From the NCBI GenBank assembly GCA_029582155.1, contig CM055897.1:9777501-9841500 (forward strand): DNA of 64,000 bases. The letters run 5' to 3'. This document shows, piece by piece, positions 1-64,000 of this stretch. The number at the start of each line of letters is the position of its first letter. Position 1 is the first letter of the stretch. The position numbers and the translations under genes are program-made. This DNA comes from Panopea generosa (taxonomy: Eukaryota > Mollusca > Bivalvia > Adapedonta > Hiatellidae). The notes below the pieces were generated by a model. That model worked only from the letters and a program-made list of their open reading frames with translations, was not told the DNA's origin and made no database searches.

Positions 1-379
1 ATATGCAGCAGTGTTGTTTATACAATCCAATAATGCCTAAAAACAATATGCAGTATTTAAGCAACACTTTATCATCTGGAAAACCACTGAAAGTTTACTT
101 AGTCATATATACACAACCTTTAAATGCCGTCTCTGACCTGACTGCACTGGCCTACATCAATTTCTAAGATGTGACGAGTTACAAGTAAAATGTTTAAAGA
201 TTATTATAGGGTATTTCCATCACATGATGGATTGACTGGCGAGTCCTTGTTATTTCTTTAAGTTTGTTTTTATTACCATTTTCTCATCATACGTTTCGCT
301 ATTTTGTTTTGTCTTCTGCTTTTTCATTTGAGGTCTTTCTTTATAATGGTAATATTTGCATATTTTTGATTAATGCACG

Positions 380-422
<43 letters not shown>

Positions 423-719
423 TCGGGCGTGAAAGTGTGTGTTACTTTATGTATTGCATTGTAATTTACTGTATATTTGTTTTGTATAATTTTATCTTGC
501 TTTTTCTTTTTTTCATATGTTTTGTAACTCTTCAGTATCGGAGGTTAATAAAGATTATATATATATGATAGACATTTCTAATTTGTTGCTGCTTCCTGTT
601 TCAGAGATACTATGCAAAATTGTTTAGCAAACAAGTGTTACAAGATAAAGGTATGTACGCATTATGAGTTCTCTTCCTGGTTGTTCCTGTAAGTAGAGGG
701 TTTGAAGTTTATAAAAATA
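1..719. other. Intergenic, no gene seen
   Basis: AT-rich non-coding sequence. I see no coding exon or RNA gene. The only structured element is a GT dinucleotide run, listed separately. Confidence 0.6.
385..419. repeat. (GT)n microsatellite
   Basis: An almost pure run of GT dinucleotides of about 35 bases. It creates a short open frame coding for Cys-Val repeats, which I do not regard as a gene. Confidence 0.95.
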
Positions 720-1780
720 ATGGGGCTTGTACTTATAGGGGTCCTGTAAGGGGACTTTTACATAGGGACACTTTGGGAAAATTCTCTTTTCTTTCATCCA
801 TTTATGGAAATGAATTATTCGGTTTGAGATCTGATGCGTTATTTAGTCATTGCAAATAAGATAAGGTTCAATAAGGAGGATTGAATTCCCATAAGAGGTC
901 AGGTGGGGTTCCAAAAAGGTTAAAATTAAAAATTTCCGACAATCTTCACTTCAAGTCAGTCAAATTGGTTCAGATTTGATATAAATGATCACTATGAGTA
1001 GATGGTGTTATATTTATATAAATCAAGGGGCTGGGATGTGGAGCGCGTGGTCTAGTGGTAGAGCACCGAAACTATGATCGGAGGGTCGTGGGTTTGATCC
1101 TCCGCCACGGCTATGTGTGGTGTCCTTGACCAAGACACTTTTTCCGCATATGCTTTGTACTGGTTCTACCAAGAAAGACTTCTAGCCTGATTTGTCTAAG
1201 TTGTAAGAACTTGTTTCACAATCAAAGTAAAATAAATAAATTTAAACTAGGACCCAGTAAGAGGACTTTTGAGTTTTACATAAGAATACTGTGAAAAAAC
1301 AGACAATTTTTCATTTTCTCATCCATTTGTATAAATGGAGATCTTAAACATTGTCTAGTACATCTATAACAGCAAGATAGATTTGTTCAATAATGAGGAT
1401 TGAATTTCTGCAGGCGGATGAGGAGGGGCCTCAAAATGGTTAAAATTGGGATTTTCAAAAATATAATTTCGCTCAACAGCCAGTTACTAAAATATGTTCA
1501 TAATTGACAAAAGATATGAGAAGGAAATATTTACAAGTCAAGGGGCTAGGATGTATAGGGATCCTTGAAGATAATTGGTAAACAAAATATTTCCCCTTTT
1601 CTCTTCCAGTTGTCCAACAATAATTTAAGTTTGAGATCTGAAGCCTTTTATAGTCATAGCAAATTAAATCTGGTTCTAATTTACTTTCAATAAGGGGTCA
1701 GAAGGGGCCCTATATTACAAGGGTTGACATTGCAAAGCTGAGTTGAGATTGTGAACTTTCAAAAATCATACTCTAAAGAA
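720..1780. repeat. Diverged direct repeats interrupted by a SINE
   Basis: Three diverged copies of one segment follow each other at about 720-960, 1245-1500 and 1535-1780. Shared landmarks are 'ggggcttgtacttataggg'-type starts, a piece close to 'ttcaataaggaggattgaa', and 'ggttaaaatt'. The SINE at 1040-1242 separates the first two copies and sits directly after a 'caaggggctgggatgt' block that recurs near 1540. I see no coding capacity. The elements could be an old tandem duplication or adjacent copies of an interspersed repeat. Confidence 0.6.
1040..1242 (+). mobile_element. tRNA-derived SINE, family A, copy 1
   Basis: The 5' part looks like a tRNA. An RNA polymerase III A box (tggtctagtgg) lies at about 1048-1058 and a B box (ggtttgatcc) at 1091-1100, 42 bases apart, as in tRNA-type promoters. 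A tRNA-unrelated body follows ('ccttgaccaagacacttt', then 'tgctttgtactggttctacc'), and the copy ends in an A-rich tail containing 'aaataaataaa'. A second copy lies inverted near 23.9 kb, which makes a real tRNA gene unlikely. No flanking target-site duplication was unambiguous. Confidence 0.8.
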
Positions 1781-3819
1781 AAAAATTTGCCAAATTATGT
1801 TCATAATAATTTTATGATATAAAAATAACCCAGATTAAGAATTCTTCTAATCAATGTGTTGGGATGTATGGATTATTTCATTGTCTTGTCAATACGTACA
1901 AAAAAATGCAATTTAAGGTCTTAAGCATTGTCTGACCGTAGTAAATCACTACAAGTGGGAGACTGAAGTTTTGACTGGGAAAATCTTTTTTTCGCAGGAA
2001 TGGTATGGAAAACATAAATATTTCATTTTTTAAGCATTTCCTTTTCCTAGTAAATGACTTTTTATCCTGTAAGAGTTGGGTGGGGTGTATTTTTCATTAG
2101 AGGTAAAGACATCCCTCCAATAGAGTTAATAATATTGTTTTCCATTTTCAACACTAACCAACTCTAACCTATGACCTTAGCGGTGAAAGGTAGGTGATCT
2201 TAAGACAGAGCCTTATATACCACTCATCCACGGAGGACCCTGGTTAATAATGTAAAACTTAAAAAACTGCTATGGTCACTATCAGCCAGTAGAGCATCAT
2301 CAGGTCTGTTTCGTCCTCTTGTAGACAAGATGACAGTATTAGTAAAAGATTTACATGTATTTCGTAATCTAATGATTTTTACCAGTGATCTAAAAGTTGT
2401 CCTGATATTCTGGAATGGATTTACTTAAACAACATTCTTGGTTTGTAATGAAAAGTTTCAGAAAGAGGTATTTATTTATGGCTACATGTTCTCGCATGTT
2501 AATTAGATGTTTCTAATAACAAAAACTTTTCACATACCTAATTATTGCAGGGTTATATGTATTACAATATATAGTAATGATGTATCGCAATATATTGCAG
2601 AAATAAATGTTATTTGTTGACAATTCATGAGATATGTACTTACATGTGACATTTGCGATGTCTGAAGGGGTTCTTATTTATATTACTTGTTAGGCCATTA
2701 TGAATATATTTATATTATTAATTCATTCAGTTAACAACACCCACTGGATGAAATTTGTGATTTACTTTGCAATTAAATGTCTCCTAAACTAAAACTAAAT
2801 TTCGAATTTAATTGCATGGAAGAGTCGCACTGAAATTTCATGAAATCCTGAAATCAATGAAATTTAAGGACAATAAATCTGATGAAATATATGAATTAAA
2901 TGCATCTTCACATCATTAAATATTGAATGTCAGTGAATCAAATTTTATAAAATCTCATAATTTACTTATATTTAAATAATGCTAAATATCTCATGTGGAT
3001 GAGATTTCCTTGAACTGATATTTTCCCATGAAATGCATTTAATGGGAATGTCATTAGGAAATATTGACGTATTCTGTACAAAGATTTACAGTAATGTTAT
3101 ACCATTAATTAGTATAGGTATTACTGTTTAAATCTCATGGAAGTGAAGAAACACAATTTTCTCTGCAACAGTTCAAACATTTGTTAAAGAAAATTCATTG
3201 TGTTTTATTGTTTCACAATACTCTTTATTTCATAGTTGAACATCATAAAGTAAATGAGTACAAGGTTGACTAGATTAGAAATAGGTGCGGGTCTTAAAAT
3301 TATTCAAAGTTAAAAGGGGATGAAATGCAAAATACAGCTACTTAAATGTTCTATTAAACAAGTTTTAACAAAGTAGTGAAGTCCTAAATCTTTAAAATTT
3401 TCATTGGCCAAAATCCAACATATGCAAGGTGTTCAAAATTACGCCATTCCTGTTGAGGGTGGCAGTGAACCATCCATACTCCTCGGCCACTCCTGCAGAT
3501 GTCCATGCAGTCTGTAATATAAATAAAAAACTAATTAGACAAAATGAGTTAAAAAAAAAATATAAAAAATTCACAATCGATGTAAATTACAAGTTTAGAC
3601 ATCAAATATTACAGATAAAATTCAATCATATCATGCAATAGAGCAATATTTGAAAATATATATATATTCTCTTACCTCGTAGCCAGATCTAGAGGACATG
3701 GCATCATAAATACCAGTTATGACGTTTTATCCGCTTAAACTGTGCTTCTGCAAATTAATAACTTAAAAAGTGGACTTGGGATAAATATGTGTCGTGCTCA
3801 AACCTCTGTCACAAGCTCA
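1781..3819. other. Intergenic, no gene seen
   Basis: AT-rich sequence without recognisable exons, RNA genes or long repeats. Short A/T-rich palindromes such as the 'atatattgcag' pair near 2580 look like ordinary AT-rich noise. Confidence 0.5.
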
Positions 3820-5640
3820 TTCCTTGACTGAATTTAATAATTTAAGTACTATTCGGCAGGTAGGGGTCGCCAGTGGGCCTTGAACCTGGGTCATTTTATG
3901 GCAAGTGCAGGCATGTGTGAGACACGTGCATTGGGTCCATGTTCATATATGTTGTGAATTTATTGATTCTCAGCAACTTTTGTTCTTCAACAAATAAGTT
4001 ATCTATCTCAGTTTTTTTGGGGAAATACATCCCTTGCCAACACGTGCAGGTCTCTGGTTCCAACTGCTTGAACCCCTCCTGAGAGCTTATTCCTTGTCAG
4101 AATTTAATTATTTTAGTGCCATTCGTCAGATTTTGACTAGATGTTGTGCAAGCGACTTTATTTATTCCCGATACCTGACCGCTAGGGATCGCCAGCAGGC
4201 TTCAAATCTAGGTCAAGTTGTGGCACGTGCACAGCATATTTGAGGCACTTGCATTGGGTTCATGTTCATATGTTGTGTATTTTTTAATTCGAAGTAACTT
4301 TTGTTCTTCAACAAATAAACTATCTCTCCGTTTTTTCAGAAATTTTGGCAAATTTAGGTGTCATGTTCAAACCCCTGCCCATAGGCGATTTCTTGTCAAA
4401 TTTTTATGATTTTGGTGTTTTTTTGACAGGTATTGAATAGCTCCTAAGGTTGCCGTATTTAACTGGCCATAATGCGCTGGTTCAAGGTCATTACTTGGCC
4501 TAGAACTAAGGTAGTCTCCCTGGCACGTGCATCATTCTGAGAGCCACGTGCATTGAGTTCAGCTTCATATATAGTGTAGAAAAATTTGATTTTGAGCAAC
4601 TTTTGTATTTAAACTATATGGCTAACTCAAACCATTTAGCCAGTAGAGCCATAATTCTGACTAACATATGGTCAGCCGGCAGGCCAAAAAGGGCTCGAAC
4701 CTGAACTAAGAGGCCATTTCAGGTCCGATGTTTTCGACTTGGATTTCATTAGAAAGGTATCGGCAAGCCTGACAAAGTGACATCTAGTTATTTTTAGAAA
4801 AGCTGAAACCCGTGCACGTGGCAAAACTCGAAATAATAGACTTAGCAAAAAAAAAAAAAAAAAAAAATTTATAACCTTTATCGTGTCAAATAAAGGCCAT
4901 TTTATTTTTACCGTTTCTAAAAATAACCTATACTTTTTTATATAACTTGAGTCAAAAATTTGTAGCACGTGCCAGAAAATGAGAGGTACGTGCATTCAGT
5001 TTATTTTCATATATGTTGCAGATCTCGTCATTCTAAAACACTTTTGTTCTTAAAGTATTAACCTATCTGTCTCCCATTAGTCAGAAACGCGTCACATGCC
5101 AACACGTGCAATTCAACTAATTTGGGTGCCAGGTTCAAACCCCCACCTAGAGGCCATTTCTTGTCGGAATTCGATGGTCTTGGTGTTGTTCAACAGGTAT
5201 AGACAAGATCTCAAGGTTACTGTACTTAATTGGCCGGAATTCGCTGGTTCAAGGTCATTCGAGGCCTAGAACTAAGGTAGTCCCCCTGGCATGTGCGTCA
5301 TTCTGAGAGCCACATGCATTGGATTCAGCTTTATATATGTTGTAGAGAATTTAATTTTGAGCAACTTTTGTCTTTGAACTATGTGGCTTACTCAAACTGT
5401 CTAGCCAGTATAACCTTAACCCCAACTCACATAATATGGTCAGACGGTGGGCCAAAAAGGGCTCGAACCTTAACCGAAAGGCCATTTCTGGTCCAATTAT
5501 TTTGACTTGGGTATCATTGGAATGGGCGAGCCTGACAAAGTGACATCAAGTTTTTCTAGAAAATCTAAAACCTGTGCGTGTGCAAAACTCAAATGATAGA
5601 CTTGGGTTAGAAAAATATATATATATTAGCTAGATCTCAT
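3820..5640. repeat. Diverged long tandem repeat rich in CACGTG
   Basis: Segments recur about 765-780 bases apart. The block at 4524 with 'atcattctgagagcca' reappears near 5289, and the block at 4672 with 'ggccaaaaagggctcgaacc' reappears near 5440. A shorter sub-repeat containing 'caacttttgttcttcaaca' occurs near 3972, 4300, 4600, 5040 and 5370. The palindrome CACGTG occurs eight times between 3923 and 5108. No coherent reading frame runs through the units. Whether this is a decayed mobile element or a local duplication cannot be decided by eye. Confidence 0.7.
4849..4867. repeat. Poly(A) tract
   Basis: A run of about 18 adenines inside the diverged tandem repeat. It may mark the tail of a retroposed copy, but the flanks do not show one clearly. 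Confidence 0.8.
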
Positions 5641-7809
5641 CAAATAAAGGCCAGTTTATTCTTACCATTTCTAAAAATAAATTTTTAATATAACTGAATA
5701 TTTACATGTCATTTTTGCCATTTTTGGCCATGTTCGAGCCTCCATAGAGCCCTTAGGACGCAACACATAAATATGATGTTTTCTAGAATTAAATTTGAAT
5801 GAAATTTACCTGCATTTGAAATAAAGATAAAACAAGTTTTCTGCAAAATTTACTAGAATTAAAGTTGAATGAAATTAACCTGCATTCGAAAATAAACTTG
5901 AAATAAGTTTACTTCAAATTTACTTGCACTTAAACTTGGATTACCCGGTAAACTTTTCACATGAAATGCCAGAAAATTTAATTTCTAAGTAAATCCCACT
6001 TTTCATGCAGTGACCATGTCCAATTTCCTATTTATCAGGCACCAATACAGGGTTAAATAATGTGTTCCTTCTTACGTTGATTGAAAACAGCAAAAGTTAC
6101 ACGTTTGGTTGACTACACTTTGCTTTATAGGTTTGGCATCAGGTTATCAGTCCAGGGATCAAGAGTCTCTGACTGTCCACAGTCTCCATGATGATTGATA
6201 TAGTCTCATATTAATTCTTCTCTCACTGCTGAATCCAGTGGTAAAGTTATCAGTTTAAACTTGCGCAGACAGATGTGCTTGAGTACTGGTTAAACTTCCA
6301 GGATCCTAGGAAAGAGTGGTTAGGTTAACAGATAGTCTGTTAGATCTTGATAGCATGTTAAATATTTAAATTTGTGTTTCAGGATATTTGGAAAGTATAC
6401 CGGAGGAGTACAGGAAATACCTACATTGATACAGATATATTAGACCTGGAAACATACCAAGAGGATTAATTAGATGTGATATGTTAATTACCTTTCATTT
6501 ATAATCAGTGACGTTAGGCCATTATAAATTAATTGCTAGTTTCTCTTCCAAATTTTTTTTAAAAGGGGTATAGGGATGTGGGAGAAATATGTCTGATATA
6601 TTTTTGTTTTGTAATTTTTTTAGAAATATTTTTTTTTTATTTATTTTCTTTTTATTAAAAAAAAAAGTCGGGGCGGCATGAAAATTAGGGGGCAGGCGGA
6701 GATGATAATCAAGCAATTAATTTACTATGGCCGAAACTAAATAATATTCTTCTGTTTATCAAATTTCAATCACCAAGTTAACCATAGTGCTGATGTATTT
6801 AATCACTTTGCAATAGGTTCAATGTGAGGCTCGGATTTGACCACACCACAACAAATAAAAAATTGTAATCACATTTAAACATATTTTATTTCTCAATTAC
6901 AATAATTGAAGAAGGATTACAATGAAAGCTTTCCTTTCATGTCAGTATACTTTGTTACATCAAGGACTTATATAGATGGATAGGAAACATTCATCTCTTT
7001 ACCAAATATGGATAAAATAGCATGTGGAGAATTACTAATTAGGCAGATTAATTATTCAAATTTTACAGGCAACTAATTTATTTTACATAAAATGTAAGGT
7101 GTATGTAACCTTAGATGTTTTATAATATGTTAAACACAAAATGATCTTGATTTTAAAATATTGCAGTTTGAAGTAAAATTTCAAGCACTTTCTTTGATTT
7201 TTAAGTTGCAGTATACACATTTTGCAATCATAAATACTTCAACAACTTTAAACACAATTTACTGGGAATGGCCTTGTTTTGTAGATAATTACATTGTGCA
7301 AAGAAAGAAATTTTATTTGTATTTCTGAGATAAATGGAAGTTAGGATATTTGAAAAAGAGATTTTGCGTGAATATGCAAGTTTTCATAACATCTCAATCG
7401 GTTGCTTTTCCTTCTCTATATAAGTCTTTGGTTTCATGTGTATGCATGAAATAATTGAATTTATAATAATTCTGACTGTTTTGTGATTTTAAATTTTAAT
7501 AAAAATGTTGTTGATTTTCTAAATAAAACATTGTATACATGTATCAGCATTTTGCTGATCCCCATTATCATATAGTAATATTATGCTAGATAATTTAACA
7601 CTAATTTATATTAATTTTGTTGTATTCATTTATTATAGAAAGGAATGTATATACTTATACACTTAAATTATATTTATAATGATTACATCTATGTGTTAAC
7701 TTTGTATAGCTCAATGATCTACATGAATCAATAAAGAGATATATAATATAATAAATGTTGTTGTTATTTTATGGTGTTTAGCATCGCTTTCAACTATCAT
7801 ATCGTGTCA
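5641..7809. other. Intergenic, no gene seen
   Basis: AT-rich sequence. No exon, RNA gene or tandem array was recognised. Short T-rich and A-rich runs near 6550-6670 account for the spurious minus-strand open frame there. Confidence 0.5.
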
Positions 7810-8065
7810 GTGTCTACTTGAGACAGTATTCTGAGTGCTCTCACACTGGAGTATCATGCCACTGACACATGGTATGATACCCCACCCAATCACATTATTA
7901 CTGACACTAGAACTATCCTCCAATTACTGAACGGCAAGCGAGGACACTTCTAGTACCATCTTTCAAGTCTGGTGCTACTTGGCTGGGAATTGAACATGAG
8001 ACCTTCTGCATCTGAGGTGGACACGACCGCCAGGTCACTGCTGCCAGGTCACTGCTGCGGTCCTA
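7810..8065 (-). mobile_element. Probable SINE-like element, family C
   Basis: Read on the minus strand, the element starts near 8065 with two copies of 'cagtgacctggc'. A B-box-like segment (tgttcaattccc) follows near 7985, so the head resembles a tRNA. The body contains paired phrases such as 'gtatcatgccactgacac'. No second copy was found in the window, so the call rests on the polymerase III box and the non-coding character. Confidence 0.45.
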
Positions 8066-8579
8066 ATATATAATAAACGAAATTGTGAAAAAAGTAATTG
8101 GCAATCTCATAAGCTCCAATAGAAAGATTATTAAAATGAAATAATTGTTACCCAAGTGTGGTAGGTACAAAATATCTAATTAATTTTTTTAATGGGCAGA
8201 TGAAATTTTGCAAAGGCAGACAAAATTTAATTTGTTACATTTTCTAAGAGCAGACAAAATCAATAGAGGAAATAGGCATGTATGCCTTTATTGTTTGTTT
8301 GTATTTTTAAAATGCCATGGAATGAATGCATAACTCTGATTAATGAAAATTTTGTGTATGATAATATTTTAAAGAAAAGTTTTTGTTTATTTTTACTTAT
8401 TCTAGTTAAATTTTTAAGAAAAATTATTCTGTTCGTAAGCACAATCATATGAATACCATTTTCTCTGATCGGGGTATTGCTCTGGTAGATTGGTAGATGT
8501 TTTGTCTGCCCTTGCAAAATCATGTAGAAAAGTTTGGCTGTGGGTAAAAAAAATTGGTGCCAAGGATTATGTAAATAAA

Positions 8580-9034
8580 GTTCACCCTGTGATCCCTGCG
8601 AATATGATGTGTGGGTTCACCCTGTAATACCTGCGAATATGATGTGTGGGTTCACCCTGTAATAACTGCGAATATGATGTGTGGGTTCACCCTGTAATAA
8701 CTGCGAATATGATGTGTGGGTTCACCCTGTAATAACTGCGAATATGATGTGTGGGTTCACCCTGTAATAACTGCGAATATGATGTGTGGGTTCACCCTGT
8801 AATAACTGCGAATATGATGTGTGGGTTCACCCTGTAATAACTGCGAATATGATGTGTGGGTTCACCCTGTAATAACTGCGAATATGATGTGTGGGTTCAC
8901 CCTGTAATAACTGCGAATATGATGTGTGGGTTCACCCTGTAATACCTGCGAATATGATGTGTGGGTTCACCCTGTAATAACTGCGAATATGATGTGTGGG
9001 TTCACCCTGTAATACCTGCGAATATGATGTGTGG
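8580..9034. repeat. 35-bp minisatellite, 13 exact-length units
   Basis: Thirteen units of 35 bp with no indel at all; unit starts fall at 8580 plus multiples of 35. Core: 'gttcaccctgtaataactgc' followed by 'gaatatgatgtgtgg'. The variable position is 'aataa' against 'aatac' or 'gatcc'; the edge copies carry the variants and the middle copies are essentially identical. There are no spacers between units. Confidence 0.97.
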
Positions 9035-11334
9035 GCACAACAGCTTGTTCCTCAATAAACACTATTTTATTGACCTTTTCCAGTTGTGCCATTATGATTT
9101 TTTTGTGTAGCTGTGTTATCTATCTATTGTCACTGACTTGTTGAAGTGGGTGGCAAAAACAATTAACAGTACTTTCTAAACCTACACATATGAGTGAGAA
9201 ACACAACGCAATTTCTAGAAGTCTGCATATATGTGTTATCTTGTACGCAATATTGTCTCACCTATTTGGAGAAAGAAAGAGTTATAAGTGTTACTTTTCT
9301 TTGGGTGGCAACAGTAGCGTTAAAGAGGCCTCGGCTATATCGCCGATATTTTTTTTAATCTTAGCAATAAAACTGCACGTTTATATCAAACATCGTATAT
9401 TAGGGATATTCTGATCAATAACATATATTGTATTTGTCTCTGAAGTGTTAAATTCTTTAATTTTGTTGACCAAATATTAAATTGTGGCCTGTGATAACGT
9501 CACTCTTTGGCCAGTATTGGGCTATGCTAAAACATTGACAAATAAGATGGAAAAGGCCAGCCGGGTATTAACGAAATTCACATAAATGAGATAAACTACA
9601 AGGACAATCAACAACTTGATAATCTTCGAATGTGACCGTTTTCTTTGTGATTCAATAAACTTTCTTTCATTTACTGAACAAAAAGTTATAGATGATGCAT
9701 CTTTTACAAGTAAAAATATGTTTTTGCGTTGGCTGGTGCTTCTCAGGAACGGTTGGACCTGGAGTCACCAAACTTGGTCTACAGTTTATTTAATAATAAA
9801 TAAAGTCCATTTCTTATCAAACTCAATGAAAAACTGTGAAATTGTACAAAAATTGCATTTTAGCAGTAGTTTCACCATTCACTGAATATAAAAACGAATG
9901 AAGACTAGTTAACTCTATTTTATGAATAAAGTTATGTTTCTTGATTCCCCTCTTCCATACAACAGTTGTAAAAAAAATAATATGGTCAGTGTTACCATGG
10001 TAATGCTTAAATTGCTATCCTTAATACAGTGATTGACTATTTAATTGCTTCATTAAATAGTGAATACATGAAGTGAAGTTGAGAAATACTCATATTGAAT
10101 GTTTAAAATCACCTGTACATGTATAACATTTTGCTAACTTTAACTGGTACACACCGATTGTAATACTTCAGAGATCTTCTCCATCATCATTGAAGTGTTC
10201 ACGTGTATAACATTTTGCTAACTTTAACTGGTACACACCAATTGTAATACTTGGAGATATTCTTCATCCAACCTCAGAAACGCAAGTTTTTTCCAGCATT
10301 GCGTCAACTCCTTCCCAACAAGTCTTCTTTGTATTCAAGCCCTCAACTACTGCTTCTTGCTACAGTGCTTTTTGTCGCTTCATTAAATAAAGCATACGCA
10401 GACACAGGTTTGCACGTATTATTTTACGTGAATATGCATCTTTATTAAACAGAAATTATGTTCTATTCAAAATCTGATTCTCTTCAAATATGTACACAAG
10501 TTTCAGTTCTGTGTTATTAATTTACATGAGCTTTGTCCCTTTTTTAATGTCAAATTACATTTTATTCAGCACATGATAAAAAATATTTCTGAATCTCTTT
10601 AGATTCTTACACAAGATTGCTTATCACAATACCCAGCATCGGATCATGTTTCATACTCGCATGTCTGATTTTCTCATCAGTTATGCCCCTTCATTTATCG
10701 TAAAATTGCCTTTGATATTTTTTGTCAATATGTCCGAAGGGCTTATACGATTGTCAATTGTCAGTCGTCTGCCAATTAACTTTTTTGTGAACACTGTACC
10801 AATTTCAGTTTTCTGGTTATTCTCATCAAACTTGTTCAGAATGTTTATATTCATGAAAGCTCTGATGAGTTCTTGAACTGTCTATATCAGACCAGATTGG
10901 ACAGAGTTATGGCCCTTGATTTGAACTTGTGTTTAATCTAGTCACAGCACTTTTTTTATCTTCAATGTTCTTATAATCATAATATCTTAAACAGTATAAG
11001 ACAAATTTTAAACAAATGATTATTGTCCAAGTTATTTCAGTTGAAACAACAACAATATGAGAATCTTACATGGTTTGGAGGTTTGGATAGAAATTTCTTG
11101 TACACTGGATAAGGATATCTGCATTTTTACTGAGTTAGATATTTCTATCTCTCCCTAGGGCCGAGACAAATGAGCTTTGACGTTGGAACCATCTAGATGA
11201 TGTAATGTATAAAATACATGATGTAAATTATAATTAAACGTTTTAAAAGCGGTCATTGTAAAATCCGTATAATGACAAATTAAATTGAAATAATTATTTA
11301 ACATGTTTGGTATGCAAAAATAAGAATCATGCAT
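9035..11334. other. Intergenic, no gene seen
   Basis: No recognisable exons. The one clear structure is a direct duplication of about 60 bases at 10116-10180 and 10199-10260 sharing 'gtataacattttgctaactt' and 'ggtacacacc', with few differences. Open frames here are short and show no domain signature. Confidence 0.5.
10116..10260. repeat. Local direct duplication
   Basis: Two adjacent near-identical segments begin 'acatgtataacattttgcta' and 'acgtgtataacattttgcta', about 83 bp apart. They share the following 'actttaactggtacacacc' and 'attgtaatactt'. This looks like a simple tandem duplication. Confidence 0.8.
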
Positions 11335-11385
11335 GGCTTTTTCGGGTCAGATATAAAATTTCATCCCTTGGGATAACTCTTTTTT
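11335..11385 (-). repeat. Inverted single unit beside the 58-bp array
   Basis: The reverse complement reads 'agttatcccaagggatgaaa' then 'ttttatatctgaccc'. This matches the array phrases 'cagttatcccgaggaacaaa' and 'tgtttctatctgaacc' in the same order. It is a diverged copy of the array unit in opposite orientation, about 50 bp outside the array. Confidence 0.65.
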
Positions 11386-11429
11386 ACGGGAATGAGGCTC
11401 CAAAATAGTAATCCATCAGGACGAAATTT

Positions 11430-13702
11430 TCTATCTGAACCTCAAACCCATGTAAGAAGGATACAATTATCCCGAGGAACAAATGTTTCTATCTGAACCT
11501 CAAACCAGTGTAAGAAGGATACAATTATCCCGAGGAACAAATGTTTCTATCTGAACCTCAAACCAGTGTAAGAAGGATACAATTATCCCGAGGAACAAAT
11601 GTTTCTATCTGAACCTCAAACCCATGTAAGAAGGATACAGTTATCCCGAGGAAAAAAAGGTTTCTATCTGAACCTCAAACCAATGTAAGAAGGATACAGT
11701 TATCCCGAGGAACAAATGTTCCTATCTGAACCGCAAACCCATGTAAGAAGGATACAGTTATCCCGAGGAACAAATGTTCCTATCTGAACCTCAAACCAAT
11801 GTAAGAAGGATACAGTTATCCCGAGGAACAAATGTTTCTATCTGAACCTCAAACCCATGTAAGAAGGATACAGTTATCCTGAGGAACAAATGTTTCTATC
11901 TGAACCTCAAACTAATGTAAGAAGGATACAGTTATCCCGAGGAACAAATGTTTCTATCTGAATCTCAAACCAATGTAAGAAGGATACAGTTATCCCGAGG
12001 AACAAATGTTTCTATCTGAACCGCAAACCCATGTAAGAAGGATACAGTTATCCCGAGGAACAAATGTTTCTATCTGAACCTCAAACTAATGTAAGAAGGA
12101 TACAGTTATCCCGAGGAACAAATGTTTCTATCTGAATCTCAAACCAATGTAAGAAGGATACAGTTATCCCGAGGAACAAATGTTTCTATCTGAATCTCAA
12201 ACCAATGTAAGAAAGATACAGTTATCCCGAGGAACAAATGTTTCTATCTGAACCGCAAACCCATGTGAGAAGGATACAGTTATCCCGAGGAACAAATGTT
12301 TCTATCTGAACCTCAAACTAATGTAAGAAGGATACAGTTATCCCGAGGAACAAATGTTTCTATCTGAACCTCAAACCAATGTAAGAAGGATACAGTTATC
12401 CCGAGGAACAAATGTTTCTATCTGAATCTCAAACCCATGTAAGAAGGATACAGTTATCCTGAGGAACAAATGTTTCTATCTGAACCTCAAACTAATGTAA
12501 GAAGGATACAGTTATCCCGAGGAACAAATGTTTCTATCTGAATCTCAAACCAATGTAAGAAGGATACAGTTATCCCGAGGAACAAATGTTTCTATCTGAA
12601 CCGCAAACCCATGTAAGAAGGATACAGTTATCCCGAGGAACAAATGTTTCTATCTGAACCTCAAACTAATGTAAGAAGGATACAGTTATCCCGAGGAACA
12701 AATGTTTCTATCTGAATCTCAAACCAATGTAAGAAGGATACAGTTATCCCGAGGAACAAATGTTTCTATCTGAATCTCAAACCAATGTAAGAAAGATACA
12801 GTTATCCCGAGGAACAAATGTTTCTATCTGAACCGCAAACCCATGTGAGAAGGATACAGTTATCCCGAGGAACAAATGTTTCTATCTGAACCTCAAACTA
12901 ATGTAAGAAGGATACAGTTATCCCGAGGAACAAATGTTTCTATCTGAACCTCAAACCAATGTAAGAAGGATACAGTTATCCCGAGGAACAAATGTTTCTA
13001 TCTGAATCTCAAACCAATGTAAGAAGGATACAGTTATCCCGAGGAACAAATGTTTCTATCTGAATCTCAAACCCATGTGAGAAGGATACAGTTATCCCGA
13101 GGAACAAATGTTTCTATCTGAACCTCAAACTAATGTAAGAAGGATACAGTTATCCCGAGGAACAAATGTTTCTATCTGAATCTCAAACCAATGTAAGAAA
13201 GATACAGTTATCCCGAGGAACAAATGTTTCTATCTGAACCTCAAACCCATGTAAGAAGGATACAGTTATCCCGAGGAACAAATGTTTCTATCTGAGCCTC
13301 AAACTAATGTAAGAAGGATACAGTTATCCCGAGGAACAAATGTTTCTATCTGAACCTCAAACCAATGTAAGAAGGATACAGTTATCCCGAGGAACAAATG
13401 TTTCTATCTGAACCTCAAACCAATGTAAGAAGGATACAGTTATCCCGAGGAACAAATGTTTCTATCTGAACCTCAAACCCATGTAAGAAGGCTACAGTTA
13501 TCCCGTGGAACAAATGTTTCTATCTGAACCTCAAACCCATGTAAGAAGGATACAGTTATCCCGAGGAACAAATGTTTCTATCTGAACCTCAAACCAATGT
13601 AAGAAGGATACAGTTATCCCGAGGAACAAATGTTTCTATCTGAACCTCAAACCAGTGTAAGAAGATACAGTTATCCCAAGGAACAAATGATTCTATCTGA
13701 AC
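11430..13702. repeat. 58-bp minisatellite, about 39 units
   Basis: Uninterrupted direct repeats of 58 bp. Phrases are 'tatctgaacctcaaaccaat', 'gtaagaaggatacagttatc' and 'ccgaggaacaaatgtttc'. Units differ at a few positions (ctc/tct/ccg before 'caaac', cca/ccc/cta after it). The left edge has 'acaattatc' where most units have 'acagttatc'. A ten-unit block is itself duplicated with a 580-bp offset. No open frame crosses it because 58 is not a multiple of three. Confidence 0.97.
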
Positions 13703-14229
13703 TGAAAGAGCCAAGTAAAATTGTTTTTCTTTCATGCCAAACACATTGAATATTTATTTTAATTCAAATTATTATGAGTGTAGGTAATTTAAATTACTTA
13801 CCCGGTAAAAATGCTTGTCCTATATGCAAGAATTGCACTGTCTGACATTGTGATCACCTAAATGTTGCATAGGATTTTTATTACATCTACTCAATTATCT
13901 AATAACCTCAATACCTCTGGCAAATTCATTAAGTGGTAATGCGACACTGTGAAAATTTGTACTCATGCTGACATATGAAGTCCATTTGTTTACCTTAGAC
14001 GGACATCAGGTGAGATATTATAGATATATAATTGATGTGCACATAATGTCATATGACACACATTTTTAAGATTTATGGTCAGTTCAAAAAATTGTCTAAA
14101 ATATCATGGATACACAAATACCATACAAGTTTTGTGAAGTATGAAACTGTCCAGACAACTACCACACAACATCTGAGTTAATTATCACATATCATTTGTC
14201 CATTCAACTACACATCAACATCACTTTGT
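13703..14229. other. Short intergenic spacer, no gene seen
   Basis: AT-rich spacer between the 58-bp and 39-bp arrays. No coding or structural signal was recognised. Confidence 0.5.
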
Positions 14230-14961
14230 ATTGTCACATATATACAAGACATATACCTACATATGTACATAGACAATGCTATACAAGACATATACCTACA
14301 TATGTACATAGACTACAATATACAAGACAAACCTATATATGTACACAGTCAATTATCTACAGGTCATGTACCTATATATGTACACAGACCATGTCATACA
14401 TGACATGTACCTATATATGTACACAGACAATGATATACAAGACATACCTATATAATTACACAAGCCATGATATTCAAATCCTAAACCTATACTATGTACA
14501 CAGTCCAATGGCATACAATACATACCTATATATGTACACATCCCATGATCTACAAGACTTCTGTATACCTTTATATGTACATAGACAACGATATACAAGA
14601 CATGTACCTATATGTGTACACAGACCATGACATACAAGACATGTACCTATATATGTACACCCCATGATCTACAAGAATTCTGTATACCTTTATATGTACA
14701 TAGACAATGATATACAGGTCATGTACCTATCTATGTACACAGACCATGGCATACAAGACATGTACCTATATATGTACACAGTCAATGATCTACAGGTCAT
14801 GTACCTATATATATACACAGACCATGTCATACATGACATGTACCTATATATGTACACAGACAATGATATACAAGACATATACCTGTATAATTACACAAGC
14901 CATGATATTCAAGTCATAAACCTATACTATGTTCACAGTCCAATGGAAAACAAGACATATA

Positions 14962-15009
<48 letters not shown>

Positions 15010-17790
15010 CCTTGATCTACAAGACTTCTGTATACCTTAATATGTACATAGACAATGACATACAAGACATGTACCTATATATGTAAACAGACCATGACAA
15101 TAAAGACATATATCTATATATTTACACAGACCATGCTATACAAGACATATACCTATATATGTACACAGACCATGATGTATAAGACATATACCTACATATT
15201 TACACAGGCCATGATATACAAGACATATACCTATAAATGTACACAGACCATGCTATACTAGACATATGCCTATATTTTTACACAGACTATGACAATAAAG
15301 ACATTTATATATTTACACAGACCATGCTATCCGAGACATGTATCTATATATTTACACAGACCATGCTTTACAAGACATATACCTATATATTGACACAGAC
15401 CGTGACATACAAGACATATTTACACAGACCACGATATACAAGACATATACATATATATGTACACAGACCATGCTATACAAGACATATACCTACATATTTA
15501 CACAGACCAAGCTATACAAGACATATACCTAAATATTTACACAGACCATGATATAAAAGACATTTACCTATATATTTACACAGACCATGCTATACAAGAC
15601 ATATACCATGACATACAAGACATGACTATATATTTACACAGACCATGATATACATGATATATACTAATAAATGTACACAGACCATGCTATACAAGACATA
15701 TACATACATATTTACACAGACCATGCTATACAAGACATATACCTATATATTTACACAGACCATGATATACAATACATATACCTATATATTTACACAGACC
15801 ATGCTATGCAAGACATATACCTATTTATTTACACAGATCATGACAATTATCACATATCTATATATTTACATAGACCATGCTATACAAGACATATACCTAC
15901 ATATTTGCACAGACCATGCAATACAAGGCATATATCTATATATTTACACAAACCGTGACATACAAGACATATACATACATATTTACACAGACCATGCTAT
16001 ACAAGACATATACCTATTTAATTACACAGACCATGACAATCAAGACATAATATTTATATATGTACACAGACCATGCTATACAACACATATACCTATTTAT
16101 TTACACAAACCATGACAATCAAGACATAATATCTATATATGTACACAGACCATGCTATACAAGACATACACCTATATGTTCACACAGACCATGGCAAACA
16201 AGACATATATCTATATATTTACACAGACCATACTATACAAGACATATATCTATATATTCACACAGACCATGCTATACAAGACATATACCTATATATTTAC
16301 ACAGACCATGACATACAAGACATATACCTATATATTTACACAGACCATGCTTTACAGGGCATTAACCTACATATTTACACAGACAATACTATACAAGTCA
16401 TATATCTATATATTTACACAGACCATGACATACAAGAAATATACCTATATATTTACACAAACAATGATATACAGGACATATACCTACATATTTACACAGA
16501 CCATGGTATACGAGACATATACCTATATATTTACACAGACCATGACATGAAAGACATATACTTACATATATACACAGACCATGACAAACAAGACATACCT
16601 ACATATTTACACAGACCATGATATACAAGACATATCTACATATTTACACAGACCATGATATACAAGACATAGCTACATATTTACACAGACCGTGACATAC
16701 AAGACATATACCTATGTATTTACACACACCATATTATACAAGATATATATCTATATATTTACATAGACCATACAAAACAAGACATATATCTATATATTTA
16801 CACACACCATACTATACAAGACATATATCTATATATTTACACAGACCATGACATACAAGACATATACCTATATATTTACACACACCATACTATACAGGAC
16901 ATATACCTATATATTTACACAGACCATGCTATACAAGATATATATCTAAATATTTACACAGACCATGCCAAACAAGACATATTTCTATATATTTACGCAG
17001 ACCATCCTATACAAGACATATACCAATAAATTAACACAGACCATGTTGTACAGGACATATATCTATATATTTTCACAGACTATGACATACAAGACATATA
17101 CCTATATATTTACACAGACCATACTATACAAGACATATACCTATATATTTACACAGGTCATGCTATATAAGACATATACCTATATATTTACACAGACCAT
17201 GACATACAAGACATATACCTAAATATTTACACAGACCATGACATACAAGACATTTACCTACATATATACACAGAACATGACAAACAAGACATACCTACAT
17301 ATTTACACAGACCATGGTCTACAAGACACATATCTATATATTTACACAGATCATGACATAAAAGACATATACTTACATATATACACAGACCATGACAAAC
17401 AAGACATACCTACATATTTACACAGACCATGATATACAAGACATACCTACATATTTACACAGACCATGATATACAAGACATACCTACATATTTACACAGA
17501 CCCTGACAAACAAGACATATCTACATATTAACACAGATCATGACATACAAGACATACCTACATATTTACACAGACCATGACATACAAGACATACCTACAT
17601 ATTTACACAGACCATGACAAACAAGACATACCGACATATTTACACAGACCATGTCAAACAAGACATACACATCTGCCTACATATTAATACAGACCATAAC
17701 ATACAAGACATACTTACATATTTACACAGACCATGATCTACAAGACAAACCTACATATCTACACAGACCATGTTCACAGACCATGATATA
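14230..17790. repeat. 39-bp minisatellite, simple part
   Basis: Direct repeats of about 39 bp: 'acacagaccatgctatacaa' followed by 'gacatatacctatatattt'. Units vary by point changes and by small deletions that shorten some to about 33-36 bp. Because 39 bp is 13 codons and the unit lacks stops in several frames, long open frames appear on both strands coding for degenerate 13-residue repeats. These are not genes. An (AT)n run sits at about 14964-15006. Confidence 0.95.
14964..15006. repeat. (AT)n microsatellite inside the array
   Basis: About 43 bases of alternating TA that replace the 'tatatat' segment of one 39-bp unit. It is likely a slippage expansion of the AT-rich part of the unit. Confidence 0.9.
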
Positions 17791-18845
17791 CAAGACATAT
17801 ATAGCTGTATATATGCAAATATCATCATGTATATTTCTTTATATGTATACAGACCGTGATTTACAAGACATTTTTCTGTATATGTACACAGACTGTGATA
17901 TACAATACATATATCTGTATATGTACACAGACAGTGGTATACTAGACATATATAGCTGTATATATGCAAATATCACAATGCATATATCTTTATATGTGTG
18001 CAGACTGTGATATATGAGACATATATCTTTATATGTACACAGACCATGATATACAAGACATATATAGCTTTATATATATGCAAAAATCACAATGCATATA
18101 TCTTTATGTGTATACAGACCATGATATACAAGACATATATCTGTATATGTACACAGACCATGATATACAATACATATAACTGTATATATGCAAATATCAC
18201 AGTGCATATATATTTATGTGTATACAGACCATGATATACAATACATATATCTGTATATGTACACAGACAGTGGTATACCAGACATGTATAGCTCTATATA
18301 TGCAAATATTACAATGCATATATCTGTATATGTACACAGACAGTGGTATACAAGACATATATAGCTCTATATATGTAAATATCACAATGCATATATCTTT
18401 ATATGAACACAGACTGTGGTATACCAGACATATATAGCTGTATATATGCAAATATCACAATGTATATCTCTTTCTATGTATAGAGACTGTGATATACAAG
18501 ACATACATAGCTATATATATGCAAATATCACAATGCATATATCTTTATATGTACACAGATTGTGATATACAAGACATATATAGCTTTATATATATGCAAA
18601 AATCACAATGCATATATCTTTATGTTTACACAGACTATGATATACAAGACATATATCTGTATATGTACACAGACCTTGATATACAAGACATATATCTATA
18701 TATGTACACAGACCGTGATATACAAGACATATATCTATATATGTACACAGACCTTGATATACAAGACATATATCTATATATAAACACAAACTGTGATATA
18801 CAAGACATATATCTATATATGTACACAGACTGTGATATACAAGAC

Positions 18846-18898
<53 letters not shown>

Positions 18899-21803
18899 GA
18901 CCATGATATACAAGACATATATAGCTGCATAAATGCAAATATCACAATGCATATATCTATATATGTACACAGACCATGATATTCAAGACATATATAGCTA
19001 TATATATGCAAATATCACAATTCATATTTATTTATATGTACACAGACCCTGATATACAAGACATATATAGTTATATATATGCAAATATCACAAGACATAT
19101 ATCTTTATATGTACACAGACCCTGATATACAAGACATATATAGCTATATATATGCGAAGATCACAAGACATATATATATATCTGTACACAGACCCTGATA
19201 TACAAGACATATATAGCTATATATATGCAAATATCACAAGACATATATCTTTATATGTATACAGACCCTGATATACAAGACATATATAGCTATATATATA
19301 TGCAAATATCACAATGCATATATCTATATATGTACACAGACCGTGATATACAAGACATGTATCTATATATGTATACAGACCTTGATATACAAGACATATA
19401 TCTATATATAAACACAAACTGCGATACACAAGAAATATATCTATATATGTACACAGACCCTGATATACAAGACATATATAGTTATATATATGCAAATATC
19501 ACAAGACACATATCTTTATATGTACACAGACCCTGATATACAAGACATATATAGCTATATATATGCAAATATCACAAGACATATATCTATATATTGACAC
19601 AGACCCTGATATACAAGACATATATAGCTATATATATATGCAAATATCACAAGACATATATCTTTATATGTATACAGACCCTGATAAACAAGACATATAT
19701 AGCTGTATAAATGCAAATATCACAATGCATATATCTAGATATGTACACAGACCGTGATATACAAGACATATATCTATATATGTACACAGACCTTGATATA
19801 CAAGACAAATATCTATATATAAACACAAACTGTGATACACATGACATATATCTATATATGTACACAGACCGTGATACACATGACATATATAGCTGTATAT
19901 ATGCAAATTTCACAATGCATATATCTATATATGTTCACAGACCCTGATATACAAGACATATATAGCTATATATATGCAAATATCACAATACATATTTCTT
20001 TATATGTACACAGACCGTGATATACAAAACATATATCTTTATATGTACACAGACTGTGATATACAAGACATATATAGCTTTATATATATATGCAAAAATC
20101 ACAATGCATATATCTTTATGTGTACACAGACTATGATATACAAGACATATATTTGTATATTTACACAGACCCTGATATACAAGACATATATCTATATATG
20201 TACACAGACCGTGATATACAAGACATATATCTATATATGTACACAGACTTTGATATACAAGACATATATCTATATATAAACACAAACTGTGATATACAAG
20301 ACATATATCTATATATGTACACAGACCGTGATATACAAGACATATATCTATATATGTACACAGACCTTGATATACAAGACATATATCTATATATAAACAC
20401 AAACTGTGATATACAAGACATATATCTATATATGTACACATACTGTGATATACAAGACATATATTTATATATATGTACACAGACCGTGATATACAAGACA
20501 TATATAGCTGTATAAATGCAAATATCACAATGCATATATCTATATATGTACACAGACCCTGATATTCAAGACATATATAGCTATATATATGCAAATATCA
20601 CAATACATATTTCTTTATATGTACACAAACCCTGATATACAAGACATATATAGTTATATATATGCAAATATCACAAGACATATATCTTTATATGTACACA
20701 GACCCTGATATACAAGACATATATAGCTATATATATGCAAATATCACAAGACATATATCTATATATGTACACAGACCCTGATATACAAGACATATATAGC
20801 TATGTATATATGCAAATATCACAAGACATATATCTTTATATGTATACTGACCCTGATATACAAAACATATATAGCTATGTATATATGCAAATATCACAAG
20901 ACATATATCTTTATATGTATACAGACCCTGATATACAAGACATATATAGCTGTATAAATGCAAATATCACAATGCATATATCTATATATGTACACAGACC
21001 CTGATATACAAGACATATATAGCTATATATATATATAGGCAAATATCACAATGTATATAGTTTTAAATGTATACAGACCCTGATATACAAGACATATATA
21101 GCTATGTATATGCAAATATCACAATGCATATATATTCATATGTATACAGACCCTGATATACAAGAAATATATAGCTATATATTTGCAAATATCACAATGC
21201 ATATTTATGTATATGTATACAGATCGCGATATACAAGACATATATCTTCATATGTATACAGTCCGTGATATACCAGACATATATAGCTCTATATATAGGC
21301 AAATATCGCAATGCATACAGTTTTAAATGTATACAGACCCTAATATACAAGACATATATAGCTATGTATATGCATATATCACAATGCATATATATTCATA
21401 TATATACAGACCCTGATATACAAGAAATATATAGCTATATATTTGCAAATATCACAATGCATATTTATTTATATGTATACAGATCGCGATATACAAGACA
21501 CATATCTTCATATGTATACAATCCGTGATATACCAGACATATATAGCTCTATATATAGGCAAATATCGCAATGCATAGATCTTTATATGTATACAGACCC
21601 TAATATACAAGACATATATAGCTATATATATGCAAATATCACAATGTATATTTCTTTATATGTATAGAAACTGTGATATACATGACATATATAGCTATAT
21701 ATATGTAAATATCACAATGCATATATCTTTATATGTATACAGACCGTGATATACAAGACATATATCTTTATATATACACAGACTGTGATATACAAGACAT
21801 ATC

Positions 21804-21835
<32 letters not shown>

Positions 21836-22965
21836 GACCGTGATATACAAGACATATATAGCTGTATAAATGCAAATATCACAATGCATATATCTATATA
21901 TGTACACAGACCCTGATATTCAAGACATATATTGCTATATATATGCAAATATCACAATACATATTTCTTTATATGTACACAGACTCTGATATACAAGGCA
22001 TATATAGTTATATATATGCAAATATCACAAGACATATATCTTTATATGTACACAGACCCTGATATACAAGACATATATAGCTATATATATGCAAATATCA
22101 CAAGACATATATCTTTATATGTATACAGACCCTGATATACAAGACATATATAGCTGTATAAATGCAAATATCACAATGCATATATCTATATATGTACACA
22201 GACCCTGATATACAAGACATATATAGCTATATATATATGCAAATATCACAATGCATATACTTTTAAATGTATACAGACCCTGATATACAAGACATATATA
22301 GCTATGTATATGCAAATATCACAATGCATATATATTTATATGTATACAGACCCTGATATACAAGAAATGTATAGCTATATATTTGCAAATATCACAATGC
22401 ATATGTATTTATATGTATACAGATCGCGATATACGAGACATATATCTTCATATGTATGCAGTTCGTGATAAACCAGACATATATAGCTCTATATATAGGC
22501 AAATATCACAATGCATAGATCTTTATATGTATACAGACCCAAATATACAAGACATATATAGCTATATATATGCAAATATCACAATGTATATTTCTTTATA
22601 TGTATAGAGACTGTGATATACATGACATATATAGCTATATATATGCAAATATCACAAAGCATATATCTTTATATGTACACAGACCATGATATACAAGACA
22701 TATATAGTTGTATATATGCAAATATTACAATGCAGATATCTTTATATGTACATAGACCGTGATAAACAAGACATATATGTAAATATAGCTATATATATGC
22801 AAATATCACAATGCATATATCTTTATATGTTGACAAATTGTGATATACAAGACATATATCTGTATATGTACACAGACCGTGATATACAAGACATATACAT
22901 GTACCTGTATATGTACACAGACCGTGCTATACAAGACATATACCTGTATATATACACACGTCTTT
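17790..22965. repeat. 39-bp/73-bp composite minisatellite
   Basis: This part continues the 39-bp array, but many units carry an extra segment containing 'gcaaatatcacaatgcatat', giving a 73-bp composite. Unit starts at 20475, 20548, 20621, 20694 and 20767 show the 73-bp step. Pure 39-bp stretches occur at about 18650-18840 and 20160-20470. Larger periodicities are present: a 117-bp trimer at 20203-20430, and blocks sharing 'agatcgcgat' at 21221, 21481 and 22421. Open frames, including a 203-codon minus-strand frame at 19983-20594, are by-products of the repeat. Confidence 0.95.
18848..18890. repeat. (AT)n microsatellite inside the array
   Basis: Alternating AT run of about 42 bases within the composite array. 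A similar shorter run lies at about 21801-21828. Confidence 0.9.
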
Positions 22966-23448
22966 TACCGATATTGTTTCAGATTCGGTAAACTACTACT
23001 GATATCATGTAAATACTCGTATTCTGATTACAAAGCAGTACATGTAGGTTATCCATTTATCTATATACAATACCTGTATATAATAAAGCAAATTTGAGTC
23101 TCTATATCAATGCCTAATTGTTTGGGGGAGGGAATGACACGATAAAATGCCAACAGCACGGAGCTTTACAGCATTGAGGTGAGTCAGACTCCTCTAATGA
23201 GGCATATTGTCGTTTGACGATGACGGGTTACCAATATTGTATAACTTTACCATACTTTACAGTTGATCTGCCATGGCATACCCATAACCTACTACAATCA
23301 TGTATTTTTAATGGTGTATGTAACATTTCTATTGTATCTGATATTTGATAATAAGTCGATACGTTATTTTTTAAAGAACTAAAGAAAAAGGCCAACAATT
23401 TATTGTGTCAGGCATTCCCTTGAACGTTTTGTTTATGAAGTTGTAAAT

Positions 23449-23567
23449 TTATGAGTATGATATATTTTGTGAGTATTATATATTTGTGAGTTTTATATAT
23501 TTATGAGTATTATATATTTGTGAGTTTTATATATTTATGAGTATTATATATTTGTGAGTAATATGCA
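23449..23567. repeat. Short AT-rich tandem repeat
   Basis: About seven copies of an 18-bp phrase close to 'gagtattatatatttgt', alternating with 'gagttttatatatttat'. This gives an apparent 36-bp dimer. Confidence 0.85.
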
Positions 23568-23884
23568 GTCTATCTTGTTATCATATAGGCGAAAATCAAA
23601 GTCTGTCTTGACACATCTTAATCTATCAAGTTACTGACACGAGTTATCAAGTGGAAGTGACATTACACTAGGCTAATATCAAAACTTCGTCATGGGTTCA
23701 TTACACACCTGCATTGTATATTATGTGATGAAACACAATTAGTCAACACAATTGATCAGTTTAGTTTTTATTTAAAATCATATGTTGGTTGGTTGGCTTG
23801 CAATTCCATGTTCTAATTCAAGTTTAAACTTATTTATCTCACTTCAGTTACGAAACACTTTCTTTAAAACACGCCCGATGCTCA

Positions 23885-23990
23885 AGTCTTCCTTGGTAGA
23901 ACCAGTACTAAGCATATGCGGAAAAGGTGTCTAAGAACACCATATATGGCCGTGGGGGAGGATCAAACCCACGACCCGCTGATCATAAGT
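23885..23990 (-). mobile_element. tRNA-derived SINE, family A, copy 2 (5'-truncated)
   Basis: On the minus strand this copy has the B box 'ggtttgatcctcc' preceded by 'gggtcgtg'. It is followed by the same body as the 1.04-kb copy: a 'ggtgttctta' segment, 'ttttccgcatatgct' and 'gtactggttctacc'. The A-box region is lost or too diverged to align. An inverted, truncated second copy supports the mobile-element reading of the first. Confidence 0.8.
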
Positions 23991-24375
23991 GCAGTGATAT
24001 GATTTAAGATTGCATCCGCTCGACAACCATCTTGACGTTGCAAGACAGCGTGATGTAAACGATTTTTTGCGCACATGGAATAATATATGATAACTCAATT
24101 ATGGCACGCTGTTCCAATAACGACTTAAAATCCCTACACAATTGTTCTGCCAATTGTAATTTGTATGTATTTCTTCAACCTTTGACTCAGGTGTTGTAAA
24201 AAATAAATAGGTAGATAGTTTTTCATGATTTTTCTCAATAGAAGTCGATGTGATAGAATAATTTGAAGGAAGCCACAATATTATCCGTGATCTAATTTGA
24301 TAGAAAAATATGAGAGTAGCAATTCATGTCCAACTTTAAAGTAAAATACGGATAAAGGTGTGTTTGCTTACTGGT

Positions 24376-25462
24376 TTACCTTTCAAACCAAGAAAACAGT
24401 AAACCTTCAAAACCCAGGAAAGAGTTAAAACCTTCCAAATCTAGGAAAGAGTTGACCTTCCAAAACCAGGAAAGAGTTAACCTTCTAAACCCGATAAAGA
24501 GCTGACCTTCCAAATTCAGGAAAGAGTTAACCTTCATATCCCAGGAAAGCGTTAACCTTCTAAACTCAAGAAAGAGTTGACCTTCCAAACCAAGGAAAGC
24601 GTTAACCTTCCAAACCCAGGGAGGAGTTAACCTTCTAAACCCAAGAAAGAGTTGACCTTCCAAACACAGCAAAGAGTTAACCTTCCAAACCCAGGAAAAA
24701 GTTAAACCCAAGAAAGAGTTGACCTTCCAAACCCAGGAAAGAGTTAACCTCCAAACACAGGAAAGCGTTAACCTTCCAAACCCAGGAAAGAGTTGACCTT
24801 CCAAAGTTAGGAAAGAGTTGACCTTCCAAACCAAAGAAAGAGTAAACCTTCCAAACCTAGGAAAGAGTTAAAACCTTCCAAACCCAGGAAAGAGTTGACT
24901 TTCCATACCAAGGAAAGAGTCAAAACCTTCCAAACCCAGGAAAGAGTTGACTTTCCAAACACAGGAAAGAGTTAACCTTCAAAACCCAGGAAAGCGTAAA
25001 CCTAGCAACCCAAGGAAAGAGTTGACCTTCCAAAACCTTCCAAACCAAGGAAAGAGTTGATCTTCCAAACTCAGGAAAGAGTTAACCGTCTAAACCCAGG
25101 AAAGAGTTTACCTTCCAACTCAGGAAAGAGTTAACCTTGCAAACCCAGGAAAGAGTTAACTTTCCAAACTCAGGAAAGAGTTAACCTTCCAAACCCAGGA
25201 AGAGTTAGCCTTCCAGGAAAGAGTTAACTTTCCAAACCCAGGAAAGAGTTAACATTTCAAATCCAGGAAAGAGTTAAAAAATTCCAAACCCAGGAAAGAG
25301 TTAACCTCCTTCCAAACCCAGGAAAGAGTTAACCTTCCAAAGCCAGGAAAGCGTTGACCTTCCAAACCCAAGAAAGAGTTGCCCTTCCAAACCCAGGAAA
25401 GAGTTAACATTCCAAACATAGGAAAGAGTTAAAACCTTCCAAACCCCGTAAAGAATTAACCA
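24376..25462. repeat. 25-bp minisatellite
   Basis: About 44 imperfect units of 'ccaaacccaggaaagagtta' plus 'acctt', with frequent 1-5 bp indels. Minus-strand open frames at 24376-24834 and 25301-25486 encode degenerate Trp/Leu/Ser/Gly-rich repeats; the frame changes repeatedly and no start context or domain supports a gene. Confidence 0.95.
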
Positions 25463-25681
25463 GCCAAACAAGATGCACAATGACATTACATGCTAAGCAC
25501 ACCATATCAAGCCTTATTCGAAACGGAATATCAGAATAATGTAAGTATCCGCTTTACCTGCATACTGTTCAATGACGAACTTGACAAGTTATCAACAAAC
25601 TTGAAACATTTACCATTCTCAGACTTTTGTGGTCGTATTCACCAACCATTTTTGAGCATATTTTTACCCAAATTTCAACCT

Positions 25682-25747
25682 TAGATATCCAGTTTACCAT
25701 GACAGATATCCAGTTTACCATGACAGATATCTGGTTTACCCTGACAG
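25682..25747. repeat. 21-bp triplicate
   Basis: Three tandem copies of 'gatatccagtttaccatgac' plus one base. The third copy differs ('gatatctggtttaccctgac'). Confidence 0.85.
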
Positions 25748-27000
25748 ATGGTGTAATAAAGAGCGATTATTTGACTATATATTATATTTCCCTACATGCT
25801 TGCAAATTTCAGTCTCAAAAATGGTCTATTAAAGTGTTTGTCAAAATTCATGCTTGAGTTCACGTTTAAGAATATTCCAAAGAATGGTTGGTGAATGATA
25901 GCTATTATTTTGAGACATTTCAAAAACGAGCTTGCTGACCTCCGAGTGTTCTTATTTACTGTGGTAGCAATTTACTGCATTATGTATATAATGAAAATAT
26001 CAAATAAAAAAATGTTTACTTAATAATTTTCATTCTACCTCATTATTTTGATTTCTTGAGTTAAATTACCAATATTTAACCCTATATTATTGCTATTGTT
26101 TAAATAACTTCTTTGTTTATAACTAAGAAACCGTTTATTGCATTCTCATTTGTTATGAAAGCTGATTTGAGGCATTAATAAATTATGTTGCATACTACAT
26201 TTTAATTGGAAATATCTGGATGTGTTTCTAAATTCAGAGTCATTAAACACATACGAGTATTTTTTACCATGCTTCAGAACTAATTGACGTGTTTCAGTTA
26301 GATAATTAATCAATTAATATCTGGCTGTGCTTAAGAGTATTTAGTGCTCCGCAGTGACTTATGTATTCCACACGCACGGCTTATCACAATAAATATGAAT
26401 ACACCGCGTGGATAAATGTCCTGAGAGAGAGTGATTTTTTTTTTAATTTAGACTGAAATTGTATCCTTGCATCTAATATATTGGTTGCTAAAATCAGAAA
26501 TACCCATGAAGAAATGAGCTACATTGTTTCCGTACCATATCGACCAACAGCTTCATTAGACATTTTAGGCTGAACTGTCATATAAATTGAATAGTGGGAT
26601 AAAATTTATGATTTTAATAAAGTCGTTTGTCATCATTTTGCAAGAGTATTACTATACATATTTTATAAGTTTTATTTCTAAAGAAGTGAGACTTCTGTTG
26701 ATAACACGCTCATGAAAATCCCAGTTGTATTAAACCATTGACATGCTGGAAGACGCATCACTATAAAAAAAAACGGTCGCGTTTGATGCTTAAGGTGCAT
26801 TATAAATAATATGAAATCACCACTTTTGTAAAATAATTTAAAACCGATTTAATAACTTAAACGCCATGTTCAATACATGACAAGTAATATGTGACACATT
26901 CAGTTTTAGTGGTGGAGGAAAACCTCAGAACGGAGCTGAGTAGAATCTCCGTCCTACCGCAAGTAACTGTTTTCAAATTATACATTCACAGTTATTTGAC
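25748..27000. other. Intergenic, no gene seen
   Basis: AT-rich sequence without recognisable coding exons or tandem repeats. Confidence 0.5.
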
Positions 27001-27081
27001 CGAGCTGGGCTCAAATCCACTACCTCAGCGGTAATGTGATATGAGGTCATAACACGATGATATCTTGGACAACTCAGCCAC
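27001..27081 (-). mobile_element. tRNA-like relic (SINE head)
   Basis: The reverse complement begins 'gtggctgagttgtccaag', an A-box-like segment. It ends with 'gtggatttgagcccagctcg', a B-box-like segment. The interval and the long insert resemble a Ser/Leu-type tRNA, but the acceptor ends do not pair. I therefore read it as the head of a SINE or a decayed tRNA pseudogene rather than a working tRNA. Confidence 0.45.
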
Positions 27082-27348
27082 GGATTTATGATCAACGTAG
27101 TGTGAAATATAGTTGAAAGCTCGCCTCTTTCCATAACTATGATGTACATCAGTTGATGTATCCGTTATTTGCACATGCCGGCCTGCAGGCCTATGCCCAT
27201 TCATCCATCCTCTTACTGATCATGGATTGTTCATTTATTCATGAAACGAATGTATATATGCTTTATACTTTAGGGAGTTCTAGAAAAATTAACCACTGTA
27301 ACTTAAATATCAGGTCGGACGCCACCACCGGTATATATTGTTGCAGTG

Positions 27349-27370
27349 AATATATATATATATATATATA
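27349..27370. repeat. (AT)n microsatellite
   Basis: Short alternating TA run of about 22 bases. Confidence 0.85.
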
Positions 27371-27875
27371 ATAGTTATTTTGGTCCGATGTTGTATGGGC
27401 ATTTTTAACTTTACAAACTTAATCTGTTGGTACAAGATGATAATACAATGTTTTTTTCTGAATGTATGTTATATCCGACTTTTTACACATCAAAATAGGA
27501 ATATAATGTTTATTTTACTTGTTTTACCATTAAAATAAAATAAATAAGTTTAAATCAAAACCAGTAAAGAGTTGTATGTAAGTTTCCCTCAATTGCCGTG
27601 GTACGCTTGAAATAGTGTGTATACTGACACCATAAGCCTGGATGATAAACTAATGCTTGTTCAGTCCTGAGTGTTCCTCAAAATACAGGACACCCTGGCG
27701 ATTCATCTATATATCAGAGATGTTTAAAAAATGCCTTGGTCGACATTTTCTATACGACGATTTACATGTACAGAGAAGAATGTTCAATACTCGTAATTTT
27801 CTTTAAAAAAATGTGCGATTAGTGGCTAATGTTCTCGCCAGTTGATAATGCAGATAGCCGCATATATAACCAATA

Positions 27876-27944
27876 GGGCCAGGCGTAAGAATCGAACCAA
27901 CAACTCTAAGATTTGCAGCTAAACGCCTTATCGACACAGCTATT
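27876..27944 (-). mobile_element. tRNA-like relic
   Basis: On the minus strand an A-box-like 'tagctgtgtcgataaggcg' is followed by 'ttggttcgattcttacgcc', with a near-canonical B box (ggttcgattc). The acceptor ends do not pair convincingly and no tRNA clover-leaf closes. It is most likely a SINE head or tRNA pseudogene. Confidence 0.5.
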
Positions 27945-27959
27945 AGGGAATGCGATGTG

Positions 27960-28520
27960 ATGTCGATGAAGGAAATATTGATATTGGTTTTGTCATCAGT
28001 AATATCACTGTTTATGTCCGGAAACCGAAAGTTAATTTACGGATAAACATGGAATATTCGTGAATTCCAAGTGAATTCTTATGTACAATAACAAATGACA
28101 TCATAATAGTAAAATCTGTATGTACGATATTCCATTGACTTACAGTACATATAACTAATGCAGTTCATTATTATCAAGTAGTAGATTGTGTAATGTATCA
28201 ATTTGATTCGTTCACTGTATTTTCTAAGCACACAAACAATACCGTCATTAGCTTAACAAATAAATGTTGCTTATTTTATCATTAGATACCGATCGAGCGC
28301 ACACAATACTGTCCGTACGGTTTTGCCTGGCACTCGTTAATCTTCGCCAATATGTTCGGGCCTTCTCCGTGCAGCTATTCGTACGTGCGACGTGATGTAT
28401 TGGTATTTGGTTAGCAACACTAATATCACTATTTATGTTCGGACACCGAAACTTTCTTACGGATATACACGGAATATTCATGAGCACCATATAAATCCTA
28501 ACGCACAATACACGGATATG
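27960..28520. repeat. Diverged direct duplication
   Basis: Two segments about 430 bp apart share phrases in the same order. 'aatatcactgtttatgtccg' near 28000 matches 'aatatcactatttatgttcg' near 28423. 'ttacggataaacatggaata' matches 'ttacggatatacacggaata'. The copies are clearly diverged and non-coding. Confidence 0.65.
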
Positions 28521-30553
28521 TTTTCCTTATACCGCTATATCTAGCTAATTGTATATGAATCTTACAATAGCATTCAAACGCATTCATTATACAGGTATAT
28601 TTTCCTAATTTTACAATGACGATTTAATTTTATCAGGATAAAAACTAAGTATGATGATTATCAGTACAATAGTGTATATAACTAATTGATAATTACATTT
28701 TCCTCCGTTTAAACACTTGTCAAGCTATACAAACTTGTTCTTAATCAGTAACATAAAACATAGAAGCATCACTACATATTATGATATATAAACAACGTAT
28801 ACGAGTGTCGTGGATAGATGATACACTTATATTGTATTCAGATATTACTAACATTTAGTTGATTGTATATTATACATATCAGTGTATCTTACTTTATTAT
28901 TAAGAAGAAAGTGATGTTTGCAAGGGTTATCGTTAAAGCGACATAACCAGTTTATAATGTCCTTTCAAATCAATAAAAAACAGGTGTAATTGTACTACTT
29001 AGTTAAAATTGTGACTATCATCGTAAAAAACACGTTATTAAACTCGTTAATAATGCTGATATTTTAAGATATGACCTTTGTAATTACCTTAAATGATATA
29101 GTAGTTAAACCTTTCAACGACCGGATATTTCCGGGTATCATCGATTAAATCCGGATAAGCGGTTATGTTTCATCTTATATTTATATCGCCGTCTTCCATA
29201 GCATAGTTGTTATATCTGTGGATTGTCGCTCGGTCGATCCAAGTTCGAATTCTGTAACACTTTGTTTTTTGTTCATTTCCCTTGCAACACTACTTTTTAA
29301 ACAGTTTCTTATATCGAAATAATGTCTATTGTATACTTTGCACATATCTAGCGACCGTTCTAATAGTGCACAACGGCAGAATTGTCCGATTATTTACGAC
29401 TGAATCGGGGATTTTACTATAATTTCTGTTAACGAAGCAACTACATGTAACTTGCAAATTTGAGTTTTAAAACACGATTTATTTACACTTAAGTGTGGTA
29501 TCGGCTGTAATTAATGCATCGAAAATAATTAGAATTCATAAAAGAAATATCATCAGAAGACGCTCGAGACCACGCGTTGAGCTGTTTCTGTATGAAACAC
29601 TTCATAAACTTTAGTTATCGTTGAAAATAGCTGATGTTAGTAATTGAAAAACGAAATGGTTGTATCCTACCCTCCATATCTATCAACGAGTTCATTCCCG
29701 CTATAAATATTTCACCGTATCTTAACTGGATTGTAACGATGCGGCACAGCTTTATCAATATGAGTTTTTGAATTATTAATATCTTTTCAGAACAAAAGAT
29801 TGACTGAGTGCTGCGGTGGTTGGATATTTACTCTTTGGTATTCTTCATATTCATTCAACTGACATATAGTTTTGCATAATAAATGAGACGAGCCACATAT
29901 TTAGCCCATGTTCTGAACAGAAATAGTAGTTATACCACGCACCAGTAACATTATTCATTTCATGTGTTTTTTTACTAATTTCATAAATTTCCTTTACCGC
30001 CCCATCGTTTTTGATTAAAAATTAAACGCTGAACTGCGTCGCTGCAGGGGAAATGTATTCGCACTGCTACGTTCAAAATATGTTAATGAAACGAGTAAAC
30101 AACCGAGTCTCCAATACAGGCTGTGTCAATATAATGTTTATACAGTCACGGTGGTTTGTACCATCAACTCAACCACCTGTTTTCAATGAAAAAAAATCGT
30201 CTTCCATTTCAAAAAATTGAATAATTTTACAACAATTGTAGGACAATGTTGATAAGTGCACACTGTCATAAACACATTATGCAATTCCTCTACAATGTAT
30301 GGCCCCATGCCTAAATCAGATAATAAACAACGTGTCTGAATGGTTCAGCTATTAGCACCTTCGCCATTTAGTCTTACCAGTTACAGTGATATATCTTTAA
30401 ATGTACAAGCTGGCGATTAATTTATTATATTTTTAACAGTTTCATCTTTTTATTCGTGAGTTTTCTAAGACAATATTGCATAAAAAACACGACTTGTTGT
30501 ATATATAAGTATATCCGACGATTAGCAAAGCTGAAAGTCTTCGGTAACAATGT
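28521..30553. other. Intergenic, no gene seen
   Basis: AT-rich sequence with one tRNA-like segment, listed separately. No exon recognised. Confidence 0.5.
29196..29262 (+). mobile_element. tRNA-like relic
   Basis: An A-box-like 'tagcatagttgttatatc' is followed by 'ccaagttcgaattctgtaac', with a B-box match (agttcgaattc) at the expected distance. The stems do not close well. Probably a SINE head or tRNA pseudogene. Confidence 0.4.
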
Positions 30554-30554
30554 A

Positions 30555-30728
30555 TGTGCCATGGGGTCACTGTTGCTTGGTTTAAATCACTTTTGATTTA
30601 CATCACTAAAAGGGGCTCACTGATGTGTGGTTTACATCACTTTTGGTTTACATCACTAGAAAGGGTTCACTGTTGCGTGGTTTACATCACTTTTGGTTTA
30701 CGTCACTGGAAGGGGCTCACTGTTGCGT
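30555..30728. repeat. 50-bp repeat, left arm of nested array
   Basis: Three to four diverged units of about 50 bp containing 'gtggtttacatcacttttgg' and 'tttacatcactagaagggg' then 'ctcactgttgc'. They adjoin the 34-bp core, whose unit is the same sequence lacking an internal 16-bp piece. Confidence 0.85.
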
Positions 30729-32363
30729 GGTTTACGTGACAAGAAGGAACTCACTGTTGCGTGGTAAACATGACAAGAAGAAACTAACTGTTGCTTGGTT
30801 AACATGGCAAGAAGGAACTCACTGTTGCGTGGTTTACATGATAAGAAGGAACGCACTGTTGCGTGGTTTACATGACAAGAAGAAACTCACTGTTGCGTGG
30901 TTTACATGACAAGAAGGAACTCAATGTTGCGCGGTTTACATGACAAGAAGGAACTCACTGTTGCGTGGTTTACATGACAAGAAGAAACTAACTGTTGCTT
31001 GGTTAACATGGCAAGAAGGAACTCACTGTTGCGTGGTTGACATGATAAGAAGGAACGCACTGTTGCGTGGTTTACATGACAAGAAGAAACTCACTGTTGC
31101 GTGGTTTACATGACAAGAAGGAACTCAATGTTGCGCGGTTTACATGACAAGAAGGAACTCACTGTTGCGTGGTTTACATGACAAGAAGGAACTCACTGTT
31201 GCGTGGTTTACATGGCAAGAAGGAACTCACTGTTGCGTGGTTTACATGACAAGAAGGAACTCACTGTTGCGTGGTTTACATGACAAGAAAGAACGCACTG
31301 TTGCGTGGTTAACATGACAAGAAGGAACTAACTGTTGCGTGGTTAACATGACAAGAAGGAACTAACTGTTGCGTGGTTAACATGACAAGAAGGAACTAAC
31401 TGTTGCGTGGTTAACATGGCAAGAAGGAACGCACTGTTGCGTGGTAAACATGATAAGAAGAAACTCACTGTTGCGTGGTTAACATGGCAAGAAGGAACTC
31501 ACTGTTGCGTGGTTTACATGACAAGAAGGAACGCACTGTTGCGTGGTTTACATGACAAGAAGGAACTCACTGTTGCGTGGTTTACATGACAAGAAGGAAC
31601 TCACTGTTGCGTGGTTTACATGACAAGAAGGAACTCACTGTTGCGTGGTTTACATGACAAGAAGGAACTCACTGTTGCGTGGTTTACATGACAAGAAGGA
31701 ACTCACTGTTGAGTGGTTTACATGACAAGAAGGAAATCACTATTGCGTGGTTTACATGACAAGAAGGAACGCACTGTTGAGTGGTTAACATGGCAAGAAG
31801 GAACTAACTGTTGAGTAGTTAACATGACAAGAAGGAACTAACTGTTGCGTGGTTAACATGACAAGAAGGAACTGACTGTTGCATGGTTAACATGACAAGA
31901 AAGAACTAACTGTTGCGTGGTTAACATGGCAAGAAGGAACTAACTGTTGCGTGGTTTACATGACAAGAAGAAGCTCACTGTTGCGTGGTTAACATAACAT
32001 GAAGGAACGCACTGTTGCGTGGTTAACATTGCAAGAAGGAACGCACTGTTGCGTGGTTTACATAACAAGAAGGAACGCACTGTTGCGTGGTTAACATGGC
32101 AAGAAGAAACTAACTGTTGCGTGGTTAACATGACAAGAAGGAACTAACTGTTGCGTGGTTAATATGACAAGAAGGAGCTAACTGTTGCGTGGTTAACATG
32201 GCAAGAAGGAACGCACTGTTGCGTGGTTTACATGACAAGAAGGAATTCACTGTTGCGTGGTTAACATGGCAAGAAGGAACTAACTGTTGCGTGGTTAATA
32301 TGACAAGAAGGAACCCACTGTTGCGTGGTTTACATGACAAGAAGGAACTCACTGTTGCGTGGT
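30729..32363. repeat. 34-bp minisatellite core, about 48 units
   Basis: Uniform direct repeats: 'gtggtttacatgacaagaag' then 'gaactcactgttgc'. Common variants are ttta/ttaa in 'ggtttacat', 'ctcact' against 'ctaact' or 'cgcact', and 'atgac' against 'atggc'. Open frames on both strands coding for Arg/His/Leu-rich repeats result from absent stops and are not genes. Confidence 0.95.
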
Positions 32364-33240
32364 TTGCATCATTTGAAGTGGCGCAATATTGCGTGGTTTA
32401 CATTACTTTTGGTTTACATCACTATAAGGGGCTAGCTGTTGCATGGTTTATATAATTTTTGGTTTATATCACTAAAAGGGGCTCACTGATCTGTGGTTTA
32501 CATCTCATTTAGTTTACATCACTAGAAGGGGCTCACTGTTGCTTGGTTTACGTCACTTTTGGTTTACATCACTAGAAAGGGCTAGCTGTTGCATAGTTTA
32601 TATCATTTTTGGTTTATATCATTAGAAGGGGCTCACTGATCTTAGGTTAACATCACATTAAGTTAACATCACTAAAAGGGGCTCACTGTTGCTTAGTTTA
32701 TATCACTTTTGATTTACATCAGCAGAAGGGGCTCTCTGATGTGTGGTTTACATCACTTTTGGTTTACACCACTTGAAGAGTTTCACTTTTGCGTGGTTAA
32801 CATCATTTGAAGTGGCTTAATATTGCGTGGTTTACATCACTTTTGATTTATATCACTAGTATGGGCTCACCGTTGTGTGATTTACATCACTTTTTGTTTA
32901 TATCACTAGAAAGGCTCACTGTCGCGTAGTTTACATCATTTGAAATGGCTCAATATTGCGTGGTTTACATCACTTTTTGTTTACATCACTAAAAGTGGCT
33001 CACTGGTGCGTGGTTTACATCACTATTGATTTACATCACTAGAATGGATTCACCATAGCGTAACTTATATCACATTTGGCTTACATCTCTAGAACACTTT
33101 TGCGTGGTTTACATCATTAGAAGGGGCTCACTCTTGTCTTGTGTGGTTTACATAATTTGAAGTGGCTCAATATACGTGGTTTACATCATCTTTGGTTTAC
33201 ATCATTAAAAGGGGCTCATTGCTGCGTGGTTTGCATCAGT
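32364..33240. repeat. 50-bp repeat, right arm of nested array
   Basis: Diverged 50-bp units with the double 'ggtttacatcac' motif, such as 'tggtttacatcacttttggt' and 'tcactagaaaggg'. Indels are frequent and identity to the left arm is clear. The right arm is longer (about 17 units) and more diverged than the core. Confidence 0.9.
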
Positions 33241-33748
33241 TTTTATATAAATTGTATTCTGTTTTAGCGTTTTGTATCAAGATTTCTAGAAAATGAAACG
33301 TAAATATTGAATAACAAGACAAATCTTACTCAACGCAGCTATGAGACACCTAAAACATAACTCGTGATTAGCGACTTACTATATAAAAACTAGTTTAACG
33401 AGCAGTTTCTATTCCAATTTAAACAAATATTAAAATCTTAACCTGGTTCCAAAGCTAAGTTTTGATAAAACCATAAATATATTCAGTAATGTATTGTTGT
33501 TATTTTTGTTCGGCAGCATTCAGAACCATTAAGTGTTGTCTGGTACCCGTCATGTATCGCATCAAACGTACTAATATGTGGTTGATCCAGTGTCCTAGAA
33601 AATAAATCAAATAACGTAAGTGGAAGATTAACCTACCTGGAATCGTAGAGCTCACTCTGTGTTGTTCGAATATAGAATAATTAATAAGCTGTTAAGTAAT
33701 TGAATTGGGACATGATGAGAGGAGAATATTTATTTAAATCAATAAAAC
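33241..33748. other. Intergenic spacer, no gene seen
   Basis: AT-rich spacer between the 34/50-bp array and a SINE. No coding signal. Confidence 0.5.
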
Positions 33749-33938
33749 TGGGGCGGTAGTGTAATGGATAGAGTGTTGACCGCTCACGCCAAAGTTTGCG
33801 GATTCGATCCCCCGATTGACCCGATGCCTCTCATAAAACAACACTCAGTACTTGTTTTATCCAGGAAACGGACTCAAGAGCGGTTCATACAAGTTCTGAG
33901 CTTCATCCCAATCGAGCTAACATAAATTAGTATAAAAT
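33749..33938 (+). mobile_element. tRNA-derived SINE, family B, copy 1
   Basis: The head has an A box (ggtagtgtaatgg) at 33755-33767 and a B box (ggattcgatcc) at 33800-33810. The body contains 'cccgatgcctctcataaaac', 'gactcaagagcggttcatac' and 'aatcgagctaa', ending 'aaattagtataaa'. A full-length inverted copy lies in an NPAS4 intron at about 50.55-50.72 kb with the same head, body and tail. That shared structure defines the family. Confidence 0.85.
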
Positions 33939-34280
33939 GATCAATAGAACAGGATTACCAATTTGTTTCTAATGGGTCATTTTGTTAAATGTTAAGGTAT
34001 TACATTTTACCAATACTATGTGTGCGGAACCGAAGACGCCCGGCACCTTACTAACGATGCAATTTATTATTACTGCATATCGGAATCGTCTCTTCATAAC
34101 AAATAAAACATCCCCACACACATGGAATTTTCTCCGTAAGACAAATATAGGTAAAGTGTTTCTTTCTTCTTGTTTTACAAAGAAAAAAACTATGACAACA
34201 CAGATTTATTGAAACATACATGTCCTTCCAGAGAATACGTGGTTGCAATAATTTAACGTCAGAAAACGAACAAGAAAAGA
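33939..34280. other. Spacer, no gene seen
   Basis: No coding exon or RNA gene recognised; the short open frames on both strands overlap and show no domain. Confidence 0.5.
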
Positions 34281-34745
34281 GCAATATTTACATGCAATGT
34301 ATTTATGGTGCAATATTTACATTCAATGTATTTATGATGCAATATTTACATACAATGTATTAATGGTGCAATATTTACATATAATGTATTTATGATGCAA
34401 TATTTTCATACAATGAATTAATGGTGCAATATTTACATACAATGTATTTATGGTGCAATATTTACATACAATGTATTAATGGTGCAATATTTACATACAA
34501 TTTATTTATGATGCAATATTTACATACAATGTATTAATTTATACTGCAATATTTACATACAATGTATTAATGGTGCAATATTTACATACAATGTATTTAT
34601 GATGCAATATTTACATACAATGTACTAATGGTGCAATATTTACATACAATGTATTAATGATGCAATATTTACATACAATGTACTAATGGTGCAATATTTA
34701 CATACAATGTATTTATGATGCAATATTTACATACAATGTATTTAT
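34281..34745. repeat. 29-bp minisatellite, about 16 units
   Basis: Units of 'gcaatatttacatacaatgt' plus 'atttatgat' or 'attaatggt', with a 29-bp step (for example 34281 to 34310). The two tail variants partly alternate. Confidence 0.95.
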
Positions 34746-36842
34746 AGTACACTTCAATTATTACACTTGTAACTTAGGGGTTCTACATTGGTGCATTACT
34801 ATTTACCAAAACGAAGAAAAACGGGTAGTCGATTTTGACACCAATTTCAACCACATATGAACAGGTTATTAATAAAATAATATTTTCTCTTCTCTTTTGT
34901 GTAAATAGATGTGTATAGAAGTTGAAATATGTAAATTGTGTTATGTTGTGTTATGTAAATGAATATATATGTGTGTATTATTAAATACTTAACACTTAAA
35001 TCAAGCTTTGACTGACATTGATCAAATATTATAAAGCAACCAGTCAAAATAGGTTAAGTTTTTAAGCAATTAGGTAAAGTTATAGGGAACGTCGGTGAAA
35101 CAGGAGCCTTATCAACGTTTTGAAGACGAAAAACATTTGGAATCACCATTTTTTCTTTCTGTGTCATCTCAGATATTTTTTTGACAGGTAGGTCAGTTGG
35201 GGGTGGGGAGTAAATCATAACAGCTTATATTCAGTCTTACAAGTTGAACGCGTTTAGTTGGCAAATATTTGACATTGAAAGTTTTTTTTATTTATTAAAT
35301 ACACTATATATATATATATACATTTCATGTATGTGCACTTGTTAAATGTAGCTGACCCAGAACTATAGCACTGTGTATAATGTAAGTATATAACACGTGA
35401 CAATATTGCAACGTCATACAACAACCTGTCAGTCATTTTTACAATCCGATACCATTATTTTGTTTTTCATTCTAAGAAGCAATATTTAAAACGTGATTAA
35501 GACAATGTGATGTGAAGCCTTTGGTTGACTATATTTGAACTAACAACCCAAAATGCAGTTGTTAGCTGAATTATGAACACAATATTTTTGTTTGTCATTC
35601 CATTTTATTATTCTATAATTAACATCGGTGCTAATCAATCGTCCTCGCATTTTAAACACATTGCTGTTTGTAACATTTACACTCATTTTAAAGTTCAAAT
35701 GCATTTTAGACAAAGAATAAACAGTCGGGAAATGTATACAACAGTTGAGATTTTTCATTCAAATCTAGCCAGTGTCTATTAAGGCGTTTGCGATATCGCT
35801 TCTCGGGTTATATAAATGAGTGTCTCCGGATTGGAGGGATAATTGACAGATGTCGAATGACGTTCCAATATTGGCATGTTTACAGATAACAGTTCACATG
35901 GCGAGAACATTCATCAAGTCCACATATGAAATTGACATGAATAACCCAAACACAAACACAAACATGTTTGACATATCAATCAACGCATTCAACTCAAAGA
36001 CTAAATCTCAGCTTGTATATTTTGCACCCTTAGAAACACTAACCAAACAGACACAGACAGAGGGAGAGAGGATACAGCAACTCTAATATTCATAGTTTAG
36101 TTTTGCATGTTTTGAGTAAATTGTGTATCTTCTTGTTTTATTTTAGAGTTGGTATTTAAAATTAATCAAATTCCTGGTTAGATGCTTTTTGTTTGTGTTT
36201 GGCGGGAATTTACATACACTGATGGCGTAATCGATGATTTCTGCTTTTCAGCGCCTGAATCACTATATTGGTATCAATCTGCAAAATGAGCGATCTAATT
36301 CGGTTTGATGACAAATAAATTGTCTTCATGAAATAAGAATGGTCCCACTTGTCATTTCACGTATACACCTAATATGGCCAGCCATCATATATATTGAACT
36401 ATAATTGTATTTTCTTTACATTTTAATATTGTTTATCCTTCATGACCTTGCAGTAACTCGTATATGCCTAATTGTATTGTGTGTTTTTTTTTGTTGTTTT
36501 TTTGGAGTGACTTTCCGCAGCAATACATTATCTCGGTATATTTGTGTAATACATACATTGATTTAGTACTATATGTTTTCCATGGCTATAGCGTTTGTAA
36601 GGATATTTCAACCCGTTGATGAAAGGGTATCTTCCCTCAAAACTGTGACACTGAGAGTAGGGTCTCAGTATCCCAAACAAATGCTCACGCTTCTTTTTTG
36701 CATACCCCTACGATTATATTTCCCCCCTTCAAACATATATATTTAAGTTGATTTTGGCGTTTTTTGAGTATTCCATTACGTCATAGTTAACGCTACCTTA
36801 TGAGCACGTCTGAAAGAAATATCTCACACCGATAAAACGTAT
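34746..36842. other. Intergenic, no gene seen
   Basis: AT-rich sequence with a short AT run near 35308-35322. Open frames are short, overlap on both strands and show no recognisable domain. Confidence 0.5.
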
Positions 36843-38080
36843 GACATCCTTATCCTGTATATGATAACATTGCTTCGGACATTATATGCACTTTACAAAC
36901 ATACATCCTTATCTTGTATATGATAACATGGCTCCGGACATTATATGCAATTTACAAACGAACATCCTTATCCTGTATATGATAACATTGCTCCGGACAT
37001 TATATGCACTTTACAAACATACATCCTTATCCTGTTTATGATAACATGGCTCCGGACATTATATGCACTTTATAAACATACATCCTTATCCTGTATATGA
37101 TAACATTGCTTCGGACATTATATGCACTTTACAAACATACATCCTTATCTTGTTTATGATAACATTGCTTCGGACATTATATGCACTTTACAAACATGCA
37201 TCCTTATCCTGTATATGATAACATGGCTCCGGACATTATATGCACTTTACAAACATGCATCCTTATCCTGTATATAATAACATGGCTCCGGACATTATAT
37301 GCACTTTACAAACATGCATCCTTATCCTGTATATGATAACATGTCTCCGAACATTATATGCACTTTACAAACATGCATCCTTATCCTGTATATGATAACA
37401 TGGCTCCGGACAGTATATGCGTTTTACAAACATACATCCTTATCCTGTATATGAAAACACGGCTCCGGACATTATATGCACTTTACAAACATACCTCCTT
37501 ATCCTGTATATGATAACATTGCTCCGGACATTATATGCACTTTACAAACATACATCCTTATCCTGTATATGATAACATGGCTCCGGACATTATATGCACT
37601 TTACAAACATGCATCCTTATCCTGTATATAATAACATGGCTCCGGACATTATATGCACTTTACAAACATGCATCCTTATCCTGTATATGATAACATGTCT
37701 CCGAACATTATATGCACTTTACAAACATGCAACCTTATCCTGTATATGATAACATGGCTCCGGACAGTATATGCACTTTACAAACAAACATCCATATCCT
37801 GTATGTGATAACAAGGCTCCGGACATTATATGCACTTTACAAACATACCTCCTTATCCTGTATATGATAACATTGCTCCGGACATTATATGCACTTTACA
37901 AACATACATCCTTATCCTGTATATGATAACATGGCTCCGGACATTATATGCACTTTACAAACATGCATCCTTATCCTGTATATAATAACATGGCTCCAGA
38001 CATTATATGCACTTTACAAACATGCATCCTTATCCTGTATATGATAACATGTCTCCGAACATTATATGCACTTTACAAAC
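36843..38080. repeat. 59-bp minisatellite, about 21 units
   Basis: Direct repeats: 'catccttatcctgtatatga', 'taacatggctccggacatta' and 'tatgcactttacaaacatg'. Marked variants such as 'atgtctccga' recur at 37341, 37695 and 38049, exactly 354 bp (six units) apart. The right half is therefore a higher-order array. Confidence 0.97.
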
Positions 38081-39234
38081 ATTTCAAAATATACAAGAAA
38101 AACTTGACGCAAAGCATCGATTTGCCGCAAAAAATCTCTCAAAAAGCATCTGTTGAAAAGTAATGTTTGTTTCGCTTCTATCAATCCATTGCAATCTCAA
38201 CAGGAACAAGGCTGTAGATCTGCTCTTTTCTATCCTCACTATTATACCTGTTAAGTTCAACAACAAACATGTATTCCATCTTTCACCAGTTCTCAAATGT
38301 TTCGTTTCAGTTATTTAAGAACACTCGTACAGGCATTAAATAAAGATAAACAAACGTTTATAATATTAGAGACGGACGATGTTCACAAAAGGTGTTCAGG
38401 AATCCTTGCCAAAAGTTGTTCTAGTTTAGCCTTGCTTTTCTTGCCATTCCAACATTTTAAGCAAGACAAAACACTATCGATTCTTTTCTTTCCCCCATGT
38501 GCAACGTCATTCGAGTATCACATGTATATTTGCAGTCTCTTAGTTGATTAAGAAAGGGGTGCAAACGTTTATGTCGTTTTTTCTTTGAAAATCCCCCTCA
38601 ATAAATGTTATGTGAGCAAGACAGGTGGTAAATTCTTTCTCTAATCGATACATGCGCCATATGCACTAATATACTATTATGAACGAGCATTATAAACTAT
38701 TCATTTTTCTTTTTTGAACTAGTTTACTTTACTCATTGCTATAATAACATATAACTGTGCTTTTATTGTGTATCGCCCACGAATTCTGGAAACGGGTGAA
38801 GTGGAACGAGAGTCTCGCGAGATTAGAGTTTACATATATCATATTTTGTTCTTTTCTTCTGTTAATACGTTGTTTTGTGGCGTGTAAAAAAATTAAGCTG
38901 ACACGATAGGAAATGAAAATTGCATGTGTATGTTCCATAATAAAGTCTCGAATTTCTGTTCTTTGTAAGAAAAGACTGAAGAAATTTAACAGAACAAAAC
39001 AGGTAATTACGAACGCCCACATAATTGAAAACTGAATTTTCGTTGTGTAATCATGATTTTAATGTAACATATTAAAAGTTGAAATCATGATGCAGATCAA
39101 AAGAAAAAAGAAGTTCAGCCAAAAGCATTTCATCTAACGTGCATGGTGTAAAACACAAATCTGTTTAGGTGAAAAGTGTATAAATTTTGCTTGTGATTTG
39201 CCGAGGATCATTTGATTAATAACTCTTTACCGTT
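38081..39234. other. Intergenic, no gene seen
   Basis: No exon or RNA gene recognised. The open frames lack start context and domain features. Confidence 0.5.
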
Positions 39235-40458
39235 ATAAAAAAAATTGGAGGCCCAAATTGACTTAAATCGCTCACCTGATTTCACCTGTGATTTCTTTTC
39301 AAATTTTGAGAACTATCTGTGTTTACATATTATTCCTATGTAAAATTTCGTGTATGCAATTAACTTTAAAGAATATAGTCTCAACTATAATGACAAACAA
39401 TGCCCCAGACATCAAGATGTTTGAAATAATAACTAAACTAAATAGGGAAAAAATCATAATTTGCTGTTTTCCCATAGTATTCCTAAGTAAAAAATCCCAT
39501 TACTGGAACCCAATGGAACCTAGCCCCCTTTTTTAACAAACTTGTATACCCTTTTAATAAAGATCATTTTAACCAAATAAAAACAAATGTTTTTGAGAAG
39601 AAGATCTTGAAAATTCCAAATTTTATCCCTTATCGAGTCCCTGCTAACCCATTATGGATATTAATCCCCCCTTTGAGGACACAGCTTCAACTGTTATGAC
39701 TAAACAATATTCCAGAATGCAAGAAAAACAATCCTAAATTAGATGAAAAAAGTCCCATACTGGGCCTTTACTCATAGGGATAATGATTGCCAAATATGAA
39801 TTTATTTTGTCCTTCTTTAGACCACTGCTGGCCCGTTATGTATATTAAATCCTATTAAAGGACTCAGTCGAACTAGTATGACTAAACAATATTTCAAACA
39901 TCAATATGATTGGTATAATACCAAAATATGGATGGGAAAAACATAATTTCCTGTTTTCCCATACTATTTCTATCTAAAAATCAAAGTCCCCTTTACTGGG
40001 CCGGATGAACCATAGCCGCTCTTAAACCCCAATTCAAAAAGATCATTTATAACAAATATAAACAAATAATCTGGTCGATTCTTGAGAATAAGATTTTTAA
40101 ATGTAAATGTCCTTATGTGAAGGAGATAAGTCACATGGGCGGGGTTTATTTTAACCCTAGGGTCATGGCTTGAACAAATCTGACAGAAACTGATTAGGTG
40201 ATATTCATTGCAAGATATCAAATACCCCAGGCCTTGCACTTTCGGAAGATTTTTTAAAAACTTGAAAAAAATATAAAGACCCCGGGACTGTATCAAATTT
40301 TTTGATTCTAGGGTCATTGTTTGAACAAATATGAGAGAGCTTTATGTGCCAATGCTTCACACCAGATTTTATGAAAACGTTAACGACGGACAGCGGGCGG
40401 ACGACGGACACAGGTCGATCAGAATAGCTCACATTGAACTTTGCTCAAGCGAGCTAAA
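39235..40458. mobile_element. Dispersed non-coding repeat of bivalve type
   Basis: The segment begins 'ggaggcccaaattgacttaa' then 'atcgctcacctg', and ends 'gacgacggacac' followed by 'gctcaagcgagctaaaa'. Both ends carry a 'gctca' motif. Inside, 39400-39640 and 39900-40120 are diverged duplicates sharing 'tttgctgttttcccatag'-type phrases. The part near 40150-40300, with 'ggtcatggcttgaacaaa' and 'caagatatcaaataccccag', resembles a dispersed repeat I recall from bivalve genomes. No transposase frame was found. The class is unknown to me. Confidence 0.55.
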
Positions 40459-42549
40459 ATCAAACGAAAACTATGAGGCGCTCCAGGAAGGGTCTCAGCA
40501 GGGACAGAAAGTGTCCTACATTTCTAGGCTACTCAGACAACTTATTCTGTATAATTAGTATGACAAAAAGTCTATAACTAGACAGCCGTATTGACAACCA
40601 AATATGTATTTAGCATGCAGAACCTAATTGGCAGTTCCAGGGATTGGCTTTAGATGCCAATTAACAAAGAATAGTGGAGATAACAATGAGGAGAATGATA
40701 TTGTCATAGCAATATCAGTGGAGCTGATATTGTCATAACATATAAAATACAACAATGATTTAACGTATATACCATGGTTAAAATACTAGTATATCGATAC
40801 GGGTGATAGATGGACGATGAGTACACAGTGATCACACAAGTTCATTATATCGAAACTTGCAAATTTGAGACGTGCACGGCTATAACAGTCATTTTCAAAT
40901 AAAGACTTTCTTTCTCTCTTTTTAATTGTAGCTAACCCCCGGCGATGTGCAATGTACATAATCTGTTTACGCATGGGAGCATATAACATGTGACGATAGT
41001 TCCACCTCATATCATATCTGTCGAACATTCTTCAAATCCAAATACACTGTTTTTTCCTTCTTCTAAAAACCAATATCAATAAACCTTTATGGTTAAAACC
41101 CCTTAGTATGAGGCATCTGATTTTATAGAATAGAAAGAGACGGCATGAAAATACTCAATGTACTTGGTATGTTAGAAAAATATTCAGCAATGTTGTTTTG
41201 GTTTTTGGTTCGAATAGGCATTCCGTGTCTTGGAATACTTGTTTTCAGGTTGCCACGTACCACGATACTAGGTATCACAAAGGGCGGACATTTCTATTCC
41301 AACTTCAAACCCATGAAACTTTCCTATGTTAACCTATTATTGTAACAGTGAGACCAGTTGTCATTTAAGTAACTTTACTGTTTTATCGGTGACCTAACGC
41401 AACAGAACTTGTACAAATATTGAGGTACATTATTTGGAAGTGGCAAACATGGTCGTTGTGCATTGGACGTATATGTTGAAGGATTGAATTATAGTCAAAT
41501 ATATATATTCATGATGCCCCCCCAGGTGGCGTCCTTATTCCCTGGATCTTTTAAAGTAATGGCCATTGTTCCTCAGATCTCAAAAAGTATTTGCCATAGT
41601 TCCCCAAAAGTATTTTCCCCATATCTCTAAAAGTATGCATTTGATCCCCGGATCCCTGAAAGTAATGGCCAATGTACCTCAGATCCCTAAAATAGTTGGC
41701 AATGTTCCCCAAATTTCTGAATGCCCTGGGAGGGCCTCAGTCATAATGAACCGTATTATCATACTGCTAATTTACTTAGGGTGTGTCAAAATTACATGTA
41801 ATGTCATTTTATGACTTCTATTAGATAACAAATGTTATCAATATGCATACGATTCCAATGCGATTCATGAGCGATATCAAACTAATGTTATTCATAGGTG
41901 TAGGAGCCGTTGGGCCAGGGGCCAGGCACCCCAATGTTCAGGTTGCGGGGGCCAGCATATACTTTCTCATACATCCCCATACACTCTCTCCTCAGGTTTC
42001 CCGCCCCATAGTTGAAACGCTCCTACGCCCATGTTATTGTGGTTTATACTTATTAAACGTTGGAGAGAATACTACAGTATCGTGCGTCTATTTAATTTTT
42101 TCATATTGTTTTTCTTTTTTCTTTTCAATTTTCTTCTCCGAGTAACTGGCGATTGAGCGTGTGGTGGTTTTGGCCGTTTACATTTTGTAAGTGTTGATGC
42201 GCCATTCATTTATGTTCTGCTTTAGAACTGGTGAAAACAAACAAAAACTACCAAATGTTTTAAGAATTTTTATTTGAATGTTAATATTTTGAAACAGTTT
42301 ACAAGTATCAAAATTAGGATAAAACCACAAAATAACGTAAACGGTAAATACCAAAAAATGACACAAGCCTTTCGAGAAGTTAAAAAAACAAATTAAAGCC
42401 AAAATTAATTGCTAAACGCTGACGAATGAAGGTGTCAAAAAATAAATTAAATGTTCTCACCGTTTGTTTACTACAACAAAGCTGTTAAATTGATATATAA
42501 AACCTTTTTTCTGAAAAAGAAATCCGACACGTCAGGTGTCATAAACACT
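40459..42549. other. Intergenic, no gene seen
   Basis: Apart from the short diverged repeat at 41527-41735, nothing coding was recognised. This is the region past the likely NPAS4 poly(A) site. Confidence 0.45.
41527..41735. repeat. Diverged short tandem repeat
   Basis: About six to seven loose units of 28-35 bp with the pattern 'ccctgaaagtaatggccaat' then 'gttcctcagat'. Units differ strongly in length and sequence. Confidence 0.7.
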
Positions 42550-42571
42550 GGCATATTTATACTTATAAACG

Positions 42572-42577
42572 TTTATT
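42572..42577 (-). terminator. Candidate NPAS4 poly(A) signal
   Basis: AATAAA on the minus strand, about 165 bases past the last SRE-like hairpin. Such hexamers are frequent in AT-rich DNA, so the choice rests on position only. Confidence 0.35.
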
Positions 42578-42742
42578 AGACACTTTAATACTTCAGTGTT
42601 TCTATATGTGTCTAATTAATTAACATCTAATCAACTGCCAGCAACAGATGACTCCGCGAAAACACAATGGGAGGAACGGAGAGACGACGTTATGGATATC
42701 AATTAAATTGCGTGTAAAACGAGAAAATGTCGGTCCACAGAA

Positions 42743-42759
42743 ATTTCGTCCAGCGAAAT
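42743..42759 (-). promoter_or_regulatory. SRE-like hairpin 12 (loop CUGGA)
   Basis: RNA sense: AUUUCG-CUGGA-CGAAAU, a perfect six-pair stem closing a five-base CNGGN loop. The stem sequence differs from the UCCG/CGGA stems at both sides, which preserves pairing. Confidence 0.7.
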
Positions 42760-42965
42760 AAATACTCTTTGTGGCGGGTCATCTTCAAAACGAGCACAAC
42801 TAGGGCAGTTTTTACACGCATTTTAATGTGTAAACGCTATCTCTGACTTGTAAGCATTCACCAAAGCCTAAATTATTGTGCACGTTGAAGAAGTAAGAAA
42901 AAAACAAAACAACACAAGTGCTTAGTAGTAGTCAATGTTAATCATGTCTGTTTATTTCTTCAAAT

Positions 42966-42980
42966 ACCCGACCAGCGAAC
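42966..42980 (-). promoter_or_regulatory. SRE-like hairpin 11 (loop CUGGU)
   Basis: RNA sense: GUUCG-CUGGU-CGGGU. Two Watson-Crick pairs next to the loop, then three G-U wobbles. The loop fits CNGGN. Confidence 0.6.
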
Positions 42981-43195
42981 TGTTCGAAGATAACTATCAC
43001 AAACAGAGTAACACGTATGCTTCTGTGACTGGCATACCACCTGTGGCAAAAGTAGATTGCCAATGGTTGGGTTAGTACTCAGACTTCTACAAAAGCGACT
43101 TAGTTTATCACAATATTCAAAGTTAAGTAACAAACATAAATAAATCATCAACTCGTCTCAGTGAACCGACACAATGATGTTCTTTCTACAAAAAA

Positions 43196-43210
43196 ATCCG
43201 ACTATCGAAT
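43196..43210 (-). promoter_or_regulatory. SRE-like hairpin 10 (degenerate loop AUAGU)
   Basis: RNA sense: AUUCG-AUAGU-CGGAU. The five-pair stem is intact (one wobble), but the loop lacks the CNGG signature. It looks like a family member that has lost the Smaug-binding loop. Confidence 0.5.
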
Positions 43211-43301
43211 ACTTTGAAAACAGAGACAACATTTCATCGTGAACACTTTGATGTTACTTTTTGTGTATTCACAAGTCGGCAAATCGTTAAATTTCTACAG
43301 A

Positions 43302-43318
43302 AGTTCGACCAGCGAACT
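43302..43318 (-). promoter_or_regulatory. SRE-like hairpin 9 (loop CUGGU)
   Basis: RNA sense: AGUUCG-CUGGU-CGAACU, a perfect six-pair stem. Compared with UCCG/CGGA copies both stem sides are changed (UUCG/CGAA) and pairing is kept. Confidence 0.75.
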
Positions 43319-43441
43319 ATCTGAACATGAAATTTTAAACAATGTGTCGCCAAAAAAACGCTGTAAAATATTAAATACCTTTCTATGCTGTCTAACATTT
43401 GGACATTCACATGTATGCTCTGCACACAGATGAACCTCTTT

Positions 43442-43464
43442 AATAGTCCCACTAGCGAACTATT
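43442..43464 (-). promoter_or_regulatory. SRE-like hairpin 8 (loop CUAGU, degenerate)
   Basis: RNA sense: AAUAGUUC-GCUAGUG-GGACUAUU. This is the longest stem of the set, eight pairs with one wobble. The loop has CUAG where the others have CNGG, and the innermost pair is a G-G mismatch. Confidence 0.5.
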
Positions 43465-43797
43465 TGAGTATAGAATTCTTGAAAGAGCATTTACAAAATA
43501 TATGTTTATTTTTAAAGGCAGCATTAGAAAAAAAGCTGTTCCAAAAACCTCCAGATAACCGTTTTATTTTAAATAAAAGTACCGTTTATGCTAAATTTTA
43601 ACGAGACAAATCATATTTTGGAACCGCTATTCCAAAATATTACAAACATAAAGTGTGATAAAATTGCTTTTCGTGTAGTTCTAATTGTTTTGTTAATCCA
43701 TATTAAATATTTTTGATATTATTATATTATTTCATACTTTCTTCAACGTTTTTATGTCTAATGATTATAATAGGCACAACCATTTTCTGCAACAGGG

Positions 43798-43810
43798 TCC
43801 GTCCAGCGGA
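43798..43810 (-). promoter_or_regulatory. SRE-like hairpin 7 (loop CUGGA)
   Basis: RNA sense: UCCG-CUGGA-CGGA, a four-pair stem with a CNGGN loop. Confidence 0.7.
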
Positions 43811-43956
43811 TACATTATTTTCAAGCAAATAAACTTTGTAGAAAACTATAGCGCCAATACAAATCATCATTAGACGATACCATGTCAGATTGAAAATAGA
43901 CTTTCACATAACTGACATAACGCAGTACAGTAAATGTGAAAATGCTTTGAAGCAGT

Positions 43957-43969
43957 TCCGTCCTGCGGA
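43957..43969 (-). promoter_or_regulatory. SRE-like hairpin 6 (loop CAGGA)
   Basis: RNA sense: UCCG-CAGGA-CGGA. The second loop base is A instead of U, the one loop position where the Smaug consensus allows any base. Confidence 0.7.
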
Positions 43970-44139
43970 TGTTTTACTGCTTTGGCAAATTCCTATCTGA
44001 CCTCTAAACCTTAATGAAATAATAACGTACATCTCTAAGCTATACTGGCAATGCTCCCGATTATGCACAGCATTGCCTATCGCACATGAAAACGTTTCCA
44101 AACATACCTTGGTAAACGTTTGAAAATCCACAAACATTT

Positions 44140-44152
44140 TCCGACCAGCGGA
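44140..44152 (-). promoter_or_regulatory. SRE-like hairpin 5 (loop CUGGU)
   Basis: RNA sense: UCCG-CUGGU-CGGA, a four-pair stem with a CNGGN loop. Confidence 0.7.
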
Positions 44153-44426
44153 CTATATAACTGAATATATGACTTTGTGGATTTTAAAACCTTAAAGTAT
44201 GTGACATAACTTCGAACGGGTTTTTCTGTTTGATTAATTCAACAGAAATATACTAATTTCTTGTAAGAATTGGATTTCCAATTATCATCGTCTCTCCTTC
44301 GTCGAAACAAAAATACACATTTTCAATACAATATGAATAAACACATTGTAAAGACAAAATACAGAGAAAAAACATTTACAAAGTACATTGAAGCATAGTT
44401 AATACTCAGAAGAAACGCGTCGCATG

Positions 44427-44439
44427 TCCGACCGGCGGA
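44427..44439 (-). promoter_or_regulatory. SRE-like hairpin 4 (loop CCGGU)
   Basis: RNA sense: UCCG-CCGGU-CGGA. The second loop base is C, again within the permitted N position of CNGGN. Confidence 0.7.
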
Positions 44440-44697
44440 TACACATTGCGTAATTGAAAGAGTCAAACAAATTAGCCGATCCATTGAGCCATTTACACTA
44501 CCTGTCTCGAAGTGGCAAAACATTTCAAACCTGAGCCAGCAGTTATGAAATGTATTCGACAAAGACAAAAACACAAATCCCTCATTTCTCCTTCGTTACA
44601 AAAATGCTGCCAAACAATAAAATGTGATAAAATGGTGTACAAAATTCGATGAAAAAGATAAATGTTTACTAATACTACCTTAAAACAAAATGAAATG

Positions 44698-44710
44698 GGC
44701 AACCAGCGCC
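44698..44710 (-). promoter_or_regulatory. SRE-like hairpin 3 (loop CUGGU)
   Basis: RNA sense: GGCG-CUGGU-UGCC. Different stem sequence (three GC pairs and one G-U closing pair) with the same loop. Confidence 0.65.
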
Positions 44711-44808
44711 AAAACATGCTTGAATAGTTATACTTCGAAGGTAGTAAAACAGTTATTAAATTCTCGACTACATAATATCGGTAAAAATATTACAAGGCAA
44801 AAATACAT

Positions 44809-44816
44809 TATGTACA
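44809..44816 (-). promoter_or_regulatory. Pumilio response element candidate
   Basis: UGUACAUA on the NPAS4 sense strand matches the Pumilio consensus UGUANAUA. I found one exact match in the inferred 3' UTR, so chance is a real alternative. Confidence 0.4.
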
Positions 44817-45220
44817 ATTTTTAACCGATTGAGGTTTTTAGCATATTTAAGAACAAATACTCTAAAAATCTTAATGACTAAAATTCACAAATTAAAGACA
44901 TTATGAAAACAACACTGCAATCTTGACCCCTTTGAGTTATGAGGTTCAGTTGATAAACATAAGCATAAAATGTCACATCGTGTACTGATATAAAACAAAC
45001 ACTTCAAGGCACTCATTAAGAAATCAGATAATCTACAAAAGATTATCCATTTAACAAAAAATGCTCTCAAACTATCTTCCTTTGCAATCACGTTATTCGT
45101 TAAAGCTAAAATTTAAATGTTTATTTACAAATGTCGGAATAAAGTTCATCACTTCCGCAGCTGCAATTTGCCATTTCAGGCATACATATAAATATATACG
45201 AATCATAATTGAAGTCAATA

Positions 45221-45235
45221 ATACGTCCTGCGTAT
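45221..45235 (-). promoter_or_regulatory. SRE-like hairpin 2 (loop CAGGA)
   Basis: RNA sense: AUACG-CAGGA-CGUAU, a perfect five-pair stem. The stem sequence differs from all the others while the CNGGN loop is kept. Confidence 0.7.
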
Positions 45236-45454
45236 AAATGTAAGAGTCGAGGCCAAGCATGATCCAGCACCGAGTCCACCGACAAAAAAGCACCTTGTCA
45301 GGTGTAGCACATTTCCCGCCGTAAGTCTAAATAATGATCATGGTAGGTTGAAGTCGGAAGTAAAAAATAGAAAAAAAACTACGATCTTTCTCCGCCCGCA
45401 GAAAAAGACCAAAGCCGGGTACCATCATCAGCGTGACGCTTTACTTGACTAATC

Positions 45455-45465
45455 CCGACCAGCGG
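45455..45465 (-). promoter_or_regulatory. SRE-like hairpin 1 (loop CUGGU)
   Basis: RNA sense: CCG-CUGGU-CGG. Only three pairs in the stem, so this is the weakest of the members with an intact loop. It lies about 100 bases after the stop codon. Confidence 0.5.
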
Positions 45466-45560
45466 TTGTCAACAGCAACACTCTGTGATGGTCACGAATG
45501 ATTAATCATGGCAATATGCCATACATCTAGATGATTGTAAGTAACACTTACATAAAAAGC

Positions 45561-45592
45561 CTACTGGGTGTTTTGGTTGGAGTCAAGTGCAC
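45561..45592 (-). CDS. NPAS4: NPAS4 terminal coding exon
   Basis: The acceptor is 'ttttccag' on the minus strand. It completes the split Gly codon and adds ALDSNQNTQ before TAG at 45561-45563. Phase agrees with the donor at 45877. Reading through that donor instead would add an unrelated AT-rich tail to the protein. Confidence 0.8.
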
Positions 45593-48500
45593 CTGGAAAA
45601 TACAAAAAAAGAAACACACACTAAGTACACTACTTTAAAGTGAAAAATCATAAGTATACATAAAATAAACAATAACTAGTGTAACTTATAGATAAATATT
45701 CTAAAAAATCAATAAATATTACTTGAATTTTTTATATATGTAAGCTATTTCTTCGCCCAGTAATAAAGAGTTAAGTTATGATAAAATTTTAGATACGTCC
45801 ATCAACATATATTGACATTTTACGTTCATTTGAATATGTATGCTGTGTTTGTATATAATAACAACTTTCAACTTACCACATGGTGTCCAAGACTGCTGTA
45901 GAAGGAGTTGTTTGAGATGGTACATGTCATCATTCTTCACTTCCGGTTTAATGTCGCATGGTAACGCATCTAATACAGGAAGCGCCATGTCTAGTGATAG
46001 ACTGATTGGTTCCAACAACCAGTTATCAGGGTCCAGAATGTCGTCTCTTCCATCGTAACCTGGTGATGATGAGCATGGACTCATTTCATGGTAGTCAGAA
46101 GCAGATCTCTTCTGATTTTCTACGGACAAAGGAGATTCAAACGATGATGAATACGATTCGGAAACATTGTCACAATACGATTTAGGTGATGCCACCGGAG
46201 ATGTGCTAGACTCTGTTGAAGAAAAAGATGAAGTAAGCGATTGGTCTGATCCAGCAGTTCCAACCATACCAAGTAATCTTTCCAAGTCTGAGCAATCTTC
46301 GTACGTCAATTCCTGTTTGATCATAATGTTAGACGAAGGCGGTAACGGCAGGCATGATGGTGGTGGTGATGGTGACGATGATGTTATAAGTGTCGGCGAT
46401 TCTGATTGTGTGCGATTGTAAATATGGCGGGTTGATGGTCGCGTCTCATAAGGTTCTGGCGAGAGAGGCTCTTCTTTTATGTTTATATATTTCTCATGCA
46501 GAGAAAATGGAGCGAGATCGTCGAAGAATGAATCTACAAATGTTGCATCAATAACTGGCAGATTTTTCTTCTTGTTTGTTTCTTTTGATGGGGATGTTAC
46601 TTGACATTGCTTCATCTCATTCAATTTGTCCATGACATATGTGGTAAGATGTTTAATCTCATGTACGTCTTGCTGAACTTCGACACCTGAATGCAATGGC
46701 TTTGGGGAGGTTGCAGGTGAAGGCTCTGGCGTAAGATAACAGTCAGGAATTAAAACCTCTGGTACCACTTGCTCTAGCGTGCATGTCGGAGCCAGTTTCT
46801 GAACTACATCTGGCTTTCCAACAGAAGCTATGGCGTCGACAAGTAAGTCATTCTTATTGCGGATGGCGTGTAAGGGATCGTTTCTAGCTGACTGATACAC
46901 CATAGGTATTGTACTCCCAGTAAAGGCAGATACATCTCCGTTGTTTAAACCATGGTTGAGACCAGAGGAGTTCCTGAACACGTTTACATTCATGACGTAT
47001 TGAGTTTCTGGCGCGCTAGGGTAGTCGCTACAACCGCCATCGCTTGGGGAAAGCCTCGGCAATTTTGTTGGTTTGCAAGATGATATGAAATTCTCTTGCA
47101 ATTTTCTCTTGAGTGCTTTAATTGTACTTGTGTGACCTTGGAGTCTCTGTCCAGAGATATCTAATCCCGTGTCAAGGATACCATATTGGTTCGGTTGGTG
47201 AGGAAACATCGTCTGGCCCTGCTGTGGATTACCAAACTGGAATCGCTGTTGATCAGCAAAATAGTCATGTTGTTGCCGCATAAACATTTGGGCATGGGGA
47301 CGTCCCATCATTTCTGGATCCATTGTTTGGTGCATTTGTGGAAGTTGATGACCACCGAAAAAGATGTCGGGGGCCCTTGCTGCGTAGAGGGCAAAGAGCT
47401 GACCTTGGATTTTAAACTGTTTTGCCTCCTCTTCACTGCAAATATATAAATGGCAAACGATTTACAAATACATAAATGACAAACAATTTACAAATATATA
47501 AATAACAAACGCGTTTTGCAATGTTGCTTCCACTTTTTTCACTAAAGCAAACTGGTGTATTTTAACAATAACAAATACAATGCTATTTATTTATATAAAA
47601 TTCAAATATTTTTTCAACCCTCAACCGAAGCATTACTAAATTGATTATAATGTCATTACAGGGCTTCGGTACTACGCGCTTTATTCAGAATTTGTGAAAT
47701 AATACAATACAACTTTCTTACCTGACAACTTGATTGATGCATACGATGACCGGATCATCGCTGTTTGTTAGCAGAGCCTGTCTCACGTGCATAACGATGT
47801 TCACCCAGATAACCTCGTTGCTGTTTGTGATCATTCGTACAGTCATCATACAGCCCATCTCGTGGCGAGATTTTATCACTGTTAATGAAAATTGTAGTAT
47901 AATTTACAGCCGTCTAAATATATCCTACTTTTCATACGATAAACATTAACTGTTATTTCGCAGTCAACCACGCCTAGATTTATAGAAGTATCTTATATTT
48001 ATATCGTTGCATTATCTTTTATCTTCAACTACATTTTAAATATAACAGTTAGTTAAATAAAAGAAATACTGTAGAATGCTGGACTGGCATTGGTTCTATA
48101 AAACATATATATTTACTTACGTTGTATATGTTTGGCTCTGGCTTCTGTAAGGTCCTCAGGATGAAGCATTGAGTACCAGGAGCGGTTGTGTAGTTGACCG
48201 GTGTTCAGACCAATATGATGCTCACCTCTAATGTAAATGAAAACAGTTGTTTTTATTTATAACCTGTTAATAACATTCATATGCTGAATATTACACACAC
48301 AATTGTATTAAACAATAACGTATGAAGGCCTGTTAAATTTAACTCATGTAACGTTCCTGTACAGTATCATTGCGTATTTGTTTGTCATGTGTTGTAAGGT
48401 ATGCTATGCATTTTAAGTATACAATTTCTGTCCTGTTCTGTTATAAAAACATTAAATGTCATAGTCTTGAATAGAAACTAATCATCACTCAAATTTAGGC

Positions 48501-51500
48501 GTGCTCTATTATAAAAAAAAACATTTTGCTACTATATTTAGAATTTCGCCTTACGTTTCAGCAATTTCTATGAAGGACATGTCCAACTTGTGCACGCTCT
48601 TAAAGATCATTGTATTGTTCTGTATGAGACTCTCCTTCACGTCTGGTGTGATTAAAGGTGAACACAGTGCCATAAACACGTGCTGTTCCGCACCATTACC
48701 TTCCTTGGCTGTGACAGGTACGAAATGACCTTTCACGTGCATCACCTGGAATGATAAAGATAAATACTGAAGGTAAAGTATTATTTTAAATAAGGCGGCA
48801 TTGTTTGTATCAACAACACACCTCACAGTCCTATTTCTATACGAAATAGTTTTATAACAAACAGATTATATATGAAAATAAACAATAAAACATGTTAACC
48901 TCATGTTCTTTGTTTCGCTAGAGTTTATATGCTATCTGCCAATGAATCATTATAGTACTTTATAAATTCCGGGCTGTTTTAACTGTTATTATGCTGTTTG
49001 GCATCAACTAGATGTTCTGTTTGCATTGTAATCGTTACTTGATAATGTTTATAGGTAGACAGAGCATCAAGCACGGGAGAAGGAGGAGAAGGAGTGCTGC
49101 TTATGAAAGTTGTAGGTTAATTAGTTATGACGTCATAATACAGGTGCGATAGTAGACAGCCATGTTGTACCTTGCCACATTTTGGGAAACGCAGCTAATT
49201 GAACCACAAGCCTACAATAAGGTAGTTAAGATAAGTGTAATTATACAGCACTAAGTGGTTCTGTCTCGGGCGAACATTAAAAAAGAATAATTAAATTAAC
49301 ATTTTCTTTTATGTATATATTTTTGAAAAAAGAAAACTTCTCATATATAAGCTAGTTCAACAGAGTTATTTCTATCATATCCTATCTTATGATTATATGT
49401 GAAACACATAACTTATGATAATATGTGAAATATATGACTTATGATGATATGTGAAACAAATAATGTGTGATGATATGTGAAACACAGAACTTATAATGAT
49501 ATGTGACATTTATACCTTATGATGATATGTGAAACACATAACATGTGATGATATGTGAAACACATAATTTATGATGATATGTGAAACACATAACGTGTGA
49601 TGATATGTGAAACACATAACTTATAATGATATGTGACACTTATAACTTATGATTATATGTGAAACACATAACGTGTGATGTTATGTGAAACACATTAATT
49701 ATGATGATATGTGAAACACATAACGTGTGATGATTGGTGAAACACATAACTTATGATGATATGTGAAACACATAACGTGTGATGATTGGTGAAACACATA
49801 ACTTATGATGATATGTGAAACACATAACGTGGGAATACAGTAAATACAGTCATGTTGCTATAGGTATAACTGTGGTAATTATGCAAATAATTGACAACTT
49901 TCTTTCTTTTTTTTTGTTGTTTACTATTAGTTTTAAATGTATGGTTGAGATGAAAGAAAATTGCCGTCATAAAATATATGTATTTTAATTGATATATAAA
50001 GCAGGACAACTCATTGGTCGAATGACTAATATTACGTTCTTCCGGCTTAAAAAAAGAAAATACAATTTATTAGTCTATCCTTGTGGCCTAACACTCCGTC
50101 ACCAGTTGATGAATGGGCTGTTGAGAAAGAGCATATAAAAACTGTCAAGGTATGCATATAACACTGGTCCTCGGGCGAGTCAGCTGTCATTTGTACGACT
50201 ATAATCTACAATCTCATATTCTATATGAATACGGCTTGTCTGTATGCCAAGGTAGCTATTGTTTTAAGAATTATTCACTTGGTATGACAGGGCATGTAAT
50301 ACTTTAATATCTCCTCTATATTGAAACGTTTTATACATGGTTAAGCCTATATAATTGTTTGTGATAAAACTAAGCATTATTTATTGTTGTTTTATAGTAA
50401 TGGTCGCGTACAACAAGCAATCTATTGTTTGCAGTTTAAACAGATTGAACATTACTTAGTTGTTAGGAATGTCCACTAATTTAGTAAAGAACCTGTATAC
50501 CTCATTTAAATTACACATTTTATACAAAATATTTCAGTATCATCTAGTTTATACTAATTTATTTTAGCTCGATTGCGAGGAAAACTCAGATCTTATGTGA
50601 ACCGCTCCGAGTCCACTTCCTTGAGTGTTGTTTATGAGAGGCATCGGTTCGAGACAGGGATCAATTCTCAACCTCTGGTGTGAGCGTCCAACACTCTATC
50701 CACTACACAATCGGTCCGATTTCCGTTTCATCTGACAAATCGTGTTTCAATTTTGTAAACGTTTATTTAAAAAGTGCTTTAGAGAAAAGACTTGTAAATA
50801 AGATTCTATTTTCATCAGGTCATCCTTCAGAAAATACTATAAAATCCTATAAATAATATGCAAATGGATATGTATTACGTATATCGTTTATTTATATCAT
50901 TGGTAAGATAAAAAAATTAATGCATAACAGTTTTTTTAAACAAGTTACGTTAACCAGATGCCCCAGTAATATTTCACGTTGACATTGATATATAGGTTAT
51001 GTATTAATTACCGAGCGAGAAGTCTATGCAAGTGTTTTACGGTCCACAGGTTGTCAGTATCCGACACTTTTGATAAATGACGAAACAAAGTTGAGTACGT
51101 CAGAAAAATCTTGGGAAACACTTGTTTTAAGTGCTTGAAAGAATCTATCAAGTCTGCGATGCAGATTTATGTTTGTGTCTAGGGTAGAATTGAGAATAAC
51201 ATGTGTTTCTAATAACTCTCATTGCTTCGTTACTTTGACAATTTAATTTGCATTCAGGCAAACCTTTGAGTACTTACTACAAGTGGTTAAGGTATGTTTA
51301 GGTTCAGTGACAAGATCGTACGTTAATATCTTAATTCCGTTGCTCTGTTGGACTCAAATTTTAAGGAAGGCTTTGACATTATGTTCTCTGTGCATTTTTA
51401 TAATAAAACTTTCCAGTATGGTAGTACATTGTATTATTTGTTTTAAATGTTTTAGAACATAATTATAAACAATAGCTAGCAACATTTATTCACCAAATCC

Positions 51501-54500
51501 CGACCTTATTTACTAACTAGAACGCCAACTCAAATAAAGCCTACATTGTGTGTAGTACAAACATAAAGTCCTGAAGCACTCACTTAAACTGCGGAAGCTG
51601 ACAATATTGTGGTTTGACGCAATATCCGGGTTGGGAAAATGAAAGTTAAATAAGGGAAAAGTTAATCGCAGCATAATATAGTTGAAATGTTTAATTTAGA
51701 TGAAAAACTGACTATTAAATATTATAGGTCCCAATTTCTGTTTTAACAATTTATACGTCGGTTGCGTGTATCAGTTTTCCTCTTTAATCTCATACTGGAC
51801 TATGTTGCTTAAATAGGAATATTGATATACAAAATAACAATTTATATACAGAGACCCGTAACATCACCATAGTTACGCTGCAATTAACTCTATCTAATAC
51901 TAATTGGTTTTATGCAAAGCGATTTGCCAGCCCTTCATGCTGCCAACCCGTGTTTTACACTGACATATTATATAGTACAATAGGCGCTGTACAATATATC
52001 GGAGTAAATTATTCTCTACATTTTTTTGTGAAATTGGTTGGACGTACTATAATATTTCAGTCAATGTGTTTAAATGTACAGGGTGTTACACACCATCGCA
52101 TATGAAAATGGATCCGCATCCAATATATTTAAATGATTTGATATATTCTTTTTACAATAACAATTATTAAATACTATTAGTATTCATTTATTACTACAAT
52201 GACATCAACATAAACAGAAAAGACCAATGGAAAAGTATACTACGGTCTGTGCTCATAGAGCATTGTATGAAGATAATATAAAAATGTAGCCAAGTGTTAG
52301 GCGTCAAAACAGCAATTTAATGTTATACATTAATGCATTTAAAAAAAAGTTTTATGGAGACTTCAACTAAAATATAACCGACGCCCCCTTTTTAAAACTT
52401 GCTATCCATTTCTGTTTCTCACAGTTTATCGCTATCCGAAGTCTAATTGTTAAGCTTTCAAAAGTTTTATTGTCCGATGAATGCAGATAATTCTAAGGCG
52501 AATAACTTCTTCCTTCGCATGCTATTTTAAATTATGTAACATATATTATATGACTTTCGTTTTTATCTTAAGATATAATCTTAGATAGGTAATAAAAGCA
52601 GGCTTTCCAAATTATTCTGCCACTAATTTTGATATGAAAAAATACTTGATGTCGTTAATATGGGTCGTGATGCATGGGAACTAACGTTTGTTTCATAAAC
52701 GCGTGTATAGCGCAGAAACAAGTGAGTATGCCAAACATATGGTTTGTATTAAACAAATACGCGAAAGTTATAAACGTTTTTCTCATAGGAATTCTGAAAA
52801 GTCGACAGCTTTTAAAATTCGAATGCTATAATAACTTTTAATTTGTAAAGTTTGTATGGACGTAGTCTTTGGGTTCATTTTCTTCTTTTTCTAATAATAG
52901 CAAAGGGATTGTTTAAAAATGATACAATGGAGGAAACTGCTCATTTCATGTTAATTAGAGGAACGCTTCGAACTAAACAGGTCATTAGATACATAAGCGT
53001 TCTCAGTGCTTTTATTCGTTTAACTATTTCAAATAGATTGTGCGATTTCTTCTGTTTCTGATATCACAATTAAGCGTGTATATGTAGCCTGGGACAGTAT
53101 TAAATATACCTCTATGACAAAATCTCCCTTAAAAGCCCACACTATGATTAACATGTAAAGTATATTTAAATGATATCTTAAATCAAGGTAAAAATATCCG
53201 CATTGATGTAACAATTAAACCATTAAGTAGGCGATAAACCAGATCTCACCTTCACATCTCCAAATCCGCCCTGTCTCTTTAGTGTTCTAGACATATTCAT
53301 TCGGCAAAAGAAAGATGTTCTCCGTCCTTGCTGACCGTCGGCCGCCGCGACCCCATGTAATAGCTGCGCCTGCACAGTACCATGGTCTCGCTTGTCGACG
53401 ATATCAAATAGACTATCACCTTGAGTTTTCATATCAACCATTGAATGCCCTAGGTATTCTGTGACATTCTCGGAAATATAGACTAACTTTCCATCCCGGG
53501 TAGTGACTAGAATGAACCCAGTCAGGGACTGAAATTAAAATGAATTAGTGTACTATAAATGCAACATTTTAATCGTGGACAAAACTTATTAGATTTTATG
53601 TTTTAGTAATGTGAATATGTCTAATTTATATTTCAAATACGACTTAAACCAATGCCAGGATTTATATATATTGACGAGTTGTGTTGTGCACTACTATGAT
53701 GACAGTCTATGTTCTGCTTAATGTATTTCCTATTCAAACTACACGTGAAATCAGATCAAATGAGACCAAATTATTCCAATACATGTATGTTGGTTTTCTA
53801 ATAATGTATATTGTTTGAACTGGTATGATATTTTATATCTATAGCAAAAAAAACAGGGTATACAAGTATGAGTAACCATAGCAATGCGTGATCATATCAC
53901 CTATAAATAAATATAGATGGTGCTTAGATTTTTGCAAATTAAAACTTAAATATGATAGAAAAGAGGCTCAAATATTGTTTCTTATGTTGAATACGTTTTG
54001 TCTAAAGAACTATTCATGTGTTAATGGTCACCCTAATAAAAAAAAAATATCGCCCGATGTATCGTTGTACATACACATAAATGCTATAGACATTATAAGG
54101 AGCAATTGAATAAACACACATGTATTCATTAAGTGGTGTATGCATTTTCTTGCAGTAACACTTAACTCGACACCCAGTTATACTATCACTTATCTCGCCT
54201 TCGTCGATTTAAATCGCAAAGTGTTTGCAATAACCCGCAACTTCCATCATGCACTTAGCGCGTGATACAAGTGGGCTTGTATTCCACCGACAACTACAGT
54301 TTAACGTGTTTTATGCAACTCAATCACATATTGCTGTTGAAAACTTTACCTTAGCTCCCAGAACTAGTAATATGTGACATAAGTGTCCGTACGTTCGTCA
54401 ATTGCAGCAATCTCGCTTTAATTTTTACATGTACATTTTGGCGAAATGGGGAGGGCTATAACTTAAGTTTATAAAATTTGTTTCATTTTATTCATTAACT

Positions 54501-57500
54501 ATGCTACAAATTGATGTTTTCAACATGTAAAATACGAAATGTTATTAAATTGAATAACTATTGGTAAACTCTGGGAATGACCATGTTCTTTGACAAAATC
54601 AGATACTTATATTATCTTGTTAATTCTTAATTAAATGTCATTTTGAGGACTCATTCAATCCTAGTCCATCTATATTCTTTGTCTGTATGGAGTTCAACTT
54701 ATGTTGCACTAAGCCCTAAAACTTATTTTATTTCATTCACCTGTGCTTCAAATGAATCGTCTTATCAGACAGTATTACACCACCACAATAGGTTTACGCA
54801 CAAACAGAAAACCATGTTTCACTAGACAGCTGAATAACCAATACTCTGTTTTTAAGGATAGGGAAGGTAGCGAGAAACAGATATAAAACATATTAATTGA
54901 ATTGAATCGGAATGCATAAATATCATGGTCATATGAGGCAGGCATTGCAAAGAAACATACGTAAATATAGAAAGATTAAATACACTGGTATAGGTGTGAT
55001 TCCCACGAGATGTTAAACATAACTTAAATAAACTCGGCCAAAAAAGAATATAATCTGTTTGAGTTCATTCATTCACTCTATTTGCTTTACCTTAATCGCA
55101 ATACGCAAACGAATAATCGTACGTAATTCAATGTCGAACGTATGTTATGTTTTCTTAACAACCTAGTGCAACTCCATAACAAAGTCGGCAGAGCAATAGG
55201 ACCGCCTACATGACCTTTATGTTCTGCTGAACGTCGTCAATAAGGTCACACTATTTTTCCAAAGGCAAATTATGAAAATAGCTCACCAACTTGTGGGTTA
55301 TTTGCTTGCTGACGTCAATAGATTTAAATATACACATTTTACGGTCCGGGAGGCAATGGTTTGGATAGTGTATTGTTAACTCGAGAAAGTAAACAGTAAT
55401 GTATGTGAGAAGATTACAATTTAATGAAGTATAATACTTTTATATTTCCTTTTACAAGTTACCGAAATAAATATGTGCCCCTTTTTCAAACAAAAGCACC
55501 ATTTCAATGGGAACATGATGGTTTAGTGTTTGGCCAGATTTTGATTTTTCATAGCTTATTTATAGATAGACAAAATTCATTTATAAATACTAAATCATTA
55601 GAAATTTAATAACAAAAATTCGGTTAGCTGCATTGTGGAAGAAAGGAAAATATATAGCTTTAATGTATGACCTTGAAACTACTTTTATTTAAAGCGTTTA
55701 GACTATATGAACTATGCTTATACTTATGTTCCTATAGGTCCATACATAGTATGAATAACGATAAACACATGTGAAGTTTAAGCCAATCAGAAAATAGCTG
55801 GAAGACTTCACCTGTGTGATAATGTTAACTGAGTTTACAGGAGGGAGTGTAAAATGGAGGTCATGTACACACCTACTAGGTATATTCCGGGGCTTTTATA
55901 GATAACTTGATGGATCGATGTAATAAAGCTATAATACCATATTAAGATATCAAAACGAAGCACGTTAGCTTAACACTTCCTCAAAATGTGATGATTTAAT
56001 TTATAAAATGAAAATGATTAAAACATATCAAAACTATTTTGAGACGACATTTTAAACGTTGATAGTTTCATTGTTAAACAAAACAGTTTATAGACTATAA
56101 AAATGAGAATTTCAACTAAACAGGAGCGGTAAATACGTGTAACGGTCCATACGTTAAACTGGACATTTATTATTCCACAATTCCAATTTATGTGTTTTAG
56201 GTCAACTCCATGCTCTCAAGAACTCAAGTCTTTCAGTGAGTATTATCTAAAACTCATAAACACAACCTGTGACAATATTCACGGATTCGGTCCAAAAGAA
56301 ATGTATCCATTCGGTCCTCTCTATTGATTCGTTTGTCTGAGAAGTTGCATCATTTTATGCCATTGAAAGCTACCAGACTATTATTTATCTAACCACTCTT
56401 TCGTGGAATTCTGGATGTTAACCAAATATTCAGGCACACATACATGTATCCCGGCAAGTACCCTGCCCCATTTTTACTGAACACCACAGGTTGAGATTTC
56501 ATTTTTAACTACTGTACTTTCTTTTATCTTGACTTCGCTGACCAAAACGTCCATATGTGTAATGCCTTCGATGGTGTGTGATCATCAAATGTACATGTAC
56601 AATGAGTTCAAGTAATCATTCAGAGAATTTAAGATTATTTATGAGTTGAGAAAAAAAAGACGTTAAGTGAAAGCGACACGTGATTTCACTTTCATCAGCG
56701 GTAAGGACGAATGATAATGTGACATAATATCTATATCAATCATCACGAAGAATATGATCGGGCTGGGATTTAAACTCCTGATCCCTAGGCTGATACGTAG
56801 ACTAACTAACCGAGAATATTCCTCTCCCTTGAAGGGAAAGCAATTATCTACATGGTTTGTGAAAATTAAAAAAATCTTATCAATTGATTTTGTCTTTACA
56901 TGTAAAACGGCTATATTTAGAAATGACAATGAAAAGATAAAACCGTACTAAAGTCAAACCGGCACACCTTACACAGGGTATAAATCTTCCTGCATGGTGA
57001 AGTGTGTCAATGATTCAGACAAAAGTAATGTAATGAGGAAAACATAAATATATGCGCTGATATTAACCACATTGTAAACACAGGGTAACAAAACAGAACA
57101 TTACAACACTACTTGATCCCCGCTTGCTAAGATGATGTAAATAGGGTTATATAAACAGTCTCAGGAGAAAAATCACCCGACCAGTGGGGTGGGGGCTGGG
57201 GATCGTATTGAGACACAGAATAATAAGTTAGAGAAATAAATTCAAATTGATGTTAACACCGAGTTAAAACATTTAGTTAGAAAACAAATTGCAGATAACA
57301 ACATACGGAAAACAATGATAATTAACCACAAACATGTACATGGGATATTTTCAAACTGGAAATCTTGACAATTAGGCCGGAAATCAGCTCAAAACTCATT
57401 TCAATGATACTGTATAATATTCATTGAAGGGTTGGTATATTAGGGAAAACATTGTAACTACTGTTTGTCTTTGTTAATACACATACAAGTTGGAATAAAC

Positions 57501-58580
57501 ATTGAAGAACAACTTACCGAAGTGAAATCACACGGGACTTCAATTGAACAGCGGTTTGTTGGGAGCACTGAAACGATAAAAAAAATATTTCTTGTATTTG
57601 AACGTTAATGTCAAGTTGCTTTTACAAAATCTAACTATTGGACCCCCATGAATGAATATATAGGCTACTAATAGCAGATTATGCCTAATTATAATAGTTG
57701 TACTTCATTTCAACCTAGTGTTTACTGTAAGAATTCAGTTCAGCCTCTGTAAACTACACGACAATAAACAAGTTCTTCAGTTTAACGGCTGTATTACGTG
57801 ATATGGTATTGATGTTATACGCTATGCTGACAGGAAACCTGCTATATGCGATTACATAAGATGACAAGAAGATACTACAGGACACTTGAATGTTTATCAT
57901 TGTATCCAACCTAGCCTGAGAGCTTAGATAGCTGCACCACAGCTAACCACTTTGTAACTTCCTTTTCAACATCCTTCTATCACTTTCAAGTCCTATTATT
58001 GTTTTCTGATGAAACACAATGACAAACTTCCTAATACTGTACTTTTTTTCCTTGAGTGTGTGTTAACACTTGTGCGTTAAATAACATGTCAGGCTCCGAT
58101 AGATGAGTTAACATAGCATCGACAATGTCGAGTTGCATAAAAGGTAATATATAAAACAATATATGCAAAACTAATTAATTTAAATAAACTTCCAGTACCC
58201 ATTTGGCCTTTAATCAAACCTGTTTGTAACAGTATATAAACCGGGCACATAAAAGTAATTGTAAAGCAGGACAACTTTGTTGAAACATGTTATTCGAATA
58301 TGTGCACATTCATTTAAAATTTAAAGAAAAAACGAACCAATGTTTACAGGAAGTCAAACGTTTCTGTATTTATAAAGGACAAACATATTTCTAAACAAAA
58401 CACGTCTACTTACTTTTCTGAAGTATGTTGCATTTTCGGATGTACACACAACTAAGGGACATGATTTGTAATTGTGATAGCCTCTGCCGGGCGGACTCTT
58501 GTAAAGGGAGCAGATCTCGCATCGTTGCTATTTCGCCATTTATTTGATCTCTTCGCTGCTTTGAGGCCCCTCTGTTCGAC
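45561..58580 (-). CDS. NPAS4: NPAS4 / dysfusion homologue, bHLH-PAS factor (first exon missing)
   Basis: bHLH-PAS transcription factor, expected to act in the nucleus as a heterodimer with ARNT/Tango; vertebrate NPAS4 is an activity-induced neuronal factor. Eight exons join in phase: 58414-58580, 57518-57567, 53250-53528, 48555-48745, 48121-48227, 47722-47878, 45877-47435, 45561-45592. All introns are GT-AG. Numbering from the first visible residue gives 847 residues: basic/HLH 2-56 ([12 protein letters not shown]), PAS-A about 74-170 ([20 protein letters not shown]), PAS-B about 215-320 ([13 protein letters not shown]), then a long Ser/Pro-rich acidic tail. The bHLH, the LGHSMVD segment and the RSWYS-LHPEDL segment are typical of NPAS4, not of HIF, SIM or AHR. 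Mammalian NPAS4 is about 800 residues, so the length fits. The start codon lies in an upstream exon I could not establish. Confidence 0.93.
45877..47435 (-). CDS. NPAS4: NPAS4 large exon: linker and transactivation region
   Basis: 1559-bp exon between 'atttgcag' and 'gtaagttg'. It encodes residues 318-838, beginning [20 protein letters not shown] after PAS-B. It contains a basic patch (IKALKRKLQ), three SUMO consensus sites (K638, K691, K814), two LxxLL motifs (702-706, 825-829), xLAP motifs near 529-534 and 622-627, Ser-rich stretches, and an acidic hydrophobic segment ([20 protein letters not shown]). Low complexity and acidity fit a transactivation domain; homology to vertebrate NPAS4 here is weak, as expected. 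Confidence 0.92.
47722..47878 (-). CDS. NPAS4: NPAS4 exon: PAS-B C-terminal half
   Basis: 157-bp exon between 'attaacag' and 'gtaagaaag'. It encodes [20 protein letters not shown] and [15 protein letters not shown], the beta-sheet part of PAS-B with the conserved V-I-W-V segment, and ends CINQVV plus a split Ser codon. It is in phase with both neighbours. Confidence 0.92.
48121..48227 (-). CDS. NPAS4: NPAS4 exon: PAS-B N-terminal part
   Basis: 107-bp exon encoding [20 protein letters not shown] and [15 protein letters not shown]. The [13 protein letters not shown] stretch is the strongest single indicator of NPAS4. The acceptor was placed after 'acattag', not two bases later, because the alternative creates a stop codon at the junction. 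Confidence 0.93.
48555..48745 (-). CDS. NPAS4: NPAS4 exon: inter-PAS region and start of PAS-B
   Basis: 191-bp exon between 'cattccag' and 'gtaagg'. It encodes [20 protein letters not shown] through FMALCSPLI (end of the PAS-A associated strand) to [16 protein letters not shown], which opens PAS-B. Confidence 0.92.
49128..49135. promoter_or_regulatory. Full CRE palindrome (intron)
   Basis: Exact TGACGTCA, the high-affinity CREB/ATF site. It is one of three in the window, all within NPAS4 or its immediate upstream flank. Function is inferred only. Confidence 0.5.
49380..49832. repeat. 26-bp minisatellite in NPAS4 intron
   Basis: About 17 units of 26 bp close to 'tgatgatatgtgaaacacat' plus 'aactta' or 'aacgtg'. 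The two endings partly alternate, giving a 52-bp dimer. Confidence 0.93.
50546..50722 (-). mobile_element. tRNA-derived SINE, family B, copy 2
   Basis: On the minus strand it reads 'tgtgtagtggatagagtgtt' (A box), 'gagaattgatccctg' (B-box region), 'cgatgcctctcataaacaac', 'gactcggagcggttcacat', 'gcaatcgagctaaaataaat' and 'tagtataaa'. This is collinear with the copy at 33.75 kb. Relative to NPAS4 it is inserted in the sense orientation within an intron. Confidence 0.85.
53250..53528 (-). CDS. NPAS4: NPAS4 exon: PAS-A
   Basis: 279-bp, phase 0-0 exon between 'aatttcag' and 'gtgaga'. It encodes [60 protein letters not shown], and a linker with [16 protein letters not shown]. The GKLVYISE-(9)-LGHSMVD pattern followed by GDSLFDIVD is PAS-A of the NPAS4 type. 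Confidence 0.95.
53529..57517 (-). other. NPAS4: NPAS4 intron, 4.0 kb
   Basis: No further exon recognised. It contains a TGACGTCA palindrome at 55310-55317 and a weak tRNA-like segment on the minus strand near 56760-56815 with 'ggagtttaaatcccagccc'. The rest is AT-rich. Confidence 0.8.
55310..55317. promoter_or_regulatory. Full CRE palindrome (intron)
   Basis: Exact TGACGTCA within the intron before the PAS-A exon. It is a candidate intronic enhancer element; only the sequence match is observed. Confidence 0.5.
57518..57567 (-). CDS. NPAS4: NPAS4 small linker exon
   Basis: 50-bp exon between 'cgtttcag' and 'gtaagttg'. It completes a split Met codon and encodes [17 protein letters not shown]'s first part through FTS, the linker between HLH and PAS-A. 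Of the three frames only this phase joins both neighbours without a stop. Confidence 0.8.
57568..58413 (-). other. NPAS4: NPAS4 intron, 0.85 kb
   Basis: Intron between bHLH exon and small linker exon. No repeats or extra exons recognised. Confidence 0.8.
58414..58580 (-). CDS. NPAS4: NPAS4 exon: bHLH
   Basis: 167-bp exon between 'cttccag' and 'gtaagt'. It encodes [20 protein letters not shown] (basic region and helix 1), [20 protein letters not shown] and [15 protein letters not shown] (loop and helix 2). The basic region GASK-RRDQIN is characteristic of NPAS4. The exon starts with the last base of a split codon, so an upstream coding exon is required; the preceding in-frame sequence has no ATG before a stop. 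Confidence 0.95.
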
Positions 58581-58734
58581 CTGGAAGAACCATTTGTAAG
58601 AGTGTTAATAATGAAGAACAGTTTTATTTATTATAACATGATAACCAGTTTACTCTAGTAGGGGTCTGTCAGCAACATATTCGGTTTGTAACACCAATAC
58701 ATATTGGTTTGTACCATCAGCATTTAAGGTGTAT

Positions 58735-58992
58735 ATCATCGACACATTCGGTTTGTATCACTGACACAATCAGTTTGTATCACTGACACATTCGGTTTGT
58801 ATCACTGACACATTCAGTTTGTATCACTGACACATTCGGTTTGTATTACTGACACATTCGGTTTTTATTGCCGACACATTCGGTTTGTATCACCGACACG
58901 TACGGTATATATCACTAACATATTTGGTTTGCATCACTGACATATTTGATTTATATAACCGACACATTCGGTTTGCATAATCACCTAATTTT
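58735..58992. repeat. 22-bp minisatellite
   Basis: About eleven units of 'cactgacacattcggtttgt' plus 'at', with small variants (cagtttg, ccgacac). It lies in the first NPAS4 intron, or promoter region if the first exon is close. Confidence 0.92.
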
Positions 58993-59378
58993 AGATAGCA
59001 GCAATACTGGAAGAAACAAATAAGATGTAAGCTTATAACAGAATAATAGAATAGATGTAATTCTTATGTGAGAGGCAGTGCAGTTTGACATTTTCTCATA
59101 TACATTATTTTGTTTCTTTTGTTTTTAATCAATAAACGCAATTCCTTGTGGTGAATACAAAATGATCATTGCTGCCACCTCGTCTGTATGTATAAAGTGC
59201 ACTTAATATGATCATAGAACATTTGTATAATGATGATGTTTATGCGGTTGTGGAAGCTGTATAATATGAATGCTAGTATATTTCTTGATGGACATAAATA
59301 TATTTATTTTTAATATTTATTTCTATGCAGTGGAGTGTGCATAACCGCCTTTGTATAAATACAAGTGTAAAAATAAGT

Positions 59379-59422
59379 CGTCGTTGCTGCTGCTGCTGTT
59401 GTTGTTGTTGTTGTAGTTGTTG
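59379..59422. repeat. (TGC)n/(TTG)n microsatellite
   Basis: A short TGC triplet run followed by TTG triplets, with one interrupting TAG. Confidence 0.9.
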
Positions 59423-60020
59423 AATACACATCTAAGTATTTTTATTTCAATTAAGTTTATTTAACGAATCTTGGAATCTTGCCGTCATAGCTTGCGGCAA
59501 CAGACACTTTAATTACTTACAAATAGGTGTCATTTATCAGTCTTTAGCTATTGATTAATCTTCAAATTGTCAATACCAATGTATTTAAATGTTTAGTTTT
59601 TATGGACGATGTCTCATGTTAAGTGTAAATGGTGTAGCACAACATAATATAAATGTATTCAGCAATTAAACATTGCATCAATATGTAATACGTAATATTT
59701 AAACAGTATTTAAACAGTAAACAATATTACTAATTTGTTATTGTTTTGTTTTAATGTGCATCACAGCATGTAACATCGTTTCATATCTAGCCCATGTGAT
59801 ATAGAACACAGATACTCATTACAACTTGTTGTACGTTCTATCCCCTTATGTATTCCAGAATAACAGCATGTATGTGAATCATCCATTAGCAACCACGCCA
59901 GAAAGATAACAGTGTACAAAAAAGTACACTTTCAGGAATAAATAATTTCTTTCTCGTTCTTACTTCTTTGAAATGTGACGCAAGCTCATTGAAGAGAAGT
60001 CTAGAAAGTGTAAAGTTTAC

Positions 60021-60118
60021 CTATTCCATTGCCAAAATATGAAGTCTGGGAACTTGCAAAAAAATGTGCTTGTTCTAGATATAACAGCGGTGAATAATCG
60101 TAGAGGGAAACCTTTCAT
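60021..60118 (-). CDS. Candidate NPAS4 first coding exon (weak)
   Basis: ATG at 60118-60116 opens a 32-codon frame without stops. It ends in 'gaatag' before 'gtaaac', with two spare bases that would complete the Arg codon in front of SNRGASK. Phase fits exactly. Against it: the donor is only moderate, and the encoded leader (MKGFPLRLFTAVISRTSTFF...) is hydrophobic and unlike the short leader of vertebrate NPAS4. It may be a chance open frame. Confidence 0.2.
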
Positions 60119-60642
60119 AAGGTGTATTTCTTCCCAGGGATTGGTTGATTAGTATAAACATAATTCATACGTTTCGAACAAACACATTATTGCCGCTTGC
60201 CAAGGCACTTTTCAAAGTTTCTAGTCATATTTTAGTACACTAGTACCATTGCGTATGTCTGGCAAGTAGGTGAACAGCCTAGTTGCTGCCTACAATGTTG
60301 TTTTTTTTTTTACAGATTTGCGTAATACCACAGGAGAAATATTTTAAAAAGTACACACGTTAGGTTTGAGCAGTTAGAATATGACATCAGCAGATGTCTA
60401 TGTCTAACAGCGAAGGTTACTGTAGCACACACTGCCAGTAAAGATAACAGCTAAGCATGAGAGAGAGCGCGCGGACCACATGGGCTTGTATAACGTTACT
60501 TAATGACCTCACGCAATATATACCATGGGTGCTAAAATGTTGTGAACATAAATCGAACACGTATCTTAAAACTCCTGCATAATTGTGACGGATTTCCATA
60601 GGCACCAATAGGAATATTAATGAGAAGTTAGTTGATAGACAT

Positions 60643-61140
60643 ATCAGTGGAGGTTAGTCAATAACCATTTTCATGGGAGACTGGTCAATAGACATATCGA
60701 TGGAGGTTAATCAATAAACATATTGATGGGAGATTGGTTAATATACATATCAATGGGAGGTTAATCAATAAACATATTGATGGGAGATTGGTCAATATAC
60801 ATATAAATGGGAGGTTAATCAATAAACATAGTATGGGATATTGGTTAATCAATAAACATATTGATGGGAGATTGGTCAATAGACATATCAATGGGAGGTT
60901 AATCAATAAACATATTGATGGGAGATTGGTCAATATACATTTCAATGGGAGGTTATTCAATAAACATATTATGGGAGATTGGTTAATCAATTAACATATT
61001 GGTGGGAGATTGGTCAATAGACGTATCAATGGGAGGTTAATCAATAAACATACGGATGGGAGATTGGTCAATAAACATATTAATGGGATATTGGCCAATA
61101 AACATATTAATTGGAAGGTGGCCAATAGTTATATTAGTGA
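60643..61140. repeat. 54-bp (2 x 27) minisatellite
   Basis: About nine dimeric units: 'ggtcaatatacatatcaatg', 'ggaggttaatcaataaacat' and 'attgatgggagatt'. The two 27-bp halves are related to each other. Open frames on both strands here are repeat by-products. Confidence 0.93.
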
Positions 61141-62506
61141 GGAGGTGATCAAATGAAACCGAGACACTTTATTCAGCTTGGGACCGCGAGTTGACAATCA
61201 TTTAAAGTTATGAAAAAAAGAAAATTAATCACTCGACAATACAGAAACCAACATCCAAATACAACATGTGAAGAAAAATATACAAAATATTCCCATTGAA
61301 TAAGGAATTTAAATGGGAACATAATTATAGTCTGGGAATCGAGACAAACTTCACAGATGGCGTGTAAAACCTTATCGTTTTACATGCTAACGGTGTAAGG
61401 CTAGCACATGTTTGGGTAACGGAATGATAAGGTACACAAGTGTAGTAGACATGTCAACATAGACATTTTATCAATGGAAGTTTACGAGGTCACAGTGCTG
61501 ATAAACATATAGAGCGAGTGCCGAAGGAACGCACAAATGCTGTATTCAGAGATTAATCCGACACAGCGTATGTCCTAAATGATGCGTTTAAAGAATATCA
61601 AGCGTTTAAAACGAGTTAGGTAATTAAAACATTCGAAACCATGACGGACTTAGCTATCTTCTATACATGACTTAAACACCAAAACACAAACGGTTAATAA
61701 TAGAAAATTGATCGCCATGACATACATCTCGTTCCCATTTAAATAACAATAGGATCAACGTTACCATAAACGCTATTTTACAATATTAAAAAACGACATT
61801 GATTTGATTGTTTCACTTGAAATGTTGAAATTTCTGTAGCGAATTCATGGATCCTAGCTTAATTGTATTTCTGTTATGACGACATCTCTATTTAAACAGT
61901 TGAACTATGGCTTATAAGATATGGCAATTGTACACTCCTGTGTCGTGCTAGCCATGTTTTATAAATGCCAACACTCTTGAATGACATATAATTCACACAA
62001 AAAGCGCAGTGCAGGAAATTACGTACATAGCGGTATGGAATTACATTTAATTGTTGACTTCACAAAATCCCGTGGTAAACGTTGTTTTTTTATGTGAAAA
62101 CTTTTTTATTTCACAAAATAAACTACTGTAGCATAGCTGGAGAATTATATAACAGCTCGTAGTTTTCGTTATAGAATCTGTATATATACCAATTTACGTA
62201 TTTAGTTACATGCGCATAATCAAATGTATCGCAGATTTGGACACTTTATCAACCAAGCCGGGAACTGATTCGACCTAGAAAGACTTTTGATATAAGGTTC
62301 AGCTTATCCTAGAAAGCGGTGTGGTCAGTTGCCTTGACACAGTTTGTTATCGAAACAATGTCATGTTTAATAATTAAAGCTTATCTGTGTTAATATATGG
62401 ACTTTTATATATGTCTTTTATCGAGATGTTGTCATTCAGTAGTCATGTCTGACATTCGTGTTTGATATAAAAACGAGGGCTGTATATGCGTAAACACGCA
62501 ATATAA

Positions 62507-62530
62507 CACGCACGCACGCACGCACGCACA
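62507..62530. repeat. (CACG)n microsatellite
   Basis: About six tandem CACG units followed by CACA. Confidence 0.9.
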
Positions 62531-63127
62531 CACATAACAAACTACAAATTGTTTTATGTTATTGAAATTTAATACATTGCAACAATTATTAAAGAAATTC
62601 ATCATAAAAGTACGTTTTTACAAATCATTTTAATTACATGTGCAGTTATAAAGATTCTAAACCAAAGAACTTTTATAAGTTTGCTATGTTATTTTTTTTA
62701 TTTAAATGTGCTGTGAATAATATGTATGTTTTAGAGGACCATATGCCTGACTGACTATATAGTCAAATATGTTTTCCCCAGAAAATAGAGAATTTATTAT
62801 TATTATTATTAGTATTATTTTTATTATTAATAGTATAACAATTTGAACAAAAATACACCACTATATGTATTTGTTATGAATCAAAGAAACACATGGACAT
62901 TTTGATAAGTGTAAATATACCTTAATACTATTTAAAAGATTTATACACAAACATCTACATGATGCAAATACGAAAATATACATAAAATGTAAGGCATCGT
63001 ATTTCGAATATTTGTGGTAAAATATAATATGAAACATATTTTATTGTTTTAAGTTGTTATCGTTTTAACGAAAAAAATCATGAAGGAATTTTTAATTTGT
63101 ATTCCAATTTGTAATTTACACCTATCG

Positions 63128-63135
63128 TGACGTCA
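63128..63135. promoter_or_regulatory. Full CRE palindrome (upstream flank)
   Basis: Exact TGACGTCA about 4.5 kb upstream of the bHLH exon. Placement relative to the NPAS4 transcription start is unknown. Confidence 0.5.
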
Positions 63136-63240
63136 ATAGTTTTAAACTATACGTCAGTACTTAGTAGTTAAATTCTGATAATTCAGATAAAAGTAAAAAT
63201 TGATTTGATGCGTGAAAATGAGTAAAATTCAATTTTAATA

Positions 63241-63435
63241 TTGCAATATGTATCTTTAATTAACAAATATAAACAACATTGTCATGTGTATCTTTAATAA
63301 ACAAATCGCAAAATAGAATATAAAGAACACTGCAATGTGTATCTTTAATTATCAAATCGCCAGTTAGAATATAAACAACATTGCAATGTGTATCCGCTTT
63401 AATTAACAAATCGCCAAATAAAATATAAACACTAT
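63241..63435. repeat. About 51-bp tandem repeat
   Basis: Three to four diverged units containing 'caatgtgtatctttaatta' and 'acaaatcgcca' then 'aatataaacaacattg'. Steps between units are 38, 51 and 51 bp. Confidence 0.85.
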
Positions 63436-64000
63436 TGCATTGGTTTCTTTCACAATTATATAAAAGAAATGTATGTGACCGTATGAAATAGTATTGATGC
63501 ATGTTTTTGTTTAAATACGTATAAAATTTTTTGAAAGTGTTGTATTAAAACAAGAACTATGTGTTTATGTAGCTTAATTAAACAAATTACTTATTGTTTC
63601 TTCTTCTGTTTAGAATACACAATGTTATGGTCAGGTCAAATAGTTGACCTTTCAGGTAGTAGAAATATAGGCTCACCGACCGGTCAAGTAAGGGATAAAC
63701 CAATTAACAGAGCGAAGAGCTACAGAGCTAACGCCACTATTATTGACAGCTGTTGTCAGTAAATATGATAAATGGTTTACTGGTTTATTTTACCTTGATT
63801 GCATGGCAGGATACACATATTGTGTTTGCATATGTATATGTTTTTGTATATGTATATGCATCACATAATAACACTATTAATACTTATAAAAAAACAGAAG
63901 CATATAGAATCTCGATTAAAAACGAAAAAAGTTTCATTATATTTACACATGTTTAAATATAACAGAACACAATTCAAAATCAATTCAGTAACGCTTTATA

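What the first reader, a model, noticed from the sequence alone, without database searches (positions are those of the whole stretch)
42743..45465. Array of about ten Smaug-recognition-element hairpins in the inferred NPAS4 3' UTR
Seen: on the NPAS4 sense strand, ten hairpins within 2.7 kb share the form stem-CNGGN-stem. Starts: 42743, 42966, 43302, 43798, 43957, 44140, 44427, 44698, 45221, 45455. Loops are CUGGU (5), CUGGA (2), CAGGA (2) and CCGGU (1). Bases 1, 3 and 4 never change, while base 2 is U, A or C. Known: Smaug/Vts1 SAM domains bind hairpins with CNGG loops (Smaug recognition elements, as in Drosophila nanos), recruiting CCR4-NOT deadenylase and translational repressors. Mammalian Smaug1 forms synaptic granules that respond to stimulation. 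Inference: the mRNA of an activity-induced transcription factor may be under dense Smaug control, for rapid decay or local silencing. The pattern has meaning only in this orientation, since the complementary loop is NCCNG.
Basis: partly seen in the sequence, partly recalled or inferred. Interest (0 to 1): 0.9.

Follow-up and report, generated by a model that had tools for sequence, protein, structure and literature searches.

The report
Smaug hairpin array in NPAS4 UTR
The predicted tail of a gene-regulator's messenger RNA carries about a dozen small RNA hairpins of the shape read by the repressor protein Smaug, far more than chance, suggesting tight control of that message.

Summary
All ten hairpins exist at the stated places with the stated loops. 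Nine have at least 4 uninterrupted base pairs, against a mean of 0.38 in dinucleotide shuffles, 0 of 1000 reaching nine. The core CGCNGGWCG occurs 9 times in the 64-kb window, all here and on one strand, against 0.15 expected. A folding-based Smaug-element score is 7.04 against 0.11 in shuffles; nine altered-loop controls score 0.05 or less and the other strand 0.00. Folding adds two CNGG hairpins, making twelve. They match published Smaug preferences: G before the loop in 12 of 12, U at loop base 2 in 8 of 12. Two stem pairs vary between copies yet stay paired. The gene is NPAS4, its stop codon lies just upstream, and the genome encodes a Smaug SAM domain. Best reading: an SRE array through which Smaug represses or destabilises the mRNA. 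Transcription, binding and conservation in relatives are untested; several hairpins fold poorly in long windows. ZCCHC14, which reads the same loop and stabilises RNA, is a rival. Neuronal-activity control is not established.

The parts
42550..45560 (-). inferred NPAS4 3' UTR carrying the array; the 3' end is a guess from an AATAAA at 42577
   Evidence: stop codon; poly(A)-signal scan; no transcript data
45561..45592 (-). end of NPAS4 coding sequence in the last exon (first base 45592, stop TAG 45563-45561)
   Evidence: frame continues from the preceding exon through the inferred intron
45877..47461 (-). large NPAS4 coding exon (open frame; last base before the donor 45877; 5' boundary not determined)
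   Evidence: no Pfam match on its own
53223..53534 (-). open frame with the NPAS4 PAS-A exon
   Evidence: best PDB matches NPAS4, E 2.5e-21; no Pfam match at E 0.001
58406..58627 (-). open frame with the NPAS4 bHLH exon
   Evidence: Pfam PF23183 bHLH_NPAS4, E 9.1e-26
42743..42759 (-). SRE hairpin AUUUCG-CUGGA-CGAAAU, enclosed by an 18-nt inverted repeat (42702-42719 / 42810-42827)
   Evidence: probability 0.60-0.90
42966..42980 (-). SRE hairpin GUUCG-CUGGU-CGGGU
   Evidence: forming probability depends on window (0.04-0.79)
43302..43318 (-). SRE hairpin AGUUCG-CUGGU-CGAACU
   Evidence: probability 0.94-0.99
43798..43810 (-). SRE hairpin UCCG-CUGGA-CGGA
   Evidence: probability 0.29-0.93
43957..43969 (-). 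SRE hairpin UCCG-CAGGA-CGGA
   Evidence: probability 0.90-0.95
44140..44152 (-). SRE hairpin UCCG-CUGGU-CGGA, enclosed by a 20-nt inverted repeat (44115-44134 / 44174-44193)
   Evidence: probability 0.37-0.97
44427..44439 (-). SRE hairpin UCCG-CCGGU-CGGA
   Evidence: probability 0.78-0.98 in windows up to 80 nt, 0.01 in longer ones
44531..44542 (-). extra CNGG hairpin, CUG-CUGGCU-CAG, six-base loop
   Evidence: probability 0.93, 0.79-0.95; pairs read from the sequence
44698..44710 (-). SRE hairpin GGCG-CUGGU-UGCC, G-U closing pair, weakest by prediction
   Evidence: probability 0.02 or less; enclosed by a 9-bp helix
45221..45235 (-). SRE hairpin AUACG-CAGGA-CGUAU
   Evidence: probability 0.94-0.97 at 40 nt, 0.08-0.09 at 170 nt, 0.29
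45387..45406 (-). extra CNGG hairpin, 8-bp stem with CGGG tetraloop
   Evidence: probability 0.96, 0.92-0.97; pairs read from the sequence
45455..45465 (-). SRE hairpin CCG-CUGGU-CGG, only 3 bp
   Evidence: probability 0.25-0.38
43196..43210 (-). hairpin of the same stem type with non-SRE loop AUAGU
   Evidence: matches the hairpin model weakly, 9.5 bits, E 7.4
43442..43464 (-). hairpin of the same stem type with non-SRE loop CUAGU
   Evidence: (family D1)

Best explanation
The 3' UTR of this animal's NPAS4 mRNA carries an array of about twelve Smaug recognition elements. The SAM domain of the genome's Smaug reads each CNGG loop presented on a short C-G/G-C-clamped stem. Many bound Smaug molecules would then recruit the CCR4-NOT deadenylase and translational repressors, so the mRNA is short-lived or held silent until Smaug is removed. 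Shown here: the hairpins, their excess over chance, their strand and loop specificity, compensatory stem changes between copies, the NPAS4 coding frame ending just upstream, and a Smaug-type SAM domain in the genome. Inferred: transcription of the stretch, binding, and repression or decay.
For:: the excess over shuffles; score 7.08 for CNGG, against 0.05 or less for each of nine loops altered at one fixed base, and 0.00 on the other strand. (PMC4053848, passages): Smaug binding and repression are best predicted by CUGG loops, G immediately 5' of the loop and five-base loops. G precedes the loop in 12 of 12 listed hairpins against 3 of 11 other CNGG sites in the stretch, and loop base 2 is U in 8 of 12; 86% of cells paired against 73.3% shuffled, covariation score 0.458 against 0.184 (0 of 500 for both), and higher than every slid version; enclosing helices around eleven hairpins score higher on average than at random places in the same stretch (4 of 5000 random sets reach it); none of 124 comparison strand-stretches (62 pieces, two strands) from elsewhere in the genome scores above 1.13, against about 7. 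Smaug SAM domain split over two exons, the first closest in the PDB to fly Smaug, with the RLHKY and GAR-K residues kept; gene identity and stop codon.
Against: No transcript data. No related species could be compared. In 170-nt windows at 25 C four of twelve hairpins have forming probability below 0.1, and 44698 is 0.02 or less in every window tried. The outermost of the five stem pairs tested is formed in 4 of 10 copies, and the number of pairs with a two-sided change is reached by 25 of 500 shuffles. Taken one by one, only 2 of 11 enclosing helices are better than shuffled flanks at p 0.01. The CG pairs flanking the loop and A/U at loop base 5 are more constant than the SRE consensus demands. 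Two hairpins of the series have loops that should not bind Smaug. The G-before-loop figure is partly circular, because ten of the twelve were listed for sharing the core.
Confidence: 0.7

Rival explanations
1. The hairpins are read by a ZCCHC14-type SAM protein that brings TENT4 poly(A) polymerases, giving mixed tails that protect the mRNA. The array would then stabilise NPAS4 mRNA instead of repressing it.
For: ZCCHC14's SAM domain binds CNGGN pentaloops and recruits TENT4 (PMC11508327 passages). Ten of twelve hairpins are pentaloops.
Against: The cases in the passages are viral RNAs, with one such loop named in each. The Smaug SAM query found only the two Smaug exons, though that search is not sensitive enough to exclude ZCCHC14, which was not searched for. 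An mRNA of a fast regulator is more naturally a decay target (inference).
Confidence: 0.13
2. A different, undescribed RNA-binding protein reads the whole 9-base core CGCNGGWCG with its stem; the likeness to the Smaug element is partly coincidental.
For: Invariance reaches beyond the SRE: C6, G7 and G14 in 10 of 10, C13 in 9 of 10, A or U at loop base 5 in 10 of 10. Two same-stem hairpins have AUAGU and CUAGU loops.
Against: Variation falls where the SRE allows it (loop base 2), and the two extra hairpins share only CNGG and the preceding G, not the core. The Vts1p RNA-binding domain also contacts the stem 5' of the loop (stated in the passages).
Confidence: 0.1
3. The array is a by-product of repeat duplication (a dispersed or decayed tandem repeat) without a role in the mRNA.
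For: One family of three 38-nt copies (42954, 43291, 43434) reaches beyond the hairpin at 74% and 66% identity to the first (D1). Elsewhere in the genome a similar hairpin occurs inside a satellite.
Against: No tandem array is found in 42550-45560. Flanks beyond the arms are no more alike than random places (0.265 and 0.288 against 0.279, 95% limit 0.302; twelve copies, ungapped, one of them entered one base out of register). Stem changes are compensatory and the other strand and altered loops show nothing.
Confidence: 0.05
4. The conserved 9-mer is a DNA site for a transcription factor in a downstream enhancer rather than an RNA element.
For: The stretch has no transcript evidence, and near-palindromic motifs can be protein-binding DNA (general knowledge; no call).
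Against: All nine exact cores share one strand, arms differ between copies but stay complementary, G-U pairs included, and the enclosing helices are an RNA-like feature.
Confidence: 0.02

Closest known systems
Smaug recognition elements of Drosophila nanos (3' UTR) and Hsp83 (eight in the open reading frame)
   Same: CNGG loop on a short stem, several elements in one mRNA
   Different: About twelve elements spread over 2.7 kb of an inferred NPAS4 3' UTR, with a nearly constant CG...CG clamp; no binding data
ZCCHC14-TENT4 recruiting stem-loops of hepatitis B virus PRE and cytomegalovirus RNA2.7
   Same: CNGGN pentaloop read by a SAM domain
   Different: Viral, one such loop named in each RNA, stabilising; here a cellular mRNA with an array
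Mammalian Smaug1 silencing foci at synapses
   Same: Smaug holding mRNAs silent in neurons, released on stimulation (PMC9893680 passages)
   Different: NPAS4 has not been linked to Smaug in the library searched (0 papers with both words)

Membership tests
Smaug recognition element (SRE) | hairpin loop CNGG followed by 0-4 bases | tested here: met
   ten CNGGN loops plus CGGG and CUGGCU
Smaug recognition element (SRE) | loop closed by a stem | tested here: met
Smaug recognition element (SRE) | preferred features of bound targets: G 5' of loop, U at loop base 2, five-base loop | tested here: met
   12 of 12 and 8 of 12, ten of twelve five-base loops; preferences
Smaug recognition element (SRE) | lies in a transcribed mRNA in sense orientation | not testable with these tools
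   sense strand and position after the stop codon fit; no RNA data
Smaug recognition element (SRE) | bound by a Smaug-family SAM domain | not testable with these tools
   a Smaug SAM domain exists in the genome; binding needs an assay
Smaug recognition element (SRE) | structure kept in related species | not testable with these tools
   no relatives of this genome are held; compensatory changes between copies stand in
ZCCHC14-TENT4 recruiting stem-loop | CNGGN pentaloop | tested here: met
   ten of twelve
ZCCHC14-TENT4 recruiting stem-loop | ZCCHC14 present and bound, mixed tails on the RNA | not tested
   no ZCCHC14 query was run; the SAM_1 search lists 51 matches without names
Rfam family | match above a gathering score | tested here: not met
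   0 matches in the window

The most novel reading that the evidence does not exclude
In this lineage NPAS4 mRNA is a dedicated, high-dose Smaug target: a multivalent scaffold of about twelve SREs that drives the mRNA into Smaug granules and releases it on stimulation. Several AATAAA signals inside the stretch (45125, 43568, 43510, 42956, 42577) would let alternative polyadenylation set the number of SREs, from about three to twelve, as a dosage dial. This would link Smaug granules to an activity-type transcription factor outside vertebrates.
Probability: 0.25. Interest if true: 0.87.

Novelty: new member of a known kind. Interest (0 to 1): 0.72.

Why it matters
If true, NPAS4 or its invertebrate homologue is under dense post-transcriptional control by a conserved RNA-binding repressor, a link for which the library search found no paper. 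The array gives a ready natural substrate to ask how the number of Smaug sites sets mRNA fate, and a place to test whether Smaug granules gate transcription-factor mRNAs.

Tried and rejected
Other arrays: the cluster at C1:22739437 is a 19-bp minisatellite with poor stems, and the nine hairpins at C3:39341011 (L013) lie in a 112-bp satellite of 16.9 units. Of the other pattern loci fetched (30 of 32 and 30 of 56 places, NPAS4 included) none has more than two strong hairpins on one strand. Genome-wide the nine-base core and TTCGCNGGWCGAA are not enriched over reversed controls (6,321 vs 7,806 and 32 vs 45); TCCGCNGGWCGGA is (56 vs 15), half of it (28 of 56) with a CCGG loop. Arrays with other stems could have been missed. 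Elsewhere in the window single CNGG hairpins also score (3-kb tiles from 3000 and 51000: 0.98 and 0.92; one further model match at 34220-34238, 14 bits, E 0.47). Pfam PHAT found nothing, but its control rang nowhere. Rfam: no match. Relatives of the NPAS4 exon among viral contigs: none. PF05741 (nanos) as a positive control for SREs was asked for five times and never answered. A 1401-nt fold was not analysed further. The SRE score follows the published procedure in spirit, not in detail, and depends on where the window is placed (45221: 0.29, 0.09). The comparison stretches are not random: most were fetched because they hold one such hairpin, which biases them upwards. Paper searches seen only as listings: apart from the papers named in this report, of which I saw passages. 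One search (molluscs) listed eight papers, none of them holding the word Smaug; one search listed four with Smaug and immediate early gene, none opened. Brigidi and others 2019 (mammalian Npas4 in dendrites) was seen only as cited.
Full report
Setting. The window is G000:C4:9777501-9841500 of an unnamed 1.47-Gb genome in 39 contigs, for which no relatives are held. A gene on the minus strand encodes NPAS4: the bHLH exon matches Pfam bHLH_NPAS4 at E 9.1e-26, and the PAS-A exon has NPAS4 as its best PDB match at 2.5e-21, ahead of HIF-1alpha at 9.9e-12. The 519-residue open frame, the PAS-A frame and the frame at 48551-48865 gave no Pfam match at E 0.001, and a piece of the last gave no PDB match. 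Reading the large coding exon through an inferred intron (last exon base 45877, next exon from 45592) gives a frame ending at 45563-45561. The stretch in question therefore begins directly after the stop codon. AATAAA signals on the sense strand lie at 45125, 43568, 43510, 42956 and 42577, and two more beyond; 42577 is about 165 bases past the last hairpin.

The observation. All ten hairpins are present with the loops stated. Nine have at least four uninterrupted pairs and the tenth (45455) three. In 42550-45560, minus strand, nine CNGGN hairpins with stems of four or more stand against a shuffle mean of 0.38 and a maximum of 4, 0 of 1000 shuffles reaching nine; the other strand has one. Of all loop classes with three fixed bases out of five, CNGGN gives the most stem-supported hairpins, nine from 23 occurrences; the next class has eight from 137. 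The core CGCNGGWCG occurs nine times in 64 kb, all in this stretch and on the minus strand, against 0.15 expected.

A folding test. I sampled structures around every CNGG and asked how often it opens a hairpin loop of four to eight bases, in the manner of Chen and others 2014 (PMC4053848, passages). The sum is 7.08 for the stretch, 0.00 for its other strand and at most 0.05 for each of nine loops altered at one fixed base. Two hundred dinucleotide shuffles give a mean of 0.11, standard deviation 0.23, maximum 1.16, against 7.04. The other two are new and lack the shared core: an 8-bp stem with a CGGG tetraloop (loop C at 45398) and a CUGGCU loop (44539). The forming probability is above 0.25 for 11 of 12 at 80 nt and 37 C, but four of twelve fall below 0.1 at 170 nt and 25 C, and 44698 stays at 0.02 or less throughout.

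Fit to Smaug. Published data find CUGG loops, G just before the loop and five-base loops the best predictors of Smaug binding and repression. Here G precedes the loop in 12 of 12 and loop base 2 is U in 8 of 12 (A 2, C 1, G 1); ten of twelve loops have five bases. Among the 11 other CNGG sites in the stretch G precedes three. Loop bases 1, 3 and 4 are constant by the way the hairpins were listed, so the altered-loop controls carry that part of the argument.

Covariation and larger structure. Five stem pairs were tested on the ten copies. The closing pair is G-C in 9 and G-U in 1; the next is C-G in all ten; the third is paired in 10 of 10 with five pair types; the fourth is paired in 9 of 10 with three types; the fifth is paired in only 4 of 10. 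Overall 86% of cells pair against 73.3% shuffled, and the covariation score 0.458 exceeds all 500 shuffles (mean 0.184) and all slid versions; the count of pairs with a two-sided change (3) is reached by 25 of 500. The copies are not independent species, and three of them may share a duplication (family D1), so this is weaker than a comparison between species. Flanks beyond the arms are no more alike than random places (one of the twelve copies was entered one base out of register). Some hairpins sit inside longer helices, such as the 20-nt inverted repeat around 44140 and the 18-nt one around 42743. The best enclosing helix scores higher on average than at random places in the stretch (4 of 5000 random sets of eleven reach it), but one by one only 2 of 11 beat shuffled flanks at p 0.01 (44698 and 44140). 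Fold z-scores of the twelve pieces run from 0.06 to -2.97, so not all pieces are unusually stable; these twelve pieces include the two non-SRE hairpins and were not centred on the two extra ones.

Uniqueness in the genome. The nine-base core is not enriched genome-wide (6,321 against 7,806 for the reversed pattern). All 32 places of TTCGCNGGWCGAA and all 56 of TCCGCNGGWCGGA were listed, and 30 of each were fetched, the NPAS4 places included. Apart from NPAS4 only one fetched locus holds more than two strong hairpins on a strand, a 112-bp satellite. Of 124 comparison strand-stretches of about 3 kb (62 pieces, two strands each), the highest score is 1.13. They were chosen mostly by pattern and are not random. 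Arrays with other stems could have been missed.

The reader protein. A query for the SAMD4A SAM domain found two adjoining exons at C4:47590408-47591503 (68% and 74% identity). They read [27 protein letters not shown] and NVTKGARNKIVISIKKLQERQ. The first is closest in the PDB to fly Smaug. Of the seven RNA-contacting residues of Vts1p quoted in PMC9893680 (passages), five are kept if the numbering is set on RLHKY and GAR-K, which is my own reading.

Mechanism and rivals. The best reading is Smaug-mediated repression or decay through a multivalent array; the quoted comparison is Hsp83 with eight elements. ZCCHC14-TENT4 would read the same loop with the opposite outcome and was not tested. Control by neuronal activity is attractive because mammalian Npas4 mRNA is translated locally in dendrites (PMC7279237 passages) and Smaug1 foci dissolve on NMDA stimulation. 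Against it, the dendritic form is credited to a longer 5' UTR (PMC8295539 passages), and the invertebrate homologues studied, fly dysfusion and worm C15C8.2, are expressed in tubular organs (PMC4255624 passages). One library search for papers holding both npas4 and smaug found none.

Check of the report.

Noticed in passing
window 11424-13702, 14240-22958, 24374-25469, 30694-32369, 36844-38082, 49386-49828, 60614-61115: The window is rich in minisatellites, including an 8.7-kb array of 39/117-bp units with strong strand skew; the NPAS4 UTR stretch itself holds none.
   Followed up: no
L013 (C3:39341011): A 112-bp satellite (16.9 units in the locus) carries nine CNGG hairpins of the form CUCG-CUGGU-CGAG or near it; its folding score was not among the 15 highest of the comparison stretches.
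   Followed up: partly
genome-wide, for example L034-L063: TCCGCNGGWCGGA is over-represented against its reversed control (56 vs 15), 28 of 56 with a CCGG loop, as a dispersed repeat might be.
   Followed up: no
window 43196-43210 and 43442-43464: Two hairpins of the same stem type have loops AUAGU and CUAGU, which should not bind Smaug; they may be decayed copies or have another reader.
   Followed up: partly
G000:C11:17604791-18123369 and G000:C10:12101257-12296819: SAM-domain matches with equal or nearly equal scores repeat in two local clusters, suggesting expanded SAM gene families (sequences not seen).
   Followed up: no
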